This document shows positions 1 through 64,000 of a DNA stretch of 64,000 nucleotides, piece after piece. Made by a program: the position numbers and the translations under genes. Below the pieces are notes generated by a model. That model made no database searches. It was not told the DNA's origin and saw only the letters and a program-made list of their open reading frames with translations. The stretch lies in the IMG/VR virus record IMGVR_UViG_3300022562_001344, positions 1-64,000 of that record, one strand, 5' to 3'. Position 1 is the stretch's first letter. Every line of letters begins with the position of its first letter. The stretch comes from a virus.

Positions 1-1098
1 GACCGCGTCGTCGTCGTAGGCGTCCACGGACTCCATAGCGGCCCGGTACTCGGCCTCGAGCGCCGCGTCCGTCCTAATGTCGTCCGGGACGACATACCCG
101 TAGTCGAGCCTCAGGGGCTCGACGTACTGCTCGCAGCGCCTGTGGCGCTGGAGGTCGCGGAACGCGCCGAAGTCCATCATGACCTCGAATGAGATCCTGA
201 CCGTCTTGAACGGTTCCGGGGCCTCCGCGTATTCGGGCCTCCCGTCCATGAACTTGCAGAATGCATCCCAGCTCATCCCATAGCGCTCGGCGAGGATGGC
301 CTCGAAAGAAGTGTGTTCGAGCTCCGGGCTCCGCATGAGATGCGGCCTGTCGATCCGGACGTACGGCGCCGGATTGGATGGGTCGAATTGCTCGTAGAGG
401 GGTCCGATGGACCGGAGCCTAAGCTGGAACCGGTCGGGCTCCGTATGCTTGAGGAGCGCGGGGCAGACCTGCTGGGCCGCCTCATGAAGTCCGCGGCCGA
501 GCTCCCGGAACTCTGGATTCTGATGTCCCTTCAGGGAGGTCATCATGTCCCGGACGTCGCGCATGTTCAGCACGGCCGCCACGTTCGTCCCGGTCCCGGC
601 CGGGAGCAAGTACCGGACGTTGTCGAACGCCCTCGCCTTCACGGTCCGCTTCTCCGGATCCTCGCCGGTGATCTCCGCGACGCGCCGCGTAACCTTCGGG
701 AGCAAGGACTCATATGCGGAGTAGAGCCTCGAGGCGAACTCTTTCATGGTCGGAGGGGCCCCAGGAGGCACCACGAAGGAGTCCCGGCTGAACTCCTGAT
801 ACCTCGTGCTCTTCTCCGAGTACCCCGCCCTCTGCCAGGACTCGATGACCTTCGAAGCGATGATGGAGATGCCCTCGAAGCAGATCGGGACGTTCGCGAG
901 CTCTGCCACCGAGTTGTGTCCATACTGCCCGACCCACTTCTCCTGGAACTTGTCAGCGTCCTCGGCCGTGAGCTCTGCCAAGATAGCCCTTGCGGGCTGG
1001 GGAGAGCGCGAGTACTTCGCGAGTACGGTGGCTTGGACCGCGGGAGGGAGGAGGTTGCCCTCCGGGTCGGTGAGGCAAAAGACATCAGCTTTTCCCAT
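1..1098 (-). CDS. thyX: FAD-dependent thymidylate synthase, long two-domain form (3' end cut by window)
   Basis: Makes dTMP from dUMP using methylene-tetrahydrofolate and FAD/NADPH. 366 codons are visible on the minus strand. The first half has the ThyX region GHNSVAEL followed about 28 residues later by RAGYSEKSTRYQEFS, the form of the ThyX signature seen in long family members. A second ThyX-like region near the window edge has RHRRCEQYVEPLRLDYGY, so the protein carries two ThyX-like halves, about twice the usual 220-residue length. Such double proteins are known; typically only one half keeps the full active site. The ATG start overlaps the ATG of the divergent neighbour by two bases. A GTACGCT box lies about 30 bases upstream and a GAAAGG ribosome site precedes the start. 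The true C-terminus lies outside the window. Confidence 0.85.
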   Translation of the reverse strand, partial: MGKADVFCLTDPEGNLLPPAVQATVLAKYSRSPQPARAILAELTAEDADKFQEKWVGQYGHNSVAELANVPICFEGISIIASKVIESWQRAGYSEKSTRYQEFSRDSFVVPPGAPPTMKEFASRLYSAYESLLPKVTRRVAEITGEDPEKRTVKARAFDNVRYLLPAGTGTNVAAVLNMRDVRDMMTSLKGHQNPEFRELGRGLHEAAQQVCPALLKHTEPDRFQLRLRSIGPLYEQFDPSNPAPYVRIDRPHLMRSPELEHTSFEAILAERYGMSWDAFCKFMDGRPEYAEAPEPFKTVRISFEVMMDFGAFRDLQRHRRCEQYVEPLRLDYGYVVPDDIRTDAALEAEYRAAMESVDAYDDDAV

Positions 1099-1696
1099 GA
1101 ACGAGACCAAACCTTTCAGTCTGAGTGAGGAACTCAGGGCGAGCGTACAACAGCGGGTGTCGAAGATTAGGACCCCCTGGTTTGAGGAGCTCCACCGGTT
1201 CGACAGGGTCCCCTCCGGCTTCTTGCCGTGGGAATGCGGCCTGTCTCCGTCCGCTCTCTACAACTGCTCCCTGAAGTGCCGGAAGCAGATGGGTATGAAG
1301 ACCCCGGAGGTCAAGTGGATGAGCATCCGGAGGTGGGTTACGACGACTCCGCTCGGGATCGATCTCCCGCCCGGCGTCTACTTCTCCATCAAGAGGCACG
1401 AGGAGTACTCCGCCCTCCCGATGCCGCGGTTCCTGAAGACCGAGTACGTTCTGCTCATGTTCCCGTACGGGAACGTGTGGAGTCAGGTCGAGCCCGGGGT
1501 CCCGATCAGCGAGGAGTGGATGTGGTCCGAGGCCGGTGGGAAGATGATGTTGGAGCGCCTGATGCGTAGGGACGCGGCTTTCCCGGTGACCGGCTACTTC
1601 AAGGGCGTCCGGGACCTCTTCCTCGCTGAGGACGCGAAGAGGAAGGCCGGCAGGCCTCACATGATCGGGATACATCTGAAGCGCAAACGGGCCTGA
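1097..1696 (+). CDS. hypothetical protein, 199 aa
   Basis: I do not recognise this protein. It starts with ATG at 1097, inside the overlapping CATG shared with the divergent thyX start; an upstream in-frame extension to 806 would lie over thyX and is rejected. It is a compact mixed protein with several aromatic residues and a central short cysteine pair (CSLKC, about residue 60). It ends two bases before the convergent 81-aa gene. No ribosome-binding site is obvious. Codon use matches the neighbourhood, and the position beside thyX suggests an early accessory gene. Confidence 0.7.
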   Translation: MNETKPFSLSEELRASVQQRVSKIRTPWFEELHRFDRVPSGFLPWECGLSPSALYNCSLKCRKQMGMKTPEVKWMSIRRWVTTTPLGIDLPPGVYFSIKRHEEYSALPMPRFLKTEYVLLMFPYGNVWSQVEPGVPISEEWMWSEAGGKMMLERLMRRDAAFPVTGYFKGVRDLFLAEDAKRKAGRPHMIGIHLKRKRA

Positions 1697-1697
1697 G

Positions 1698-1943
1698 TCA
1701 GCGCGACACGACCACCCACGGGATGGTCCGCGCGGTCCTGGCCGACTCCTCTATTCTCAGGTCGACGTCCTGCTCGTGGCTCCGCGCGAACTTCAGTTCG
1801 ACCAGAGGCGTCTGTCCCGACCTGGACTCCGCCCGGGCGTGCTCGAACATCTCGATCTCCTTGGCCCCGGCATACACGGTGCACCCGCCGGGGCCAAGAA
1901 CGATGGTCACAGTCCCTTCCTCGAAGACGCGGGGCGCGTCCAT
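1698..1943 (-). CDS. hypothetical protein, 81 aa
   Basis: Small acidic protein of unknown function, predicted to be mostly beta-strands. ATG at 1943 overlaps the purZ stop in a TGATG arrangement, so it is probably translated by coupling with purZ; a GTG one codon earlier is also possible. It is the last gene of the four-gene minus-strand operon that starts at 4147. Being tied to purZ makes a role in nucleotide modification possible, but nothing in the sequence shows it. Confidence 0.65.
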   Translation of the reverse strand: MDAPRVFEEGTVTIVLGPGGCTVYAGAKEIEMFEHARAESRSGQTPLVELKFARSHEQDVDLRIEESARTARTIPWVVVSR

Positions 1944-3106
1944 CACAGGAGGCTGACCACGTCGTCGTGGTCGGGGCCCGTCCCGATGAGGACGACGGGG
2001 ACGCCAGCCTCCGCCTCGATCCGGTCGATCATGGCCCTGGTCTTGCTCGAGAGCTTGTAGAAGGCCTCGCGGCCCCCCTTGAGGCCGTGGTCGGCCCAGT
2101 CGAGGTACTGGACGAAGTTCAGGGCGAGCTTGGTGGCCCCGTTGACCTTCACGGCGTCCTTGAGGCCTTCGTAGCTGAACGTGCAGACACGGCGAATGCG
2201 CTTGGTCACGGTCGTGCGCTCCCGTTCCGCGAGTGCCCTGGCCTCAGCCTCAGGCATCCCGGACTCCGCGGCGACCTGCTCCCAGGTCAGCTCCCTGCAG
2301 TCGGGGTAGAAGCCGCCGGAGTACCCGACTTGTTTCCCGTCCTCCACGACGTTTCCGACGCGGATGGGAAACGTCCTGAGGTTGAGGTACACGTCCCCGA
2401 CGAGGCCTGGTGGGACGGCCATGTGGTCCATCGCCGCCTGCGCCGTGCAGTTCCTGCTCGTGCAGAACGGGTAGTGGGATCCGTGGTCGATGGAAAGGGC
2501 GAAGCCCTGGGATCCCTCGTGCAGCCACGTGTCCCCGTTCCCCATGGCGGACCAAGTCATGTCCCGGAACGCGGCGGGGTCGACGATCGTGACGCGGTCG
2601 TCCGCGTCGAGGCCCTCGAACGCTTTGCGCATGCTCTCCTCGTCGTTCCACGCGAGGACGCAGTCCGCCTTCCTGAGGACCTTGTCCGCGATAGCGGTCC
2701 CGGACCCCTGCATGGTGGACGCGACGTGCTTCGTGGACTCGTTGCCCTCGCGCTCCCTGCGCGCGTGGTCGTCCGTGACGATGGAGGCCCGGCCATGGAC
2801 GTAGATCCTGGGTCTCCCGGCTTGGCCCCACTCGAGCGCGACGCGCTCCCACGAGAATCCGGACCCGGGGGACAGCCAGCAGGTCATGCCCATCCCGCGG
2901 ACCTTCTTGAGGATCGCGGCGGTCGGGATCGCCTTTGCCACGAAGGTGGTCCCGTCGGAGAAGCGGGACGTGTGCCCGGCGTTCGGGAAGTTCGAGGAGG
3001 AGACCCGGGTCACGCTGAACTTGTCTGCGAGCCAGGTCGCCATCTTTCCCTTTCCTGAGCTCCCCCAAAACCCGTCCAGCAAGATGTTGAATTTGCCTCT
3101 TTGCAT
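1943..3106 (-). CDS. purZ: PurZ-type N6-succino-2-amino-2'-deoxyadenylate synthase (adenylosuccinate synthetase family)
   Basis: Member of the PurA fold. PurZ enzymes condense dGMP with aspartate, the first committed step to 2-aminoadenine (Z), which replaces adenine in Z-phage DNA. The P-loop reads WGSSGKGK (residues 14-21), where PurA has WGDEGKGK: the catalytic aspartate of PurA is a serine here, the known PurZ hallmark. The catalytic histidine is kept in PNAGHT (41-46). Further stretches recalled from Vibrio phage PurZ are present: EGSQGF, HYPFCTSR, FPIRVG, SGGFYPD, ELTWEQV and TVTKRIRR. The 387-residue length is between phage PurZ (about 340) and PurA (about 430). I chose the ATG at 3106 because an AAAGG site lies just upstream and the family alignment begins there; the longer reading frame to 3229 would overlap the preceding gene. 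Confidence 0.88.
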   Translation of the reverse strand: MQRGKFNILLDGFWGSSGKGKMATWLADKFSVTRVSSSNFPNAGHTSRFSDGTTFVAKAIPTAAILKKVRGMGMTCWLSPGSGFSWERVALEWGQAGRPRIYVHGRASIVTDDHARREREGNESTKHVASTMQGSGTAIADKVLRKADCVLAWNDEESMRKAFEGLDADDRVTIVDPAAFRDMTWSAMGNGDTWLHEGSQGFALSIDHGSHYPFCTSRNCTAQAAMDHMAVPPGLVGDVYLNLRTFPIRVGNVVEDGKQVGYSGGFYPDCRELTWEQVAAESGMPEAEARALAERERTTVTKRIRRVCTFSYEGLKDAVKVNGATKLALNFVQYLDWADHGLKGGREAFYKLSSKTRAMIDRIEAEAGVPVVLIGTGPDHDDVVSLL

Positions 3107-3116
3107 TGTCTGCCTT

Positions 3117-3416
3117 TCAGTTCGGCCTGAACGTCCTCGCCCAGTTCGCGACATTCCTCGCCTGGAAGTCGTGGGTCGGGAGCCAGCGGATCTTACGCGC
3201 GGCCGGCAGCCGGTCCGGGGCGAGTTCATGGATGGTTTGGAGGAACGCGAAGAAGAACGACCCGACCAGCGTCTCCGGCGGGACGCCCCTCACGTCTACC
3301 TCGAGCCCGTCCAGGTCGTCTCCCTGACGAAGGAGCTCCCGGGCGAGCCGGCAGCCCTCGTCCGGCGGGAAGTCGGATCCGATCCGGAGGCAGTACCGGC
3401 GCGACACGCCGGACAT
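3117..3416 (-). CDS. hypothetical protein, 99 aa
   Basis: Small protein that sits directly upstream of purZ in the same operon, with 10 bases between them. The pattern of a short strand followed by DVRGVPPETLVGSFFFAFLQ is faintly like STAS-like (DUF4325) proteins, but this is a weak impression only. A TAGGCT box stands 8 bases before the ATG at 3416, so it may also have its own promoter. No catalytic motif is visible. Confidence 0.65.
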   Translation of the reverse strand: MSGVSRRYCLRIGSDFPPDEGCRLARELLRQGDDLDGLEVDVRGVPPETLVGSFFFAFLQTIHELAPDRLPAARKIRWLPTHDFQARNVANWARTFRPN

Positions 3417-3427
3417 TACGCGAAAGC

Positions 3428-4147
3428 CTAGTCATTCGGCCGGAACGTCTCCGTCTCCACGGAGGACACCCTGGCTCTATCCCTCTCGCGCAGGATCTTC
3501 CTGAGGTCCCGGGCCTCCGCGTACTTGGCAATGGAGTACTCTGGCTTTTCCGGATCGCCGAGCGCGACGAGCCGCGCGCCCATGACCTCTTTCGGCGTGT
3601 ACTGCCTGCCCACGAGCTGGAGCTGCTTCCGGCGCTTCACGCGGTTTGCCCACCGCATCTCCAACATCCTTCGTACGGCCTTCTCGCTCACGAATTGGAT
3701 CCTAAGAGTCAGGTCGACCGGGATCTTTCTGTTGAGCCGTAGTGACATTCGGCAAGCGTAGTCGCAGCCGAGTGCGAACGCCTCCTGGAACGAGCTCGCC
3801 CGGAGGAGGACGTGGGACAGCCGGAATTTCGGAGGGAACATCGCCCTCCATATCTTCGTCCTGGGCCTGTCCTTGGCCGTCGGCCCGAGGAGTCGGCCTA
3901 GGGTCTCCTCCCGGTAGCCAGGAAATGCGAGGCACATGGCGGCATCGTAGAGCTGGTCGAACCTCGTCTTCCCCGCCCGGCCCGCCGGCGCGGGGACCCA
4001 CTCGAGGAGGTCGAGCGGGATGGCGTTGTTCTCGATGAGCTCCCGGAGCATCACACGGACGTACTCCCGTTCCTTCGGGCTCGACACTCTCCTCACGAAC
4101 GCCTCGAGCCTTCTCTGGTTCGGCCCGCTGTCCGGCTTCTTCACCAT
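3428..4147 (-). CDS. hypothetical protein, 239 aa, first gene of the purZ operon
   Basis: Basic helical protein that I do not recognise. The C-terminal third is rich in arginine and lysine and could bind nucleic acid. It is the first gene of the minus-strand group ending in purZ and the 81-aa gene, and it faces the hairpin-rich gap 4148-4506. ATACGGT lies 11 bases before the ATG and is the likely promoter for the group. Known Z-DNA phages usually carry DatZ (HD-domain) or MazZ next to purZ. This protein shows neither an HD motif nor a MazG-type ExxE pattern, so it is not an obvious equivalent. Confidence 0.7.
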   Translation of the reverse strand: MVKKPDSGPNQRRLEAFVRRVSSPKEREYVRVMLRELIENNAIPLDLLEWVPAPAGRAGKTRFDQLYDAAMCLAFPGYREETLGRLLGPTAKDRPRTKIWRAMFPPKFRLSHVLLRASSFQEAFALGCDYACRMSLRLNRKIPVDLTLRIQFVSEKAVRRMLEMRWANRVKRRKQLQLVGRQYTPKEVMGARLVALGDPEKPEYSIAKYAEARDLRKILRERDRARVSSVETETFRPND

Positions 4148-4266
4148 GTCCCGGGCCCACCGTATCGGTCTTCCGTGACGAACGGATGTCGTCGACTGTA
4201 GGGTGGCCTCCGCATGGGATGGACCGAGGTATCCTTCCGGGCGTCCGAAGCCCGACGAGGCACCTG

Positions 4267-4284
4267 CGAGGGGGCGCCCCCTCG
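4267..4284. repeat. 18-bp perfect palindrome
   Basis: CGAGGGGGC followed immediately by its reverse complement GCCCCCTCG. As DNA it could bind a dimeric regulator; as RNA the loop would be tight. A second stem (TGGGGC-tccg-GCCCCA, 4290-4305) follows six bases later. Confidence 0.7.
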
Positions 4285-4443
4285 GACCGTGGGGCTCCGG
4301 CCCCAGGACGGAGGCGTCACCCCGTTCCCGCAGTGGACGGAGGCTTTGATCCAGAAGACCTGAGACCGGGGATGGGCTCGGGTCCCAGTCCGAAGGGTCC
4401 CAGTCCGTTGGTCGTAGCCGGCTTTGCCGTTGCCCCTTCCTCC

Positions 4444-4474
4444 AGGAGATCCTTCTCCTAAACCGGTCTTTTTT
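4444..4474 (+). terminator. candidate intrinsic terminator
   Basis: AGGAGA-TCCT-TCTCCT hairpin (4444-4459), then nine bases and a run of six T (4469-4474). The gap between stem and T-run is longer than in a classic terminator, so this is a moderate call. Confidence 0.35.
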
Positions 4475-4506
4475 CCATCCATCCTCATGCTTTTTCAGAG
4501 GCGAAC

Positions 4507-4869
4507 GTGCAGAACCAGGCAGCAGAGCGAGCGAAGCGAGCGGAGCAGGTAGATGCGGAGCAGCGTCGTAAGGCAGCGCCAGAGGTGCCGGATTCGGGCC
4601 AGATGGGCTCAGGAAACGTCCGGACTGTTTTCGTGTTCCTGGACTTGCCGGTCCATTGCGAGTTCAGGGCGATCACCATGCCCCTCATGCCGGAGGGGAC
4701 GGTGATCGAGTTTGACGACATGAAGGTTCGGGGGCCAGAAGGGCGCCCTGGACGCGAATGGACGGTCTCCGGGCCGTATCGGGTCGCTCGCAGGAAGTGC
4801 GTGTACTCCTCCGGGCGCCCATCCTTGTCCGGACTCACTCAGTACCTCGAAATGAGGCAGGTGACCTAG
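4507..4869 (+). CDS. hypothetical protein, 120 aa (or 88 aa from an internal ATG)
   Basis: The clear protein-like part begins at the ATG at 4603 (MGSGNVRTVFVF) and contains an alternating strand pattern ending in EMRQVT. The segment before it (4507-4602, starting GTG) is low-complexity, charged and overlaps a GCGAGCGAAGCGAGC stretch, so the true start may be 4603; neither start has a strong ribosome site. Function unknown. It lies just upstream of the lysis-type gene at 4994. Confidence 0.55.
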   Translation: MQNQAAERAKRAEQVDAEQRRKAAPEVPDSGQMGSGNVRTVFVFLDLPVHCEFRAITMPLMPEGTVIEFDDMKVRGPEGRPGREWTVSGPYRVARRKCVYSSGRPSLSGLTQYLEMRQVT

Positions 4870-4969
4870 CAACCTCCCTAAACTTTTAAATCAGGCTGCC
4901 GGTCACGGGCTTAAAACCTGCCTGCGTCCCCGCCGCCTGGGATCTGTGCCCCTACGCTCGATCCCGGGC

Positions 4970-4983
4970 CGTTCGGACGAACG
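4970..4983 (+). promoter_or_regulatory. hairpin in the leader of the lysozyme-like gene
   Basis: CGTTCG-GA-CGAACG inverted repeat, directly followed by the GGAGAAGA ribosome-binding site of the gene at 4994. A TACGCT box (4953-4958) would start transcription near 4965, so this hairpin would sit at the 5' end of the mRNA. Confidence 0.4.
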
Positions 4984-4993
4984 GAGAAGAGAA

Positions 4994-5875
4994 ATGAGTC
5001 GTCACATTTCAAGGTTCATCATGCTCACAGCGTCCCTCCTGGCGCTGCAGCTCCTGCTCCTGTCGGCGCCCCTTCGTGCCGAGGAGTCCCTCCAGCGGCA
5101 CCCCGTCCCGTCGGTCGCGGTCACCTCCCTACACCAGTGGCTCACCGACCGGATGCTCTCCTGGATGCCTCCGGGCCGCTCCTACGTCCCGGCGGCGAAG
5201 GAGACTCCGGATGAGGGGAAGGCGAGGTATGAGGAGATCGCGGACTCGATGATCTCGGTCGTCTATGACCCGGCGGAGAAGCCGATCTTTACCGGGAAGT
5301 ATGGGCGGGCGAAGACCCTCGCCCTCGTGGCTTCCGTCTCCTGGTTCGAGAGTGGGTACCGCAAGGACGTGGACTTCGGGCGGGGCGCCCTCGGACGCGG
5401 GGACCACGGGCAGTCCTGGTGCATGATGCAGATCATGCTCGGAAAGACGAGCCCGAAGACCGGCGGGACGAAGAGCCGCGTTTTCCTGACCGCGGACTCT
5501 TTCAAGATCGTTCATCCCGGGGATCCTCGTTGGGCCTCGGCCTACGGTGGGGAGGACCTTGTCCAGGACCGCCAGAAGTGCTTCCGGACCGGCCTCCACC
5601 TCCTCAGGAACTCCTTCAGGGCTTGCCGGAACCTACCGGTCGAAGATCGCCTCGGGGTCTATGGTTCCGGCAGGTGCCAGGCCGGCTGGAAGGACGGCCG
5701 CTACCGGGTCAAGAAAGCCCAGCGCTGGCTCGCCTCTGGGAAGCCTCCGCTGACCGACGCGGACGCCTTGAAGCTTCTTCGTCCCGCCTCCCCGGAGCCC
5801 GGGGTCGCACCCGGACGGGAGGCTCTCCTGCCCCCCGTCATGAGCCCGCGCCTCGCTATGTCGCTTCGCTACTGA
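4994..5875 (+). CDS. secreted lysozyme-like / lytic transglycosylase-like protein
   Basis: 293 residues. Residues 1-29 form a typical signal peptide: basic start, long leucine-rich core, then small residues ending LRA before EES. The central region has SWFESGYRKDVDFG followed by GDHGQSWCMMQI, resembling the E-S-G and G-x-x-Q-I pattern of SLT-type lytic transglycosylases; the glutamate in WFESGY is the candidate catalytic acid. It would cut peptidoglycan outside the membrane, as an endolysin exported by Sec or as a virion-associated wall enzyme. The ATG at 4994 is preceded by GGAGAAGA and gives the signal peptide; the upstream extension does not. No holin-like gene is next to it in the window. 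Confidence 0.6.
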   Translation: MSRHISRFIMLTASLLALQLLLLSAPLRAEESLQRHPVPSVAVTSLHQWLTDRMLSWMPPGRSYVPAAKETPDEGKARYEEIADSMISVVYDPAEKPIFTGKYGRAKTLALVASVSWFESGYRKDVDFGRGALGRGDHGQSWCMMQIMLGKTSPKTGGTKSRVFLTADSFKIVHPGDPRWASAYGGEDLVQDRQKCFRTGLHLLRNSFRACRNLPVEDRLGVYGSGRCQAGWKDGRYRVKKAQRWLASGKPPLTDADALKLLRPASPEPGVAPGREALLPPVMSPRLAMSLRY

Positions 5876-5904
5876 GAGGACTTCACGGAGGGGGTCTGGC
5901 GTGG

Positions 5905-5910
5905 TAGAGT
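5905..5910 (+). promoter_or_regulatory. GTAGAGT promoter box for the sigma-like gene
   Basis: TAGAGT preceded by G, the same GTANNNT form found at many leaderless starts in this window. Here the start codon is about 85 bases away, leaving a leader that contains the 5923-5948 hairpin. Confidence 0.45.
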
Positions 5911-5922
5911 GTGATGTTGGAC

Positions 5923-5948
5923 GTCGCGGCGGAAGTCTTCGCCGCGAC
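5923..5948 (+). promoter_or_regulatory. 9-bp perfect hairpin in the leader of the sigma-like gene
   Basis: GTCGCGGCG, an 8-base loop, then CGCCGCGAC. It lies between the lysozyme-like gene and the sigma-like gene. It could terminate the upstream transcript or act as an attenuator in the leader that starts near 5917; there is no T-run after it. Confidence 0.5.
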
Positions 5949-5995
5949 ACTTTAACTCCGTTAAGTCGGCGAGGCGTTCGCCGCGTGGAGGCGCA

Positions 5996-7495
5996 ATGAA
6001 GTACGTACCCGTCCCTATCCCGAGCAGCGTGTCCTTTCTTCCGCAGTGGAACCCATGGATCCACTCGAAGGTCTCCAAACACTTCAAGCGCGACAAGGAG
6101 AGGATCGCGGACACGGTTCAGAACGTGCGCCTTCGCCTCCTGCAGAAGGACTTCATTGGGCGCTGGTTCTTCAAGCACCTCAAGGACGAGGTCGTGGACC
6201 TCGCCGAGGCCCGGCGCATCTTGGGCGGCGCCCAGGTCACTTTCATCGGTCAGATCCCGTCTCTGGACGTCCCGAACGAGGACTGTCAGGAGCCGAAGTG
6301 CGTCGCCAGGCGCCGGCGCGGCCTTGGTTGCTCCAGGGCCTGCCCGAAGTCCCTCTGGCGCGTCTCGGACCTTCTCGCGTACGCCAAGTTCGACTACGAG
6401 CGCTATTATTACTCGCCCCAGGGACACACCATCGACAGCGAGCGCGTATTGCGCCTCATCGGGTATCCGCCCGGCTCGTTCGTCCCGGCCCATGAGTGTT
6501 CCGGGGACGGCTGCCAGGGGTGCAAGGCAACGGCTCACGTCCCCGGTGCCTACGCCATCCTCGAGTCCATGTACCGACAGAACCGGCTCAAGCCGGCGGA
6601 GCTGACCGAGCACGAGTGCAGCCATACCTCGTCCTGCGTCGGCTGCGAGCACGGCCGGGCTTTGTTGAAGTCCCGGGGGCTCTCCCTCGCCGATCGTTGG
6701 GACGACGCCCCGCAGGCGGCGTCGAAGCTTCGCTGGAATGACGCCCAGCTGATTCCCTTCCTTCGCCGGTGGCGCGGGACGAACGCCGTCTACGAGCCGC
6801 CCCAATACATCATGCGCCGGCCCGACGAGGACGGAGCGGTCCTTGGGATCGATGCCGGGCTGCTGAAGTACGTCGAGATCATCATCAACAACGAGGTCGT
6901 CAACGACTTCAAGCGGATGTCCCGGTCCGACGACGTGACGCGCGGCGTCTTCAACAAGGGGCTCTCCCCCGAGTTCTCAAACTCTGACCTCGTCGCCTTC
7001 GAGAATGAAGAGGGAGAGGAGCGCCCCCGTCAGGTGTTTAGAGATCTCTCCTCCCTCGACGGCTTTAGCGAGCTTGAGAACAAGCACGATGTCCGGTCCC
7101 TGATCGAGGAGGCCGGCCTTACGGAGGAGGAACGGGACGCCATCATGTCCGTGGAGCTCATGGAGATGACCGTCCGCCAATACGCCGAGAAGGCCGGCGT
7201 CCCGGTCCCGCGCGTCCACCGGGTGCGGGCCTCCGCCATGAGGAAGCTCCGCGGCGACTCCGACGCTGTTGCCGACGAGGTCGCCGAGGCTGTCTGCGAC
7301 CGGCACGGGTGCTCCGTCGAGGATCTTTCCTCGAGCCAGGTCGTCGGTCCGTGCGTCATCGCCAGGGCCGAGGTCTTCTCCGCGCTCTTCGACCGCGGGA
7401 TGAGCGTCCAGGCCATCGCGGTTCACTTCGGGTGTAGCGAGGACCGCGTCGCGGCTGCCATCAACCGCATGTGCCTCCGCGAGATGCGGGTCTAG
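5996..7495 (+). CDS. sigma-factor-like protein with DnaA-like C-terminal HTH
   Basis: 499 residues. Near the N-terminus RIADTVQNVRLRLLQ resembles sigma-70 region 2. The middle has two cysteine clusters (around residues 95-115, then CSGDGCQGC and CVGCEHG) that may bind zinc. Around residues 375-420, LTEEERDAIMSVELME followed by VRQYAEKAGVPVPRVHRVR is a sigma region-4 helix-turn-helix. The last 65 residues (GCSVEDLSS then IARAEVFSALFDRGMS) look like DnaA domain IV. It probably directs RNA polymerase to phage promoters. The ATG at 5996 has GGAGG nearby. The joining of sigma-like and DnaA-like HTH parts is unusual. Confidence 0.6.
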   Translation: MKYVPVPIPSSVSFLPQWNPWIHSKVSKHFKRDKERIADTVQNVRLRLLQKDFIGRWFFKHLKDEVVDLAEARRILGGAQVTFIGQIPSLDVPNEDCQEPKCVARRRRGLGCSRACPKSLWRVSDLLAYAKFDYERYYYSPQGHTIDSERVLRLIGYPPGSFVPAHECSGDGCQGCKATAHVPGAYAILESMYRQNRLKPAELTEHECSHTSSCVGCEHGRALLKSRGLSLADRWDDAPQAASKLRWNDAQLIPFLRRWRGTNAVYEPPQYIMRRPDEDGAVLGIDAGLLKYVEIIINNEVVNDFKRMSRSDDVTRGVFNKGLSPEFSNSDLVAFENEEGEERPRQVFRDLSSLDGFSELENKHDVRSLIEEAGLTEEERDAIMSVELMEMTVRQYAEKAGVPVPRVHRVRASAMRKLRGDSDAVADEVAEAVCDRHGCSVEDLSSSQVVGPCVIARAEVFSALFDRGMSVQAIAVHFGCSEDRVAAAINRMCLREMRV

Positions 7496-7530
7496 GCCGT
7501 CCGTAGCCCTTTTTTCGTTCGCGGCTCACG

Positions 7531-8751
7531 ATGGCCCCTCCGCGTGTCGCGAACTCCATACGCTTGATCCTGGCCATGTTCCGCCTGTATGCGGACATCG
7601 AGGCCGGGTTCGGGAAGGCCGTGCTCGACATCCTGAAGAAGCAGTATCCGGACCAGGACGTCGACGCCGATCCGAGCCAGGTCGGCCACAAGCTGATGGC
7701 CATCGCCAGGAAGCAGCTCCAGGGCAGCGATCAGGACGCCATGGATGCCGTCCAGAACCTGCTCACCTACTTGACGACCGGGTCCCAACACGAGACCGAC
7801 GAAAGGGGCGTGATCAAGAGGGACCCGGAGACGGGGGAGCCTATCGAGAGGAAGGAGGCGAAGCCCTGGGACTTCGCCAAGGACTCGGATACCTGGCAGA
7901 AGGCTCTGGACAAGATCTACAGTAACCTCAAGACCACCGCCATGGGCGGGTCGATGTCGAAGATGCGCCGCACGAAGAAAGAGCGGACCATCGAGGAGGC
8001 ATTCGGCCGGAGGCCCGAGGGCGGCGGCGCGCCGGAGGGCGGCGAAGAGCGCATGCCGACCGGCGACGAGACCCTTCTCGGAAAGGCCCTGGACGACAAG
8101 GCGGCGGTCAAGGAGTTCATCGACCTCATCGACGAGCACAAGGACGACATGCGCGCCTCGTTCTCGGATGACACGAGGAAGCTCTTCGACCTCATCTTCG
8201 AAGACGAGATCGGGGACTTCGGCTCCGACGTCAAGGCGAACATGGGTCAGGCCACGGCCCTGAAAGAGAAACATCCGGAGCTGTATGAGGCCAACGCCAA
8301 GCGCTGGTCCGGGTTCGTCGGGGACCTCCGCAAGAAGCTGCTGAAGGAGATCTGGGACTACATCGAGAACGAGATGTCCCACAACGACTTCGTGCGCCTG
8401 CGGGACCAATTCTTCGCCGACGTCGACCCCTCCGCCGTCCGCAAGATGGAGCGCAAGAAGGAGGAGGAGAAGACCTCCTACCAGCGCATGCTGGACGAGA
8501 ACAAGGTCGCTCGCCTCAAGGCGAAGCAGGAGAAGGAGGGCGAGCTGTCCGGGAAGGACAAGAAGGACCTCGAACGCCTCTCCGAGCGCTTGAAAGAGCA
8601 GGGCGTGGACGTTGAGGCCATTAAGCCGGACGAGAACGCCGGAGCCGCCGGGAAGCGCAAGAAGAAGGACGAGGACCTGCAGCAGGTCGCGTCTGTTATG
8701 GCTGCGGCGATGCAGATCTCCTCCTTCCGGTTCCGTCCGGCGTGGGTGTGA
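7531..8751 (+). CDS. hypothetical charged protein, 406 aa
   Basis: Highly charged, helix-rich protein with Lys/Glu runs, especially after residue 300 (possible coiled coil). The N-terminal 130 residues contain GSDQDAMDAVQNLLTYL and a later WQKALDKIYSNL, faintly like ECF-sigma region 2, but the match is too weak to name it. It follows the sigma-like gene by 35 bases and its stop is adjacent to the next start. Function unknown. Confidence 0.7.
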   Translation: MAPPRVANSIRLILAMFRLYADIEAGFGKAVLDILKKQYPDQDVDADPSQVGHKLMAIARKQLQGSDQDAMDAVQNLLTYLTTGSQHETDERGVIKRDPETGEPIERKEAKPWDFAKDSDTWQKALDKIYSNLKTTAMGGSMSKMRRTKKERTIEEAFGRRPEGGGAPEGGEERMPTGDETLLGKALDDKAAVKEFIDLIDEHKDDMRASFSDDTRKLFDLIFEDEIGDFGSDVKANMGQATALKEKHPELYEANAKRWSGFVGDLRKKLLKEIWDYIENEMSHNDFVRLRDQFFADVDPSAVRKMERKKEEEKTSYQRMLDENKVARLKAKQEKEGELSGKDKKDLERLSERLKEQGVDVEAIKPDENAGAAGKRKKKDEDLQQVASVMAAAMQISSFRFRPAWV

Positions 8752-8752
8752 C

Positions 8753-9097
8753 GTGTCCCTGGAGGGGAACCAGGGCGACCGCTTCACGGGCGATCCGTCC
8801 AACCGAAGGCTGCGACCGATAACGCGGGAGTACGCCCTCCTGAATGTGCCGAGGATCGTGCTGCTGATGAAGAGGCGTCAGCTCAGCATAAGCCGGGGCC
8901 AGTCCCGTGAGGTCCTTCCTGTCTTCTTGCTGTTCCGCGACAGGCATCCGGAGGACCGGTGGACTCTCCTCGAGGAGGACTTCCTGCGTGTGAAGCAGGT
9001 CGCCTCTCAGGTCGACGTGAGACTTTTTCCGTCCGAGTCGGTTCAGTCCGTCCTTGCCAGGATCCGGGCGGTTGTCCAGGTAGAGTGGCCCCCATGA
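8753..9097 (+). CDS. hypothetical protein, 114 aa
   Basis: Starts at GTG 8753, two bases after the stop of the 406-aa gene. The longer frame from 8612 is a shadow of that gene. Residues 30-60 contain a hydrophobic strand pattern (REVLPVFLLFR) and the C-terminus ends VEWPP. Not recognised. Its end overlaps the start of the next small gene by four bases, so the three genes form one transcription unit with translational coupling. Confidence 0.6.
   Translation: MSLEGNQGDRFTGDPSNRRLRPITREYALLNVPRIVLLMKRRQLSISRGQSREVLPVFLLFRDRHPEDRWTLLEEDFLRVKQVASQVDVRLFPSESVQSVLARIRAVVQVEWPP
9081..9086 (+). promoter_or_regulatory. GTAGAGT box, 7 bases before the start at 9094
   Basis: TAGAGT preceded by G lies inside the end of the previous gene. 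It could give the zinc protein at 9094 a nearly leaderless transcript. Confidence 0.4.
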
Positions 9098-9294
9098 GCC
9101 CCCAGGAGCAAGAGAAGGAAAAGGTCCTGATGCCGTGCAAGCGCGGTTCGGACAAGCTCACCCTCGGACAGAGCTGCGACAGCAAGTTCGCGTACCGTCT
9201 CTCCCCGCACGGAGCTAAGGCTCCTGCGTACAAGTGCTGCAAGTGCGGCCACGAGTGGCGCGTCCCCATCGGGGGCGAGTTCGTTGGGGCTTGA
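9094..9294 (+). CDS. small zinc-binding-type protein, 66 aa
   Basis: Contains four cysteines arranged as C-x13-C and, near the C-terminus, CCKCGHEW, a likely zinc knuckle. The ATG at 9094 overlaps the previous stop. Probably a nucleic-acid- or protein-binding adaptor; no enzyme motif is visible. Confidence 0.6.
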   Translation: MSPQEQEKEKVLMPCKRGSDKLTLGQSCDSKFAYRLSPHGAKAPAYKCCKCGHEWRVPIGGEFVGA

Positions 9295-9297
9295 CTG

Positions 9298-9537
9298 ATG
9301 TTCTTCTGCCCCCACTGCGGGGGCGGCCTTTCCCAGACGGGCTCTGCCGACCGTTTCGTCTGTCCGGACTGCCCTCGAGTGTACCAAGTCCGGGTGGAGA
9401 TCCGGGAGGTACCGGGGACACATGACTCGGATATACGGGAACCAAGGCTCCCAGGACCGGACGAGGTTCCTGCTGAGGACGGAGTCCAGGGCGAGGGTGA
9501 TAGTTCTGGCGGGCCCCTCCCACGTCGGGAAAGCTAG
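9298..9537 (+). CDS. small zinc-ribbon protein overlapping the delta' gene
   Basis: 79 residues. The first 30 hold CPHCGG and CPDC, a clear four-cysteine zinc ribbon. The second half overlaps the delta' gene for 116 bases in another frame and is low in structure, so only the N-terminal domain may matter. It starts three bases after the previous stop. The long overlap is odd; a frameshift that shortens the gene is possible. Confidence 0.45.
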   Translation: MFFCPHCGGGLSQTGSADRFVCPDCPRVYQVRVEIREVPGTHDSDIREPRLPGPDEVPAEDGVQGEGDSSGGPLPRRES

Positions 9538-10234
9538 CTTCGCGTCGGAGTTCTTCCTCGAGCAGCTCGAGGAGACCGACTTCTCTGTCGTTGATCACGG
9601 CGTTGCCGGCGCTCGGAACGCGGTGTCCTTCCTCTCTTCGGAGCCCTCTTTCAGTCCGTACCGGGCCGTCTTGGTTGACGGGGCCGAATCTTTGAGCGAG
9701 CCCGCACAGGATGCGTATTTGAAGCTCTGCGAAGAGCCCCCGGGGGACTCGCGCATCGTTTTCGTGACGGCGGACGAGTACTCTATGCTCCCGGCGCTCC
9801 GCTCCAGGATCCAGGAGGTCGTCCGTTGGTCTGCCCTCTCGGATGTCGACGTCTCGTCCTACGTCGCTTCGCTTGAGGGCGTCCGGGATCCGGATGCTGA
9901 GTCGATGTGCCGCGGCCGGCCCGGCCTCTACGCGGCCATGTCCGGGGACGCGGGTTTTCGCGAGCTCTCCCAGTCCGTTCTTTCCCTCGTTTCCGGACCC
10001 GCTTCCTTCGATCTCCCTGTCCCGTCCGTTATCAAGTCTCTGGAGAACAAGGCGTCTCCGAGACGCACGGCCGTGGCAGAGGTGTGCCGCGCGTCCGTCG
10101 CTGGCCTGGTCGGCGATCCGTCAAAGAGGCGAAAGTGCGCCGCCGTCCTGCGCTTTTCCGCCGTCCTGCTGCGTCATCCGTCGGCTAACGCTGAAGTTCA
10201 CTGGCAAAGGACCTCCGTTTCCTGTTCGCTGTAA
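9422..10234 (+). CDS. holB: DNA polymerase III delta'-like clamp-loader subunit
   Basis: 270-residue AAA+ protein. Residues 25-45 hold a degenerate Walker A (GPSHVGKAS), YRAVLVDGAESL is the Walker B region, and AYLKLCEEPPGDSRIVFVT with LPALRSRIQEV is the very characteristic delta'/tau region containing the SRC-like sensor. The altered Walker A fits delta', which does not hydrolyse ATP. It would form part of the phage clamp loader with delta (next gene) and DnaX (26315). The ATG at 9422 overlaps the zinc-ribbon gene. It ends 12 bases before the delta gene. Confidence 0.75.
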   Translation: MTRIYGNQGSQDRTRFLLRTESRARVIVLAGPSHVGKASFASEFFLEQLEETDFSVVDHGVAGARNAVSFLSSEPSFSPYRAVLVDGAESLSEPAQDAYLKLCEEPPGDSRIVFVTADEYSMLPALRSRIQEVVRWSALSDVDVSSYVASLEGVRDPDAESMCRGRPGLYAAMSGDAGFRELSQSVLSLVSGPASFDLPVPSVIKSLENKASPRRTAVAEVCRASVAGLVGDPSKRRKCAAVLRFSAVLLRHPSANAEVHWQRTSVSCSL

Positions 10235-10237
10235 TCT
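10232..10237 (+). promoter_or_regulatory. GTAATCT box before the delta gene
   Basis: TAATCT preceded by G, nine bases before the TTG start at 10247. Overlaps the stop region of the delta' gene. Confidence 0.45.
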
Positions 10238-10246
10238 GGAGATCCA

Positions 10247-11185
10247 TTGCCAGAGTTGGTTCTGATCAACGGGGAAGAGGAGTTTTTGAAGGAGCGGGCC
10301 GCCCTTCGGGAGGCCTCTGCCTCTCTCGCGCATTCTGTCTCCAGATACTCCGAGACGGACGGGCTTTCTGACTATCTGGACGAGTCTCAGCTTGTCCCCT
10401 TGTTCGGCGCCACACGCGCTTTCGTCATTTTCGACGCGACGGCCGTCCCCGAGCTCCCGGCCGGGGACGGGGATTTTCTCATATGCGTCTCCGCCTCGAA
10501 GAAGAAGCTCCAAGACTCGAGGGCTCGTCGAACGCACAACTTTCAGAAGCTGAAGTCGTTCAGTGATAATAATGACGTTGTCAGGTGGATCCTGCAGGAG
10601 GGGGACGCTCTCAAAATTGACCTGAGCCGGGTGGCGGGTGCGCTTTTTGTGAGCAGCGGAGGGAGCCTGCGGAAGATCTTCTCTGAGATCCGGAAGCTGG
10701 CGGTTCTCGTCCCTTCCGGTGCCATAGCGTCCCCGGAGGTGGCCAGGTCTGTTTTGTGCTTTTCTGCGGAACTGACGCCGAAGAGCGTCATCGATGCGAT
10801 ATGCGAAGGAAACCCGGTCAAAGCGCTGACCTTCTACGACAAGCTCCAGGAAGGGGCGGACGAGACCGGGTGGGTCATAGCCTTTCTCCAGAGGCACGTC
10901 CTTCGCCAGCTTCGTCTCGCGTCCCTGGCCAAGGAGGGTCTGGATTCGGACGAGATCGCGTCCCGTCTCGGGGTGCATCCGTTCGTCTTCAGGAAGTTCC
11001 ACGAGCCTATGTTGGGCTTGTGGTCCCCGAGTTCTTTGGCCGAGAGCGCCGAGACGCTAGGGGATCTGGACGTCCTTCACAAGGGAGGGAGGGCGTCCGC
11101 GCGCGTCGGCCTGGAACTGGAGATCGTTCGTCTGTCTGAGGAGGCTAGAGAGAATGTCGAACAGCGTGGCAGCGGCCGTTTCTGA
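10247..11185 (+). CDS. holA: DNA polymerase III delta-like clamp-loader subunit
   Basis: 312 residues. The order of features follows HolA: an N-terminal LVLINGEEEFLKERA segment (the usual G-x-E-x-F/L start), a central lid region, and C-terminal helices with FLQRHVLRQLRLASLA, typical of the delta collar domain. Delta opens the sliding clamp during loading. The TTG start at 10247 has GGAG close by, and no ATG or GTG fits the alignment. Its end overlaps the ribonucleotide reductase start by 32 bases. Confidence 0.75.
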   Translation: MPELVLINGEEEFLKERAALREASASLAHSVSRYSETDGLSDYLDESQLVPLFGATRAFVIFDATAVPELPAGDGDFLICVSASKKKLQDSRARRTHNFQKLKSFSDNNDVVRWILQEGDALKIDLSRVAGALFVSSGGSLRKIFSEIRKLAVLVPSGAIASPEVARSVLCFSAELTPKSVIDAICEGNPVKALTFYDKLQEGADETGWVIAFLQRHVLRQLRLASLAKEGLDSDEIASRLGVHPFVFRKFHEPMLGLWSPSSLAESAETLGDLDVLHKGGRASARVGLELEIVRLSEEARENVEQRGSGRF

Positions 11186-13967
11186 AGCTAAGTCCCCCGG
11201 GATCGCAACCCTCGAGCAGGTCGCCGGGCGGCTTCCAGCCGAGGGGAAGGACGCTGGGCGCTGGAAGAGGGTCTACACCAGGGAGGGGATCCATCCGTTC
11301 GACGAAATTGAGTGGAAGCGCGTCGATGCCAAGATCGTCGGCCCTGACGGCGATGTCAAGTTCGAGCAGAAGGGTGTCGAGGTCCCCGCCTTCTGGAACC
11401 AGACGACCGTGAACGTCGTCGTGAACAAATATTTCCGGATGATCGACGGGATCAAGGAGACGTCCGCCAAGCAGATGTTCTCCAGGGTCGCCTCCACCGT
11501 CCGGCAGTGGGCCGAGGAGCAGAACTACTTCAACACGCCGGCGGACGCGGAGGTCTACGAGCACGAGCTCGTCTATGCCCTCCTCACGCAGCGTGGCGCC
11601 TTCAACTCCCCGGTCTGGTTCAACCTCGGCGTCCCCGGACGCCGTCAAGCCGCCTCGGCCTGCTTCATCTCCGGGGTCGAGGACACGCTCGACTCCATCA
11701 TGGACTTTGCGAAGTCGGAGAAGGTCATTTTCGCCGGCGGCTCCGGATCGGGGGCCAACATGTCGAAGATCAGGTCCTCGTACGAGAAGCTCTCGTCCGG
11801 GGCCTACGTGTGTGGGCCGGTTGGGTGGATGGAAGAGCTCGACAAGGGCGCCAAGGCCATGAAGTCCGGCGGGTCGACCCGCAACGCGGCCAAGATGGTC
11901 GTGCTCGACATGGACCATCCAGATATCCTCGAGACGAAGGACGGGCGCCCCGGGTTCATTCGGTGCAAGGCGGTCGAGGAGAAGCGTGCCCACGATCTCA
12001 TCGACATCGGATACAGCGCCGCTTACGACGACCCGAATTCCGCGTACAAGTGGGTCTCGTTTCAGAACGCGAATCACTCCGTCAGCATCCCGGACGCCTT
12101 CATGGAGGCCGTCAGGAATGACGACGTCTGGTACACTCACGAGCGTGTTGGGGGAAGGCCCGTCAGCCAGTACAGGGCGCGAGAGCTCTGGGAGGAGATT
12201 GCCAAGGCCGCATGGTTTTGCGGAGATCCTGGCGTCCAGTTCACGGATACGATCAACAAGTGGCACACGACGCCGAACGCTGGACGCATCAATTCGTCCA
12301 ATCCGTGCTCGGAGTTTCTCCACGTCGACAACACGGCCTGCAATCTCTGCGCCGTGAATCTGACCAAGTTCTTCGACGGACGCACGCTCAACGTCCAGGA
12401 CTTTGAGCATGCGATCCGCCTCTTCGTCACGGCTCAGAATGCCATCGTTGCGAAGGCCGACTATCCGACGGACTCCATCAGGGAAAATTCTCTGGCCCTC
12501 CGCCCCATCGGCCTGAACTACGGCGATCTCGGCGCCTTGCTCATGAAGCTTGGCTATGGCTACGACTCCGACGGGGGGAGGGCTATCGCCGCAAGGCTCG
12601 CAAGCCTCATGACCGCCTTCGCTTACCTGACCTCCGCGAAGCTCGCGGCCCGGGTCGGTCCGTTCCCGGAGTTCAAGAACAACCGGGACGAGATGATCAA
12701 CATCATGGAAATGCACCAGAAGGCGGACTCCAAGATCCTTGGCACCTGGTCCCAGGAGTCTGACCCCCTCGGCAACGACGTGATGAGCCGAAGTAGGGAG
12801 GCGTGGGCGGAGGTCATCCGCCTTGGCTCGAAGTTCGGGTACTCGATATCCCAGGCCACGCTTCAGGCCCCCCTCGGGACCATCTCATTCCTCATGGGCA
12901 TGGACACGACCGGGATCGAGCCTTGTTTCTCGCTCGTCTCCTACAAGTCGCTCGTCGGCGGCGGGTTCGAGAAGCTTACGAACGGGTCTGTCCGTGCCTC
13001 CCTCTCTGCGCTCGGGTATCCGGACGCCACGGTCGACGCGATTTGCACCTACATGCAGGACCACGATTTCATCGAGGGGGCCCCGGGCTTCCGTGCTGAG
13101 CACCTTCCGATCTTCGACTGCGCGATGCCGCTTGGTCCCTCCAAGCGGTGTCTCTCACCCCTCGCTCACCTGAAGATGATGGCGGCCATCCAGCCCCTCA
13201 TCACATGTGCTCAGAGCAAGACTGTGAACATGCCGCCGGAGACGACGCCGGAGGAGATCGCCGACACGTACATGAAGGGGTGGGAGCTCGGGCTGAAGTG
13301 CATCGCTCTCTACAGGGATGGATGTAAAAAGTCTCAGCCCCTCGCCACGAAGAAGCGCTCGGACGAGCAGCTCGAGAAGAACGGCGATCCGTACAGGACC
13401 GCGGCTGTGGTCGAGGTCCGTGAGGTCGTCCGTGAGGTCACGAAGCGCAGACATATGCCGGAGGACTGCGTCGGCCGGAGGCACCGCTTCGAGATCAACG
13501 GCCACAAGGGCTACATCATCGTCAACGAGTTCCCGGATGGGACGCCCGGCGAGGTCTTCCTCAGGCTCGGAAAGAGCGGGTCGACGATGGAGGGCACGAT
13601 CAACGGGTTCACGCAGCTCCTGAGCATTGCCCTGCAGTACGGGGTCCCCCTCGACAAACTCATTCGCAGCTTCGTGAACACCCGCTTCGACCCCTCGGGC
13701 TTCACCAGGAACCCGAAGATCCGGATGGCCCAGAGCATCTTCGACTACCTGTTCAAGCACCTGGACCTCATGTACTATGGTGGGGAGCACTCGGGTCTCG
13801 ACCACCGGCTCGACTCGGTGGTCCCTCCCCCTCCTCCCTCCTCGGACTCCGAGCCCCCGAGCCTCTCCCTGGATGCTCCTCCCTGCCCGAACTGTGGCGG
13901 TATCACGAGGCGGAACGGATCCTGCTACTTGTGTGACACGTGCGGTAGCAGCACCGGCTGTAGCTAA
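11154..13967 (+). CDS. nrdJ: class II (adenosylcobalamin-dependent) ribonucleoside-diphosphate reductase
   Basis: 937 residues. Reduces ribonucleotides to deoxyribonucleotides using B12. Recognisable parts are FNSPVWFNLG and ACFISGVEDTL (active-site cysteine region), FAGGSGSGANMSKIRS, the finger-loop NPCSEF carrying the thiyl-radical cysteine, LGTISFLMG, and the late NrdJ region with SKTVNMPP and YRDGCK. The C-terminal tail CPNCGG...C..C...C is the usual redox/zinc tail. Oxygen-independent supply of dNTPs fits a phage with ThyX, which is likewise common in phages. There is no metal-dependent class I enzyme in the window. The ATG at 11154 lies in the end of holA, so translation is coupled. Confidence 0.93.
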   Translation: MSNSVAAAVSEAKSPGIATLEQVAGRLPAEGKDAGRWKRVYTREGIHPFDEIEWKRVDAKIVGPDGDVKFEQKGVEVPAFWNQTTVNVVVNKYFRMIDGIKETSAKQMFSRVASTVRQWAEEQNYFNTPADAEVYEHELVYALLTQRGAFNSPVWFNLGVPGRRQAASACFISGVEDTLDSIMDFAKSEKVIFAGGSGSGANMSKIRSSYEKLSSGAYVCGPVGWMEELDKGAKAMKSGGSTRNAAKMVVLDMDHPDILETKDGRPGFIRCKAVEEKRAHDLIDIGYSAAYDDPNSAYKWVSFQNANHSVSIPDAFMEAVRNDDVWYTHERVGGRPVSQYRARELWEEIAKAAWFCGDPGVQFTDTINKWHTTPNAGRINSSNPCSEFLHVDNTACNLCAVNLTKFFDGRTLNVQDFEHAIRLFVTAQNAIVAKADYPTDSIRENSLALRPIGLNYGDLGALLMKLGYGYDSDGGRAIAARLASLMTAFAYLTSAKLAARVGPFPEFKNNRDEMINIMEMHQKADSKILGTWSQESDPLGNDVMSRSREAWAEVIRLGSKFGYSISQATLQAPLGTISFLMGMDTTGIEPCFSLVSYKSLVGGGFEKLTNGSVRASLSALGYPDATVDAICTYMQDHDFIEGAPGFRAEHLPIFDCAMPLGPSKRCLSPLAHLKMMAAIQPLITCAQSKTVNMPPETTPEEIADTYMKGWELGLKCIALYRDGCKKSQPLATKKRSDEQLEKNGDPYRTAAVVEVREVVREVTKRRHMPEDCVGRRHRFEINGHKGYIIVNEFPDGTPGEVFLRLGKSGSTMEGTINGFTQLLSIALQYGVPLDKLIRSFVNTRFDPSGFTRNPKIRMAQSIFDYLFKHLDLMYYGGEHSGLDHRLDSVVPPPPPSSDSEPPSLSLDAPPCPNCGGITRRNGSCYLCDTCGSSTGCS

Positions 13968-14064
13968 TGTCCGGGCCGGGCCGAAGTTCGGGAACAGAGT
14001 CAGGTTGAACCTGGCGATGCCAGGTTCATGGGCCGTGCTACGGTCCGGCCTCCGGCATTTCCGG

Positions 14065-14070
14065 TAGCGT
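14065..14070 (+). promoter_or_regulatory. GTAGCGT box, 5 bases before a GTG start
   Basis: TAGCGT preceded by G, then GGTCC, then the GTG at 14076. The spacing puts transcription start at the start codon, i.e. a leaderless message. Confidence 0.6.
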
Positions 14071-14075
14071 GGTCC

Positions 14076-14369
14076 GTGCCGAACAAGTATGACAACGAGA
14101 GGGACCGGTACGCTCATGGCTTTGACGCTGGGAACATCGTCGACGGGGAGGTCGTCCTGGACGAGGCTACCGGACGTTTCGTTCTCGTTGACGAGGACGG
14201 TGTCGGGTTCGACCCTCAGGTCGTTCTGCAGCGCCTTGTCGGGAAGAAGGTTCGTATGACCATTGTGTCCTTCGAGTCTCTCATCGAGCTCGAGGATATG
14301 TATGAGGCTTCCCAACAGGCTGGGCCTGTCCTCGTCGAGGTTCCTCCGTCCGGCGAGGAAGACAAATAA
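14076..14369 (+). CDS. hypothetical protein, 97 aa
   Basis: Acidic small protein starting at GTG 14076, chosen because the promoter box lies exactly five bases upstream and the preceding extension is not protein-like. The centre (DEATGRFVLVDEDG) is a beta-hairpin-like stretch. Its stop overlaps the next start (TAATG). Unknown function, between nrdJ and the ligase fragment. Confidence 0.65.
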   Translation: MPNKYDNERDRYAHGFDAGNIVDGEVVLDEATGRFVLVDEDGVGFDPQVVLQRLVGKKVRMTIVSFESLIELEDMYEASQQAGPVLVEVPPSGEEDK

Positions 14370-14644
14370 TGTCAACTCCGTTCATTAGGTGCAAACTCTG
14401 GAACCCCGAGAAACCAGGCATCTCCGGTCCGGACGTCACCTTCCATCGCCATGACGTCGTTGCCGTCAGCCAGACGGATCACGATTTCAAGCTCGGGTAC
14501 TGGCGGTCCCGTGTGTACCTCAGGGACGGATCGCAGATCGTCGTCGACGACGACTTCAGCATCGTCGAGCGTTGGTATTTGGATGCTACGCCGCTTCCAG
14601 GTCCAGGTTTCGCTCGATATACGGAATCACGTCGTTCCGCCTAG
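14369..14644 (+). CDS. hypothetical protein, 91 aa
   Basis: Beta-rich small protein; VYLRDGSQIVVDDDFS resembles the small FlbD-like/LytTR-like strand-turn pattern, without a firm family. Its 3' end overlaps the convergent ligase N-terminal gene by 59 bases. Starts one base inside the previous stop. Confidence 0.6.
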   Translation: MSTPFIRCKLWNPEKPGISGPDVTFHRHDVVAVSQTDHDFKLGYWRSRVYLRDGSQIVVDDDFSIVERWYLDATPLPGPGFARYTESRRSA

Positions 14645-15698
14645 AGACTAGGACGCGGCAGCCCGGGAAGAGCGCCAGGTCCTTGAAGAGCGCCAGGTTG
14701 TGGAGCGACACGCTCGTGATCGTCACGCCTCCGACGGACACTGGCTCTACGTTCGCTACCGGCGTGATGCGCCCGGTTGGCCCGACCTGCCACCGGACGT
14801 CGATCACTTTCGTGATCCCCATTGCCGGGTCGAATTTCCACGCGCGCTGGCCGCGCGGACGCAGATTATGGTCCCCGAGCTCCTCTTGTGCTGCGATATC
14901 CTCGAGACGGACCACGGTTCCGTCTATCTCGTAGGGGATGGAGTCTCGTTTCTCCTCGGTCGCCTTGTGCCATGCTTTGACTGCATCGAGGCCCCCAGTC
15001 ACGTACTCGGGGACGGTGAACCCCATCTTCTCGAGGGCTTTGAAGCACTGTGACTCCCTCTTCGGGGCCGACGGTGACGCGACGGTGAAGGCGATGAAGG
15101 ACAGGTTCGCGCAGTCTGCTCCCCCTCCTTTCTTGTCCCTGACCTTCCCGGCGGCCGTGTTCCTCGGGTTCGCGTACTTCTCTGAGTACAGCTTCTCGAA
15201 CACGGCCTTCGGCATTACGACCTCGCCCCTCACGAGTACGACCTCGTGGGTGATCGGGATCTCTGACGGGACGTCCGGGACCTGGGATACGTTCGTGGTT
15301 ACGTCCTCCCCGATCGTTCCGTCCCCGCGCGTCACACATCGGACGAGCTTCCCTCCTGAGTACACGAGCTCCATGGAGGATCCGTCGATCTTGTGCGTGA
15401 TCAAGAACTCGGAAGCCCCGACCTTCTCAACCCATTCCGTGAACTCTTCCTCCGAGTTCACTTTGTCCAAGGACCCCATCGGGATCTCGTGCTTCACCTT
15501 CTCCCAGACCGAGAGCTGTGGGGGCGGCGCCCCGACGACGGCGAAGTCCTCGTCGTCCGGACTCAGCTCTCTGAGTCTTTCCCCGAGGGCGTCGTACTCT
15601 TGGTCTGACATGATCGGGCAGAGGTTGTAGTAGGCGTCTCTGGCAGCCTTCCTCTTGGCCCGTATCTCCTCTATCTCTCTCCTGACTTCGTCGTCCAC
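14586..15698 (-). CDS. ligA (N-terminal half): NAD-dependent DNA ligase, N-terminal part (adenylation and OB domains)
   Basis: 370 residues. Contains domain Ia (AYYNLCPIMSDQEYDAL), the nucleotidyltransferase motif KIDG (residues 103-106, Lys103 being the adenylated lysine), EVVLVRGEVVMP, NPRNTAAGKVR, and the OB fold with WQVGPTGRITPVA and VSLHN. It stops right after the OB fold (NDVIPYIE); zinc, HhH and BRCT domains are missing here and are encoded by 16339-17142 on the other strand. Start is GTG 15698, where GTAACCT lies exactly five bases upstream; the longer frame to 15776 is rejected. T5 has a two-subunit NAD ligase, but a divergent arrangement as here is unusual. Confidence 0.88.
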   Translation of the reverse strand: MDDEVRREIEEIRAKRKAARDAYYNLCPIMSDQEYDALGERLRELSPDDEDFAVVGAPPPQLSVWEKVKHEIPMGSLDKVNSEEEFTEWVEKVGASEFLITHKIDGSSMELVYSGGKLVRCVTRGDGTIGEDVTTNVSQVPDVPSEIPITHEVVLVRGEVVMPKAVFEKLYSEKYANPRNTAAGKVRDKKGGGADCANLSFIAFTVASPSAPKRESQCFKALEKMGFTVPEYVTGGLDAVKAWHKATEEKRDSIPYEIDGTVVRLEDIAAQEELGDHNLRPRGQRAWKFDPAMGITKVIDVRWQVGPTGRITPVANVEPVSVGGVTITSVSLHNLALFKDLALFPGCRVLVSRRNDVIPYIERNLDLEAA

Positions 15699-15703
15699 GC
15701 GAT

Positions 15704-15709
15704 AGGTTA
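15704..15709 (-). promoter_or_regulatory. GTAACCT leaderless-type promoter for the ligase N-terminal gene
   Basis: On the minus strand G-TAACCT is followed by ATCGC and then the GTG start at 15698. One base of the box is shared with the palindrome 15709-15726. Confidence 0.6.
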
Positions 15710-15726
15710 CAGTCCGGCCGGACTGT
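15709..15726. promoter_or_regulatory. 18-bp perfect palindrome, candidate operator
   Basis: ACAGTCCGG followed by its exact reverse complement CCGGACTGT. It covers the space just upstream of the ligase promoter box and the presumed start (GTG 15725) of the divergent gene, so a protein bound here would affect both directions. Confidence 0.6.
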
Positions 15727-16303
15727 GTACATAGCCCTTTGGTGCCCCCCGGACCATGTGACTCCTCCCGACTCAAGGTTTTCGAGGACTGCCTCTGACG
15801 TCGCCGCTGCGTGCGAGGGGAGGTTCCCGACCCGTCGGACCCACTTCGCCGCCGTCGCCTCGGAGGTGGAGCGCGTCCTGTCCCTCAAGTATCGCCTCGC
15901 GCTCGATGACCGCGACCAGGAGTGGCAGAGGGTCAATTCCTATCTCGCGGACGTCCTCAAGGACACACATGTCCTGTACGCGAAGCTCGCACGCCTCCAG
16001 GGCGACTTCGTCGGTCCCGAGCTCTCCGAGCTCGAGAAGATCTCAGAGAAGGTGCTCGACCTCGGCGAGGAGCTCTCCAGGTTCATGAAGGCGTTCCACG
16101 AGGGCGATGCCTCCATGTTCAAACAGAAGGTGTTCGGCGGCGAGCCCGGCGAGCCGGTGCCCGGCGAGACCCCTCCCGCTCCTCCGGAGCGCTTCGAGGA
16201 GGACTACGAGTCCGAGATCCGTGCCGAAGAGGACGGGGAGCTCTCGGAGTTCGAGGAGGTTGGGGCCGAGGAAGCCCCGGCTGAGAGCGAAGAAGCCGCC
16301 TGA
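15725..16303 (+). CDS. hypothetical acidic protein between the two ligase genes, 192 aa
   Basis: Helical protein with a coiled-coil-like middle (residues 50-130) and a very acidic, proline-rich tail. The start is uncertain: GTG 15725 lies inside the palindrome and the first 20 residues are not typical, so a later GTG (15758) may be used. No known domain. It sits between the divergent ligase halves, so a structural or regulatory link to the ligase is possible but not shown. Confidence 0.55.
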   Translation: MYIALWCPPDHVTPPDSRFSRTASDVAAACEGRFPTRRTHFAAVASEVERVLSLKYRLALDDRDQEWQRVNSYLADVLKDTHVLYAKLARLQGDFVGPELSELEKISEKVLDLGEELSRFMKAFHEGDASMFKQKVFGGEPGEPVPGETPPAPPERFEEDYESEIRAEEDGELSEFEEVGAEEAPAESEEAA

Positions 16304-16327
16304 CGTAGGGAGAGGGCCTTCGGTCTG

Positions 16328-16333
16328 TACTCT
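16328..16333 (+). promoter_or_regulatory. GTACTCT leaderless-type promoter for the ligase C-terminal gene
   Basis: G-TACTCT, then CCCGT, then ATG 16339. No ribosome-binding site precedes the ATG. Confidence 0.6.
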
Positions 16334-16338
16334 CCCGT

Positions 16339-17142
16339 ATGGGCGATCCCGCGCTGTTTTTGATTCCGGAGTTCTGCCCGGTCTGCTCCGGGCCGACCGT
16401 CGTCTCCGGCGACTTCCTATACTGCAAGTCTGACGGCTGCCCGTCGCGGCTCTCCGGTGCCGTGAAGGTCTGGATCCGGAACTTCGGGCTCTTGCACTGG
16501 GGGGACGCCATGATCGAGTCCTTGACCGCCGAGGACCGTCGGATGGTCGGCTCCGTCGCCGACCTCTACAGGCTGTCCGTCGAGGATCTGGCCGAGTGTT
16601 GTTCTGGGACGAAGATGGCCAAGAAGTGCTATTCCGTCCTGCACGCGAACAAGTCCGTCCCCCTTGACCTCGTCCTCGCTTCCCTCAACATCCCGAACTT
16701 CGGGCTCTCTACCGCGTCCGATGTGGTGCGAGCCGGCTTCGACACGGTGGATAAGGTCCTCGGAGCCGGCTTCGATGAGCTCAAATCCGTCCCGAACGTC
16801 GGGGACAAGACCGCGAGGCAGATTCAGGAGGGCCTGGTTGCCTGCCGGGAGGTCCTGCTGGACCTGGAGACGGTCCTCGACATTCGCCCGCCGGGCGGCG
16901 GGCCTCTTCAGGGTAAGACGGTGTGCATCACCGGAGAACTGTCGAAGCCGAGGAAGGCCGTGGAAAAGATGATCATGGACGCGGGAGGTTCCCCGAAGGG
17001 GTCTGTCTCCAAGGACACGTCCTATCTCGTGACGAACGACTCGAGCACTACTTCTTCGAAGATGGAAAAGGCCAAGAAGTACGGGATCCCGGTCATCGAC
17101 GAGGCCGGCTTGATGCTCTTGCTCGCCCCGGAGAGCCCTTAG
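16339..17142 (+). CDS. ligA (C-terminal half): NAD-dependent DNA ligase, C-terminal part (zinc finger, HhH, BRCT)
   Basis: 267 residues. Zinc finger CPVC...C...GCPSRL at residues 13-38, helix-hairpin-helix region through about 175 (LNIPNFG, SVPNVGDKTARQIQEGL), then a BRCT domain starting GKTVCITGELSKPR and ending near residue 262. This is exactly the part missing from the 14586-15698 gene, so the two products should assemble into one ligase. Each half has its own leaderless-type promoter. The fragment has no adenylation domain and cannot seal nicks alone. Confidence 0.88.
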   Translation: MGDPALFLIPEFCPVCSGPTVVSGDFLYCKSDGCPSRLSGAVKVWIRNFGLLHWGDAMIESLTAEDRRMVGSVADLYRLSVEDLAECCSGTKMAKKCYSVLHANKSVPLDLVLASLNIPNFGLSTASDVVRAGFDTVDKVLGAGFDELKSVPNVGDKTARQIQEGLVACREVLLDLETVLDIRPPGGGPLQGKTVCITGELSKPRKAVEKMIMDAGGSPKGSVSKDTSYLVTNDSSTTSSKMEKAKKYGIPVIDEAGLMLLLAPESP

Positions 17143-17156
17143 ACCGCTTCTGGATG

Positions 17157-17162
17157 TAATCT
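17157..17162 (+). promoter_or_regulatory. GTAATCT box before the RecD2-like helicase
   Basis: G-TAATCT, 11 bases before ATG 17174; an AGG stretch lies between and could serve as a weak ribosome site. Confidence 0.4.
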
Positions 17163-17173
17163 TCGCGAGGTCC

Positions 17174-19450
17174 ATGGAAGAACTAGAAGGCCGAATCGAC
17201 GGAGTCGTATACTCCGACCGAAATACGGGCTTCTATATACTCAAGGTCCGTCCGGGGGGAGGGAAGAACATCACCGTCAAGGGGAATTTCCCCGGGGTCG
17301 GTATGACACCCGGTCTGAAGGTCCGGTTTCGCGGTGACTGGGTGGACAACCCTAGGTATGGACGTCAGCTGCAGGCCACTTCCTTTGAGCTCGTTCAGGA
17401 CAAGGGGAGGGTCGGGGTCGTCTCCTACCTCGTCTCCCACGTTCCTTCCATAGGCCCGATCACCGCCGGCAAGCTCTACAACGCTTTCGGCGACGATCTC
17501 ATCAAGGTCCTCGAGAGTGACCCGGATAAGATCCTGGAGCTGGACTTCTTGACGAGCGTCCAGGCCAAGTCCATCGTCGACGAGTGGCAGAAATCCTCCC
17601 AGGCTAGGACTACCTCCATCTTTCTGACCGACCTTGGGCTTAACTCCGCTCAGGTCCGGTCTGTCTACTCCGAGTATGGGGCCCTGACCCTCCAGATGGT
17701 CAAGGACAACCCATATTGCCTTTACGACTGCAGCGGGGTCGGCTTCTTGACGGCCGACGTGGCCGCCCGGAAGCTCGGGGTCGGTGTGGACGACCGCCGA
17801 CGCGTGAAGGCCATGATCCAGTTCATTATGGAGGACCTCTCATTCGAGGGACACCTGTGGGTTACGTCGGACCAGATTCGTCAGTACGTGCAGAGGATGT
17901 TCAGGAAACTTGCGCTCGACCCGTTCTCTCATGGGGAGTACATGTCGGACTCCCATTATTTTTCCGCGCTGAAGGAGCTGAAGGAGTCCGGTGAGGTTGT
18001 CGGCCTCGGGGATAAGCTCTACCTCTCGATCCACTGGGAGCATGAGTCTGAGTCTGCTTCCAACTTCGCGAGGAGGATCCTCGCCGGCCCGATGGACTTC
18101 GGCAATCTCCAGTCCGTCCTAGATAAGTTCGAGTCCACGCAGAAGCTCATCCTCTCTGAGGAGCAACGCCAGGCCTTCATGACTCTGGCTGAGTCCAGGG
18201 TGTGCGTCATCTCTGGTTATCCGGGTACGGGAAAGACCACTCTGATTTCGGCCTTCGTCCATCTGTTCGAGGAGATGAACCTCCACTACGTCCTTCTCTC
18301 CCCGACTGGTATTGCGGCGAAGCGCCTGTCCCAGGTCACGAGGAAGTCGGCCTCTACCATTCACCGGGCCCTCGGCTACACCCGGGACGGGGCCTGGGAG
18401 TTCGACAAGCACAACAAGTACTCGGTCGACGCCGTGATCGTGGATGAGATGAGCATGGTCGACGCCTCGACCTTCTACCATCTTGTCACGGCGCTTTCCG
18501 ACGGGTGCGTTCTCGTCCTTGTCGGGGATGCCGCGCAGCTTCCGTCCGTTGGTGCCGGGTATGTCCTGAACAACCTGATGCAGTGCCCGGATGTTCCGCA
18601 TGTCTCCCTTACCCGCATCTACAGGCAGGAGAGGCAGTCCGACATCATCAGGACGGCTCACTCCATTCTCGCCGGCGAGGAGATCGATACCTCCTATAGA
18701 CAGAGCTCCGAGTTCGTCTTCCTCGAGTTCCACAAGGACGACGTGGTCGAGGAGGTCAGGAGGCTCACCGCCTTGATGAAGGACAAGGGCTCGAACTTCC
18801 AGGTCATTGCCCCTATGTACGAGGGGGACCTCGGTGTCAACAACCTCAACCGGAAGCTTCGCGAGGTCCTGAACCCGTTCTTCATTTCTGGGAAGGCCAC
18901 GAGGCTCAAGCATGGCGCGTGTGACTTGTACGAGGGGGACCGCGTCATGGTCGTCAAGAACGACTATGACCGAATGGTCTTTAACGGCGATGTTGGAAAG
19001 GTCCAGCGCATCTCCACCAGGGACGATGAGGTCGAGGTCCGCGTCTTCGACTGGTTCGACCATGAGGCTCCGGTTCCGCGTTACGTCGACAAGGTGTTTA
19101 CGTTCAAGGTTGAGGAGGCCAGGAACGTCCTCCGGGTCGCCTACGCGTGCACGACCCATAAGGTCCAGGGACAGGAGTTCGACTATGTCATCCTTCCCAT
19201 GACCATGCAGTACGGCATTATGCTGTACCGAAACCTCGTCTATACGGCCGTGACTCGCGCTAAGAAGAAGGTCTTCATCTTCGGTGAGTCCAGGGCGTTC
19301 AAGTTTTCCGTCCAGAACGACCGTGAGACCGTTCGGAACTCGTCGCTGGCCGACCTGGTCACGTCAGAGGTCCGCAACGGAGATCCTCCGGTGTCCCGCG
19401 TATCGGGCGTCGAGGAGGAATCCATTGTCGAAGACGCAGCGAGTAGTTGA
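17174..19450 (+). CDS. recD2: RecD2-like 5'-3' DNA helicase (SF1B)
   Basis: 758 residues. An N-terminal OB-like region, helix-hairpin-helix region (SIGPITAGKLYNAFGD; residues 90-180), then the helicase core: Walker A GYPGTGKTTL, motif Ia SPTGIAAKRL, motif II VIVDEMSMVD, motif III LVLVGDAAQLPSVG, motif IV near LTRIYRQ, and the C-terminal THKVQGQEFDYVI plus VYTAVTRAKKKV motifs. The layout is that of RecD2/TraA helicases, acting outside RecBCD. It probably unwinds forks or assists recombination with the nucleases encoded next to it. The end overlaps the next gene by 26 bases. Confidence 0.9.
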   Translation: MEELEGRIDGVVYSDRNTGFYILKVRPGGGKNITVKGNFPGVGMTPGLKVRFRGDWVDNPRYGRQLQATSFELVQDKGRVGVVSYLVSHVPSIGPITAGKLYNAFGDDLIKVLESDPDKILELDFLTSVQAKSIVDEWQKSSQARTTSIFLTDLGLNSAQVRSVYSEYGALTLQMVKDNPYCLYDCSGVGFLTADVAARKLGVGVDDRRRVKAMIQFIMEDLSFEGHLWVTSDQIRQYVQRMFRKLALDPFSHGEYMSDSHYFSALKELKESGEVVGLGDKLYLSIHWEHESESASNFARRILAGPMDFGNLQSVLDKFESTQKLILSEEQRQAFMTLAESRVCVISGYPGTGKTTLISAFVHLFEEMNLHYVLLSPTGIAAKRLSQVTRKSASTIHRALGYTRDGAWEFDKHNKYSVDAVIVDEMSMVDASTFYHLVTALSDGCVLVLVGDAAQLPSVGAGYVLNNLMQCPDVPHVSLTRIYRQERQSDIIRTAHSILAGEEIDTSYRQSSEFVFLEFHKDDVVEEVRRLTALMKDKGSNFQVIAPMYEGDLGVNNLNRKLREVLNPFFISGKATRLKHGACDLYEGDRVMVVKNDYDRMVFNGDVGKVQRISTRDDEVEVRVFDWFDHEAPVPRYVDKVFTFKVEEARNVLRVAYACTTHKVQGQEFDYVILPMTMQYGIMLYRNLVYTAVTRAKKKVFIFGESRAFKFSVQNDRETVRNSSLADLVTSEVRNGDPPVSRVSGVEEESIVEDAASS

Positions 19451-19760
19451 CCTGGTGAAGGAGATTTCCGAGCTCGAGTCCCTGAGGGAGTCGAAGCTCG
19501 CCGAGCTCCAGGCCCTTATCGGGGACAAATCCGGACCGAGGGCGAAAGCAGCGAAGACGGCTAAGGCCGGGACGGAGTGGCCGGAACGCATCGTCCAGTA
19601 CCTGGCCCGACGCCGTGGCCAAGCAGTCGGGGCAGGCGAACTCTGTAAGTCTCTGAAGTGCCCGCCGCACGTTCTGGTCTACCACATGAAGGCTCTCATC
19701 GAGGAGAAGCGAGTGAAGCGGGTGAAGCGGGGGTACTACCAGCTTCGTGGCAGGTCTTGA
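19425..19760 (+). CDS. small winged-helix DNA-binding-type protein, 111 aa
   Basis: Starts at TTG 19425 with GAGGAGG just upstream, inside the end of the helicase gene. Residues 60-105 read as a winged helix: GAGELCKSLKCPPHVLVYH is the likely HTH, then a basic wing (KRVKRVKRGYYQL). The N-terminal 35 residues form a helix. Probably binds DNA, as a regulator or architectural protein of the recombination operon. Confidence 0.6.
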   Translation: MSKTQRVVDLVKEISELESLRESKLAELQALIGDKSGPRAKAAKTAKAGTEWPERIVQYLARRRGQAVGAGELCKSLKCPPHVLVYHMKALIEEKRVKRVKRGYYQLRGRS

Positions 19761-19764
19761 GCTG

Positions 19765-19770
19765 TAATCT
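19765..19770 (+). promoter_or_regulatory. GTAATCT leaderless-type promoter for the Mre11-like gene
   Basis: G-TAATCT, then CGGTC, then GTG 19776. The start codon lies exactly where transcription should begin. Confidence 0.6.
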
Positions 19771-19775
19771 CGGTC

Positions 19776-20771
19776 GTGTCCGAGATTCGCTTTTTGACAT
19801 CTTCTGACGAGCATCTAGCAGACCTGTCCCCCGGGTTCCGAAAGGACGACTATAAGTCGGCCGTCCTGGGGAAGCTGGACTGGCAGGGGTCCCTTGCCCG
19901 GAAGTTCGAGGCTAACGCCGTGCTTCGCGGCGGGGACCTCTTTCACGTCAAGGCTGCGAACAAGACCACGATGGCCACGATGGCCGCCGTGGCTGGGGTC
20001 CATCGTCGCTATCCGTGTCCGACCTATTCGGTCGCGGGTAATCATGACATGACCCATAACGACCCAGACACTGTCCCGAGGCAACCGCTGGGGGTCCTCT
20101 TCGAGGCGGGCGTCATCAGGCCTCTGTCCGATGAGCGCTTCACGTCCGGGTCCATGAGCGTCCGCGTTGTCGGGGTCGAGTATGTTACCGACCTGGACGA
20201 CGAGGGCCTCAGGGATATGGTCCGGAAGAAGGACGGGGACACATACACGATTGCCGTCGTCCATGCCCTGGCCGCGTACGCCCCGGAGGAGCGCATCCAG
20301 TCATTTTTCGGCGAGCGCATCTTCGACTACCGGGACCTCGTCTTCGAGGGATGCCCGGACGCCTACGTCTTTGCTCACTACCACAAGGACCAGGGAATCC
20401 GGGAACACCTCGGGGTCCAATTCGTGAACCTCGGTGCTGTTTCCCGCGGCGCCCTGACCTTCGAGAACATGGAGAGGAGGCCGAAGGTGTCCTCGATCCT
20501 GTGTTCCTCTAGCGGAATCTCCATCGAGGAGCACGAAATCCCCTGCGAGGACGCGTCCGCCGTCTTCGACCTCGAGAAGAAGCAGCAGCTCGAGAAGGAG
20601 AGGAGGATGATGGACGACTTCATCAAGCACCTCAGGGAGAACTCGGGTGTCGGTGACGGCGAGATCAAGGACCGCGTGGCCGCCTTTGAGGCTGGGGACT
20701 ACCCGGATGACCTGAAGAGGGTTGTCTTGTCCACTATCGAGGCCGCTGAGGCCGGCGTCTTGGAGGAGTGA
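19776..20771 (+). CDS. sbcD: Mre11/SbcD-like metallophosphoesterase nuclease
   Basis: 331 residues. The five metal-binding motifs are in order: DEH near the N-terminus, GGDLF, GNHD, a histidine in VVHAL, and AHYHKD. The C-terminal part is a helical cap region. Mre11/SbcD forms a complex with an SbcC/Rad50 ATPase to process DNA ends. Only half of such an ATPase is found nearby (23063-23719). GTG start chosen from the promoter box five bases upstream and from the alignment of the first strand. Its stop overlaps the next start. Confidence 0.85.
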   Translation: MSEIRFLTSSDEHLADLSPGFRKDDYKSAVLGKLDWQGSLARKFEANAVLRGGDLFHVKAANKTTMATMAAVAGVHRRYPCPTYSVAGNHDMTHNDPDTVPRQPLGVLFEAGVIRPLSDERFTSGSMSVRVVGVEYVTDLDDEGLRDMVRKKDGDTYTIAVVHALAAYAPEERIQSFFGERIFDYRDLVFEGCPDAYVFAHYHKDQGIREHLGVQFVNLGAVSRGALTFENMERRPKVSSILCSSSGISIEEHEIPCEDASAVFDLEKKQQLEKERRMMDDFIKHLRENSGVGDGEIKDRVAAFEAGDYPDDLKRVVLSTIEAAEAGVLEE

Positions 20772-21613
20772 TGGGGTACGACCAATACCTCAGCTACTCT
20801 GGTCGGAAGGCCTATGAGTGCCCGAGCCAGTACCAGCATAGGTATATCCTGAAGACTCAGGTCCCTCGCGACCCTAGGACCTCGTTTTTCGGCTCCATGA
20901 TCGGGAAGGTCTTCGAGTGGTTCTACGAAAGGTCCGTCTGGGCTGACCCGGATCCAGAGGCGGTTGCCGTTTCCCTCATTCCGGAGGCCGTCCGCTTCGT
21001 CTTGCAGGACGAGGGGTTCTCTCGTTCTCAAGATCCGACGTATGTGGCCAACGTAGAGGAGGAAGTCCGCGACCTGGTCCCGAAGGGCGTCGGAGTCATC
21101 CGGGACCACAGGCTTCTTTCTCCGAACAGTAGGGCCGAGATCGACTTGACCGTGAATTACACGAGTCAGAAACACGGGATGACGGTCCGGCTTGGAGGCC
21201 GGACGGACTTCGTCCACTATCAGTCACCGGAGGACGTCTGGATCCTGGACGGGAAGGGGTCCAGGCACCGCGAGAAGTATGTAGACTCGGAGCAGGTGAT
21301 CTGGTACGCTGTCCAGCACTACTTGAAGTACCGCGTCGCCCCGTCCCGCCTCGGGTTCCTCTATTGGCGCTTCCCGAAGGACCCCGTTCAATGGATCGAG
21401 TACGACGAACAGTCGATGCGGGACAGCCTGGACCGGACCTTCGACGTGGTCAAGAGGATCCGTCTTAAGATGTTCGACCCGAAGCCCTCTTCCGCATGCC
21501 ACAGGTGCGACTATCGCCCCCACTGTTCGGAGGGGACCCGATACCTGGCCGAGAGACGGGTGGAGACGGGTGGCCGCATCGAGTCGTCTGTCTTCGACCT
21601 GGAGCAGGTCTGA
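20771..21613 (+). CDS. Cas4/RecB-like PD-(D/E)XK exonuclease with candidate Fe-S cluster
   Basis: 280 residues. The nuclease core shows GRTDFVHY followed by WILDGKGS, the D...DxK pattern of PD-(D/E)XK enzymes. An N-terminal cysteine (YECPSQ, about residue 17) and the C-terminal trio CHRCDYRPHC match the four cysteines that hold a 4Fe-4S cluster in Cas4/AddB-type nucleases. Likely a recombination exonuclease working with the Mre11-like protein and the helicase. The ATG at 20771 overlaps the preceding stop (GTGATG; a GTG one codon earlier is possible). Confidence 0.75.
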   Translation: MGYDQYLSYSGRKAYECPSQYQHRYILKTQVPRDPRTSFFGSMIGKVFEWFYERSVWADPDPEAVAVSLIPEAVRFVLQDEGFSRSQDPTYVANVEEEVRDLVPKGVGVIRDHRLLSPNSRAEIDLTVNYTSQKHGMTVRLGGRTDFVHYQSPEDVWILDGKGSRHREKYVDSEQVIWYAVQHYLKYRVAPSRLGFLYWRFPKDPVQWIEYDEQSMRDSLDRTFDVVKRIRLKMFDPKPSSACHRCDYRPHCSEGTRYLAERRVETGGRIESSVFDLEQV

Positions 21614-21617
21614 GCTG

Positions 21618-21623
21618 TACTCT
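21618..21623 (+). promoter_or_regulatory. GTACTCT box before the coiled-coil gene
   Basis: G-TACTCT, 8 bases before ATG 21632. There is no ribosome-binding site in the spacer. Confidence 0.5.
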
Positions 21624-21631
21624 GGTAAGCC

Positions 21632-21931
21632 ATGGCTGACAAAACCGAAAGCACCAAGGATCTCGAGGCAAGGTACAAAGGCCTCCAGGGCCGCCTTACG
21701 ACCCTGAAGGCCGACAAGGGGACGGTCGAGGCCGAGCTCGCCGCCAGGCAGAGGGCCCTGAAGAAGAGTATGGACGAGTGTCGCGCCGCCGGGTTCGACC
21801 CGGATAACCTGCAGGAAGAGATCCGTCGGGCCAAGGAAGTGGTCGGGGTGAAGCTCGACACATTCCAGGCCGATATCGAGGCCGGGGAGAAGATCGTCCG
21901 CCCGCTCGTCGAGGCGATCCGGCGGGGCTGA
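21632..21931 (+). CDS. small coiled-coil protein, 99 aa
   Basis: Almost entirely helical; residues 10-60 have heptad-like spacing with Lys/Glu, typical of a coiled coil. Located between the nuclease and the sliding clamp in a recombination operon; it may be a partner of the half-Rad50 protein, which lacks long coiled coils of its own. Not assigned to a family. Confidence 0.6.
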   Translation: MADKTESTKDLEARYKGLQGRLTTLKADKGTVEAELAARQRALKKSMDECRAAGFDPDNLQEEIRRAKEVVGVKLDTFQADIEAGEKIVRPLVEAIRRG

Positions 21932-21932
21932 T

Positions 21933-23066
21933 ATGCCGAAGTTCTCCTTTCAGCCGGAGGACCTGAAGCGCGCTCTCGCGCTCGCTAGGACCGTCAAGCC
22001 AGAGACGGGGGACTTCTGTTTCAAGTTCGCGTCGGATTCCCTCATCATCTTCTCCTTCGACCGGCGTCGTTACGTCTGTTCCCGCGTACCCGCCACGCCG
22101 GACAAGCCGGTCGAGCCGGACTTCCAGTCCCCGGACTACTACGTGACCCTGGATCGGACTGCCCTTTTCGACTCGGACCTGACGTCCGTCACCGTTTCCG
22201 TGAACGAGAAGTCGATGTCCGTGAGCGCGACGGATGGGGATCAGACGAGGAACGCGAGCCTGAAGCGCAAGGCTGTCCGTTCTAAGCGCCCGCCTGTCCC
22301 GTCCGCCCCGGACTTGCCATCAGTCAGTGTGCAGACCGCCGCGTTTGAGGCGCTCCTCCATCAGGTGTCGTGCTCTGCACTCGTCAAGGAGACTAAGACC
22401 GAGGAGGAAATGCGCGTCAACCAGGTCCACTTTTACGCGGACGACGGATGCGCTTGTTCCAGCGCCCGTTACTACGGATCCGCCGTGTATCTCGATGGGC
22501 TCGGCCTGGACCTTTCCGTGGTGAGCTCCGACATTCCGGCCCTTAAGTCGTTCTGCTCAAAGTCGGTCTCCGACGTCGTGAGCGTGAGCCAGGACAAGTC
22601 CCGCCTCTACCTGTCTGACCCGGTCTCCGGGTCGTTTCTCGCTCTCAGCAGGGTTGCGACTAAGAAGCCGCCCCTGTCCGTCCTTGATCCCGACGGCTTT
22701 CAGACGGTCATCGTCGCTGACCACTCACAGCTCCTGAAGAACCTCGGATGGGCCCAGTTGGCTATTGAAGGGACTCAACGCCTTGGCTTTCGGGCCTCGA
22801 GGCCCGGCGGTTCGGAGGTCGGGGAGGTCGTGCTTTGGTCCGAGTCGGCTGAACTCTCGAGGTTCCCGGTTCGCTTCTTGAAGGGAGATGGTCTGTCCGC
22901 GGATTTCCCGGTCCGATTCTTCCACTCTCTCGTCAAGCACGTGGACGGGGACGTGTCCCTCGGTTTTTCCCATCCGGACGCTCCGACGGTCCTTGGCGTA
23001 TTCCCGACTCAGCCAGACCAGTCCGTTCGTTATGTTCATTATCTGCAGAGTATGAGGGCACGTTGA
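21933..23066 (+). CDS. dnaN: sliding clamp-like protein (DNA polymerase III beta family, divergent)
   Basis: 377 residues, the size of a bacterial beta clamp (about 366). The start FSFQPEDLKRALALARTV and the end SVRYVHYLQSMRAR match the first helix and the final strand (usually YLIMPMRL) of beta clamps. Three repeated segments with strand-rich character can be seen. The rest is divergent, so this rests on ends, size and context. The phage also encodes delta, delta' and DnaX, the proteins that load a clamp of this type. It ends inside the start of the next gene. Confidence 0.6.
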   Translation: MPKFSFQPEDLKRALALARTVKPETGDFCFKFASDSLIIFSFDRRRYVCSRVPATPDKPVEPDFQSPDYYVTLDRTALFDSDLTSVTVSVNEKSMSVSATDGDQTRNASLKRKAVRSKRPPVPSAPDLPSVSVQTAAFEALLHQVSCSALVKETKTEEEMRVNQVHFYADDGCACSSARYYGSAVYLDGLGLDLSVVSSDIPALKSFCSKSVSDVVSVSQDKSRLYLSDPVSGSFLALSRVATKKPPLSVLDPDGFQTVIVADHSQLLKNLGWAQLAIEGTQRLGFRASRPGGSEVGEVVLWSESAELSRFPVRFLKGDGLSADFPVRFFHSLVKHVDGDVSLGFSHPDAPTVLGVFPTQPDQSVRYVHYLQSMRAR

Positions 23067-23719
23067 GTAACCTCCAGGATCTTAAGGGAAGGCTTCAGAT
23101 TCTCAAGGAGAACATAGCCCGGGCCGAGGCCCACCGAGACTCTGTTCGTGCCCGTCGTGAGACGGCCGAGCGCGTCGCCTCTTCTCTCAGGTACGACGCC
23201 GAGCTTCAGCAGAAGAGCTCGGAGGTGATCAAGTCATGGCTGGACGACATGCTCAGGAGCAATGTTGACTCGATCGCGTCCCTGGCCACCAGCGGTCTCC
23301 GGCACGTCATTCACGACCAGGACCTGTCCTTCCGGATCAAGCAAGAGCTCAAGTACAACCGCGTCTCCATGAGTTTCGTCATCGAGGACGGAGGTGTGGA
23401 GGGTGACCCGATGTCCTCTTTCGGAGGAGGAGCCGTCCTCGTGGCGAGCCTGATTCTGAGACTTGCCGTCATGTCCCGCCTCGGCATGGGGAACCTTCTT
23501 CTCCTGGACGAGACCATGTTCGCTCTTGCGAACAAGTATGTCCCGTCCGCTGCCGACTTCATGCGGCAGCTCTCCGAGGAGACCGGGGTGAACATCTTCA
23601 TGGTCACGCATAACGAGGAGTTCATGTCAAACGCCCACACTGCCTACGAGGGCTTCTCTGCCCCCTCCTCGGACGATTCGGTCAACAAGCGAGTATTTCG
23701 TCTTCGGCGTCGCGCGTAG
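23063..23719 (+). CDS. Rad50/SbcC-like ATPase, C-terminal half only
   Basis: 218 residues. A short helical N-terminal part (1-75) is followed by the C-lobe of an SMC/Rad50 ATPase: signature SSFGGGAVLVASLILR, Walker B NLLLLDETMFAL with the catalytic glutamate, and the H-loop VTHNEEF. The N-lobe with Walker A (GxxGxGKS) is absent, and I find no separate gene for it in the window. It may work with a partner encoded elsewhere. TTG start overlaps the clamp stop (TTGA). Confidence 0.7.
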   Translation: MSNLQDLKGRLQILKENIARAEAHRDSVRARRETAERVASSLRYDAELQQKSSEVIKSWLDDMLRSNVDSIASLATSGLRHVIHDQDLSFRIKQELKYNRVSMSFVIEDGGVEGDPMSSFGGGAVLVASLILRLAVMSRLGMGNLLLLDETMFALANKYVPSAADFMRQLSEETGVNIFMVTHNEEFMSNAHTAYEGFSAPSSDDSVNKRVFRLRRRA

Positions 23720-23722
23720 GGT
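23717..23722 (+). promoter_or_regulatory. GTAGGGT box before the gene at 23731
   Basis: G-TAGGGT, 8 bases before GTG 23731; its TAG is also the stop codon of the half-Rad50 gene. Confidence 0.45.
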
Positions 23723-23730
23723 GATGACCC

Positions 23731-24369
23731 GTGAAGTCAAGGGAGGAAGTGCTCAGGAGGCTGAAGAAGCTCCGGGCCCGGTATCTTCGCCGGCATCTCC
23801 GCCTGTCTCAGGACAGGCGGCCTCGGAATTGTTCCTACAATCACGAGGTTCAGGCATCCCCCGCCAGGAGCCGCTTCTCGGACCCGGGCGACGACGTCTC
23901 CGGCCCCGGGGATGAAAGGCCGGTGCAACCAGCTCGTTCTTCATCTCTGGTCGTCCTACAGGACGATCCGTCCGTTCGTGTCTGCCTGTATGGATGTGAA
24001 GATCCGGCGACCTGGGCCGGCGACCTTTGCTACACGGACGAGAAGGCCGAGTCCTGTGGTTGGTTCAAGCCCGAGAAGGACCCGGCCGAGGCGGAGCGGG
24101 AGTTCGACGCCATGCTTGCCGACGACAAGTACGTCTACGACCACTATCCGGACGTGGCGGCTCTTCAGTGGGTTCTCGAAGACCGGGTCCACAGGCACCG
24201 CCCGGGGTTGCTCGAGAGGCTTTGGCGTCGTCTGTTTCGCCCGAAGTCCGTGTCCAAGCCGAAGCTCCTTCCTCCTGTCGCTGATCTCGGATCGGACGCC
24301 CTTGATGTCGACCAGGATGTCCTGGAGAATCCGGACTTCGACCCGAGCTTGACCGGCCTGTTCCGATGA
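23731..24369 (+). CDS. hypothetical cysteine-containing protein with clamp-motif-like tail, 212 aa
   Basis: The N-terminal 30 residues are strongly basic. The middle holds a cysteine set (NCSYN, CLYGC, DLCYTD, SCGWF) that looks metal binding. The last residues are NPDFDPSLTGLFR, nearly the same as the tail of the unrelated gene at 63115 (NPDYDPELADLFR); both resemble the QL[SD]LF type of beta-clamp-binding peptide. Position right after the clamp and half-Rad50 genes fits a clamp-associated role. Function otherwise unknown. Confidence 0.65.
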   Translation: MKSREEVLRRLKKLRARYLRRHLRLSQDRRPRNCSYNHEVQASPARSRFSDPGDDVSGPGDERPVQPARSSSLVVLQDDPSVRVCLYGCEDPATWAGDLCYTDEKAESCGWFKPEKDPAEAEREFDAMLADDKYVYDHYPDVAALQWVLEDRVHRHRPGLLERLWRRLFRPKSVSKPKLLPPVADLGSDALDVDQDVLENPDFDPSLTGLFR

Positions 24370-24992
24370 TTCTCCTGCGAATACTTGAGCACGACTTGCA
24401 TAGGTCCAGGCAGGGAGACGCGGTGCCCCTGTGCGTCGGGATCCCGGCCAAGAAGGAGTTCCTTCCCGCCATCGTTTCCAACTCGAAGGGGAAGTTCGTC
24501 GCCATAGACCATCTCGGCCCCTCGAACGGGATGAAGGCGCTCATTCCGAATGTCCCGTGGGACTCGGAACGCATCTACGGGCTCGTTTTCCCCTGGGACT
24601 CGGACCGGCTCGATGACGTTATAGGGGATATGTGTTCTGCGGCTCGAGACCTGTCTGTGGCCAACAACTGGGGGAACGTCTTCTCCGGCAATGGCGCAGC
24701 AAAGAAGGCGTTCGACTACGTCCACGAGTCCTCCGGTCTGGATGGGCAGCCCCACGTCTGCCTGGTCCCGGAGGGGTGGAGCCAGTCCAGGATCAAGCGT
24801 TTCTTTGGGAAGTCGAACGTCGATGAGCAGCAGCGGAAGTACCGCCGTCACTGCTGGATCGTCTCGTCCAAAGCTGAGTTCCCGGTCTTCTTGTCTCGTC
24901 CTGACTTCGTCGGGATGTACACCCAGTTCATGGGCGGAAACTCGAGCATCGTCCTGCACAACGTTCGTCTCGGAATGGGCTTCTGTCTGTGA
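24366..24992 (+). CDS. hypothetical protein, 208 aa
   Basis: No recognisable domain. Mixed alpha/beta sequence with a hydrophobic centre and a C-terminal strand-rich end (SSIVLHNVRLGMGFCL). Starts in the stop of the previous gene (ATGA) and ends in the start of the primase (GTGA), so it is tightly coupled to both and probably belongs to replication. Confidence 0.65.
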   Translation: MILLRILEHDLHRSRQGDAVPLCVGIPAKKEFLPAIVSNSKGKFVAIDHLGPSNGMKALIPNVPWDSERIYGLVFPWDSDRLDDVIGDMCSAARDLSVANNWGNVFSGNGAAKKAFDYVHESSGLDGQPHVCLVPEGWSQSRIKRFFGKSNVDEQQRKYRRHCWIVSSKAEFPVFLSRPDFVGMYTQFMGGNSSIVLHNVRLGMGFCL

Positions 24993-25798
24993 CTCTGGTC
25001 GACGGGTTTGTTGAGTGGGCCCACACTGGCCTCCTGGACAGCGACGAGGCGCAGGCGTATCTGCGCGGTCGCGGGGTCTCAGAGGAGCAGTGGGTTAGGC
25101 ACCGGCTCGGCTATGTCGCCGGGGACTACTCCGTTGATCCTTCCATCGACCCGGGCCACAACGAGGCTTGTGGTGATAGGGACAAGAGGGGCCTATGGTG
25201 TGACAGCTGCCGCTACGCTCACTGGTCTGCGGTTTGGGTCAGGGCTGACGACGAGCCGGAAGACGCCCCGAAGCGCCCGATCATGGGCCGTAGGATACTC
25301 GGCGGAGTCGTTTTCCCTCTCACGAACTACGCCGGCGGGACCGTCGGGTTTCAAGTCAGGTCTATCACCGAGAAGTCTTATGACACCTTCACCGTCCGAC
25401 ATCGTCCGGAGGGGTATTTCTTCGGCATAGCCCAGAGCATTCAGTCCATATGGACGACTCGAGAGGCGTGGATCGTCGAGGGCGGTTTCGACCATCTCGT
25501 GATCGAGCGTCTGGTTGCCAAGAACGTGGTCAGTTTGACCACCAGTGCCCCGGGGAAGGAGCAGACAAGGTTCCTTCGCCGCTTCGTGGACACGGTGAAT
25601 TCATGCCTGGACCGTGACGCCGGCGGAAGGAAGGGCTTTCAGTCCATAGTTAAGTGGAACTCCGACCACTTCGGCATTCGGGATATCGAGTATCCTCGGG
25701 TCAAGCCGAAGGACAAGGATCTCGGTGACTTCTGGAAGTCCGTCGGGGACGAGGCCTTTGCCAGGTATTTCAGGGAGAGAGTAATCTCCAGATTTTGA
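24989..25798 (+). CDS. DnaG-like DNA primase core
   Basis: 269 residues. AYLRGRGVSEEQWVRHRLGYVAG is the start of the DnaG catalytic core (the Rgis...lGya motif, here in segments), followed by a cysteine insert (CGDRDKRGLWCDSC), FPLTNYAGGTVGFQVR, and a TOPRIM fold with VEGGFDHL (catalytic glutamate) and LDRDAGG (catalytic aspartates). It lacks both the usual N-terminal zinc domain and a C-terminal helicase domain. It should make RNA primers for lagging-strand synthesis. GTG start overlaps the previous stop. Confidence 0.75.
   Translation: MTLVDGFVEWAHTGLLDSDEAQAYLRGRGVSEEQWVRHRLGYVAGDYSVDPSIDPGHNEACGDRDKRGLWCDSCRYAHWSAVWVRADDEPEDAPKRPIMGRRILGGVVFPLTNYAGGTVGFQVRSITEKSYDTFTVRHRPEGYFFGIAQSIQSIWTTREAWIVEGGFDHLVIERLVAKNVVSLTTSAPGKEQTRFLRRFVDTVNSCLDRDAGGRKGFQSIVKWNSDHFGIRDIEYPRVKPKDKDLGDFWKSVGDEAFARYFRERVISRF
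25782..25787 (+). promoter_or_regulatory. GTAATCT box within the primase 3' end
   Basis: G-TAATCT placed 18 bases before the GTG at 25806; the short leader would contain the GAGG ribosome site. Confidence 0.4.
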
Positions 25799-25805
25799 GG
25801 TCGAC

Positions 25806-26306
25806 GTGAAAAACAGCAACGGAACAGACTTGATCGAGAACGACGCGGTCCGGGACGAAAGGAAGAAGTCCGAGAAGATCCCGCTTCTTTTCGACGACTT
25901 CGAACAGGCGGAGGGCATCGCCGGCCGTCTGATTCCGGAGTTCCACCCGCATCTCGCGAGCGCGGACATTCGGTATATCTGCCGAAATCGAGCCGCCAAG
26001 AGGAGCGGCGTCAGTGTTCCCGGGAATGTCTACAAGATTTCCGGGAAGTACCGGTTCCTCACCGGTTACGACTTCGTCTTGGAGATTGCTCTCGAAGTCT
26101 GGAACGAATTGCAGCCGAATCAGAGGACGGCTCTGGTCGACCATCTCCTGGCTCGTTGCGAGGGCGTCGAGGACGAGGAGAACGGGAGCTACAAGTGGAA
26201 AGTCGTTCCACCTGCCATCCAGGAGTTCCCCGAGGTCGCGGAACGTAATGGTCAGTGGAACGAAGGGCTCGTGGATATGGAGAAGGCTCTCCGCGCCAGG
26301 ATGTAG
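25806..26306 (+). CDS. phage metallopeptidase-like protein with degenerate active site
   Basis: 166 residues resembling the putative phage metallopeptidase family: HPHLASADIRYICR, an internal KISGKYRFLTGYDFVLEI, then WNELQPNQRTALVDHLL. In the family the last segment is DHELxH, giving the zinc HExxH; here it reads DHLLAR, so the zinc ligands are lost and the protein is probably not a peptidase. Similar proteins occur in many phage replication regions with unknown role. GTG start with GAGG upstream. Confidence 0.5.
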   Translation: MKNSNGTDLIENDAVRDERKKSEKIPLLFDDFEQAEGIAGRLIPEFHPHLASADIRYICRNRAAKRSGVSVPGNVYKISGKYRFLTGYDFVLEIALEVWNELQPNQRTALVDHLLARCEGVEDEENGSYKWKVVPPAIQEFPEVAERNGQWNEGLVDMEKALRARM

Positions 26307-26309
26307 TCT
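26304..26309 (+). promoter_or_regulatory. GTAGTCT leaderless-type promoter for dnaX
   Basis: G-TAGTCT, then GTTCT, then GTG 26315. The TAG is the stop of the previous gene. Confidence 0.6.
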
Positions 26310-26314
26310 GTTCT

Positions 26315-27697
26315 GTGGCTAAGCTCGACCTGAAGTACCGACCGTCCCGCTTCTCCCAGGTGCTCGGGAATGAGGGGATCCGGAAGCTGCTTCTGAAGCG
26401 GAGTGTTGACGGGACCCTCGGCGACCAATCCATGATGTTCGGGGGTCCGAAGGGCTGTGGCAAGACGTCCATGGCCCGGATCGTCGCTCGCGCATTGCTG
26501 TGCGCGGACCTGGACGGTGGTGAGCCGTGCGGTGAATGCCAGACATGCCGTGCTGTTCTGAATGATGTGTGCGACGGCGTTGAAGAGCTTGATGCGGCAT
26601 CTCAGGGGACCGTTGACAGGGTTCGGGCCATGGTCCAAGAGGCTGACTATGGGACGATTGACGGGAAGGACCGGCACGTCTATATCATCGACGAGGCCCA
26701 AAGGCTCTCGAAGGCTGCGCAGGACGCCCTCCTGAAGGCTGTGGAGAGCCGCCTCTTCACTGTCATTCTTTGTACGACTGAGCCCCAGAACATCAAGGGA
26801 CCCATTAGGGACAGAGTCGAGGAGTACCCGGTATATCCTCCATCCCAGGAGGAGCTCGTCGGTTATCTCGAGAGGGTCTGTCAGCTCGAGTCTGTGACTG
26901 CTGATCGGGACGCTCTTTCTACGATCGTGGAAATGACCGGTCGGACTCCCAGGTCCTGCCTCCTTGCTGTTGACTCAATCTCCGTTCTCGGAGATGTGAC
27001 CGTTGACTCTGTCAGTGCTCACTTCCGCTTCAACAGTTATATGGCCGTGGACCGGATCCTCGGGAGTTTGGACTCTGACCCTGCCTCTGCTTTTGCCTCC
27101 CTGGATGAGCTCTCCCGCCGAGAGAGCCCGACCTGGATTCGAGATTCGATTGTTCTTGCTATTTCAAGCGGTCTCAGGTCTCAGATCGGGGCTAAGTCCA
27201 CATATCCAGTTAAGACGGGATTCTTTTCGATCCGTGGTCGAGGTTGGCTAGACTTGGCCCGCGACCTGAGTCGAATCGATCGTCCGTCCATGGCGGACGT
27301 AGAAGCGTCTTTGCTTTCCGGGGTTCCGGCATCCCACTTCCCGATCCAAGACCCGGTCCCTCGGGAAGTTCCCCCGCCCCCGCCCCCGCCCCCGCCCCTT
27401 CCCGAGCCCGTGGATGAGCTTAAGCCAGAGCCTAGACCCGAACCGACTCATCCCGCCCCGCCCGCCCCGCCTCCTCCGGAGCCGTCTCCGTCAAAGAAAG
27501 AGATAACGGTGGATGGTGTGACTTTTTCCAAGGCTGAAAGCCTCACCACCTTGGACGGGAAGATATCCTCTCGTAAGGAGGATGAGCCTGTCGGGGAGCG
27601 CGACGAGATTCCGGTAGGGTTGGACGAGAGCCGTGCCCCACTCACAGAAAAGGAATTCGTCTCCAACTTCCTCGGAAAGTTCAGAGCAATCCGTTGA
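26315..27697 (+). CDS. dnaX: DNA polymerase III tau/gamma-like clamp-loader ATPase
   Basis: 460 residues. LKYRPSRFSQVLGN is the classic DnaX opening. Then Walker A GGPKGCGKTSMAR, the four-cysteine zinc module (CADLDGGEPCGECQTC), Walker B VYIIDEAQRLS, and ALLKAVESRLFTVILCTTE with the sensor region. After about residue 340 comes a proline-rich linker with a run of nine prolines, as in tau, ending in a short C-terminal domain. It powers clamp loading with delta and delta'. GTG 26315 is chosen because GTAGTCT is exactly five bases upstream; the frame further upstream overlaps the previous gene. Confidence 0.88.
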   Translation: MAKLDLKYRPSRFSQVLGNEGIRKLLLKRSVDGTLGDQSMMFGGPKGCGKTSMARIVARALLCADLDGGEPCGECQTCRAVLNDVCDGVEELDAASQGTVDRVRAMVQEADYGTIDGKDRHVYIIDEAQRLSKAAQDALLKAVESRLFTVILCTTEPQNIKGPIRDRVEEYPVYPPSQEELVGYLERVCQLESVTADRDALSTIVEMTGRTPRSCLLAVDSISVLGDVTVDSVSAHFRFNSYMAVDRILGSLDSDPASAFASLDELSRRESPTWIRDSIVLAISSGLRSQIGAKSTYPVKTGFFSIRGRGWLDLARDLSRIDRPSMADVEASLLSGVPASHFPIQDPVPREVPPPPPPPPPLPEPVDELKPEPRPEPTHPAPPAPPPPEPSPSKKEITVDGVTFSKAESLTTLDGKISSRKEDEPVGERDEIPVGLDESRAPLTEKEFVSNFLGKFRAIR

Positions 27698-28226
27698 ACC
27701 GGCGGGTCTACGCTGGGTCATCGTCGAGCTCTCTCCGACCGGAGAGCGAGAAGGAGACGTGAACACGATCCGAGCGTCTGTCCGGAAGATTCTCCGGGTT
27801 CAAGACCTCCGCGTCTTTGTTCCTGCTGTTTCTCAACAGGTCCGGGACGAGTCCCAGACCTTTTTCTTCATGGACGGGTACGTCTTCGTTGAGTACCGGC
27901 CTGGGATCTCATATCTCTCCTTGAGGGACACTGCGTTCTTTCGGGACGTCCTGTGTAATTCGACCAGAGCACCGAACAAGGAGTCGTCTTACTCCCTTCT
28001 CACTGACGCGGACCTCGACCCGATGCGGAGCGGGATGAACGAGATGAAGTGTGGCTCGTTCGAGATCGGGAACCGCGTCCGTGTCGTTGTAGGTTCCTAC
28101 AAGAATCTCCGCGGCGAGATATCCGTCGTCTACAATGAACAGACTGTCCAGGTTTCCGTGAGCCACCTATCCTCGAAGCGCGTCCTCATCGACTTTCCGA
28201 CAACGTATCTGGTATTGGAGGAATGA
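27633..28226 (+). CDS. NusG-like transcription elongation factor
   Basis: 197 residues. The N-terminal region after residue 25 (LRWVIVELSPTGE...DLRVFVPAV) resembles an NGN domain, including a stretch FFFMDGYVFVEY like the GYVFV strand of NusG. The C-terminus is a KOW domain: FEIGNRVRVVVGSYKNLRGE. NusG binds RNA polymerase; a phage copy may reduce pausing or termination on phage DNA. The start is uncertain because the first 20 residues overlap dnaX. It runs into the exonuclease start by four bases. Confidence 0.65.
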   Translation: MPHSQKRNSSPTSSESSEQSVEPAGLRWVIVELSPTGEREGDVNTIRASVRKILRVQDLRVFVPAVSQQVRDESQTFFFMDGYVFVEYRPGISYLSLRDTAFFRDVLCNSTRAPNKESSYSLLTDADLDPMRSGMNEMKCGSFEIGNRVRVVVGSYKNLRGEISVVYNEQTVQVSVSHLSSKRVLIDFPTTYLVLEE

Positions 28227-29224
28227 CTGTAGGACGGAACGTCCTTGTGGACGGGAACAACCTGATCCACCGGGCTCACGCGGTCTTCGTCAAGGACCGT
28301 GAGCCACACGACGTTCTCGCTTCGCCGTCTGGTTATCCTACTGGTCTGATCTACGGCGTCTTCTCGATGCTGTCGGATTGGGTTTCGGAGATTTCCAATC
28401 CGACCCATATGGCTTTCTTTCTGGACGGACGTCCGGCGAAACGCCTCGCTATCGATCCGACGTACAAAACCAAAGACAAGCAAGACCGACCTGGTTCCGC
28501 GGAGTGCCCTGTAACTCTCTCAGATGGGTTCGTGGCGTCCAACGAGATGGAGGTGGTCGTCCATCTTCTTGGGCTTCTTGGCGTCGATGTCTATCACCAT
28601 CCGAATGAAGAGGCCGACGATCTGATCGCCAGCTACGTTGCTTCGAGGCCCGGTGACATGCACGTCATCGTGTCCTCGGACATCGACTTCTACCAGCTCC
28701 TGGATGGGAACGACAGGGTCGTCCTATTTCGTCCCGGCACCGGCTCGAACCGGTTTTTCGACGCAGAGCGTGCTGAGGAGCACCTACTGAATAGGTTCAA
28801 GGTTCGTGTCCCGCCCGGGAACGTCCGCATGTTCAAGGCCCTGACCGGAGATCCGTCGGATGGGATCACCGGAGTCCCGCGCCTTAGGAAGAAGGTCGCG
28901 GCTCCCCTGTGCCATCTTAAGAGCGTCGATGATCTCTTCGAGACTGGGCTCCCGAACTTCTCGAAGGCGGAGCGGGAAAAGGCCGAGTCCCTGAGGGACC
29001 AGATACGCTTGAATTATGAGCTGGTCGGGCTCAACTCGACCCTCGATCTCTCCGAGGCTCTTCTTCCGCCGAGCCCGGACTTGGCTGCTGCGTCCAGGGT
29101 CCTCAGGGATGATCTCGGCATCACGACTGTGTTTCCGCATGTCTTTGAGTTCGGGAAGTCCCGCGTCAGGACGTCTTCTCCGACGCCCTACGACTTGCTT
29201 CCGGACTTTCTGAAAGACATTTGA
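28223..29224 (+). CDS. 5'-3' exonuclease / flap endonuclease (polymerase I N-domain type)
   Basis: 333 residues. Starts NVLVDGNNLIHRAH (metal-binding aspartate), with FFLDGRPAKR, EEADDLIASYV and VSSDIDFYQLL as the acidic metal sites, and ALTGDPSDGITGVP as the helix-hairpin-helix GD-x-SDNIPG-like motif. Removes primers or degrades DNA from 5' ends. GGAGGA precedes the ATG. Last gene of the replication block before the regulator. Confidence 0.9.
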   Translation: MTVGRNVLVDGNNLIHRAHAVFVKDREPHDVLASPSGYPTGLIYGVFSMLSDWVSEISNPTHMAFFLDGRPAKRLAIDPTYKTKDKQDRPGSAECPVTLSDGFVASNEMEVVVHLLGLLGVDVYHHPNEEADDLIASYVASRPGDMHVIVSSDIDFYQLLDGNDRVVLFRPGTGSNRFFDAERAEEHLLNRFKVRVPPGNVRMFKALTGDPSDGITGVPRLRKKVAAPLCHLKSVDDLFETGLPNFSKAEREKAESLRDQIRLNYELVGLNSTLDLSEALLPPSPDLAAASRVLRDDLGITTVFPHVFEFGKSRVRTSSPTPYDLLPDFLKDI

Positions 29225-29237
29225 GGTCTGAGTCCGG

Positions 29238-29243
29238 TAAAGT
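29238..29243 (+). promoter_or_regulatory. GTAAAGT promoter box with a long structured leader
   Basis: G-TAAAGT sits 140 bases before the start of the regulator gene at 29384. Transcription would begin near 29250 and give a leader containing the GATAC repeats and hairpin described next. Confidence 0.45.
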
Positions 29244-29278
29244 ATTGCGACAGCTTGGTCCCGTCAGGCGACCCAGTC

Positions 29279-29337
29279 GGATACCGATACCCGATACGCA
29301 GACGCATCTTTGGCCCTTCGGGCCGATACGGATACCG
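29279..29337 (+). promoter_or_regulatory. GATAC repeats flanking a GGCCC-TTC-GGGCC hairpin
   Basis: Five GATAC copies (29280, 29286, 29293, 29325, 29331) lie on both sides of a perfect 5-bp hairpin (29312-29324). The 11-base GGATACCGATA at 29279 recurs at 49529 before the capsid genes. Nothing here is protein-like, so it is likely a leader or DNA-binding element. Confidence 0.5.
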
Positions 29338-29383
29338 GACACTTCCGCGGTCATACGGCCGTTCTCGACTGGGAGCCCAACTG

Positions 29384-30160
29384 ATGTCTCATATCCTGAT
29401 TCAGGACCCTAGTGACCTATCTGCTAGATTCAGCAACAAGGACCGGCTCGGGTACGACGGTGACGGGTCCGACTTCGAAATCGACGCTCTGATCGAGAAG
29501 GAGCTCGCTCCGGAACCGGAGGAGGACCTGATCGCGGATGACCGTCCGGCCTTGGAGTTCGAGGCAATCGAGCGGTATCTTCCGAGAATCCCGTCCCGGG
29601 AGAAGGACCTCATCTCCCTCTACTACCGCGACCGGATGAAGCAAGAGCAGATAGCCAGGCTTTTTGGTATCACTCAGGCCGCCGTCTCCTACAGGCTTCA
29701 CCGGGGTATCCGGCGCATTCAGTTTCTCAGGACGATCCCGGAGCTCGAGCAGGACGTCTTCAGGTTCGAGCTTGGTCCGAAGTTCTCCGGCCAGGATCTC
29801 GAGATTCTGTGGCGCATGTACGAGACGACGTGCCAGTCCGCCATCGCGAAGGAGATGAACCTGACGCAGGGGAGGGTTCGCCATCGCTTCTTCAGGTCTC
29901 TCTCTCGGATCAAGGAGCTCATCGCCGAGGAGGTTCGCGTCCGAGAGGCTCAGATCCGCGAGATGATCAGCCGGGGCCGTCAGTTCTCCAAGGAGGAGTA
30001 CCAGGAAGAGCTCGACAGGACGATCGAAGAGTCGAAGTACGGAAAGTACTGGACCGTCTTCTACGCCATCTCGGACCGTCACTTCAACATTCTGCACGAG
30101 GTCTCCCTCCCTCAGTTCCGGGACCGCGGGGACGCGCAGATTATCTCTTCGGACGCATGA
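29384..30160 (+). CDS. sigma-like regulator with two helix-turn-helix domains
   Basis: 258 residues. Two sigma region-4-like HTHs occur in tandem: REKDLISLYYRDRMKQEQ followed by IARLFGITQAAVSYRLH (residues 70-110), and QDLEILWRMYETTCQ followed by IAKEMNLTQGRVRHRF (about 135-175). The rest is helical and charged. The N-terminus is acidic. It probably controls phage transcription, perhaps late genes, as it stands between the replication and structural modules. ATG 29384 is preferred; the upstream extension to 29255 is translated GATAC repeat. Confidence 0.65.
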   Translation: MSHILIQDPSDLSARFSNKDRLGYDGDGSDFEIDALIEKELAPEPEEDLIADDRPALEFEAIERYLPRIPSREKDLISLYYRDRMKQEQIARLFGITQAAVSYRLHRGIRRIQFLRTIPELEQDVFRFELGPKFSGQDLEILWRMYETTCQSAIAKEMNLTQGRVRHRFFRSLSRIKELIAEEVRVREAQIREMISRGRQFSKEEYQEELDRTIEESKYGKYWTVFYAISDRHFNILHEVSLPQFRDRGDAQIISSDA

Positions 30161-30192
30161 GGCGTCTGGGCCGTTAATCGGAGGTTGGTGCC

Positions 30193-30633
30193 ATGACGCC
30201 CGCCTCAGTGGCAGAACGCCTCCGTTTGCTGGCCGGTTCCTTGAGCCATCCAGGTGTCTCGGACGTCTCCCCTGCCCTGCGTGAGCTGCGTCGTATTGCC
30301 GCAGAGGTGGACGGTCCGATTTCTCTCAAGCTGATCAGTTCAGAGCCGTACGAAGGCTCGGATCATGACGAGACGTCTTACGTCCAAGAGTGGCAGTTCA
30401 CCCTCTCGGACGGGACGAAGATCAAGACGACGACCACGGTCGGCTGGGGTGAGGAGCCGTTCGATGTCCCTCACGGGACGACGGAGCTGAACGTTTGCGG
30501 ACACCCCCTCACGGTCGAGGAGATCCTTGGGATGGTCATCTCTACCGGCGACGGGCCGACCGAGGATGGTGAGTCGGTCAAGCTGGACGGGGACTGGTGC
30601 TCCCGAATGGGAGAGGTAGGTCATCTCCGATGA
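30193..30633 (+). CDS. hypothetical protein, 146 aa
   Basis: Not recognised. Helical N-terminus, then a strand-rich centre (EWQFTLSDGTKIKTTTTV). ATG 30193 has GGAGG eight bases upstream. Ends in a four-base overlap with the Ig-like protein gene, suggesting both are made together, probably as structural or head-tail proteins. Confidence 0.65.
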   Translation: MTPASVAERLRLLAGSLSHPGVSDVSPALRELRRIAAEVDGPISLKLISSEPYEGSDHDETSYVQEWQFTLSDGTKIKTTTTVGWGEEPFDVPHGTTELNVCGHPLTVEEILGMVISTGDGPTEDGESVKLDGDWCSRMGEVGHLR

Positions 30634-31532
30634 GCGTCACTGTCAAAGGCGGTTGCTACGAGTTCAGCAAGGCCTCTGTCGGCGGCCAGTGGTCTTGGAG
30701 CGTCCGTGCGAACAACACGCAGGGCGTCGGCCAGCTCTATGAGGTCATCGACCTTCTGACTCCCTACGGCCCGCTCGTCAACACCCAGATCCCGATCCCT
30801 GGCGACATCGTTCTGGCCATGTCTGACTCCCTCATGGACGTTCAGGGCCAGCTCGCCCCGTTGCTTGCCTTGGTGCAGCCCGCGACGACGTCCTACACCG
30901 TCACCATCACCGAGGGCGACTCGGACCAGGCGGTCGCGACCGTCGACTTTCAGAACGTCGGCGCGTTCGGTTCGTTCATGGCCGTCACGGCGACTCCCGG
31001 CGCCGCTTGGCTGGGCGCTACCCCGGAGTATACGTCCGGCATTGGGAAGAACGAGGCCGGGTCGGTCGCCATCTCCGTCCTTACGTCGACCCTTCTCCAG
31101 TCTGGGTCCCCGTATTCCTCCGTCGTGAACCTCCAGGACAACCGCGACCCGCCGACGGTCATACCGATCACGGTCAACGTCGTTGTCCTTCCGCGGCCCG
31201 TCATTCTCACCAGTCCGTCTACGGTGAGCCTCACCTACGTCATCGCCACGGCGACCCCGGGCGCCTCCCAGCTCTTGACGGTCCAGAACTCCGGCCCTTC
31301 CGGATCCTCTCTGGAGTGGACGGCCGCGAAGGTGAACGGGGCCACGTGGTTCGACTTCACCCCGGCGAGCGGAGGGCCGCTCGCCTCGGGCGCCTCCGAG
31401 GATATCACGGTTTCCGTCGTCTCGACGGAGGTCCCCGCCGTCCCCGGCACGTACACGGAGACGCTCCGCATCTCATCTTCGAACGCGTCGAACAGCCCGG
31501 TCGACGTCACGGTGGTCCTCGTCGTCAGCTGA
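30630..31532 (+). CDS. Ig-like (BACON-type) virion protein candidate
   Basis: 300 residues, almost entirely predicted beta strands, rich in Ser/Thr/Val/Pro. Two consecutive Ig/BACON-like repeats end in the typical strand PITVNVVVL and PVDVTVVLVV; WFDFTPASGGPLASG is the usual turn before the last strands. Such domains decorate phage capsids or tails and bind surface sugars. No signal peptide. ATG overlaps the previous stop. Confidence 0.6.
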   Translation: MSVTVKGGCYEFSKASVGGQWSWSVRANNTQGVGQLYEVIDLLTPYGPLVNTQIPIPGDIVLAMSDSLMDVQGQLAPLLALVQPATTSYTVTITEGDSDQAVATVDFQNVGAFGSFMAVTATPGAAWLGATPEYTSGIGKNEAGSVAISVLTSTLLQSGSPYSSVVNLQDNRDPPTVIPITVNVVVLPRPVILTSPSTVSLTYVIATATPGASQLLTVQNSGPSGSSLEWTAAKVNGATWFDFTPASGGPLASGASEDITVSVVSTEVPAVPGTYTETLRISSSNASNSPVDVTVVLVVS

Positions 31533-31580
31533 ACTGGTCGATAGGCTTGTTGTCAAGTGAGGTTCTGGAGGACCAGGACT

Positions 31581-31853
31581 ATGAGTAACTTCAAGCTCGA
31601 GGACTTCCGGACCTCCTCCAGCTCCATCGACGACTTCCTGAATTCGGACCCGCCCCCGCGGCCCCGTCAGGCGTCCGGCGGGAAGATCAGGGTCTCCAGC
31701 CTGCGACAGATCGTCGGGGCCGGGTTCCAGTTTGTCGCGAGCGACAAACTGGTCCGCATCTCCCAGAAGGACTTCTGGCGACTCGGCGAGGACGAGAACG
31801 GGCCGTTCATCGAGAGGCTCGTCAGCGACGACGAAGGACCTGTGAGGGACTGA
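31581..31853 (+). CDS. hypothetical protein, 90 aa
   Basis: Small protein with a serine-rich N-terminus and RISQKDFWRLGED in the centre. ATG 31581 follows GGAGG; the 24-base longer frame is unlikely. Its stop lies four bases before the next gene. Function unknown. Confidence 0.6.
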   Translation: MSNFKLEDFRTSSSSIDDFLNSDPPPRPRQASGGKIRVSSLRQIVGAGFQFVASDKLVRISQKDFWRLGEDENGPFIERLVSDDEGPVRD

Positions 31854-31856
31854 CGC

Positions 31857-32945
31857 ATGGATCTCGACCTCAGGAAAGCGGCCATCAGAGTTGCCACCGG
31901 TGGCCGGGCTTCGGGGCGCATTCGGACCGCGGGCAGGATCGAGTTCGTCCGGGATCAGGGTCCCGTGCGGCGCGACATCCGCGTCAAAGACTTCGAGTGG
32001 AATCCCGAAACCCTCAGGAATCTGACGAAGATCCTCTGGGCCGTGGAGAGGTCGCACGGATACGCCATCTCCGCCCTCAGGCTCTTCTCCAGGATGCCGT
32101 CCTCCCAGTTCAGCCCGGACGGGCTGCTCGGCGGACGCGGGTACATCCAGCAGGTACGGGAGATGCGCTCGAGCCTCTCTCAGGCCGTAGAGACCCTGTC
32201 GGCTTTCACGGACACCATCCACGACGAGATCAACGCCCCTCACTGGGCCGCCGGCGAGGACCCTATCGCGAACGAGATGATGGAGGGAGTCGAAGAGGTC
32301 AAGGCGAACCCGGAGGGGTTTGTCGAGAAGCAGTTCAAGAAAGAAATTCCGGAGGCTGCCGAGGCCATCGGGAATCCCTCCCCGGACGACTACAACCCGT
32401 TCGTCAACGCGGAGGAAGACGAGGATGGGGAAGACGGATCCGACTGGTGGGGTCAATACGGGGAAGACGACGAAGAAGGCCCGCGCCTCTCGGCTACGCG
32501 CCTCGCTGACTCTTCCGTACCTCCCGAGACCCTTCCCGGGCCGCGCGTCATGCACGTTGGCCCCGGTGAGAGTCCCGAGCCGTTCGGCTACTTCACGGAT
32601 CAGGGCGAGGTCCCGTCCGACGACCCGTCCGGCGCCGGTTTCGTCCAGTATGACCGAATCCTGGAGGATGGCTTCGAGGGCGGGGTGACCGGCGACGGGT
32701 CGACCGACGGCGATTCTTCCGTCTTCAAGATGTCCGCGGAGTCCCTCGTAAGGTCTGGGGCCACGTACTCATGGCTCCCTGGCGCGGACAATCAGAAGAT
32801 CATGAACTACTACGAGCCCGGGCTCACGGAGGCCGAGGTCGAGTGGATGCGGGCGCACAGCAACCCGGATCCTCCGCCCGGATCGAACCGCCCGGCGGCC
32901 AGGCCGAGGATGGACCCGCTCTGGGAGTCCCGCATGGAGGGGTGA
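31857..32945 (+). CDS. hypothetical protein, 362 aa, acidic C-terminal half
   Basis: The first 160 residues are helical and basic; the rest is disordered-looking and acidic (EEDEDGEDGSDWW). Phage-virion-like composition. Starts three bases after the previous stop and its TGA overlaps the next ATG (GTGATG). No family recognised. Confidence 0.65.
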   Translation: MDLDLRKAAIRVATGGRASGRIRTAGRIEFVRDQGPVRRDIRVKDFEWNPETLRNLTKILWAVERSHGYAISALRLFSRMPSSQFSPDGLLGGRGYIQQVREMRSSLSQAVETLSAFTDTIHDEINAPHWAAGEDPIANEMMEGVEEVKANPEGFVEKQFKKEIPEAAEAIGNPSPDDYNPFVNAEEDEDGEDGSDWWGQYGEDDEEGPRLSATRLADSSVPPETLPGPRVMHVGPGESPEPFGYFTDQGEVPSDDPSGAGFVQYDRILEDGFEGGVTGDGSTDGDSSVFKMSAESLVRSGATYSWLPGADNQKIMNYYEPGLTEAEVEWMRAHSNPDPPPGSNRPAARPRMDPLWESRMEG

Positions 32946-34102
32946 TGCCTTCGGCTCTCCCGACTGATAACGCGTGGAGCAAGGCCGTCAAGGACTTCGG
33001 CCTCGGCCCATACGACGGAGCCTCGGACGACACGTCCCCGAAGGGGGAGGACGATGAGCGCAAGGAGCCGGCCGGGAAATCCCTCCCCGATGGCGGAGCT
33101 CCGGACGACATGCCCATCGAGTACTATCTCGGTTATCCGCAGGAGGAGGCGATGGGGTGGAAGCACTCGTCCGATTCTCTTCCGGGTGACCTGGATCGCC
33201 CACCTCGCGGAAAGAACCCGGGCTACAACACGAAGGACGACGTCGTCCCGACCGTCGGCCCTCCCCCTCATTCCGTCACCGACGATGACGACGACGGGGA
33301 CCCTGATCATTCGCAGCTCCCGAACGGAAGCCTGCCGGCGGCCCGTTCGGACTACTACGACCGGACCGTGTACGGTTTCGCCCTCGGGGCTACGGTCGAC
33401 CAGATCTGGCCGTCCGAGGACTCCGGGGCCTACGCCGGCGAGGAAAAGGACGCGTCCGACCTCGACGAGGACCGGGAAGAGGGTTCTGGCCTCCCGACCC
33501 CCGCCCGCGACGACCACATGATGGGTGACTTCCTCGAGTCCTTAGGGAACTCGGACCAGGGGTTCGTGTGGGAGGACAGGTCCACGCCGAAGGGTTTCCC
33601 CGCCGAGGACTTCAAGGAGAACGTGGACTATCCGAAGTCGAATGATGACACGCTCGGACGTCTCATGGCCAGTTTTGGCGCTTCTATTGCGTCTCGAAAT
33701 TTGGGTGAACCTATGACTGACCGGACTGCCACGGACCTCAAGCTTGTCACGGACTTGACGAAGGACTTTGTCAAGAAGTTTGGCAAGAAGAACATCGTCC
33801 GCCGGCACGTCCTCGCGTTTCTGCAGGACCGGCAGCTCCCCCAGTACCTTGCGTCGGACATCGTCAGGTGCCTGAAGCATCAGCACAAGGTCGTCATTCC
33901 CGACGTCATGGATACGTTCCCGCTCGGGCACGTCGCGAGCGCCGGTCGGACGAGCCTCGGCTCGGCGTACCGTGACATCGTCCAGCTCCGGATCCGCCAC
34001 TCTGACGACCCGGAGGTCGACCTGGTCATGCGCCGGTGCGCCTCCCGGATCAGCGACGTCCTCGCTACCCTGGACACCCTCGAGGTGGGCGATGCCCAAT
34101 AA
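32945..34102 (+). CDS. hypothetical acidic protein, 385 aa
   Basis: The first 230 residues are low-complexity, acidic and proline-rich. The C-terminal 150 are helical and more ordered (DLTKDFVKKFGKKNIVRR, then ASDIVRCLKHQHKVV). ATG 32945 overlaps the previous stop. Part of a run of genes with shared acidic, disordered character just before the terminase; possibly internal head or connector proteins. Confidence 0.6.
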   Translation: MPSALPTDNAWSKAVKDFGLGPYDGASDDTSPKGEDDERKEPAGKSLPDGGAPDDMPIEYYLGYPQEEAMGWKHSSDSLPGDLDRPPRGKNPGYNTKDDVVPTVGPPPHSVTDDDDDGDPDHSQLPNGSLPAARSDYYDRTVYGFALGATVDQIWPSEDSGAYAGEEKDASDLDEDREEGSGLPTPARDDHMMGDFLESLGNSDQGFVWEDRSTPKGFPAEDFKENVDYPKSNDDTLGRLMASFGASIASRNLGEPMTDRTATDLKLVTDLTKDFVKKFGKKNIVRRHVLAFLQDRQLPQYLASDIVRCLKHQHKVVIPDVMDTFPLGHVASAGRTSLGSAYRDIVQLRIRHSDDPEVDLVMRRCASRISDVLATLDTLEVGDAQ

Positions 34103-36041
34103 GCTCCCCGAGCTCTCCGGCGCCTCCGGTCTCGGAGAGATCGACGACATTCTGCACGACCAAAGCGTCTCCGACCTCTCCTGGCTCGACGTCGACACCG
34201 ACGACTACAGGGCCCACGAGGCCCTGCCGAAGCAGAACCTTGACTGGATCCCGGAGGTCACGAAGGCCCTGATGGAGGACGAACGCGATCCGCGCGTCCC
34301 CATGCGGATCCCCCTTCGACGGAAGACAATCGTCAACTCCAATCCGCTCGAGAGGCCCCAGCTACCCGTCAGGTCCTCCCGCGCCTCCGTGATCAACCGA
34401 ACGGCGGCCTACGTCATGGCTGGCCTGAGGCCCTCCCAGGTCCAGGCCAGGCTCTCCTCCGAGTTTGGTCCTGGGGACCTGAAGTCCTCGCAACAGGACA
34501 TTGAGTCCGTCCTTTCCGAGTCTGGCCTCCTTGGGAACGTCTACATCAACTCCTCGCATTTTCCGAGGTGTGCCCAGACCGGCGCGCATCGGGAGTTCGT
34601 GGCGAAGCACGGAAAGCGTGCCCTCTTCGTCTTGTCGAAGCCGGAGTGCGCCGGCTGCGTCCACAACGCAGGCGGCCGTTGTGCGTCGTTCAAGAAGCTT
34701 GTTGTCGACCAGGTCCCGTACGACGAGAGGACTTACGCCCACTACCTGCCCCAGCTCCAGTCGGAGCGGCGCGCTTCGGCGGACGACGCGCCCCAGGTCT
34801 CGATGTCCGACCTGGCCAGGAAGAGGAGGCTTCAAGCCGCGTTCGGTAGGTCTCCGGCCCCTCCTCGTCCCGATCCGGTGCGGACGATCCAGCACCATGC
34901 GAGGCCTGCGAAGCCGTCCATCACGGAGCAGGACGTCCAAGATTTCTGGAGGCGAAGGTCCTCGGGCTCCTCAGAGCCTATGCCGGGCCCCATCTATCTG
35001 ATGGCGGCCAAGCGCATCATGCTCGGGACGGCGGACGCCCGCTCTCTCGTCGCTTCCTCAGACTCCGAGGTACGCAAGCTCGCCTTCGAGCACGGGATCC
35101 TCGGGCACACCTACCTGGACGGGGACGCTCTTGGCGGGCCCCGGGCTGCTCTCGACCTCATTTCATCTCGCGGCCTCTCCCCGGACTTCGTCCTCCTGCG
35201 GAAGGCGTACTCCGACCCGGCGTCCTCCGACGCCCTTCCGAAGCTCGCCCAGATGACGCAGGTCGCCTCCGTTCGTCCGGAGATCGGGCGGGACGCCTTC
35301 GTTCGTGCGTGCGAGCGGGCTTGCTCCTCCGGACGCATGTCCTCGGAGCAGGCAGGGTCTGCCATCAAGAACGCGAAGGACGGGTCCCCGTGGGCCCGCC
35401 TCGTCGCCCAGGCGAACCTCTATGCGCCCCCGGTCCCGGAGGCCCTCACGGCCGCGTCCTCCGCCCCGCGCGGGAGCTTCTTCCACGGGGACACCTCCGG
35501 TTCTAGGGACTCCAGGATGGAGCCGGGCGAGGTTCGCAGGACCATCGCTCACATGATGAACACGGGCTTGTACGGGAAGGCGCTTAGGAGCGCCATCCTC
35601 GCCCGCTACACGAGGTCCGACCTCGCTCAGGTCCCGGAGGTCGGACGCGCTTTGGCCGCGGATGACGGCGTCCAGGGCTTCTACTTCATCGATCCTTCCG
35701 TCTACCGTGACTATGGTCGGGGGTGCGCGGACGGGTCGAAGCTCTTCCGAAAGCAGGGCGCGGACCGCGTCCTCGCCGGTCCCGCCTGCACCGGATGTAT
35801 GCACCAGACGGCCCCGAGCTGGTGTAACAAATACGCGAAGCAGATCATCCGTCAGATCCCGGAGGCCGAGCGCCGTCAGGCCGCGGAGCGCCGAAGCCTC
35901 CCCCTCGTCCCGGCGAATCAAGCCCCGATCACGAACCCGGTCGAGGAGTACGGCCTGGCTGCCGAGCTCCCGGTTGATCTTCCGAGTCCGAAGTCCAAGG
36001 ACGTCGAGATCGTGATCGCTTCGCCGGAGGTGTCCGGCTAA
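34092..36041 (+). CDS. large protein with repeated cysteine-motif domains, 649 aa
   Basis: Contains an internal repeat. Unit one (about residues 100-210) has GNVYINSSHF then CAGCVHNAGGRCASFKK; unit three (about 505-620) has GFYFIDPSVY then CTGCMHQTAPSWCNKY, with matching flanks (QVPYDER and QIPEAER). A middle unit (about 300-360, ILGHTYLDGD) keeps the fold pattern without the cysteines. The CxxC...C sets probably bind zinc. No known enzyme motif. Start ATG 34092 lies in the end of the previous gene. Possibly a virion protein; the function cannot be assigned. Confidence 0.65.
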   Translation: MPNKLPELSGASGLGEIDDILHDQSVSDLSWLDVDTDDYRAHEALPKQNLDWIPEVTKALMEDERDPRVPMRIPLRRKTIVNSNPLERPQLPVRSSRASVINRTAAYVMAGLRPSQVQARLSSEFGPGDLKSSQQDIESVLSESGLLGNVYINSSHFPRCAQTGAHREFVAKHGKRALFVLSKPECAGCVHNAGGRCASFKKLVVDQVPYDERTYAHYLPQLQSERRASADDAPQVSMSDLARKRRLQAAFGRSPAPPRPDPVRTIQHHARPAKPSITEQDVQDFWRRRSSGSSEPMPGPIYLMAAKRIMLGTADARSLVASSDSEVRKLAFEHGILGHTYLDGDALGGPRAALDLISSRGLSPDFVLLRKAYSDPASSDALPKLAQMTQVASVRPEIGRDAFVRACERACSSGRMSSEQAGSAIKNAKDGSPWARLVAQANLYAPPVPEALTAASSAPRGSFFHGDTSGSRDSRMEPGEVRRTIAHMMNTGLYGKALRSAILARYTRSDLAQVPEVGRALAADDGVQGFYFIDPSVYRDYGRGCADGSKLFRKQGADRVLAGPACTGCMHQTAPSWCNKYAKQIIRQIPEAERRQAAERRSLPLVPANQAPITNPVEEYGLAAELPVDLPSPKSKDVEIVIASPEVSG

Positions 36042-36048
36042 GACCGAG

Positions 36049-36054
36049 TAAGGT
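36049..36054 (+). promoter_or_regulatory. GTAAGGT box before the terminase genes
   Basis: G-TAAGGT, 8 bases before ATG 36063; it would start the packaging operon. Confidence 0.5.
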
Positions 36055-36062
36055 TTTACCGG

Positions 36063-36668
36063 ATGAGCGAAGGTCCCCCCACTGACGAAAACGGCGAAGA
36101 AGGGAAGGGCAGGAAGAGCCCGAACCTCATAGTCTTGCCCGGCGGAAAGGAGCTGGATCCCTCCGACGTCGGGGCCGGATATGTCGTGAGGCAGACCGGG
36201 GACGTCCCCACCCCGGACATCATGGACCCCGTCCAGGCGGACGAGGAGGTGCGGCGCCGCGACAGGTTCGTCCAGGGCGAGAAGCTTGTTAAGGCCGCCC
36301 ACAACGGTGCGACGACCGGCGAGATGATGGAGCTCCTGGTCAAGGAGATCACCGAGGAGCTCGCTCACCTGAAGTTCGAGCGCAAGAAGGCGTCCGAGGA
36401 GGGAAAAAATACGGCCAACTACAGCGTCGGCCGGATGAACAGCCTCAAGTCTCTGGCGGAACTCCTCCTGAAGTGCCGTGAAGCCGATCGAGCCGAGGCC
36501 CTGGATCTGAAGTCCCCCCGTTTCCAGGCCGTCTTCAAGATATGGATGGAGTTCTTTAACGAGGCCATGGAGAAGGCGGGGATCCGCCCTCAGGACATTG
36601 ACCTCGTCTTCCAGCAGATGAAGGCGGACATGGTGGACTGGGAAAAGCGTATGACCGATGTGCGTTAG
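36063..36668 (+). CDS. candidate small terminase subunit
   Basis: 201 residues. The N-terminal 70 are acidic and disordered-looking; the rest is helical (AHLKFERKKASEEGKN, then MEKAGIRPQDIDLVFQQM). Assigned only by position, 17 bases before the large terminase, and by a helical body of the right size. No clear HTH could be pinned down. It could instead be another head gene. Confidence 0.45.
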   Translation: MSEGPPTDENGEEGKGRKSPNLIVLPGGKELDPSDVGAGYVVRQTGDVPTPDIMDPVQADEEVRRRDRFVQGEKLVKAAHNGATTGEMMELLVKEITEELAHLKFERKKASEEGKNTANYSVGRMNSLKSLAELLLKCREADRAEALDLKSPRFQAVFKIWMEFFNEAMEKAGIRPQDIDLVFQQMKADMVDWEKRMTDVR

Positions 36669-36685
36669 CGCTCCTGGCGAGACCG

Positions 36686-38641
36686 ATGCCGAGTACTGAG
36701 AAGCCCGACAAGAGCCGTCTTAGCGGCGTGGTGGACTCGGTCCTGAACGCTCGGCGCAGGGCTCGCGGCGATGATCAGCCCGAGTTTCTGAACATAATCG
36801 AGTTCATCGACAGGTTCAACCTTCTTCCGGACGGGCTCTTCCCGGTCCAGAAGTTTATCCTGAAGCTGTACTACGACATCCCGCTCGACGACACCGTTCC
36901 GGAGAAGGAAAGCGATAAGATCAAGATCACCGACAGGTACGGGAACTTCAAGGGGTACCTGTCCGAGGTTCAGTATCTCCAATACCTGTACGAGCAGGGC
37001 CGGTGCAACATCAAAGAGCAAGGCGGTAGGCCTCGCCGCGAGCTTATTCTCGTCCTCGGTCGCCGGTCCGGGAAGAGCACGCTCAGCTCCATCATCACCG
37101 TGTATGAGCTCTACCGGCTCCTGGTCCGCGGCCAGCCTCAGTCCTACTACGGCGTCCCGGACGGGAGCGAGATACGCATTATGTGCGTTGCCAACGACAA
37201 GGACCAGGCGGAGATCGTCTACCAGGTCATATCGAACTACACGACGACGCTCGACTACTTTTCCGACTCCCTCGTCCATGACACGAAGACCTACCAGAGG
37301 TTCCAGACCGCCAGGGACGTCGAGAAATTTGGGAAGGGGGACCTAAAGAACGGCGGGAAGGGGACGCTCACGGTCACCTTCAAGAGCTCCGTCGCCAAGG
37401 GCCTCCGCGGCCGCGGCAATATCGTCGTGATCCTCGACGAGATTGCGTTCTTCGTGGACGACGGGAAGTCCTCTGCGAAGCAGATATACAGGGCCATCAC
37501 CCCGGCCACGAAGCAGTTCTCCCCGAAGGACCCGACGGACAAGCGCGTCCCCATAGGTCCGACGGAGGGCCGCGTCATCCTCATCTCGTCCCCGGACGCG
37601 AAGGAGGGGTTCTTCTTTCAGCAATACCAGACAAGCAAGTCAGGCGGCAAAGCCGCTCGGGACATGCTCATGATCCAGGCCCCGACCTGGGAGGTTAACC
37701 CGACCCTCAGCCCGGAGGACTACGAGATCGAGTATGCGAAGGCGCCCAGCGATTTCGAGACGGAGTACGGGGCCAAGTTCTCTGACCGTGTCCGGGGCTG
37801 GATCGAGAACGCCAAGGATCTGACTGACTGCATAATTCCCGGCCTCGTCCCTCTGCCGAGGGGGAACCCGAGGGAACCTTTCTTTGCCGGCCTGGACTTC
37901 GGCATAGCCCAGGACGGGACCTCCGTCAGCCTCACCCACCTGACGGAGGGGCGCATCCAGCTCGGATACCACGAGACCTGGTACGCCGGGAAGCGCTGGG
38001 AAGAGTCAAACCCACACCTCGTTGGCCCACTCGTCCCCTACGCCAGGACTCTCCAGGACGTGGACCGTCTCGACATTGACGAGATCATCGATTGGCTCGT
38101 GATCCTGTCGAAGCGCTTCTACATAGAGAAGGGCCTTTTCGACCAGTACGCCGGCCACATCTTCGAGCAGAAGCTCCATAAGTCCGGCCTCCGGCAGTTC
38201 GAGATGCGGAAGTTCACCGCAGCAGAGGCTTCCTCGTGCTACGGGAACGCCCGCTTTCTGATGTACGCGCATCAGCTCGGCCTGTACGACTATCCGATCC
38301 CGGAACAGTCCTCCGGGATTGAGCTTAGCGAGGATCTCCACTCTCCGCACATCGTCGAGCTCCTCGAGCTCCAGGCCTCCTCCGGAGGGAAGAACATCAC
38401 GGTTGTCGAAGCTCCGAAAGTCCAGGGGAAGCACGATGACTTCTCCGACAGCCTCGTCAGGAGCTGCATGCTTGCTGCCGAGTATGTCCGGGAGAACCCG
38501 GATGCCCTCGAGTTGAGTCAACATCGGATCGTGGTCCCGACCCAAGCCAGGGCCGTCGGGTACCACCAGTTCCATCGCGCCAGGGCCCGTATACACGGCC
38601 CGCCTCCCCGGGAGCGCCGGGTCTTCCCCCGTCGAAGATAG
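36686..38641 (+). CDS. terL: large terminase (packaging ATPase-nuclease)
   Basis: 651 residues. Walker A-like LVLGRRSGKST, Walker B VVILDEIAFF (DE catalytic pair), coupling motif region VILISSPDAKEG, and the RNase H-like nuclease with GLDFGIAQDGT (first aspartate), later KGLFDQYAGH and the final HDDFSDSLVRS aspartate. It packages DNA into proheads and cuts concatemers. ATG 36686. The tail after residue 620 is arginine-rich, which is longer than in common relatives. Confidence 0.93.
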   Translation: MPSTEKPDKSRLSGVVDSVLNARRRARGDDQPEFLNIIEFIDRFNLLPDGLFPVQKFILKLYYDIPLDDTVPEKESDKIKITDRYGNFKGYLSEVQYLQYLYEQGRCNIKEQGGRPRRELILVLGRRSGKSTLSSIITVYELYRLLVRGQPQSYYGVPDGSEIRIMCVANDKDQAEIVYQVISNYTTTLDYFSDSLVHDTKTYQRFQTARDVEKFGKGDLKNGGKGTLTVTFKSSVAKGLRGRGNIVVILDEIAFFVDDGKSSAKQIYRAITPATKQFSPKDPTDKRVPIGPTEGRVILISSPDAKEGFFFQQYQTSKSGGKAARDMLMIQAPTWEVNPTLSPEDYEIEYAKAPSDFETEYGAKFSDRVRGWIENAKDLTDCIIPGLVPLPRGNPREPFFAGLDFGIAQDGTSVSLTHLTEGRIQLGYHETWYAGKRWEESNPHLVGPLVPYARTLQDVDRLDIDEIIDWLVILSKRFYIEKGLFDQYAGHIFEQKLHKSGLRQFEMRKFTAAEASSCYGNARFLMYAHQLGLYDYPIPEQSSGIELSEDLHSPHIVELLELQASSGGKNITVVEAPKVQGKHDDFSDSLVRSCMLAAEYVRENPDALELSQHRIVVPTQARAVGYHQFHRARARIHGPPPRERRVFPRRR

Positions 38642-38666
38642 GCCTGTTATCCCTTCTGACAGCCGG

Positions 38667-38936
38667 ATGAAGGACCTCGACGTAAAGGACACGGCTGCGT
38701 ACCGGATCATTCGTCAGGTCGTCGACCACACCTGGGGCTCGGACGAGAAGCTCGACGACGACGAGGTCGTGTCCCTTTGCCGGGACTTTAAGGACCTCGG
38801 CGGGACTTGGAGGGGGATAATGGACGGCGACATGGGATGCGTCAAAGCCCTCGAGAACGCTATCGACGCCCACATACGCTTCCGAATGTTGTCTAGAGCC
38901 GCGTCAAAGCTGGTGAGAGACAGCTCTTACAGGTAG
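38667..38936 (+). CDS. hypothetical protein, 89 aa
   Basis: Small helical acidic protein between the terminase and the portal region. No ribosome-binding site is obvious before ATG 38667. The stop lies within the promoter box of the next gene. Confidence 0.6.
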   Translation: MKDLDVKDTAAYRIIRQVVDHTWGSDEKLDDDEVVSLCRDFKDLGGTWRGIMDGDMGCVKALENAIDAHIRFRMLSRAASKLVRDSSYR

Positions 38937-38939
38937 GGT
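38934..38939 (+). promoter_or_regulatory. GTAGGGT leaderless-type promoter
   Basis: G-TAGGGT, then TCGGC, then GTG 38945. The TAG also ends the previous gene. Confidence 0.6.
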
Positions 38940-38944
38940 TCGGC

Positions 38945-39565
38945 GTGGCTGACCCATCCGAAACCCGGACGGACCCTGCCGTCCCCACCCTCACGAAGGA
39001 GCGTCGTCCCACGCCGAAAGAGCGTGTGAGGGAGTCCATGGCCGGAGACCTTAGGTCCGCCATGAACGCCTCCGAGCGCATGTCTTTGAAGCTCGAGGAG
39101 GCCACGAAGGAGCTCCGTGCGGCCCTGCAGTCAGCCCTCGCTCTGGAGCAGGAGGCGCCCCGGGGAGGCCGGGACCAGGCTGACCGGTTCGTCAAGGACC
39201 TGTCTCTCGCCGTCCGGACCCTAGATTCTCTCGCCTCCCGCGCCAGGCAGTCCCTTGATGAGGCTTCCTCCCGGAAGGCGGCTCATTTGGAGGCACACGA
39301 GAAGGTCTGTTCGAGGATCGACTCCTCCATGTCTCGCGTCCGTGCGGCCCTCGAGGCCGCCGTCCTCCTGGACCGCGTCTCCGGTTCCGGCTTCAACGTT
39401 GAGGTCCGCCTGAATCGTCGCCTCGGGGTTCGGGACATCGTCCGGACTCTTCACACGGCCCACGTCCAGCTTTCGAGGTCTGTTCGCCTTTCGAGAGCGA
39501 AGGCCAGCTCCCACGATCGGGCTGTCACAGACCTTCTGGACGAGACGGGTTCGACCTTCGAATGA
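38945..39565 (+). CDS. hypothetical helical protein, 206 aa
   Basis: Helical throughout with heptad-like spacing (residues 45-150), so probably a coiled coil. Located directly before the portal gene; possibly a head-assembly chaperone, but nothing proves it. GTG start set by the promoter box five bases upstream. Confidence 0.6.
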   Translation: MADPSETRTDPAVPTLTKERRPTPKERVRESMAGDLRSAMNASERMSLKLEEATKELRAALQSALALEQEAPRGGRDQADRFVKDLSLAVRTLDSLASRARQSLDEASSRKAAHLEAHEKVCSRIDSSMSRVRAALEAAVLLDRVSGSGFNVEVRLNRRLGVRDIVRTLHTAHVQLSRSVRLSRAKASSHDRAVTDLLDETGSTFE

Positions 39566-39595
39566 TACGCCTTTTGGACGACCAGGTAACGAGAC

Positions 39596-41395
39596 ATGGC
39601 CGCTAGCAAAAAGGGCACCGGGCAGGGACGCACCCGCGTAGGTCAGCCCATCCAGTACGTGGACGACCAGAAGGTCCCCAGCAACCGCCTCACGAAGCTC
39701 GAGAGACAGGCGCGCAGGGAAGCCGCCCAGTCCATCCGGGTCGCGTCGCTCGGGTTCGGAAGCTTTGGGAATAGTGGGCCCGGTTCCATTCTCAACGCTG
39801 ACTCCCAGTTCTACAGCCCCCAGCTCTCCACCGACTTCCTCGAGCTACCCCAGTCGGAGCGCGAGAAGCGCGAGCTCTTCCGGTTCTGGTACACGACACA
39901 CCCGATCGTCGGCGCGTCTATCGACTTTCACACCGACGTCCCGATGTCGAAGATCCGTCTTTCCCTCCCGAAGGCGAAGGATAAGACGCGGGCGAAGCAA
40001 ATTCTGCACTTCTATCAGCAGATGTGCAAGCGGATCAAGCTTTTCCAGGTCCTGTACGACGCGACTCATGAGTACTGGCTGCACGGGAACGTCTTCATTT
40101 TCTGTGAGGACGACGACATGGCGTCGGACATCCCGGAATCGGCCCTCGTTGACGAGAAGGAAGAAGAGGTCGGAGCCGTCGACTACGCCGGACGACTCGA
40201 GCGAAGGAGCATCAAGAAGAAGATCCCGAAGCCCGAGAAGGAGCGCGAGAAGATCATCCACAAGCTCGTGCAGGACAAGTACCAGGGATGGCAGCGCCTG
40301 CAGATCCTTCCTCCGGAGCAGGTGAGGCTCGAGGTCTTCCAGTACACGGACAAGACGCGCATGGAGCTCATCCCGTCCGAGAAGGACAGGATGGTCGTCC
40401 TGAAGGCGGAGCAGCAGGGGGACTCCGACGCCGCCAGGATCGCGAACGACATGCCCGAGCAGATCCGTGAGAATCTGCTCAACGGCCAGCCCATACCGCT
40501 GAACACGAGCCCGTACGAGGACTTTCTTTGTTCCTCGTTCTGCTACCACCTCTCGCACAAGAAGTCGGCCTACGACGATCGGGGTATCTCCATCCTCGAG
40601 CGCTGTCTCCGAACTCTCCTATATCAGGATAAGCTTCGTCAGGCCCAGACCCAGATCGCCTCCCGCGCCATGACCCCGAAGCGGGTCGTTTGGGCGGACA
40701 AGATGAGCCAGACCGACGTCGACGACGTCCGGGATCAGATCGATCAGGCGCTCATCGACCCGGACTTCACCGTCGTCACGAACTTCGAGCTGCACTGGGA
40801 CGAGATCGGGTCCCGGGACAGGCTCCTCGACCTTTCCGTCGAGTACGAGATCACGAACAAGCTCTTGTTCATAGGCCTGCGCATCACCGAGTCGATGCTG
40901 ACCGGCGAGAGCACCTACGCCGGCGAGCGCATCCATCTCGATGTGATGAACACGATGTACCTCCTTTACCGGGAGACCATCGCACAGTTTGTCGAGGAGC
41001 AGCTCTTCGCCCCGGTGGCAGAAAAGAAGGGGTTCTGGGAGGAGGACGAGGCAGGGAATAAGGTCCTGCTCTATCCCAAGCTCCAGTTCACGCGGCTCGC
41101 TCTGCGCGACAACACCGAGCTCCAGGACTTTATGTTCAACCTGTATCAGAAGGGCTCGATGCCCGTCTCGTACATCTACGAGCTCCTGAACATCGACGTG
41201 GACGACGCGCACGCGGAGCTCCTTAAGGACTTCCTGACTCTCAAGGACTCGACGATGAATGAGCTCATTCGGGAGCTCCTCTCCACCGTCGGGAGCGCCT
41301 TCGCGGACGAGACGAACGCCAAGGAGCTCATCGCGAAGAACCTCGGCCTCATCCTTCAGGATAAGGAAAGCGACCGCTTCGGCAAGGAGGAGTAG
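39596..41395 (+). CDS. portal protein
   Basis: 599 residues. Typical portal features: FRFWYTTHPIVGASIDFHTD near residue 100 (crown/wing start), HEYWLHGNVFIFCED, a long central charged region, then RGISILERCLRTLLYQDKLR and the stem-clip region ending near FTVVTNFELHWDEIG. The size fits myovirus-type portals. It follows the terminase with two small genes between and precedes the head genes. ATG 39596. Confidence 0.85.
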   Translation: MAASKKGTGQGRTRVGQPIQYVDDQKVPSNRLTKLERQARREAAQSIRVASLGFGSFGNSGPGSILNADSQFYSPQLSTDFLELPQSEREKRELFRFWYTTHPIVGASIDFHTDVPMSKIRLSLPKAKDKTRAKQILHFYQQMCKRIKLFQVLYDATHEYWLHGNVFIFCEDDDMASDIPESALVDEKEEEVGAVDYAGRLERRSIKKKIPKPEKEREKIIHKLVQDKYQGWQRLQILPPEQVRLEVFQYTDKTRMELIPSEKDRMVVLKAEQQGDSDAARIANDMPEQIRENLLNGQPIPLNTSPYEDFLCSSFCYHLSHKKSAYDDRGISILERCLRTLLYQDKLRQAQTQIASRAMTPKRVVWADKMSQTDVDDVRDQIDQALIDPDFTVVTNFELHWDEIGSRDRLLDLSVEYEITNKLLFIGLRITESMLTGESTYAGERIHLDVMNTMYLLYRETIAQFVEEQLFAPVAEKKGFWEEDEAGNKVLLYPKLQFTRLALRDNTELQDFMFNLYQKGSMPVSYIYELLNIDVDDAHAELLKDFLTLKDSTMNELIRELLSTVGSAFADETNAKELIAKNLGLILQDKESDRFGKEE

Positions 41396-41441
41396 CTCGC
41401 CCTTTCATGTCGGGGCTGGCTGAACGCCTCAGGAATATCTG

Positions 41442-43670
41442 ATGCCTAGCGATCTCTCACCCGTCGAGAAGGAGGAGCGCGAAGTTGAGCGGCTCGTGCA
41501 CAAGAGGCCCCCTCCTAGCCGGAAAAACCGACCGAGGCGGGGTCCGAAGCACGACAATCGGCGCCGGCGCATGAAGACGGAGGACCCGGACCTGAAGGGC
41601 GGGGATCCAGACATGTCCCTGAACCGGAAGACGCAGGGGTCCGTCGCCCTGGCTGCGGCTCGGATCGTCTTGGCTAAGACTGCGGACGACCTCGACGCTG
41701 TCGTCGACAGCTTCACCGACGACCTTCACAGCGTGTCCCCGGCCCTCGCCAAGGACTTCTCCAAGTACGCCGAAAGCCAGCACGTCGAATGGGTCAAGGA
41801 GGGATGGGCGGACGAAGACGCAATCAAGAAGGAGATATCGGACATCACCAAGATGTCCTCGAGCTTCAAGAAGCTCGGCAGGTCTCTCTCGAGCGTCTTG
41901 CGCCGGGCTGACGCCGAGGACATTCCTGAAATCGTTTCTCAGCACTGGCCGTCCGGGCCCAGGGGGTGGGCTGAGCGGGGGGCCGTCCTCGATGGCCTTC
42001 TTTCCGCGATTGATTCTGTACGCCTTCCTCAGGCTTACAAGGTTCCGTTCTTGCGCGGGAACCCGACCGACGCTCTCCAGGACCGCAAGCTCCTACGTAA
42101 GCTCATCGAGTCTTCCGGATCTGCCGCCCAGTCGACCGAGGAGGACATCCTCCGGTTCTCGCAGCTCGCGGCCGCATACCAGCTTCTCTCTGCTAACCCG
42201 GAGTCAGTGAGCGTAGAGTCCATGCGGTCCGGCATGGACGACTTGGCCAAGGAGCTCGACGAGAGCTCGAAAGAGCTGTTCGAGCTCGGAGAGATTCTCG
42301 ACGCCTGGGTCTCAACTTCCAAGGAGTTTAAGCCGTCGAAGTCCAGGAGTCCGACGTTCGAGAGCACTCGGGACTACAACCGTGTCCTCAGTAGCCTCGA
42401 TGATTTCTTCAACAGCAGCGAAATCGTTGACCCGGGCCCGGTCATAGACGAGCTCGAGGAATACGCGAAGGAGAACTTCGAGTCCTTGCCCCCGGAGCTC
42501 GAGGGGATGTTCGAGGGGTTCAAGCGTGCAGCAGCTTCTAATAAGCCCTGCGGTGAGGCCATGTCCAAGCGTGTAGCTACGTATCACGGAGTCGTGGATC
42601 AGAGGGGCAACCCGGTCCAGACTACGAACACCGGATACAAGTCGTTCCACAGCCGGCACTTCACCGAGGAGAACTACAAGGCCATCCTCGCGTACGCCGA
42701 CGCGCTGTTGGAAGAACCTTGGCTGAAGTACGGGTGGGACGGCGGATCCAAGGACGCCCAGATCAGGGCGGCGCTGGATCTCGCTATCCACATGGCCGAC
42801 GAGAGCCTCTATCAGTCGAAGATCGACGTTGACACGTACAACCTTCTTTACGCCCGCTTCGCCAAGACGGGCCAGGACACTTTCTCAGAGACCGTCATAC
42901 CCGAGCAGGGGAAGGTCGGCAAGAAGAGGAGCGCGAAAGAGATGAGGAACCGACAGGCGTACCAGAACATCGTCCGCGTCGCGAGCGAGCTCAGGACGAA
43001 GGATCCTGCCGCTGCCCTCGACATCATCAAGAACCTCAGGAGCCTCGTCTCTTCGGATGTCGATCCTGCGGACTCGATCCAGTCCCACGTCGCCCTCGAG
43101 GAGACGGACGCCGAGCCCGCTCAGGCCCCGCAGGACCTCGTCGGCGGGTGCGAGGCCGGCGCCGACGAGGAGGAGACTGCCCAGACTATGGTCGAGCAGG
43201 AGCGCGTCTCCCAGGATCCCGGGGACACGCTCGAGTTCCGCTCCATGGGCGACTCCGACTTCAAGAAGCTCAAGCAGGACCTGAAGCGGGAAGTCGATCA
43301 GCTCTTCAGTGAAGACGACGTCGACGCCTTCCTCTCCGGGTTCGAGAACATCATCGCCGACGTGGAGAAGAAGACTGCTTCGGCTCTTGGAGACGGTGTC
43401 CCCCTCTCCGTCCTCATCAAGCTTGCCGCGGCTTCGCCGGAGGCGAAGTTCCTCCTCGGCCCGGTCATCGTGGCCGCGAAGAAGAAGAAGGACAAGAAGA
43501 AGGCCCCGAAGAAGGGGAAGAAGGCTCCGAAGAAGGATAAGGGCCCCGAGTCCAAGTCCGCTCCCCCGTTCGGCGGCAAGAAGGCTCCGCCCTTCGGCGG
43601 CAAGAAGGCTCCGCCCTTCGGCGGCAAGAAGAAGAAGGCTTCCCTCACCGTCGAGGACGCCAACTGGTGA
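41442..43670 (+). CDS. hypothetical structural-type protein with PPFGGKK repeats, 742 aa
   Basis: Basic N-terminus, long helical body (residues 60-600), acidic interval, and a Lys-rich tail with APPFGGKK three times. Directly downstream of the portal and upstream of the head genes, so an internal virion or capsid-associated protein is likely. No enzyme motif. AGGA precedes ATG 41442 closely. Confidence 0.6.
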   Translation: MPSDLSPVEKEEREVERLVHKRPPPSRKNRPRRGPKHDNRRRRMKTEDPDLKGGDPDMSLNRKTQGSVALAAARIVLAKTADDLDAVVDSFTDDLHSVSPALAKDFSKYAESQHVEWVKEGWADEDAIKKEISDITKMSSSFKKLGRSLSSVLRRADAEDIPEIVSQHWPSGPRGWAERGAVLDGLLSAIDSVRLPQAYKVPFLRGNPTDALQDRKLLRKLIESSGSAAQSTEEDILRFSQLAAAYQLLSANPESVSVESMRSGMDDLAKELDESSKELFELGEILDAWVSTSKEFKPSKSRSPTFESTRDYNRVLSSLDDFFNSSEIVDPGPVIDELEEYAKENFESLPPELEGMFEGFKRAAASNKPCGEAMSKRVATYHGVVDQRGNPVQTTNTGYKSFHSRHFTEENYKAILAYADALLEEPWLKYGWDGGSKDAQIRAALDLAIHMADESLYQSKIDVDTYNLLYARFAKTGQDTFSETVIPEQGKVGKKRSAKEMRNRQAYQNIVRVASELRTKDPAAALDIIKNLRSLVSSDVDPADSIQSHVALEETDAEPAQAPQDLVGGCEAGADEEETAQTMVEQERVSQDPGDTLEFRSMGDSDFKKLKQDLKREVDQLFSEDDVDAFLSGFENIIADVEKKTASALGDGVPLSVLIKLAAASPEAKFLLGPVIVAAKKKKDKKKAPKKGKKAPKKDKGPESKSAPPFGGKKAPPFGGKKAPPFGGKKKKASLTVEDANW
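43560..43631 (+). repeat. three tandem 24-bp repeats encoding APPFGGKK
   Basis: Units begin at 43560, 43584 and 43608. The last two are identical and the first differs at a few positions. They lie in the lysine-rich tail of the 742-aa protein. Confidence 0.8.
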
Positions 43671-43713
43671 GGCTTCTATGCCTGCCGAAACGTTGACACC
43701 TGGGAGATCCACG

Positions 43714-44196
43714 ATGGACAAGAAGATTGCAAGCCAGATGCTGACGAAGTTGGAGGCCACCGCCAACGACGTCGAGGCCCTCGTCAAGGCGGGGAAGGTC
43801 GATCCGCGCGAGGCGTCGAAGCTCGTCCGCAACATCGACAGTTTCTCGGACAAGATCGAGATTGCGGCATACGGCGAGAAGTCCTTCAACGCCCGTAGGG
43901 CGAAGGTCCTCATGAAGGAGCCGGACGAGCCCTACATGGACACCTTCGAGAACCCGAACAAGGTCATCGACGGCGACAAGGACGAGCCCTACATGCACGA
44001 CTCGGGCGCGTCCTTCAACGGGAAGAGCATCCCGACCTACGATCAGGACAACACCCACAGCATGTCCGAGCGCGACGAGTTCAACGTCCGCGACTTGAGC
44101 GAGTGGGCGGACGGGACGAAGCAGCAGCCGTCCTGGCCCGGCGGCTCGGCCGGTAAGAGCACGAAGCAGGGATCCACCAAGACCTGGGCCCCCTGA
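43714..44196 (+). CDS. hypothetical acidic protein, 160 aa
   Basis: Helical N-terminal 60 residues, then a disordered-looking polar region. ATG 43714 follows GGGAG; an in-frame ATG 12 codons earlier (43678) is an alternative with GAGG. Lies between the 742-aa protein and the zinc-ribbon protein, in the head module. Function unknown. Confidence 0.55.
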   Translation: MDKKIASQMLTKLEATANDVEALVKAGKVDPREASKLVRNIDSFSDKIEIAAYGEKSFNARRAKVLMKEPDEPYMDTFENPNKVIDGDKDEPYMHDSGASFNGKSIPTYDQDNTHSMSERDEFNVRDLSEWADGTKQQPSWPGGSAGKSTKQGSTKTWAP

Positions 44197-44230
44197 GCGT
44201 CCTTCTCCCGGGTAGCTCCGGCCAGGTGTT

Positions 44231-44248
44231 TGAGCACTGAGCACTGAG
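44231..44248 (+). repeat. TGAGCAC direct repeats directly before a start codon
   Basis: TGAGCAC twice plus TGAG, ending at the base before ATG 44249, where the ribosome site would normally be. Confidence 0.5.
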
Positions 44249-45097
44249 ATGAGGACGCGGACCGCTTTCGTAGACGACATGCAGGCGGCGAAGGACTTCG
44301 CCACCGGCGACATTGTGCGCAGGATGGGCTACAGGGAGATGCTCCCGGGTCCGTTCGCCGGCCGTGTCATCTATTCGAACCCGCACACTGGGAAGGTCCA
44401 CGTTCAGTGGCCGTGGGGCGACGAAGAGGAGCCCGCGACCGAGCTGGTCCGCGACCTTTCCGGTGAGGTGGCTGTCAACGGGGCCCTGGACTCCATGTAC
44501 TCGACGTGGGAGGGTTCCAGGCTCATCAACGACCCGATCACGGCGAAGTCCGACAAGAAGTGGTTCGAGGGCCTCCTCAAGAAGGACGAGAAATGGCGTA
44601 AGCAGGTCGCCGCCGACCTGTCCATCTCCGGCGACCGCCTCTTGCGCCTCGCCAGAATCGTCCAGGCCTACGAACTCCGGACGAAGCCGGTCTGGATCGC
44701 CGCCTGTAAGGCCTGGTACAAGGGCATCGACGAAATATCCGCCTTCCGCCGCATCGCCAGGATGCACGCGAAGGACTTCGGGATCGACGCCGTCAGGCTC
44801 ACGGTCTCGAACCTGTACGGGCTGGCCTCCAATCCCGACCCACGCCTCGCTCTGTATTGGAAGGACGGCGGGCGGAAGTACAAGGTTACGAAGAGGGAGA
44901 GGGACTCCGGGTCGCTTTCCTGTCCGAGGTGCAGGAATTCCCTGAAGCCGCGGACCTACCGGCACCAGAAGAGGGTCCTCCAGTGCCGTGGGTGCGGTTT
45001 CACGATCTCGCCGAAGGACCTCATCTGGGACGCAGATCCCGAGGTCTCCCCGTCCGCTGTCGTGGACCCCGTGAACCCCGTGGAGCCCACGCCGTGA
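44249..45097 (+). CDS. hypothetical protein with C-terminal zinc ribbon, 282 aa
   Basis: An SH3-like start (DFATGDIVRRMGYREM, then GRVIYSNPHTGKVHVQW), a helical centre, and a zinc ribbon CPRC...CRGCGF (residues 227-253). Likely a nucleic-acid or protein adaptor in the head module. Its stop overlaps the GTG start of the next gene. Confidence 0.6.
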   Translation: MRTRTAFVDDMQAAKDFATGDIVRRMGYREMLPGPFAGRVIYSNPHTGKVHVQWPWGDEEEPATELVRDLSGEVAVNGALDSMYSTWEGSRLINDPITAKSDKKWFEGLLKKDEKWRKQVAADLSISGDRLLRLARIVQAYELRTKPVWIAACKAWYKGIDEISAFRRIARMHAKDFGIDAVRLTVSNLYGLASNPDPRLALYWKDGGRKYKVTKRERDSGSLSCPRCRNSLKPRTYRHQKRVLQCRGCGFTISPKDLIWDADPEVSPSAVVDPVNPVEPTP

Positions 45098-46098
45098 ACG
45101 CCGCCAAGAATCTCCTTCGGATCGCGGCCTCCATCGAGGCCTCCGATCCGATCCTCTCCTACGAGCTCTCCTCGAATGTCCGCCGGATAGTCGGGGACCA
45201 CGTTCGCGTCTCTGTCGTCAACCCCGGGGTGAAGACCTTCGAGGAGTACGTCGAGCAGATGGTTGCGGTCCTGAAGTCCCTCGAGCAGGAGCTCGAGACC
45301 GCCCTCACGGACCTCGACGATGCGCGCGAGTTCGCGAAGTTCTTCACCGAGGGCCTTGCCGAGGAGGAAGAGCTCAAGCAGCTCCTCGAGAAGTCGAGAT
45401 CTCTCGGAAAGGTCGCGTCGACAGCTGGGTTCGGAGACTGGTTCAAGGGAGTCGTCAACCTCTTCCGTAGCGAGAACAAAGAGGATGAAGAGTCCGGCGC
45501 CCAGCCGTCTTACACACTCGACGAGGGCACGATCGACGACTTCGTCGAGGGCAGCTCCGAGTGGGCCGACGCGTCCCACTACATCGAGCAGGAGTTCCGG
45601 GAGAACAAGGAGTTCTTCGGAGGGGCGGACGAGGTCCTGGCCGCGCTCGGCGACCTGAAGCAGTCCCCGACCGAAGACGGCGTGAAGTCTCTCCTCGAGA
45701 AGGTGAAGCAGTACATTCGCTTCGGCGAGCGCATGCTCAACGGAGTGCGGAAGCACCTTTTGGAGCCGGCCGCCAAGATCACGCTCGAGGAGGACGAGGA
45801 GCCGGCCGCCAAGGGCGGGACCGGCCCGGACCTCAAAGTTGACCTGGAGGACACGGTCGGCCACTACATTGACGCCCTCCGCGGGGCCCTCGGTGATGAG
45901 AAGAAGACCGTCAACCTCCTGAAGGAGCTGTTCGGGAAGGTGGAGCCTCTCGTCCAGGAGGAGAGGGGTGAGATCAGCTTCGCCGCGCGCCTGGAGGCCA
46001 GGCGTCGGATCCTTCCGGTGCTCGTCAAGCTCGCGCACTCCAGGCCGAGCACGCGCCCGGTCCTCCTGCCGATCATCAGGCAGGCGGTCGGCCGCTAG
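45094..46098 (+). CDS. hypothetical coiled-coil protein, 334 aa
   Basis: GTG 45094 overlaps the previous stop (GTGA). Helical, acidic protein with several predicted coiled-coil stretches (residues 40-110 and 195-260). The last 45 residues are basic. Sits just before the prohead protease candidate and may be a head core component; no family recognised. Its stop overlaps the convergent gene 46095-46547. Confidence 0.6.
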   Translation: MNAAKNLLRIAASIEASDPILSYELSSNVRRIVGDHVRVSVVNPGVKTFEEYVEQMVAVLKSLEQELETALTDLDDAREFAKFFTEGLAEEEELKQLLEKSRSLGKVASTAGFGDWFKGVVNLFRSENKEDEESGAQPSYTLDEGTIDDFVEGSSEWADASHYIEQEFRENKEFFGGADEVLAALGDLKQSPTEDGVKSLLEKVKQYIRFGERMLNGVRKHLLEPAAKITLEEDEEPAAKGGTGPDLKVDLEDTVGHYIDALRGALGDEKKTVNLLKELFGKVEPLVQEERGEISFAARLEARRRILPVLVKLAHSRPSTRPVLLPIIRQAVGR

Positions 46099-46547
46099 CT
46101 CTCCATGACCGCCTGGACCTCCTCCAGGTCCAGGCCGATGCGTAGCTGTTCGATCAGCCCGAGCCAGAACTTGGTCGGCCCCCACTCCGTCTTTCCATCA
46201 CGGGCTGCGAGGAGGACCACCACCCACCTGGGCGGGCTCGACATTCCGGCCAGTGACAAGGCCATCCCGAGCGCCGACTCCATGAGCTCCGACGGCTCGT
46301 CCCCGGTCCATCTCCTTCTTCCTCCCCCCTTCTTGCTGTCCAGGATCAACCCCCGCTGCTTTTCCTTCTTCGGTATGCGGACTTCGTAGACGATCCCGAG
46401 CATCCCGTTGTGTCTGCCGACCCGAAGGCACTTTTCCGGATCGAATAGGGTGAGCCTTCTGGATGGGAGCTCCAGCAAGTATCCGTCCCTCTTCTTTGAG
46501 AGCCTCAGCCACGGTTTTTGTCTTCGTCCGTCCCTCGTCGGCCACAT
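46095..46547 (-). CDS. hypothetical minus-strand protein, 150 aa
   Basis: A lone minus-strand gene within the head module. Beta-rich N-terminus and a more helical C-terminal half (PRWVVVLLAARDG). I set the start at ATG 46547 because GTACCCT lies exactly five bases upstream; an upstream ATG (46607) overlaps the start of the protease-like gene and is rejected. Being opposite to its neighbours, it is probably an inserted gene with its own timing. Confidence 0.6.
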   Translation of the reverse strand: MWPTRDGRRQKPWLRLSKKRDGYLLELPSRRLTLFDPEKCLRVGRHNGMLGIVYEVRIPKKEKQRGLILDSKKGGGRRRWTGDEPSELMESALGMALSLAGMSSPPRWVVVLLAARDGKTEWGPTKFWLGLIEQLRIGLDLEEVQAVMES

Positions 46548-46552
46548 GCCGG

Positions 46553-46558
46553 AGGGTA
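46553..46558 (-). promoter_or_regulatory. GTACCCT leaderless-type promoter (minus strand)
   Basis: Minus strand G-TACCCT, then CCGGC, then ATG 46547. Confidence 0.6.
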
Positions 46559-46605
46559 CGCCGCGGACGCTCAGATTTTGATGCTCTTCCTTCGGCAGGG
46601 CCTCC

Positions 46606-48183
46606 ATGAGTTTCCGCCGTTACGCGAACGCCATCGTCTCCCAGCCGAACATTGAGTTCGAACGTTGGATGGAAGAGCTCCGCACGGGCCATCAGGCTGC
46701 TGCGGAGGAGAAGCAAGTCGTGCGCCTGGCGAAGACGGTGCTGCGCAAGTGCGATCCGAAGCAGTATCTGCTCTCGCATGCGACCATCGTGGCCTCCGTC
46801 GACTGCTACGAGCCAGCCGACGCGAAGGTCGGGAAGTTCCTGAACCGGGACGTTGAGTGCGAGCGCCGCTGGTCGAACTTTCGGATCAAGCCCGAATGCC
46901 AGGACATCATCAACAACAACGGGGACGCCTGGGAGCGCTCTCTCTTGCTGGCGACCTACCGCACCTTCATCGGCGCCCCGAACTACCTCGAGCACATCCA
47001 GATCCCGGAGCTCAGCAAGGGCTTCATCGTCGACGCCATCGCTCGCGATCTCGGTGAGACCTGCTACATTGACATCCTGGTCGCGACGGACCGCAAGCAC
47101 AAGATGCTCGTTTCCGACATTATGGCGGAGAACATCCGCGCGATGTCGATGGGTTGCATCAGCCTCTTCACCATCTGCAACAAGTGCGGGAACGTCGCGG
47201 TCGACGACACCCAGCTCTGCCCCTGCGTCCTCTACGACGGGAAGGGGTCGACATTCAAGGACGAGACGGGGCGCGACCACAAGCTCGCGGAGCTCATCGG
47301 GCATGTCAGTGTCCCGAATAGCAACCAGTTCATCGAGGCCTCCTGGGTCCGGAATCCGGCTTTCTCCGGTGCGCAGCGTCGAAACATCTTGAACCCGGAG
47401 TCGGCCGCCGTCGCAGCCAAGCTCGGGGATGCGGCTTCCGTTTACGAAATCCGTCGTGAGGAGATACACCTGGACGGCATGCCGCACGCGGCGTCCATGA
47501 GGCGAAGGGCGCAGGACGAGCCTGCCGACGAGGAGCCGGCGGAGTCCCCCTCCGGTGACGAGGAGGGGGCGGACGCCGGCGCGGATGACACGTCGGTTAA
47601 GGATGAGCTCGACGCGCTCGACGCGAAGTCCGACGACGGAGAGAGCGATACCCCGGAGACCGCTCCGGAGGCGCCGGCCGGGGACCATATTCAGGAGCTC
47701 GTGAACAAAGCGCAGGAGCTCCTCGTCGAGACCCTCGTAAAGGGTCTCGCGGAGAAGGTCGCCCCGAAGCCCGAGGACGTTGGGACCGTCACCCCCGGCC
47801 TTTCTGACGCGAACTACAACGACAGCCTTATCGGGTTCGAGAAGGCTCTTCGCGCCAGGTTCCCGAACAGCCCGAAGCTTGTCAAGTGGGCGTGCAGGTC
47901 CTACCGGACCGTCCACGGCGGCGGCGCTGGGGCGATCCGGAAGGCCGGTATGTCGCCGAGGGACCTGATAGTCCTTTCATGGATCGAAGACGTCGTCAGA
48001 GAACGGCCGTACCCGGCCGCCCTATACAAGCTCGCCATGTCCGTCGGTCCCACGTCCTCATTTCCGAGCGAAGAGTCCTATCTCGCTGCCTGCGGGATCA
48101 GGGCCGGACGAAGGCTGGCTCGAAACGAAAAAGCCTTTCTCCTTTGGAAGGGCCGAATCGGATCACTCTCAGTCAACTTTTAG
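46606..48183 (+). CDS. prohead protease-like protein (T4 gp21-type candidate)
   Basis: 525 residues. The first 260 resemble phage prohead core proteases as I recall them: SHATIVASVDC, IINNNGDAWERSLLLATYRTFIG in the family core, EHIQIPELSKG, ICNKCGNVAVDDTQLCPC and FIEASWVRNPAFSGAQRRN. The conserved His and Ser of EHIQIPELS may be catalytic. The C-terminal half is acidic and low complexity, ending in a helical domain. The order portal, protease, scaffold, capsid matches T4-like phages. This is a family-memory and synteny call, not a proven active site. Confidence 0.5.
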   Translation: MSFRRYANAIVSQPNIEFERWMEELRTGHQAAAEEKQVVRLAKTVLRKCDPKQYLLSHATIVASVDCYEPADAKVGKFLNRDVECERRWSNFRIKPECQDIINNNGDAWERSLLLATYRTFIGAPNYLEHIQIPELSKGFIVDAIARDLGETCYIDILVATDRKHKMLVSDIMAENIRAMSMGCISLFTICNKCGNVAVDDTQLCPCVLYDGKGSTFKDETGRDHKLAELIGHVSVPNSNQFIEASWVRNPAFSGAQRRNILNPESAAVAAKLGDAASVYEIRREEIHLDGMPHAASMRRRAQDEPADEEPAESPSGDEEGADAGADDTSVKDELDALDAKSDDGESDTPETAPEAPAGDHIQELVNKAQELLVETLVKGLAEKVAPKPEDVGTVTPGLSDANYNDSLIGFEKALRARFPNSPKLVKWACRSYRTVHGGGAGAIRKAGMSPRDLIVLSWIEDVVRERPYPAALYKLAMSVGPTSSFPSEESYLAACGIRAGRRLARNEKAFLLWKGRIGSLSVNF

Positions 48184-48225
48184 GGCATTGATAAAGGCCA
48201 GTCTTTTCAGGAGGCATCTGCTACA

Positions 48226-49479
48226 ATGACCACTCCCCGACAGCGCACCACCTGGTCAAAGCCTGCCGACGGGACCTCGCGTGAGGCTGCGACGTCGCGG
48301 AGGGCGGACCCTTACTCCATGAATCAGGAGCACCCCCAGCCTTCCCCCGTGGACTACGAGTCCGGGAATCCGGACGAGTGGGCGGAAACTCCGACCAAGA
48401 ACGAGCTTGTGGAGGCCGGCTACGACGGCGAACACGAGGCCCGCAACGAGGTCAACTTCGCGGAGTTCAAGCCCGAGACCTTCGACCACAAGGACAACAA
48501 GGAGTGGAAGGGTCCGGGCAAGTACGACAACTCGAAGGTCTCCGCCGCGGTCCGTAAGGCCGGCGCCGCGGAGCGCGTGGCGAGGGCCACCCTTCGCACC
48601 GTCGACGAGAAGCTGATCGAGGCCCAAGCCCTCGACTTGATGGCTCTTCCGGACAAGGCCCTGGTCGCCACCCTCAAGCGTCTCGACGCCGTCTCCCCGG
48701 ACGCGCTCTCGAGGGAGAGCAAGTACAAGCGTGCCATGGCGTGCTGCAAGTTCGCCGCCGACTTCCTCGGTGACGCCTCCACTCAGGACGGCGTGGAGCG
48801 CATGGGCAGTATTCTGATGAGCATCGACGACCCGACCCTCAAGGCCCTGCTCAAGGTCGCCGCCGAGCTCAGGGCTGCTCACGTCGCCGCCGAAGAGGAA
48901 GAGGAAGAGGAGTCGGACGACAAGACCTCCTCCACCCAGCAGCAGGCCCAGGCTCCGGTCTCCCAGCAGGCCCCTACCGCCGGAGAGTCCGAGGAAGAGT
49001 CCGAGGAAGATGAGCACACCGCCGGCGGCGACGCCGGATGCCTGAGCCCCCAGGACATGGCCATGCTGGACAACATGCTGGGCCAAGAGATGGCGGCTCC
49101 GCCCGTCGCTCCTGCTCCCACCGGCGAGCTGACGGAGCTGTTCGAGGCCCCGGCCGCGGCGCCGGTTCCCACGGCGATGCCCGCCATGGCGAGCGACGGC
49201 CCGGACATCTCCTTCGGCGATGACGACGAGGAGCCCCGGACCGCGTCCGGCGGCGACGACGATCAGCTCGCCTCGCTGTTCAACGACAATCCCGAGGTCG
49301 TCGCCCAGCGCGAGATCGCCGCGGCAGAGGCCGAGCAGCGCGCCCGCGAGGGCGGCTATGGCCCCGTCGCCTCTGCCAGGACCGCCTCCACGGGCGCCAA
49401 GAAGCTCGGCAACGTCAGCGGCGGGAAGCCCCGCTCCGTGGACGACGAGCTCGGCAACCTCTGGGAAGGCCCCGGCTGA
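48226..49479 (+). CDS. candidate head scaffold protein, 417 aa
   Basis: Strongly acidic, alanine- and glutamine-rich protein with helical centre (VSAAVRKAGAAERVAR onward) and low-complexity stretches (EEEEEEES, DDDEEP). Scaffold proteins of tailed phages look like this and lie just before the capsid gene, as here. QLASLF in the tail region is a clamp-motif look-alike, probably by chance. GGAGG precedes ATG 48226. Confidence 0.5.
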   Translation: MTTPRQRTTWSKPADGTSREAATSRRADPYSMNQEHPQPSPVDYESGNPDEWAETPTKNELVEAGYDGEHEARNEVNFAEFKPETFDHKDNKEWKGPGKYDNSKVSAAVRKAGAAERVARATLRTVDEKLIEAQALDLMALPDKALVATLKRLDAVSPDALSRESKYKRAMACCKFAADFLGDASTQDGVERMGSILMSIDDPTLKALLKVAAELRAAHVAAEEEEEEESDDKTSSTQQQAQAPVSQQAPTAGESEEESEEDEHTAGGDAGCLSPQDMAMLDNMLGQEMAAPPVAPAPTGELTELFEAPAAAPVPTAMPAMASDGPDISFGDDDEEPRTASGGDDDQLASLFNDNPEVVAQREIAAAEAEQRAREGGYGPVASARTASTGAKKLGNVSGGKPRSVDDELGNLWEGPG

Positions 49480-49492
49480 CAGACTCTATCCG

Positions 49493-49564
49493 GTCCGGCC
49501 ACCACCTAGCGGGGTGGCCGCCCGGACAGGATACCGATAGAGGATACTAAGAGACAGGTTTTTT
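49493..49564 (+). terminator. hairpin and T-run after the scaffold candidate
   Basis: GGCCACC (49497-49503), 9-base loop, GGTGGCC (49513-49519), extendable by GTCCG/CGGAC outside; after two GATAC motifs a run of six T occurs at 49559. It may end part of the transcripts before the capsid genes or form the capsid leader. Confidence 0.5.
49529..49547 (+). promoter_or_regulatory. GATACC element before the capsid genes
   Basis: GGATACCGATA followed by GATACT; the 11-base part is identical to that at 29279. CCTAGCGG upstream (49505) recurs at 58884 beside another GATACC copy. Confidence 0.45.
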
Positions 49565-49708
49565 CAGAGCGGAGGTCGAGGCACCGGAAGAAGGATCGCA
49601 AAGTCGGACCAGGACACGGGGTCGCGGGGAAACCCGGACTGAACCCATCCAGGCGAGACGAACGACCCGGACGAACGGACCTAGGCTGACGGAACTGAAG
49701 GAGTAAAC

Positions 49709-50374
49709 ATGGGATCGATTGGCGGACAGGCATCGGGTGACTTCACCCTGAGCCAGGGTGCCCTGCGGATCCTGTATTCGCTCATCAAGGACAGCATCCC
49801 TGCCCTTGCGAGCGATGCATTCACGCAGGACAACCCGAACGTCGTCACCACCACTGCGGCTGTCTCTACCACGCTCCCCGCGAACGTGAAGAAGGGCGTC
49901 CTCGGAGGTTCGGTGGCGTTCACCAGGCCGGACATCGGGCAGAACACCGTCGGAGGCGCCGTGCTCGTTGCGGCCGCGTTCGTGGTGAACACCCGTCCGC
50001 TCGGCCTCTTCATCAACGACGCGCTCGGGAACTCCTACGAGAACACGCCTGCCGTGGCCTCGGGCAAGGGTCCCTACCTGCGCGGCGGCGCGGTTGGCCT
50101 CAAGGTCTATGAGACCCAGGCGCAAACCACCAACAGCGGCGCGGCCGTTGGCGACCCCCTGACCTACGCGGTGGGCGACAAGCTCTACGCCTCGGTCAAC
50201 GGGTACATCACCAACCTCTGGCAGGACTCCTACGAGTTCGGCTGGATCGACGGTGTCTCCGGTTCCGGAGCTGCCAGCGCCTGCATCGAGCCGGACGTCA
50301 CCCGCCTCGGGACGCTCCTTTCACCCCCGGATTCCTCCAGCGCGGAGATGTTCTTCGAGGCCGCCTTCATCTGA
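49709..50374 (+). CDS. capsid-associated (decoration or fibre-like) protein, 221 aa
   Basis: Beta-rich, small-residue-rich protein lacking cysteines until the tail, with a single late CIEP. Located between scaffold and major capsid genes, behind a 229-base leader and a strong AAGGAG site, so probably abundant. May be a decoration or head-fibre protein; no firm family. Confidence 0.5.
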   Translation: MGSIGGQASGDFTLSQGALRILYSLIKDSIPALASDAFTQDNPNVVTTTAAVSTTLPANVKKGVLGGSVAFTRPDIGQNTVGGAVLVAAAFVVNTRPLGLFINDALGNSYENTPAVASGKGPYLRGGAVGLKVYETQAQTTNSGAAVGDPLTYAVGDKLYASVNGYITNLWQDSYEFGWIDGVSGSGAASACIEPDVTRLGTLLSPPDSSSAEMFFEAAFI

Positions 50375-50408
50375 GGGCTGAGACGAAGAACCGAAAGGAG
50401 AACCAGAG

Positions 50409-51305
50409 ATGGTGGCAGGAAACTTCGGAGTTCAGGTCGTCGACAACTCCATCAAGGAGCAGATCGTCGACCGCTTCATCGGGTCACCCGCGGGCCGTCG
50501 CCGGCTCGCCGCCTCGATGATTCAGCCGCTCCGTGAGCGGCGAGACTACTCGTCCGTCGGCCGCAAGACCTTCTTGGTCGAGCAGCTCCCGGACGGTGCG
50601 CTTCCGATCTACGACAAGGACCCGGACGTCATCGCGTACGTGATCGGCGAAGAGGGCGAGAGCATCACCGCGGTCATGAAGCCGCGGCGCGTGATCTTCC
50701 CGCTCTTCGAGATCGCAGCGTTGCCCAAGGCTCCGCTGACGCAGATCAAGGAGCGCCGGTACGACCTCCTCAAGCGTATGCAGGACCTCGGCAAGGCGCA
50801 GATCCAGGCTGCCGAAGACGACCGCGTCTTCAGCATCATGGACGCCATTGCGGTGAACGGCTTCGACTCGCTCCCGGGCGGGACGAACCCGGACATCCCG
50901 GTGGTGGCGCCGATCTCGCCGGCCGTCCTCGCGGACGCCTTCGCGGAGATCGAGTTCCACGACCTCAGGGTCGCTCGCGTTTACATGAACGCGAGGGACT
51001 ACGCCGACATCCGCAAGTTCGGCCGCGACGTTCTCGACATCGAGAGCCAGGCCACCTTGTGGAAGACCGGCATGATGAGCACGGGCTGGAACGCCCAGTT
51101 CATCGTGTCGCGTCTCGTCCCGGCCGGCGTGGTCTACTGCTGCTGCGAGCCCGAGATGTTCGGTCGGATCCCGGTCCGCACCGAGCTCACGGTCCTCAGC
51201 GCGGACAACCCGGAGGAGCGCACCATCGGATTCAGCATGTTCGAGAACTTGGGCATCGGCGCCTACAACCCCCGTGGGTTGGTGCGTCTGATCGTCACTC
51301 GCTGA
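50409..51305 (+). CDS. major capsid protein (HK97-fold candidate)
   Basis: 298 residues. Segments typical of HK97-type capsids include an N-terminal helix, an E-loop-like strand pair (TFLVEQLPDGALPIYDKD), a long spine helix region (RRYDLLKRMQDLGKAQI), and the P-domain end IGAYNPRGLVRL. GAAAGGAG precedes the ATG by about five bases, one of the strongest ribosome sites in the window. Follows scaffold candidate and is followed by a strong hairpin. Length fits short-form capsid proteins. Confidence 0.75.
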   Translation: MVAGNFGVQVVDNSIKEQIVDRFIGSPAGRRRLAASMIQPLRERRDYSSVGRKTFLVEQLPDGALPIYDKDPDVIAYVIGEEGESITAVMKPRRVIFPLFEIAALPKAPLTQIKERRYDLLKRMQDLGKAQIQAAEDDRVFSIMDAIAVNGFDSLPGGTNPDIPVVAPISPAVLADAFAEIEFHDLRVARVYMNARDYADIRKFGRDVLDIESQATLWKTGMMSTGWNAQFIVSRLVPAGVVYCCCEPEMFGRIPVRTELTVLSADNPEERTIGFSMFENLGIGAYNPRGLVRLIVTR

Positions 51306-51326
51306 TCGAGCATCTGACTGAAGGTC

Positions 51327-51366
51327 CGTTTGAGCCCTGCTGGCGTAAGTCGGTGGGGCTCAAACG
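51327..51366. terminator. 11-bp perfect hairpin after the capsid gene
   Basis: CGTTTGAGCCC, 18-base loop, GGGCTCAAACG. It lies between the convergent capsid and HNH genes and can act in both directions, though no T-run follows it on either strand. Confidence 0.65.
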
Positions 51367-51374
51367 TATCCGGG

Positions 51375-51944
51375 TCAGAACTTCCCCTTGAACCCCTTCG
51401 GACCGCGGACTCCGATGATCCCGGGGAGCCCCTTCCCCTTCGGAGGCCTCGTCCCTGCCTTCGGAGCCGCGTAGGAGGCCTGCCCTCGCGTCTTTCTCTT
51501 GTGGCACTTGACGCATAGCGTCTGTATGCCCTCGAGCCCGCACAGCCCGCCCCCTTCGGCCACGGGCTTGATGTGGTCCGCCTGCCACAGGGACTTCTTC
51601 GCCTCAGACGCCGTCAGGTCCAGGGACTTCAGGAGGGCGGCGTAGGCGGGGTTCCTGGCGTCCCCCGCGGACCTGAGCGCGTCCTCCAGCGCTATCCGCT
51701 GGAGGCGCGTGTCCACCCCGCACGACGCGCACTTCCCGAGGTCCCTCTCGTACACCTTCTCTCGCAGGTACCTGACGCTCGACCGGAGTTTCCACTCGTG
51801 GACGTGGGCGTCCGAGCAGAACGTCCGGCGCGGCGGGCGCACTTCTTCCCCGCACCAGCGGCACAGCCTGAACCCGTTCGGCCCCCGCAGCCCCCGGATC
51901 TTGCGTTCGTTGTCCTTCAAGCTGTTCCGCCGCTTGAGGCCCAT
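51375..51944 (-). CDS. HNH endonuclease, free-standing
   Basis: 189 residues. N-terminal CRWCGEEV...CSDAHVHEW zinc site, then KCASCG, the HNH core WQADHIKPVAEGG and the zinc-holding TLCVKCHKRKT. Such genes are often mobile (homing) and inserted beside essential phage genes, here just behind the major capsid gene on the opposite strand. The tail has a Pro/Gly/Lys-rich stretch. The usual Asn before TLC is not present in its normal position (LEGIQTLC), so activity is uncertain. Confidence 0.8.
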   Translation of the reverse strand: MGLKRRNSLKDNERKIRGLRGPNGFRLCRWCGEEVRPPRRTFCSDAHVHEWKLRSSVRYLREKVYERDLGKCASCGVDTRLQRIALEDALRSAGDARNPAYAALLKSLDLTASEAKKSLWQADHIKPVAEGGGLCGLEGIQTLCVKCHKRKTRGQASYAAPKAGTRPPKGKGLPGIIGVRGPKGFKGKF

Positions 51945-52015
51945 GACGTACCCTACGGAATCGCGAGTTTTGTTTGACCTCCGGACGTCTGCCCCTCTTA
52001 TGCTCCATAGCAGGC

Positions 52016-54781
52016 ATGGGGATCTCCCTAGATAGAGCCGCCCGGGCTCTCATGGATGCACCTGATGTCGCCAAGGCTGCCCGGGCCCTCATAGATGGGT
52101 TTGACGTCGTCAAGGCTGCCCGAGTGCGTGCCGCCTGGTCTCCGGTCTCCGTCCGCGTCGCCGTCCGTTTCTTGGAGGCCGCTAAGGTTGATGACCTGAT
52201 AGCCGCCAATCCGGACCTGGAGTATGAGATTAGGGAGCTCTCCGAGGAGGATCCGTCCAAGAAGGGTAAGTACCTCGAGTGGAGCGTCAAGCAGTTGAAG
52301 ATGAAAGCCAAAATGGAGGACTTGGTTCCGACCATTCGGGCGTTTCACGAAAACCAGCCGAGGTTCGAGAAGAAAGACATCAATCAGTACAAGACACTGA
52401 AGGAGCTCGAGGACGCGGTCAAGGCCCTCCCGGAGTCGAAAACCAAGGAGAAAGCCCGGGTGAAGTCCGAAGGGTCCAAAAAACTATGGGAGAACGACAC
52501 CCACGCTCTGTTCAGGATCGAGACCCGCGACGCCTGCATCCAATATGGGAAGGGCACCAAGTGGTGCATAACCATGAGGGCGCACAACTACTGGGAGTCG
52601 TACAAGAGCGGCAATAACGTCTTTTACTTCTTGATCGACAAGAGGCAGTCCGAGCCCGAGAAGGAGAGCGATAACTTCTCTGACGTCAAGAGCCCTAACC
52701 AGTATTCGAAGATCGCGTGGGCCGTCCGCAGAAATATGGAGGACAACAGCGTTGAAAGCGTCACGATCTTCGATGCCAGAGACAAGGTGATCAATAAGCG
52801 GACCATCCCGGGTATACCGGAGTTCGCCCAGATCAATCAGATGGTCATTGATGACGCACCGAACGCTCCGGACGGACCTATCGTCTCCATGCGGAAGGGT
52901 ACCATCACACCCAAGGAGCTCTACGATTACCTGTCAGTCCTGGACTCTCAGACCTTGATCGCCAACATTCAGTATGTGCAGTCCAGTGAACAAAACGACC
53001 CGGTTCTGTTCAAGATCCTGGATCTGAAGAAGGACGGCCTGTCGGAGCGCGGCATCTTGGCGATTTTGGATCGTGTCAAAGGAGGGACGTCGGAGGCGGA
53101 CGAATTCTTCTTGAAGCTCGCCAGGGAGGGCGTGAAGATCAACCTTGATCGTGTGCAACAGGGACCCGAGTTTGATGAGATTTTGAAAATTCGCATGGAG
53201 GGCGAGCCTGACTTTCTTGGCGTCCACACCAATGCCAAATATATCGCCAAGATCTCGGACGATGGGCTTCGCGAGAAGCTCGCCGATAAGTATAAGGGCC
53301 GGATGGCGGAGCTTGGAATCATCAAAGATAAGGACGCCCTGGAGAAGTTTCTTCACGACGAGGATCCGAAAGTTCGTGAGTCCACGATCAGAGGTTTGCA
53401 GACTTTCCAAGTCGACATGCTCGGCAACATCCTCAAAATGGTGGACGACCCGGACCCGTTGGTTCGGAAGGCGTTGGCCGACGTCCCGGCTTGGGCCTGG
53501 AAGAAATCTGATGTGCCCCCGGAGCAGCTCCATGAGGTCCTCGTGAAGCTCCTACACGACGAGGATCACGGTGTTGTGGAGAGCGCTGTCAACGGCGACC
53601 TCTCAAAGGTCGACCACGAAATCCTCAGGAAGATTTCGAAGCATCCGAGCGAGAAGGTTCGGGCGAAGTTCCACTCCAACCCGCAAGTCGACGAGGGCCT
53701 GAAGCCCATGAACGACGAGTCAGACGTCGTCAGGCGGTCGATCATCAATCACCGGAAGCTGAGTCAAGACCAGCTCGACCGGATGGCGAAGAGCGAGGAC
53801 GTGAACGACAGGAAGCTCGCCCTCAACTATGTCCAGGAGAAGGGGTATGGCCCGAGCGGCAACTGGACATCTTCTGGGGCAAAGAATGTTCGTGAGTTCG
53901 CGAGCAGGCTCTTGAAGGACGCCGATCCCGGGGTTCGGATGTTGGCCAACGAGGTCATGTTCATATATGGTGGTCGATACGACACGACGGGCTTCGAAAA
54001 CTCAACTAACCCGACTGTGGTTCAGGAGTGGATTGGAATAGACCCCGAGCGGGCGAAGTCCGCGTTGGAAAAGCCGCCCTCGCAGCTCAACGAGGGAGGA
54101 GTCGACAGAATTCAGTCTTATGCCAAGACTGTGCTCGCTGTCAACGAGCTCATGGGTTATCTGTCGGGGAAGAGGGACGACCTGCCGGAGATGCCGAACA
54201 GGAGTTTGTCGACGGTGACGACCTTGCTTCCGAAGGAGTATTTGCCAAAGCTGCTTGAGAAACTCCCGTTCCCTAATATGGAGCAGTGGTCATATTATGG
54301 GGTCTTTGAGGACCTTGCCAAGAGAATGGACAGCAAGTACGCGATGGAGATTTTGACGAAGATTCCAAACCCGTACTATGCTCCTACGGCCGTCACCGCG
54401 CTGTTCAAGAAGCTTAGTCAGGACGACATCCGGAAATTCATCGACTCCGACAGCACTATAATCCGGCTGACCGTGGCCCGTCGCATTGACAAAGCGCACC
54501 TCCCGGAGTTGATGGACGACACGGATAACGAGATCCGCAGAGTCGTGGCCGAGAGGATAGACCCGGAGCACTTGCCGAAGATGATGAAGGACACCGATCC
54601 GAAGGTCCGGAGGCGGGTGGCCGAGAGGATCGCCCCGGAATACCTCGAGCAAATGCGGAAGGACAAGAGCATCAAGGTCCGGGGCATTGTCAAGGAGCGC
54701 CTCGGACTGGCGAGCCTCAGCACGCGCGAGCTATTGGCGACCGTGTACCTGGTGGCCGAGGGCTTCTGTTCGCCTTACTAA
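52016..54781 (+). CDS. large HEAT-repeat protein with a GTKWCIT domain, 921 aa
   Basis: ATG 52016 (the track start at 51974 precedes a less likely leader). Residues 30-150 are helical. About residue 180-290 holds a domain with YGKGTKWCIT and FYFLIDKR, a pattern I know from phage proteins of unknown role. From about residue 440 follow roughly ten HEAT/EZ-HEAT-like helices with the motif DPxVR (DEDPKVRES, DPDPLVRKA, DTDNEIRRV, DTDPKVRRR). HEAT repeats bind protein partners. The gene is clearly richer in A+T than its neighbours and lies next to an HNH gene, so it was probably acquired. Its role, for example in defence or counter-defence, is unproven. Confidence 0.7.
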   Translation: MGISLDRAARALMDAPDVAKAARALIDGFDVVKAARVRAAWSPVSVRVAVRFLEAAKVDDLIAANPDLEYEIRELSEEDPSKKGKYLEWSVKQLKMKAKMEDLVPTIRAFHENQPRFEKKDINQYKTLKELEDAVKALPESKTKEKARVKSEGSKKLWENDTHALFRIETRDACIQYGKGTKWCITMRAHNYWESYKSGNNVFYFLIDKRQSEPEKESDNFSDVKSPNQYSKIAWAVRRNMEDNSVESVTIFDARDKVINKRTIPGIPEFAQINQMVIDDAPNAPDGPIVSMRKGTITPKELYDYLSVLDSQTLIANIQYVQSSEQNDPVLFKILDLKKDGLSERGILAILDRVKGGTSEADEFFLKLAREGVKINLDRVQQGPEFDEILKIRMEGEPDFLGVHTNAKYIAKISDDGLREKLADKYKGRMAELGIIKDKDALEKFLHDEDPKVRESTIRGLQTFQVDMLGNILKMVDDPDPLVRKALADVPAWAWKKSDVPPEQLHEVLVKLLHDEDHGVVESAVNGDLSKVDHEILRKISKHPSEKVRAKFHSNPQVDEGLKPMNDESDVVRRSIINHRKLSQDQLDRMAKSEDVNDRKLALNYVQEKGYGPSGNWTSSGAKNVREFASRLLKDADPGVRMLANEVMFIYGGRYDTTGFENSTNPTVVQEWIGIDPERAKSALEKPPSQLNEGGVDRIQSYAKTVLAVNELMGYLSGKRDDLPEMPNRSLSTVTTLLPKEYLPKLLEKLPFPNMEQWSYYGVFEDLAKRMDSKYAMEILTKIPNPYYAPTAVTALFKKLSQDDIRKFIDSDSTIIRLTVARRIDKAHLPELMDDTDNEIRRVVAERIDPEHLPKMMKDTDPKVRRRVAERIAPEYLEQMRKDKSIKVRGIVKERLGLASLSTRELLATVYLVAEGFCSPY

Positions 54782-54794
54782 CCTGACTTCGGTG

Positions 54795-54800
54795 TAGGTT
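54795..54800 (+). promoter_or_regulatory. GTAGGTT leaderless-type promoter
   Basis: G-TAGGTT, then CTGCC, then ATG 54806, 14 bases after the stop of the HEAT gene. Confidence 0.6.
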
Positions 54801-54805
54801 CTGCC

Positions 54806-55087
54806 ATGGCAACGTCACGTCGTAGCGGCCAGCGGAATCCTGCCATTGGCCAGGAACCTGGGATTTCCCTCATCAATCTCACGAAGGACCTCAAGAAGTT
54901 CGTCCGCATGGACTTCGGGGGCCGGGACCAAGACCGGGTCATCGCCAATCGGCTTCGGGAGGACGGGATCCCGGTGAACCCGGACACCGTCGCAGCCTAC
55001 CGCTCCGGCGCCCTGCGTACCAGGGACACGATCAAAAGGTACTTCGGCCCCCGTTTCGACCAGATCCGGGCCACGATCGGCTTCTGA
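54806..55087 (+). CDS. hypothetical protein, 93 aa
   Basis: Small basic protein. DFGGRDQDRVIANRLREDG followed by VNPDTVAAYRSG has the look of a helix-turn-helix and could bind DNA. Leaderless-type promoter five bases upstream. First gene of the run of small genes after the HEAT gene. Confidence 0.6.
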   Translation: MATSRRSGQRNPAIGQEPGISLINLTKDLKKFVRMDFGGRDQDRVIANRLREDGIPVNPDTVAAYRSGALRTRDTIKRYFGPRFDQIRATIGF

Positions 55088-55092
55088 CTCGT

Positions 55093-55389
55093 TTGGAGAC
55101 CAGGGACGTACAGAAGAAAGGCTTCCACGAGAGGTTCCACATCGACTCTCGCAAGCGGAAGTGGCTCTTCCTGCAGAGGGGGAAGCTCACGGACGAGGCC
55201 GGTCCGAACAGCGCCGGCCGCGCGTGGAACGAGGGGAAGCTTGTCTGGATCTGCACCTCGTGCGGTGGCGTCGAGCCCGTTAGGTACGACTACCTCGTCC
55301 ACGACGAGGCCACGGTCCCGGACCCTACAGAGCAGCTCGACGCCCACGACTGCGACCTCGAGAGGATCCGTCAGGTGATGGATGCCTGA
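55093..55389 (+). CDS. hypothetical protein with CxxC, 98 aa
   Basis: Starts at TTG 55093, since no ATG or GTG fits. Contains WICTSCGG and a later Cys. Overlaps the next gene by eight bases. Unknown function; similar small zinc-type proteins are common in this section. Confidence 0.55.
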   Translation: METRDVQKKGFHERFHIDSRKRKWLFLQRGKLTDEAGPNSAGRAWNEGKLVWICTSCGGVEPVRYDYLVHDEATVPDPTEQLDAHDCDLERIRQVMDA

Positions 55390-55633
55390 TTTCCCGGACC
55401 CGGGCGTCCCGCGTCTGTCCCGGGAACAGGTGGACCTCGTCCTCCAAGCCGGCCTCCAGAAGAAGACCCGGAGGAACTCGGCCCGCGGATACCTCGTCGG
55501 GACCGTTTTTAGGGAGTCCGAGGGCCTGTTCGTTGTCTACGAGAAGCACCTGAGCATCGGGACCAGCTCCACTTACTATTTGTGCCGGCTTCCGCCGGAC
55601 CTCGAGGCTCTGGTCGAGGTGATGGGGTCCTGA
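55382..55633 (+). CDS. hypothetical protein, 83 aa
   Basis: Mixed small protein, ATG 55382 inside the end of the previous gene. Beta-rich end (GLFVVYEKHLS, YYLCRLP). Its stop lies four bases before the TACGGT box of the next gene. Confidence 0.55.
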   Translation: MPDFPDPGVPRLSREQVDLVLQAGLQKKTRRNSARGYLVGTVFRESEGLFVVYEKHLSIGTSSTYYLCRLPPDLEALVEVMGS

Positions 55634-55637
55634 TCTG

Positions 55638-55658
55638 TACGGTGCTGCATGCAGCACC
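55638..55658 (+). promoter_or_regulatory. GTACGGT box with an 18-bp palindrome over the start codon
   Basis: G-TACGGT (55638-55643) is followed by GCTGC and ATG 55649. The palindrome GGTGCTGCATGCAGCACC (55641-55658) covers the end of the box and the first codons, so a bound protein or a hairpin at the 5' end of the mRNA could block expression. Confidence 0.6.
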
Positions 55659-56128
55659 CGCTTCACGTCGGCCAGGTCTTCCGTTGTCCGAAGTTCCGTT
55701 CCCTCGTCCACGAGATCGACCGGGACGCGAGCCCTCCGAAGCTCGATAAGACGCGCCTGCATTTCGACTCTCCTGCGACCGTCCGCATCCCGTGGACCGA
55801 GAAGGGTCCGGACGGATGGGAGCGCAAGCATGAACACCGCGTGGAGGTCCTTGTCGAGGACCCCGAAAGTCTCGCATGGGAGAGCTTCACGGTCACTGAG
55901 GTGGACCTGACCGGCGGGGGCAACGGGCATGGCCCGAATGACGTCTACCCTGACGGACATCGGGTCACCGCTCGCGGCACCTCCGGACGGACAGTCCGCT
56001 TTTACCAGACTGGGTGTTTCACCGGGATCGTCAAGCCGGAGGACGTGGAGCTCCTCGATGGGCCTCCGGACGTCCCCGGCCGGTGGAGGAAGGTCTTCAC
56101 CGCCGAGTACGAGACCCAAGCGCCGTAG
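55649..56128 (+). CDS. hypothetical protein, 159 aa
   Basis: Strand-rich protein without a known domain. The first codons are inside the 18-bp palindrome. The region VRIPWTEKGPDGWERK suggests a small beta-barrel. Expressed from its own leaderless-type promoter. Confidence 0.6.
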   Translation: MQHPLHVGQVFRCPKFRSLVHEIDRDASPPKLDKTRLHFDSPATVRIPWTEKGPDGWERKHEHRVEVLVEDPESLAWESFTVTEVDLTGGGNGHGPNDVYPDGHRVTARGTSGRTVRFYQTGCFTGIVKPEDVELLDGPPDVPGRWRKVFTAEYETQAP

Positions 56129-56165
56129 GTCTCGGTATGGCTCCTTTATCGTAGCCGGAGGCGAG

Positions 56166-56450
56166 ATGTCCCAGATAGCGAAGCGAGTCGCGGCCAGGTT
56201 CCTCGAGGGAGAGGACGTCCAGAAACCGAGCCCCGGCGAGGTCCTTTCCGCCGTTACGGAGGTGCAGAGAGTGCTGCACCAGGTCGTGAGGAAGCACGTC
56301 GTCCCGGATGACGCGACCCCGGACGAGAAGCGAAGGCTTGGCGCGATCCTCGCCAGCGTCAAGGCCATGTACGACAGGTCCGAGGAAGTACGCCTCGATC
56401 TGGACGAGTGGCTTATCGACTACGGGGAGGCCAGGAAGGCTCGTCCGTAG
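56166..56450 (+). CDS. hypothetical helical protein, 94 aa
   Basis: ATG 56166 has GGAGG upstream. Short helices with a basic first part (QIAKRVAARFLEG), typical of the window's virion-type N-termini, then VQRVLHQVVRKHVV. Ends eight bases before the next gene. Confidence 0.6.
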   Translation: MSQIAKRVAARFLEGEDVQKPSPGEVLSAVTEVQRVLHQVVRKHVVPDDATPDEKRRLGAILASVKAMYDRSEEVRLDLDEWLIDYGEARKARP

Positions 56451-56453
56451 GTC
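56448..56453 (+). promoter_or_regulatory. near-consensus GTAGGTC box
   Basis: G-TAGGTC (last base C instead of T), then TCGTC and ATG 56459; a weak member of the leaderless promoter set. Confidence 0.35.
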
Positions 56454-56458
56454 TCGTC

Positions 56459-56758
56459 ATGTACGGGATTCAGGGGAGCGTTAGGGTAATCGGCTGCAAC
56501 TTCAACCTGCGGAGCGGCGGTTCCATGGGTCTATACGACATCGTTGTGCCGGACGGCCTGGATGTTCTGATCAAGGATGAGCGCTTCACTGGTCCCCTCC
56601 GTGTCGGTTCTTCGCTTGCCGCGGCCTTACTTAAGATGCGCGGGTCAGTCCGTCTCGGCCCCTGCCCGAAATGTGAGTTCCTCTGTCTTTACAGGGACGG
56701 CCTCGTCGTCCCGCACCCGGAGGAGGAGTGTATCGTGGCCCAGATCATGGAGTGCTGA
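56459..56758 (+). CDS. hypothetical protein with cysteines, 99 aa
   Basis: GPCPKCEFLCLYRDG and a final EEEC...C give a zinc-type set. Beta-rich beginning. Unknown role. Ends next to the GTG of the following gene. Confidence 0.55.
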   Translation: MYGIQGSVRVIGCNFNLRSGGSMGLYDIVVPDGLDVLIKDERFTGPLRVGSSLAAALLKMRGSVRLGPCPKCEFLCLYRDGLVVPHPEEECIVAQIMEC

Positions 56759-56759
56759 C

Positions 56760-56936
56760 GTGGCTATCTTCAAGTCCGTGGATTACGAGGAGGTCGTCTT
56801 CACCTGCCCGAGGTGTGAGGCCGAGGTCTTCGCCACTATCCCGAACGACATCGAGTCTGCGATCACCTGCAAGGGGTGCGGAGTGACCCTCCACATAGAC
56901 CTGGACGCCGCCGAGGAGATCGAGAAGCCGAACTGA
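56760..56936 (+). CDS. small zinc-ribbon protein, 58 aa
   Basis: GTG 56760. CPRCEAEV and CKGCGV form a classic four-cysteine zinc ribbon. Its stop overlaps the next ATG (TGATG). Probably a nucleic-acid or protein-binding module. Confidence 0.6.
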   Translation: MAIFKSVDYEEVVFTCPRCEAEVFATIPNDIESAITCKGCGVTLHIDLDAAEEIEKPN

Positions 56937-57163
56937 TGGCCTACGCAGTCATCTGCCCGGACGACGTGGATAGGCTCCACACCCAGTGGTACGACGTCAA
57001 CCAGGCCGCCTTTGACGCGGCCTACTTCTCCCGGCGGACTCCGTGCGATGACTGGTCCGGCATCAAGGGATGCCCTGGCGGGATCCACACGTTCAGGGAT
57101 CCGATGGCCCTCACGGACGACCCGGAACTTCCGCTGGCTTGGGCCGTCGACGTCCCGACGTAA
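56936..57163 (+). CDS. hypothetical protein, 75 aa
   Basis: Small acidic protein with two cysteines (TPCDDW, KGCPGG). Starts in the previous stop; the TAA stop overlaps the TAAGGT promoter box of the next gene. Function unknown. Confidence 0.55.
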   Translation: MAYAVICPDDVDRLHTQWYDVNQAAFDAAYFSRRTPCDDWSGIKGCPGGIHTFRDPMALTDDPELPLAWAVDVPT

Positions 57164-57166
57164 GGT
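57161..57166 (+). promoter_or_regulatory. GTAAGGT leaderless-type promoter
   Basis: G-TAAGGT, then GGAGT, then GTG 57172. The GGAG could also serve as ribosome site. Confidence 0.55.
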
Positions 57167-57171
57167 GGAGT

Positions 57172-57714
57172 GTGGACCTCGAGACTGCCTCTGCGGGATA
57201 TCTGGAAGCCTTTAGGAGGAAGAGTAGGCTCGGAGGCACTCTAGCCCGGCTCAGGCGGGAGCTTGAGGAATTCGAGATACATTTTTCGAATGCTGAGAAG
57301 GATGTCGAGCGCTTCGACAAGGCTCGCAAAGCCGCCGGATGGCGGCCTCCGACGCCCCATCAGTGGGTGATGCGCAAGACTCGGAGGAAGGGGAAGGAAG
57401 GCTTCTTGGTCAGCTGCGGCCGGTGCGGGACCAAGATCTTCATGCCAAAGATACCGGACGCCAAGACCGAATTCAGTGAATTCCAGCGAGACATCCGGAT
57501 CGTGATGCACTTCGTGGACAAGACGCTCAAGATGCCGGAGGCGTTCTACAAGTCCATGTCCATTCCGTCCGACAGTGAGCACTTTCCGGACGGGGATATC
57601 GGCCTGCACGGGCGTCTCTCCAAGGAGTGCGACCTCGTCATTAGGCTCCCGGAGCTCCTGAAGGACTTCCACCTCCACGGGCCTAAGAGGCCGGCCGATG
57701 AGGAGTTCCAGTAG
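57172..57714 (+). CDS. hypothetical protein with CxxC, 180 aa
   Basis: Helical coiled-coil start (LARLRRELEEFEIHFSNAEKD, shortened here), then VSCGRCGTKIFMPK, a zinc knuckle. The longer frame from 57070 overlaps the previous gene. Function unknown. Confidence 0.6.
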   Translation: MDLETASAGYLEAFRRKSRLGGTLARLRRELEEFEIHFSNAEKDVERFDKARKAAGWRPPTPHQWVMRKTRRKGKEGFLVSCGRCGTKIFMPKIPDAKTEFSEFQRDIRIVMHFVDKTLKMPEAFYKSMSIPSDSEHFPDGDIGLHGRLSKECDLVIRLPELLKDFHLHGPKRPADEEFQ

Positions 57715-57736
57715 TAACCCGGAAGGGAGCTGCTGG

Positions 57737-57946
57737 ATGAGGGAGACGAGAAAGTACGGGCGCCCGTACGAGGCGCCCGCCATGGAAGCGTTCCGCTACC
57801 GCGCGATCGAGCTTGGCCACGACCTGCGCCTGTGCTGCCGGTGCCTTCAGGGACGCCGGCGCTGCATGGACTCCAGGAGGAACGTCCACGCCGACAGGTC
57901 CTGGAAGGCGCACCGCCGGACCAGGTGGCGTACTGTCCCCCGGTGA
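57737..57946 (+). CDS. small basic protein with cysteines, 69 aa
   Basis: Arginine-rich (RRNVHADRSWKAHRRTR) with LCCRCLQG. May bind nucleic acid. ATG 57737 has GGGAG ten bases upstream. Stop overlaps the next GTG start. Confidence 0.5.
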   Translation: MRETRKYGRPYEAPAMEAFRYRAIELGHDLRLCCRCLQGRRRCMDSRRNVHADRSWKAHRRTRWRTVPR

Positions 57947-58239
57947 GGGAGCATCGTTGGAGCGCGGATCCAGATAGGGATGGGATCCTTGTTTGCTCCG
58001 AATGCGGGGAGTGGTGCTGGCCCGGGATGGGCGTTAAGGGGTACTACCACATGCACGGCCGAGACAGCGAGACGGGCTTCGGCTACTCATGGTTCATCTA
58101 TGGACCGAAGCCGGATTTCGAGGGTGTCCGATGGCCTGGCAAATCCAAGCCCGTCGGCATATCGGTAATCGAGAAGCGCACCACTCCCGTGTCAACTTCG
58201 TGCGACGAGTACCTGGTTAGTGGGATCATGGCTGAATAG
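57943..58239 (+). CDS. hypothetical protein with CxxC, 98 aa
   Basis: VCSECGEWCWPG is a likely metal-binding knuckle, followed by a Gly/Tyr/Trp-rich segment (GYYHMHGRD, GYSWFIYG). GTG 57943 overlaps the previous stop (GTGA). Confidence 0.55.
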   Translation: MREHRWSADPDRDGILVCSECGEWCWPGMGVKGYYHMHGRDSETGFGYSWFIYGPKPDFEGVRWPGKSKPVGISVIEKRTTPVSTSCDEYLVSGIMAE

Positions 58240-58256
58240 ATCCTCCCTTCGCGCTG

Positions 58257-58262
58257 TATTCT
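58257..58262 (+). promoter_or_regulatory. GTATTCT leaderless-type promoter
   Basis: G-TATTCT, then six bases, then ATG 58269. No ribosome-binding site. Confidence 0.55.
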
Positions 58263-58268
58263 GCGTCC

Positions 58269-58775
58269 ATGGCTGAAATGACGATCTCCCAGGCCCTCCG
58301 CAGGATCAAGAAGTTGAAGGGCCAGCTCGCCGAAAACCTGATCCGGTCGCAGGCCGGCGTATCCTACCGGGTGGGCGCCCCTCCTGCTTTCGCGTTTACA
58401 GCGTCTGTTCAGAAAGCGGACGCAATTCGCCAGGAGCTCGTCCAGCTCGAGTCCCGTCTCGCTGTTACGAACGCGACGGCTCGGATCGATTTCCACGGAG
58501 ACTGTCCTACCATCGCGTTTGCTATTCGTCAGCTTCAGGAGCTGAAGAGCCAGATTGCTTGGTACAGGGCCTTGCCCGTCCGGGCACACGAGGAGACGTC
58601 CGAGGAGACCTGGGACTACGACGAGGGAGGGAAGCACGTCCGGACGCAGGTTCCGTGGAAGTGCGACCTTCCTGAGGAGAAGCGGGCCACCGTTGTGGAC
58701 GACCTTCAGGACCAATTCGACCGCCTCAACGACGCGGTCGAGAGGGCAAACCACGCCACGGTTCTCATGGCGTGA
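58269..58775 (+). CDS. DIP1984 (septicolysin-like) family candidate, 168 aa
   Basis: The sequence pattern (TISQALRRIKKLKGQLAENL, then IRQELVQLESRLAVTN and AIRQLQELKSQIAWYR) resembles the helical DIP1984 family found in bacteria and phages; its function is not established. Leaderless-type promoter six bases upstream. Last plus-strand gene before the structured gap at 58776. Confidence 0.45.
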   Translation: MAEMTISQALRRIKKLKGQLAENLIRSQAGVSYRVGAPPAFAFTASVQKADAIRQELVQLESRLAVTNATARIDFHGDCPTIAFAIRQLQELKSQIAWYRALPVRAHEETSEETWDYDEGGKHVRTQVPWKCDLPEEKRATVVDDLQDQFDRLNDAVERANHATVLMA

Positions 58776-58844
58776 AAGGACGTGGGGCAGGAGGGCGAGC
58801 GCAGGAAGACCGGCGCGCCGCCAATGGCTTCGGCCTGAGGCAGC

Positions 58845-58863
58845 ACCTCCTTTCTAAGGAGCT
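58845..58863 (+). other. 19-base copy resembling the 16S rRNA 3' end (anti-Shine-Dalgarno)
   Basis: CACCTCCTTTCTAAGGAGC, with CTCCTT and AAGGAG forming a hairpin. This matches, from memory, the end of 16S rRNA and first spacer bases in actinobacteria; the following ACAACGAACGCC also resembles mycobacterial spacer starts. Upstream bases do not match 16S. Confidence 0.45.
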
Positions 58864-58963
58864 ACAACGAACGCCACCGATACCCTAGCGGTTAGCGGTC
58901 AGACCATCCTTCAGCATTCAGCAATAAGCGATGAGGTCTGAGGCGTCAGCACTCACTAAAGCC

Positions 58964-58981
58964 GGTCCGCCCGTGCGGACC
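58964..58981 (-). terminator. candidate terminator of the minus-strand zinc gene
   Basis: GGTCCG-CCCGTG-CGGACC, 14 bases beyond the stop of the minus-strand gene at 58996. Only a short T-rich stretch follows on that strand. Confidence 0.4.
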
Positions 58982-58995
58982 CTCCTGTCCCCACT

Positions 58996-59214
58996 TTAAT
59001 CCCCCGGGTCAGCAAGTCCGAGGTTGGCCGTGAAGCAACGGAGGTGATATGCCGCCCTCCCGCGTCCCTCCGGGTCCCCCGCGTACGGAAGTATGACTCC
59101 CCGGTCCCCGGGTCCGAACTCCGTCCCGCATTCCGTGCACGGCCAATCCGGCGTCTTTCCTCGCTCGCAGCTTTCATTTACCGGTGCCCCCCATGGCTGT
59201 CCGAACCATTGCAT
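58996..59214 (-). CDS. small zinc-binding-type protein on the minus strand, 72 aa
   Basis: PCTECGTEFGPGDRG and later HLRCFT give a CxxC...HxxC zinc site. ATG 59214 is supported by GTAAGAT six bases upstream. Divergent from the gene at 59246, with only 31 bases between, each having its own promoter box. Confidence 0.6.
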   Translation of the reverse strand: MQWFGQPWGAPVNESCERGKTPDWPCTECGTEFGPGDRGVILPYAGDPEGRGRAAYHLRCFTANLGLADPGD

Positions 59215-59220
59215 GCCGGG

Positions 59221-59226
59221 ATCTTA
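59221..59226 (-). promoter_or_regulatory. GTAAGAT leaderless-type promoter (minus strand)
   Basis: Minus strand G-TAAGAT, then six bases, then ATG 59214. Confidence 0.55.
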
Positions 59227-59234
59227 CTCTGATG

Positions 59235-59240
59235 TATCCT
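59235..59240 (+). promoter_or_regulatory. GTATCCT leaderless-type promoter
   Basis: G-TATCCT, then CGATC, then ATG 59246. Confidence 0.6.
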
Positions 59241-59245
59241 CGATC

Positions 59246-59521
59246 ATGTCGGACTCGATCAAAGCCCTGAAAAGCGTCCTGCACTGGGCCGAGTTCGGGG
59301 AGCACGTCTCTGCGCGCCTCTCGAGCGTCCGCTTCATTCATGAAAGGGACGAGCAGACCCTCGACCGGGTCGTGAAGCAGGCCATGAAGATCATCTGCCC
59401 CCAGTGTCGTGGTGACGGACAGTCCTTTTTCTCCGATAACTCATGTAGCGAGTGTCATGGGACCGGCGAGAGGGCTTATGATCCGAACCTGAAGCCTGTC
59501 GGGGAGATCATGGAGTCTTGA
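59246..59521 (+). CDS. DnaJ-type zinc-finger protein, 91 aa
   Basis: A helical first half, then CPQCRGDGQ and CSECHGTGE: two CxxCxGxG units as in DnaJ. Phage proteins with this domain without a J-domain are known, of unclear role. Promoter box exactly five bases upstream of the ATG. Confidence 0.65.
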   Translation: MSDSIKALKSVLHWAEFGEHVSARLSSVRFIHERDEQTLDRVVKQAMKIICPQCRGDGQSFFSDNSCSECHGTGERAYDPNLKPVGEIMES

Positions 59522-59523
59522 GC

Positions 59524-59838
59524 GTGAGCTCGAAAGAACTTACCCGGTGGCTCCGTTCCTGGGTCAAGGGGTACGGGCACACCTTCTGTCCCGCGAACTT
59601 CGGCATCTCCGCGGCCGTATGTCCTCGGTGTGGCCTCGTCGTCACCGCGCGCGGTAGGATCTTTTCCGATTCTAACGTTTGGCTTGTCAGGACCTGGGGG
59701 AGTCGTCTGGACCGCCTGATGGAGCGGGATCTCCCGGTCCCTCCCGGGTATCCGCCTCCCCATCTTCTCAGGCTGGCTGTCCTCAGCGTTTTACCGAAAT
59801 GCGGAATTCCGATAGTTCTCTCCGTGATGGGTGCGTAG
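59524..59838 (+). CDS. hypothetical protein with CxxC, 104 aa
   Basis: GTG 59524 is taken as start; TTG 59518, two codons earlier, is the alternative and overlaps the previous stop. Contains FCPANF and CPRCGLVV, then a hydrophobic C-terminus (LLRLAVLSVLPKCGIP) that could be a membrane segment. Function unknown. Confidence 0.5.
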   Translation: MSSKELTRWLRSWVKGYGHTFCPANFGISAAVCPRCGLVVTARGRIFSDSNVWLVRTWGSRLDRLMERDLPVPPGYPPPHLLRLAVLSVLPKCGIPIVLSVMGA

Positions 59839-59841
59839 AGT
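59836..59841 (+). promoter_or_regulatory. GTAGAGT leaderless-type promoter
   Basis: G-TAGAGT, then CGGTC, then ATG 59847. The TAG is the stop codon of the previous gene. Confidence 0.6.
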
Positions 59842-59846
59842 CGGTC

Positions 59847-60245
59847 ATGAGCAAGGACACCAAGAAAATCCCGGACCTTCTTCCGCCCGCCGAGCTCCTG
59901 CGTGACAGCCCGTCCTCGGAGTACCTGGATCTTCTTTTCGCTCAGATCGAGCACCTCGAGCGCAAGTCAAAGGGTCTTTTGTCTGGACGTGTCCGGACTT
60001 TCGGGAGGGAGGGGTTCGTTCGTTACCAGTTTCGGGCCACGATTCCGAAGATCAACGGGTTGGAGGTCATTCTGTTCGACCTCGATCGTGATCCGTCGCT
60101 CGCCTCCTGCAAAGAGGACTTGGATGAGATCAGGGCTCGCTTCCTGGACGCGGACGTCGTTCGTGCCCTGAGGAACATGTACTCGATCGCTCTCTCCACC
60201 CCGGACCCGTTCGACGAATACCCATCGAAGGCCTCGGAGGCCTAG
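59847..60245 (+). CDS. hypothetical protein, 132 aa
   Basis: Mixed helical protein; FRATIPKINGLEVILFD is a strand-turn-strand. ATG 59847 fixed by the promoter box. It converges on the minus-strand gene 60242-60508 and the two stops overlap by four bases. Confidence 0.6.
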   Translation: MSKDTKKIPDLLPPAELLRDSPSSEYLDLLFAQIEHLERKSKGLLSGRVRTFGREGFVRYQFRATIPKINGLEVILFDLDRDPSLASCKEDLDEIRARFLDADVVRALRNMYSIALSTPDPFDEYPSKASEA

Positions 60246-60508
60246 AATCGGACCTTCAGGGTCGCTATTGCTCCTCCGTCTGTCTTTTTGACCTCCAGGG
60301 ACTTGTCCCCGTCCCATCTCAGGACGAGCTTCGGGTCCGGGTGTCCGCTCACCGCCGTGTGCAGGTCCGCGACCCCCACGAACAGTGGGGACTTCAGCCC
60401 GAGTAGCCCTGATATATCCACTTCCGGGTGGTCAACCTTCTTCGCGATGGCTCCGGCTGCGTCGAGCGTCCTCTTGAGGTCTGTCTTCTTTAGTTCCTTC
60501 TCGGTCAT
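60242..60508 (-). CDS. hypothetical protein, 88 aa
   Basis: Charged N-terminus (KELKKTDLKRTLDAAG) and a strand-rich end. Divergent from the two-component genes; the 123-base gap between holds promoters for both. A TAGGCT box lies about 24 bases before the ATG. Confidence 0.6.
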   Translation of the reverse strand: MTEKELKKTDLKRTLDAAGAIAKKVDHPEVDISGLLGLKSPLFVGVADLHTAVSGHPDPKLVLRWDGDKSLEVKKTDGGAIATLKVRF

Positions 60509-60580
60509 GTCCTGGCTTCTGACAAACGTCCCAGCCTAGCCCTGGACCCGTTACGCTCTCTATCGCGATGGCTCCCCGAC

Positions 60581-60594
60581 AGCCTCCGGAGGCT
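60581..60594 (+). promoter_or_regulatory. 14-bp palindrome in the leader of the two-component operon
   Basis: AGCCTCC-GGAGGCT, inside a further TCCGGA repeat pair. TACGCT (60552-60557) would start transcription near 60564, so this lies in the leader of the REC protein gene at 60632. Confidence 0.45.
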
Positions 60595-60631
60595 TCCGGA
60601 TGCTCCTTGCTGCCCGGAGACGGTCCACGAC

Positions 60632-61579
60632 ATGCGGATCCTTATAGTAGAGGATAACCACCAGACCCGGCAGCTCCTGGTATACCTGCTGCAGGAAAGG
60701 TTCATGGAGGAGGCCAAGTTCCGTGAGGCCTCCGATCTAAAGACAGCCTTCCATTACCTGCGCATGTGGAAAGACGCCGACAGGAGAAGCCGCATCGAGG
60801 GAAAGGACGTGGACCCGATCTGCATCGTCCTTGACTTGTCCCTTCCGGATTCCGTCGGGCGAGAGACTTTCCTGAAGCTGTTCAAGGCTTTCCCCGATAT
60901 ACCTATCGTCGTCATGACGAACACGAACGACCGGTCCCTCGCCGAGGAGATGGTGGACATCGGTGCCCAGGATTACATCCTGAAGAATTTCACCGACGAG
61001 GAGGAGGTGTTCAGGCGCATATCCTTCGCCATAAGGCGACATCGCCGGTCCGTGTCCCTCCCCCCTCCCGACGCGGCCAGTATTCACAGGCTCGACTCGA
61101 CGAAGGCTGAGCTCCTTAGCGCGCATGAGAGCGGTGAGCACAGGGTTCTGGAGGCCAAGAGCACGGAGCTCCTCAGCGGCATCACCGAGCTCGTCAAGAA
61201 GACCTTCGTGAGCGTCCAGGAGGTCAACATAAAGCAGGAGAAGCTCTCTCTCTCCCAAGAGCACATGGGGAAGGAGATACAGACCTTGACGGACGAGGTC
61301 ACCGGGTCCGGGACCCGGCGCTCCATGCGGTCCGAGATAGAGATCACCAACAACGAAGTCAAGAACATTAAGTCGGACTTCGGTGAGTTGAAGGAGAGGA
61401 TCGACAGGGTCGAGGACAGAAGGGAAGAAGAGGTGAAACGCAAGGACTCGGCCTCGGTTCAGATCAAGACGCATCACATGGACAACCGGACGAAGATCAT
61501 CCTTGCGGCCCTAAGTCTCTTCGGTGCACTCGTCACGGCCTGGCTCGCTGCGAAATACGGGATTAGCGTGAAGCCATGA
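60632..61579 (+). CDS. response regulator REC domain with coiled coil and C-terminal membrane anchor
   Basis: 315 residues. Residues 1-125 form a REC domain: ILIVED (acid pair Glu7-Asp8), phosphorylation site Asp68 in VLDLSLPD, Thr96 in VVMTNTND and Lys118 in YILKNF. Residues 150-280 form a long coiled coil. The C-terminus (about 287-306, IILAALSLFGALVTAWLA) is a single membrane helix. It should receive phosphate from the kinase encoded next and act at the inner membrane. REC proteins anchored this way are rare. Start ATG 60632; its end overlaps the kinase start (ATGA). Confidence 0.85.
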   Translation: MRILIVEDNHQTRQLLVYLLQERFMEEAKFREASDLKTAFHYLRMWKDADRRSRIEGKDVDPICIVLDLSLPDSVGRETFLKLFKAFPDIPIVVMTNTNDRSLAEEMVDIGAQDYILKNFTDEEEVFRRISFAIRRHRRSVSLPPPDAASIHRLDSTKAELLSAHESGEHRVLEAKSTELLSGITELVKKTFVSVQEVNIKQEKLSLSQEHMGKEIQTLTDEVTGSGTRRSMRSEIEITNNEVKNIKSDFGELKERIDRVEDRREEEVKRKDSASVQIKTHHMDNRTKIILAALSLFGALVTAWLAAKYGISVKP

Positions 61580-62736
61580 CCTTCGTCGATATTCTTCTGG
61601 CCGTTTTCGCGGTTTTGCTGCTCGCGGCTTTCCTCTCTTGTTTGAAGCGTCCGAGGACCGTAGAGATTCCGTTCTTCGACGACAAGTTCTTCGGTAAATC
61701 CCCAGATCCGTTGTGCGTGATCAGGCGGGACGGGAGGCTTCTCCGGGTGAACCGGACCCTCTCTGAAGCCCTGGGGTATGACGCGGCCGAGCTTCTCTCG
61801 ACCTCGCTCTTCGACCTGGTTCATCCGGACGACCGGGAGCGCACGATTTCCGAGCTCAGGGAGCTGCGGGGCGAGTCTTCAATTGTCTCTTTCGAGAATC
61901 GGCTCGCCTGCAAGGACGGGTCCGTTCGCTATCTGTCTTGGCGGCTTTTCCTGTCCCTGGACGGGGATATCTACGGTGTGGCTCAAGACAAAACAGACCA
62001 GGTCCTTAGGGAGGAGAGCCTCCGTGAGCTCAATGATGACCTCGAGCAGCTTCTGTACATAGCGTCCCACGATCTCCGCGAGCCCCTCGTCGGGGCCGCC
62101 GGCTTCATCTCCCTCGTCACGACGAAATACTCTGATTCCCTCAAGCCGGAGGCCTCGGACTTCCTGAAAGAGGCCCTCGACGGTATCCGCCTCATGGAGA
62201 AGAAGATCGACGACCTCCTCCTGCTCTCAAGGGCCGGACGCATCGACACAGACGAGCACTTCCATATGGCCGGTGCCATCAGGGACGCGATGGCGTCCCT
62301 GAATGGCCGGCTTACGGACGTGGAGGTGGTCCTGGAGATGAACGAGGACGAGGACCAGGTCGTGGGAAGCCGGGTCATGGTCGGTCAGGTTATACAGAAT
62401 ATCCTCGGGAACGCCCTGAAGTATCGCTCGTCGGACAGATCCCTGAGGGTGGCTCTCAGGGTTGCTAGGGACGGACGGTTCGTGAAGGTGTCCATATCCG
62501 ACAATGGGATAGGGTTTGATCCGCACCAGGCAGAGCGTGTTTTTCAGGCCTTCCAGCGTCTTCATTCCTCGGACTCTCCGTACTCCGGGACGGGCATAGG
62601 TTTGGCTCTTTGCCGTAAGATAGTGACGAGGCACGGAGGGTCCATCTGGGCCGAGTCCGTGGAAGGCAGAGGTTCGACCTTCCATTTCACGCTTCCGGCA
62701 AGGAAAGATGGCGAAGACGGACATCCTGCTGATTGA
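61576..62736 (+). CDS. membrane sensor histidine kinase with PAS domain
   Basis: 386 residues. A membrane helix at 5-22, a PAS domain at 40-140 (LCVIRRDGRLLRVNRT, VHPDDRERT), then HisKA with SHDLREPLVG (His165, the phosphorylated residue) and HATPase: N box QNILGNALKYR, G1 DNGIGFD (309-315) and G2 GTGIGLAL (338-345). All kinase motifs are intact, so it is expected to be active. SHDLREP is typical of kinases paired with small REC proteins. Overlaps genes on both sides, so the three genes form an operon. Histidine kinases are very unusual in phages. Confidence 0.93.
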   Translation: MTFVDILLAVFAVLLLAAFLSCLKRPRTVEIPFFDDKFFGKSPDPLCVIRRDGRLLRVNRTLSEALGYDAAELLSTSLFDLVHPDDRERTISELRELRGESSIVSFENRLACKDGSVRYLSWRLFLSLDGDIYGVAQDKTDQVLREESLRELNDDLEQLLYIASHDLREPLVGAAGFISLVTTKYSDSLKPEASDFLKEALDGIRLMEKKIDDLLLLSRAGRIDTDEHFHMAGAIRDAMASLNGRLTDVEVVLEMNEDEDQVVGSRVMVGQVIQNILGNALKYRSSDRSLRVALRVARDGRFVKVSISDNGIGFDPHQAERVFQAFQRLHSSDSPYSGTGIGLALCRKIVTRHGGSIWAESVEGRGSTFHFTLPARKDGEDGHPAD

Positions 62737-63118
62737 GGACGTCGCGGCCGACGTGAAGCTCATCTCCATAGCCCTTCGGACCTCCGTCCCGGACTTGAAC
62801 CTGCGCGTCGCCCGTGACGGCGAGGCTGGGATGGCGGAGCTTCTCAAGAGGCGTCCCGGCCTTCTTCTGCTCGACCTGAACATTCCGAAGAGGAGCGGGC
62901 TCGAGGTTCTCGAGGACCTCAGGGCGGACTCGGTCCTCCATACCCTCCCGGTCATCATCCTTACGAACTCCACGTCTCCGAGGGACGTCGAGTCCGCCTA
63001 TCGTGCCCGCTGCAACGCGTATGTCCGGAAGCCGGTCGGGTTCGACAAGCTCATGGAGGCCGTAGAGTCTATCAAGCGGTTCTGGCTCGACCTTGCTGTC
63101 ATACCGGGGATTTCGTGA
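62708..63118 (+). CDS. single-domain response regulator (Rcp1/CheY-like)
   Basis: 136 residues of REC only: DILLIEDV (acid pair 10-11), Asp56 in LLLLDLNIP, Thr86 in IILTNS and Lys108 in YVRKPVG. LDLNIPKRSG and RKPVGF are typical of Rcp1-like regulators that pair with phytochrome-type kinases. It has no output domain and probably passes phosphate to or competes with another protein. Overlaps the kinase gene by 29 bases and the next gene by four. Confidence 0.9.
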   Translation: MAKTDILLIEDVAADVKLISIALRTSVPDLNLRVARDGEAGMAELLKRRPGLLLLDLNIPKRSGLEVLEDLRADSVLHTLPVIILTNSTSPRDVESAYRARCNAYVRKPVGFDKLMEAVESIKRFWLDLAVIPGIS

Positions 63119-63537
63119 AGCGTATCCGTGATCTAGTTCATCCCAGGGCCCTCCCTGGCTCGGATTACGAGGATATTCGAGACCTCATGCACTCCAGCCC
63201 CCCTGTGGACCCCGGCCGGACCTTGGCTGAGGATCGCGCCGGCGTCGCCTTGCCCGGGGACCCCGTTGAGGCGATCGACAACCCCTACGTCGGGAAGAAC
63301 CCGCAGGTCGTCCTTCGTTTGCTTCAGTCCGGCACGCTCTCCCCGGACCAGGAGGGCCTGGCCCGCGAGGCTATCTCCGTCTTCGAGAGCGTCTCTGGGG
63401 AGAACCTGACCGGCGGTATCGGGCGCGCTGTCCCGATACTGAAGAAGAGCGGAGACCAAGCTTCTGTCCGGGAGGTCGACGAGGACGTAACTCGAAACCC
63501 GGACTACGACCCGGAGCTGGCCGACCTTTTCCGCTAG
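63115..63537 (+). CDS. hypothetical protein with NPDYDPELADLFR tail, 140 aa
   Basis: GTG 63115 overlaps the REC gene stop. The body is mixed helical with LRLLQSGTLSPDQEGL. The last 13 residues are almost those of the gene at 23731. No further family. Being in the two-component operon, it could be its output or a clamp-linked protein; both are guesses. Confidence 0.6.
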   Translation: MKRIRDLVHPRALPGSDYEDIRDLMHSSPPVDPGRTLAEDRAGVALPGDPVEAIDNPYVGKNPQVVLRLLQSGTLSPDQEGLAREAISVFESVSGENLTGGIGRAVPILKKSGDQASVREVDEDVTRNPDYDPELADLFR

Positions 63538-63573
63538 GCGTAGGTTCTCGGACCCGGGACGTACCGAGCCCCG

Positions 63574-63798
63574 ATGAAGGCTCTCGTTCTTTTCCTGTCC
63601 CTCGCCGTGCAGCTTCACGGCGATAGCCGTGCGGCCGTCTTCCGTCGCTGCGTTTCTTGCACGAACCAGTGCTCTGTGGAGTATCGGCACGGACCGGACA
63701 GGGATGAGTGTCTGCGCCAGTGTTTCCGGGCAAAGGCCTCTGACTGCCGACAGAACGGGCATGGGCCCGGCCCCCATAAGACCTGTAGTTGTACCTGA
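63574..63798 (+). CDS. small secreted cysteine-rich peptide, 74 aa
   Basis: Signal-peptide-like start (MKALVLFLSLAVQLHGDS), then eight cysteines in pairs (CVSCTNQC, CLRQC, CRQN, CSC). Probably exported and disulphide-linked. A GTAGGTT box lies about 28 bases before the ATG. Function unknown. Confidence 0.6.
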   Translation: MKALVLFLSLAVQLHGDSRAAVFRRCVSCTNQCSVEYRHGPDRDECLRQCFRAKASDCRQNGHGPGPHKTCSCT

Positions 63799-63810
63799 AA
63801 GGACCGCCGT

Positions 63811-64000
63811 ATGGAAATGCTCCCTCACCGTCGAATCATCCTCCCGCTCGACGTCTCGACCCCGGTTGAGGCCATCGACCTCGCCTCTGACTTGCACGAG
63901 CACGTCGGGATGGTCAAGGTCGGCCTTCAGCTCTTCACCACGGCCGGTCCGTCCCTTCTCGAGCTCAGGGACGAGCTCGGTCTCAAAATGTTCCTGGACT
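63811..64000 (+). CDS. pyrF: orotidine 5'-phosphate decarboxylase (5' part; cut by window end)
   Basis: 63 residues visible: ILPLDVSTPVEAIDLA, GMVKVGLQLFTTAGPSLL and KMFLD match the N-terminal part of PyrF, with the first catalytic aspartate and lysine regions (LDVS, VKVG). It makes UMP from OMP. GAAAGGA precedes ATG 63811. PyrF in a phage is unusual; the rest, with the DxKxxD active site, lies outside the window. Confidence 0.8.
   Translation, partial: MEMLPHRRIILPLDVSTPVEAIDLASDLHEHVGMVKVGLQLFTTAGPSLLELRDELGLKMFLD

What the first reader, a model, noticed from the sequence alone, without database searches (positions are those of the whole stretch)
1943..3106. PurZ-type enzyme suggests 2-aminoadenine (Z) DNA
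WGSSGKGK replaces the PurA WGDEGKGK, and CTSRNC, FPIRVG and ELTWEQV match recalled phage PurZ. Known Z phages replace A by Z in their DNA and also carry DatZ or MazZ and a DpoZ polymerase. None of these partners is visible here, though polymerase and other genes may lie outside the window.
Basis: partly seen in the sequence, partly recalled or inferred. Interest (0 to 1): 0.85.

Follow-up and report, generated by a model that had tools for sequence, protein, structure and literature searches.

The report
Jumbo phages with a Z-DNA gene set
A gene in this 82-kb fragment makes the precursor of the unusual DNA letter Z (2-aminoadenine), and the fragment belongs to a family of giant phages of up to about 436 kb whose larger members carry a divergent version of the whole Z-making kit, which suggests that very large phage genomes may also be built with Z in place of A.

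Summary
The gene is real: window 1943-3106, MINUS strand, 387 aa. It is a PurZ, not a PurA. In a maximum-likelihood tree it lies inside the PurZ branch (100/98), outside PurZ0 and all PurA, and its substrate-pocket residues are those of ATP-type PurZ. The window is part of an 82-kb fragment collinear with a 436-kb contig with matching ends and with other jumbo-phage contigs of 240-427 kb. Nearly all capsid-clade members long enough to tell carry purZ; the sister clade, phage G and Tunturi_5 lack it. None is seen in the sister clade. The kit is divergent: the HD protein lacks DatZ's adenine-gating Ile22, and the DNA polymerase is the lineage's own family-A enzyme, in neither DpoZ clade, with the steric-gate tyrosine kept. 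Most likely these jumbo phages make dZTP and put Z into their DNA, with A excluded mainly by reshaping the nucleotide pool. Z in virion DNA is inferred, not shown. No paper in the held library links PurZ to jumbo phages.

The parts
1943..3106 (-). purZ: N6-succino-2-amino-2'-deoxyadenylate synthetase (dGMP + Asp + ATP -> dSMP), 387 aa
   Evidence: AlphaFold model pLDDT 92.4, best PDB hits S-2L PurZ 7odx and phiVC8 PurZ 6fko/6fm1
3044..3067 (-). P-loop WGSSGKGK; Ser16 in place of the PurA catalytic Asp13
   Evidence: Ser in every phage PurZ/PurZ0 row, Asp in every PurA row
2354..2371 (-). FPIRVG; Arg249/Val250 = S-2L Arg240/Val241, the dGMP pocket (Val241 clashes with a ribose 2'-OH)
   Evidence: alignment; residue role from PMC8342488
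2213..2215 (-). Thr298 (= S-2L Thr273); Gly in all PurA rows
2108..2119 (-). Asn330-Phe331-Val-Gln333 (= S-2L Asn305/Phe306/Gln308), the ATP-type base pocket; PurA and PurZ0 rows have Asp at the last position
3428..4147 (-). conserved 239-aa ORF just upstream of purZ on the same strand; function unknown; candidate purZ partner
   Evidence: found at the window and 11 relatives' purZ loci; no match in both sister genomes; no Pfam, PHROG, PDB or phage-record match of note; structure model poor, pLDDT 52
1698..1943 (-). 81-aa ORF overlapping the purZ stop, conserved near purZ in most relatives; unknown
1..1098 (-). ThyX-like flavin-dependent thymidylate synthase, downstream of purZ in the same direction, cut by the contig end; no match in the sister genomes
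11154..13967 (+). class II (B12) ribonucleotide reductase, a likely dNTP supply for the pathway
9422..11185 (+). two clamp-loader-like genes (Pol III delta-type, PF13177 and PF21694)
24989..25798 (+). DnaG-type primase core (Toprim)
26315..27697 (+). AAA+ clamp-loader (DnaX-like)
36686..38641 (+). terminase large subunit
39596..41395 (+). portal protein; nearest named relatives LR745208 (485 kb), Tunturi_5, phage G
50409..51305 (+). major capsid protein, about 90-96% identical across the purZ lineage; lineage marker

Best explanation
The gene is a true PurZ of a jumbo-phage lineage. It condenses dGMP with aspartate, using ATP, to dSMP. A PurB (phage-coded in several members, otherwise the host's) turns dSMP into dZMP, and host kinases make dZTP. 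Outside this fragment the phage would carry, like its relatives, an adjacent pair: a YfbR/DatZ-type HD phosphohydrolase that lowers dATP or dAMP, and a MazG-like pyrophosphohydrolase that makes dGMP from dGTP to feed PurZ. The phage's own family-A polymerase then copies DNA with Z opposite T. Since this polymerase is not DpoZ, exclusion of A would come mainly from the altered pool, as in cyanophage S-2L. Z in the DNA would protect it from host nucleases. Shown: PurZ identity, residues, lineage, and co-occurrence of the partner genes in relatives. Inferred: enzyme specificities of the HD and MazG-like proteins, presence of the partners in this very phage, and Z in virion DNA.
For: Tree: PurA outside (100/99), PurZ0 separate (100/100); window + 12 jumbo proteins (83/94), with MAG phage L210 (100/92) and Flavobacterium phage MaF61 (99/94), are a sister branch to classical PurZ inside PurZ (100/98). 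Pocket residues Ser16, Thr298, Asn330-Phe331-Gln333 match PurZ and not PurA; the last three also exclude PurZ0 (roles). Structure model pLDDT 92; best PDB hits are the S-2L and phiVC8 PurZ. The fragment is collinear with G001, 436,316 bp with a 127-bp end overlap. purZ is present in 13 of 17 capsid-clade members; the four without it end before, or about where, the locus would lie (contig coordinates). HD gene (PF12917) in 7 large members and in no sister or outgroup record; its best PHROG is 'dATP triphosphohydrolase', 1.7e-18. MazG-like gene: PF12643 in 6 of 7, PHROG 229 1.8e-9, profile match to MazZ P 6.7e-6; 13 of 13 loci have the HD gene within 3 kb. PurB: TIGR00928 above cut-off in the four members scanned; PF00206 in six members and no sister.
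Against: No cultured member of this lineage was found and no base analysis exists. The polymerase is vertically inherited with the purZ-less jumbo relatives and keeps Tyr766, so it has no recognisable Z preference. The HD protein falls outside the DatZ clade and mostly has Ser/Thr at Ile22 and Phe/Tyr at Trp20; the I22A mutant of S-2L DatZ had relaxed purine specificity, so it might not be dATP-specific. The MazG-like match is remote and its substrate unknown. PurB is missing from G001 and not seen in G012 and G017.
Confidence: 0.75

Rival explanations
1. PurZ works as described, but Z only partly replaces A, because neither the polymerase nor the HD enzyme discriminates strictly; the genome is mixed A/Z.
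For: Polymerase not in a DpoZ clade, Tyr766 kept; HD protein lacks the Ile22 gate. The S-2L genes expressed in E. coli converted a significant part, not all, of the adenine (PMC8342488).
Against: S-2L replaces all A with a polymerase that does not discriminate (PMC8065100), so pool control alone can suffice. HD and MazG-like genes are adjacent at nearly all loci.
Confidence: 0.3
2. It is a diverged PurA that supplies AMP to the infected cell (ordinary metabolic gene).
For: NCBIfam scores for PurZ and archaeal-type PurA are nearly equal (184 against 182 bits); fold is shared with Pyrococcus PurA 5k7x (TM 0.79/0.90).
Against: Tree excludes it from PurA; Ser16, Thr298 and the ATP-type pocket are not found in any PurA row.
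Confidence: 0.04
3. The PurZ is a PurZ0-type (GTP-using) enzyme.
For: Both carry Ser at the Asp13 position.
Against: PurZ0 is a separate branch (100/100) with T/S-M-x-D at the base pocket where this one has N-F-x-Q.
Confidence: 0.03
4. The HD + MazG-like pair is general nucleotide salvage, unrelated to Z.
For: Similar HD genes sit near thymidylate synthase in phages such as Bordetella CN1 and Acinetobacter Ab1-TPeters; the HD active site is YfbR-like.
Against: Neither gene is found in the purZ-less sister genomes, and both are present in the purZ-clade contigs that reach the region; the same two enzyme kinds form the S-2L Z-cluster.
Confidence: 0.2

Closest known systems
Cyanophage S-2L Z-cluster (purZ-mazZ-datZ, PrimPol)
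   Same: PurZ with the same pocket residues, including Gln308; an HD phosphohydrolase and a MazG-like enzyme; polymerase without DpoZ signature
   Different: 45-kb genome with all three genes adjacent; here purZ lies over 200 kb from the HD/MazG pair in G001, HD lacks Ile22, polymerase is family A, phage PurB in some members
phiVC8 / SH-Ab 15497-type Z phages (PurZ, DatZ, MazZ-2/DUF550, DpoZ-2)
   Same: PurZ superclade, HD and pyrophosphohydrolase functions, family-A polymerase
   Different: Jumbo PurZ is a sister branch; polymerase lies outside the DpoZ clades and keeps Tyr766
PurZ0 phages (Wayne, Ghobes, Hiyaa; DutZ/DmtZ, DpoZ-1, some with PurB)
   Same: Some carry a PurB as well as a PurZ-like gene (Hiyaa, Archimedes)
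   Different: PurZ0 branch and GTP-type pocket; DutZ and DmtZ were not sought here
Huge phage LR745208 (485 kb), Tunturi_5, Bacillus phage G
   Same: Nearest named capsid and portal relatives (MCP 77%, 46%, 37%)
   Different: No PF00709, PF12917 or PF00206 match in any of them
Flavobacterium phage MaF61 (168 kb)
   Same: Ser-type PurZ-like protein on the same branch, plus an adenylosuccinate lyase annotated in the same genome
   Different: Long branch (2.54), different phage; no Z-DNA test known to me

Membership tests
PurZ (ATP-type dSMP synthetase) | Places inside the PurZ clade, outside PurA and PurZ0 | tested here: met
PurZ (ATP-type dSMP synthetase) | Ser in place of PurA Asp13 | tested here: met
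   Ser16
PurZ (ATP-type dSMP synthetase) | ATP-type pocket and dGMP-pocket residues of S-2L/phiVC8 | tested here: met
   Thr298, Val250, Asn330, Phe331, Gln333
PurZ (ATP-type dSMP synthetase) | NCBIfam NF038379 score over the curated cut-off | tested here: not met
   184 of 300 bits, though it is the best NCBIfam hit; a database threshold, not a biochemical feature
PurZ (ATP-type dSMP synthetase) | Makes dSMP from dGMP, Asp and ATP | not testable with these tools
   needs enzyme assay
DatZ | HD metal site and phosphate-binding Arg19/Lys81/Lys116 | tested here: met
   all 7 jumbo proteins
DatZ | Ile22-type adenine gate, Trp20, DatZ clade | tested here: not met
   Ser/Thr at 22, Phe/Tyr at 20, outside the DatZ clade (97/92)
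MazZ | MazG-like fold with ExxE...ExxD metal site | tested here: met
   GEAGE and ELPD motifs in A2; PF12643, PHROG 229, hhalign to MazZ
MazZ | Specific for dGTP; MazZ-1 or MazZ-2 clade | not tested
   similarity too remote for a tree; assay needed
DpoZ | DpoZ-1 or DpoZ-2 clade | tested here: not met
   groups with purZ-less jumbo G019 and Tunturi_5 (99/98)
DpoZ | Tyr766 to Phe in helix O (the one mark shared by both DpoZ clades, PMC8599892) | tested here: not met
   Tyr in all 8 members; note that the polymerases of PurZ phages OH (Ser) and Hiyaa (Tyr) lack it too
PurB | TIGR00928 over cut-off | tested here: met
   415-474 bits against 326 in G007, G010, G011, G015
Z-DNA phage | 2-aminoadenine in virion DNA | not testable with these tools
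   needs nucleoside mass spectrometry

The most novel reading that the evidence does not exclude
A lineage of jumbo phages (genome about 0.4 Mb, related to phage G) has acquired, within its own history, a dispersed and partly re-invented Z system (divergent PurZ, a different HD dNTPase, a different MazG-like enzyme, sometimes its own PurB) and replaces A by Z in the largest Z genomes yet, using a polymerase with no Z preference.
Probability: 0.5. Interest if true: 0.78.

Novelty: new variant of a known kind. Interest (0 to 1): 0.64.

Why it matters
The Z phages examined here have genomes of 38-83 kb, usually with a dedicated polymerase or a tight gene cluster. A jumbo lineage with a dispersed, independently assembled kit would extend Z-DNA to genomes near half a megabase, test whether pool control alone suffices at that size, and give new enzymes for making Z-DNA. 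The sister genomes without purZ offer a natural before-and-after comparison.

Tried and rejected
Pol III alpha (PF07733): none in G000-G005. MazG PF03819 over G000-G005: none; the MazG-like gene was missed by that model and found by reading the neighbour of the HD gene. S-2L/phiVC8 DatZ, MazZ and DpoZ as tblastn queries gave only weak HD and PolA hits. I first took the HD gene for a DatZ and the PolA for a DpoZ; residues and trees rejected both. Fold of the upstream ORF: model too poor to search. PurB as a universal part: rejected, absent from G001. A capsid-only count of purZ (13 of 17) looked patchy until contig ends were compared. Literature search for PurZ with jumbo or huge phages found nothing relevant.

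Full report
Observation. The gene is at window 1943-3106 on the minus strand. The 387-aa protein holds all four motifs quoted. It matches Pfam PF00709, and its best hits in NCBIfam and PHROGs are the PurZ family models. The NCBIfam PurZ score (184 bits) is under its cut-off of 300 and barely above archaeal-type PurA (182), so family scores alone do not decide.

PurZ, PurZ0 or PurA. I built a 48-sequence tree with bacterial and archaeal PurA, PurZ0, PurZ and MAG-derived relatives. PurA is outside (100/99) and PurZ0 separate (100/100). The window protein and 12 relatives form one branch (83/94) that joins a MAG phage protein (L210, 100/92) and Flavobacterium phage MaF61 (99/94, long branch). Together they are sister to classical PurZ (99/95) within PurZ (100/98). 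At the S-2L ligand positions the protein has Ser16, Val250, Thr298, Asn330, Phe331 and Gln333, equal to S-2L Ser23, Val241, Thr273, Asn305, Phe306 and Gln308. All PurA rows have Asp in place of Ser16 and Gly in place of Thr298, and the PurA and PurZ0 rows have Asp where the ATP-type pocket has Gln or Asn (roles from PMC8342488). PMC12884076 reports Ser in all 147 phage PurZ/PurZ0 proteins. The structure model (pLDDT 92.4, pTM 0.91) ranks S-2L and phiVC8 PurZ first by E-value; TM-scores do not separate PurZ from archaeal PurA.

The host genome. The window is part of an 82,276-bp record. A scan of IMG/VR found relatives in contigs of 436, 363, 274, 240 and 62 kb. I read these as stretches, called genes and compared them: the fragment is collinear, in reverse, with about 310-406 kb of G001, which has a 127-bp end overlap. 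The major capsid protein is about 90-96% identical in the lineage; nearest named phages by capsid and portal are LR745208 (485 kb), Tunturi_5 and phage G. In the capsid tree 17 sequences form one clade (98/98) that holds all 13 purZ-positive records; the sister set (MCP about 77-79%, including 618-kb and 485-kb records), Tunturi_5 and phage G have no PF00709 match. G003 also has purZ, but its capsid was not in that set. The four clade members without purZ (G008, G011, G014, G016) end before, or for G016 about where, purZ would lie, judged from the 47-64 kb capsid-to-purZ distance in the others.

Partners. (i) HD phosphohydrolase, PF12917, in G001, G002, G010, G011, G012, G015, G017 and in none of the sister or outgroup records; best PHROG 'dATP triphosphohydrolase'. 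It keeps the metal and phosphate residues of DatZ, but has Ser/Thr at Ile22 and Phe/Tyr at Trp20, and lies outside the DatZ clade. Ile22 excludes the 2-amino group in S-2L DatZ, so specificity here is open. (ii) The next gene is MazG-like: PF12643 in 6 of 7, weak PDB matches to RS21-C6/dCTP pyrophosphatase, profile match to MazZ with P 6.7e-6, PHROG 229 1.8e-9. A scan of IMG/VR with its profile gave 13 loci; all have the HD gene within 3 kb, 12 of them just upstream on the same strand; a few of these contigs carry identical sequence. (iii) PurB: PF00206 in G002, G003, G007, G010, G011, G015 and no sister; four tested pass TIGR00928. (iv) Family-A polymerase in eight members. It groups with the purZ-less jumbo G019 and Tunturi_5 (99/98), outside both DpoZ groups, and keeps Tyr766 and the exonuclease residues. 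PMC8599892 names Tyr-to-Phe there as the one mutation shared by both DpoZ clades; in my set two polymerases of PurZ/PurZ0 phages (OH, Hiyaa) also lack it. (v) A conserved ORF just upstream of purZ (window 3428-4147) is found at the window and 11 relatives' loci and not in the sisters, with no known relative. ThyX (window 1-1098) is also without a match in the sisters.

Mechanism. dGTP to dGMP (MazG-like, inferred), dGMP to dSMP (PurZ, strongly supported), dSMP to dZMP (phage or host PurB), to dZTP (host kinases, established for phiVC8), while the HD enzyme, and perhaps PurZ itself, lower dATP; the phage polymerase uses what the pool offers. This resembles S-2L in logic, with different parts. 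It is not shown that this phage carries the pair, since the fragment stops far from that region, nor that its DNA contains Z.

Novelty. PurZ and the kinds of partner are known. The jumbo-phage setting, the separate PurZ branch, the different HD and MazG-like enzymes and the non-DpoZ polymerase make it a new variant. The held papers mention none of this for jumbo phages, but most subscription papers and all preprints are missing from that library.

Limits. Gene calls in the relatives come from my own simple caller. The co-occurrence counts are of related genomes, hence one or few evolutionary events. G022 and LR745208 appear to be the same genome. The HD tree has long branches and modest support.

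Noticed in passing
window 60632-63118: Three consecutive genes: response regulator, PAS-HisKA-HATPase histidine kinase, second response regulator, i.e. a two-component signalling set in a phage; no match found in G001-G005.
   Followed up: partly
window 3428-4147: Highly conserved ORF of unknown function just upstream of purZ, same strand, with many invariant Arg/Trp/Cys; candidate new Z-system part.
   Followed up: partly
L087 (Flavobacterium phage MaF61) 19983-21326 and 31667-33022: A cultured 168-kb phage with a Ser-type PurZ-like protein and an adenylosuccinate lyase, annotated as plain purine genes; its PurZ-like protein groups with the jumbo branch, so it is an accessible test for Z-DNA.
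   Followed up: partly
L210 508-4131: PurZ (43% to the window protein) beside a class II ribonucleotide reductase on a contig binned as an Actinomycetes MAG; probably a phage contig of another lineage.
   Followed up: partly
L088 5969-7795 and L094 718-3108: Polymerases of PurZ phage OH and PurZ0 phage Hiyaa lack the Tyr-to-Phe mark said to be shared by DpoZ clades (Ser and Tyr there).
   Followed up: no
LR745208.1 285077-288784: PolA match of the 485-kb sister phage is split over a 1763-aa open frame, as if interrupted by inserts such as inteins.
   Followed up: no
window 51375-54781: HNH endonuclease gene on the minus strand directly after the major capsid gene (homing-type position), followed by a 921-aa HEAT-repeat protein with no match in G001-G005.
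   Followed up: no
record 76872-82276 (beyond the window, in L004): Long open frame running off the contig end, 64% identical over 1880 aa to a 2424-aa protein of G001; probably a very large structural protein.
   Followed up: no
window 5996-7495 and 29384-30160: Two sigma-70 type factors in the phage fragment.
   Followed up: no
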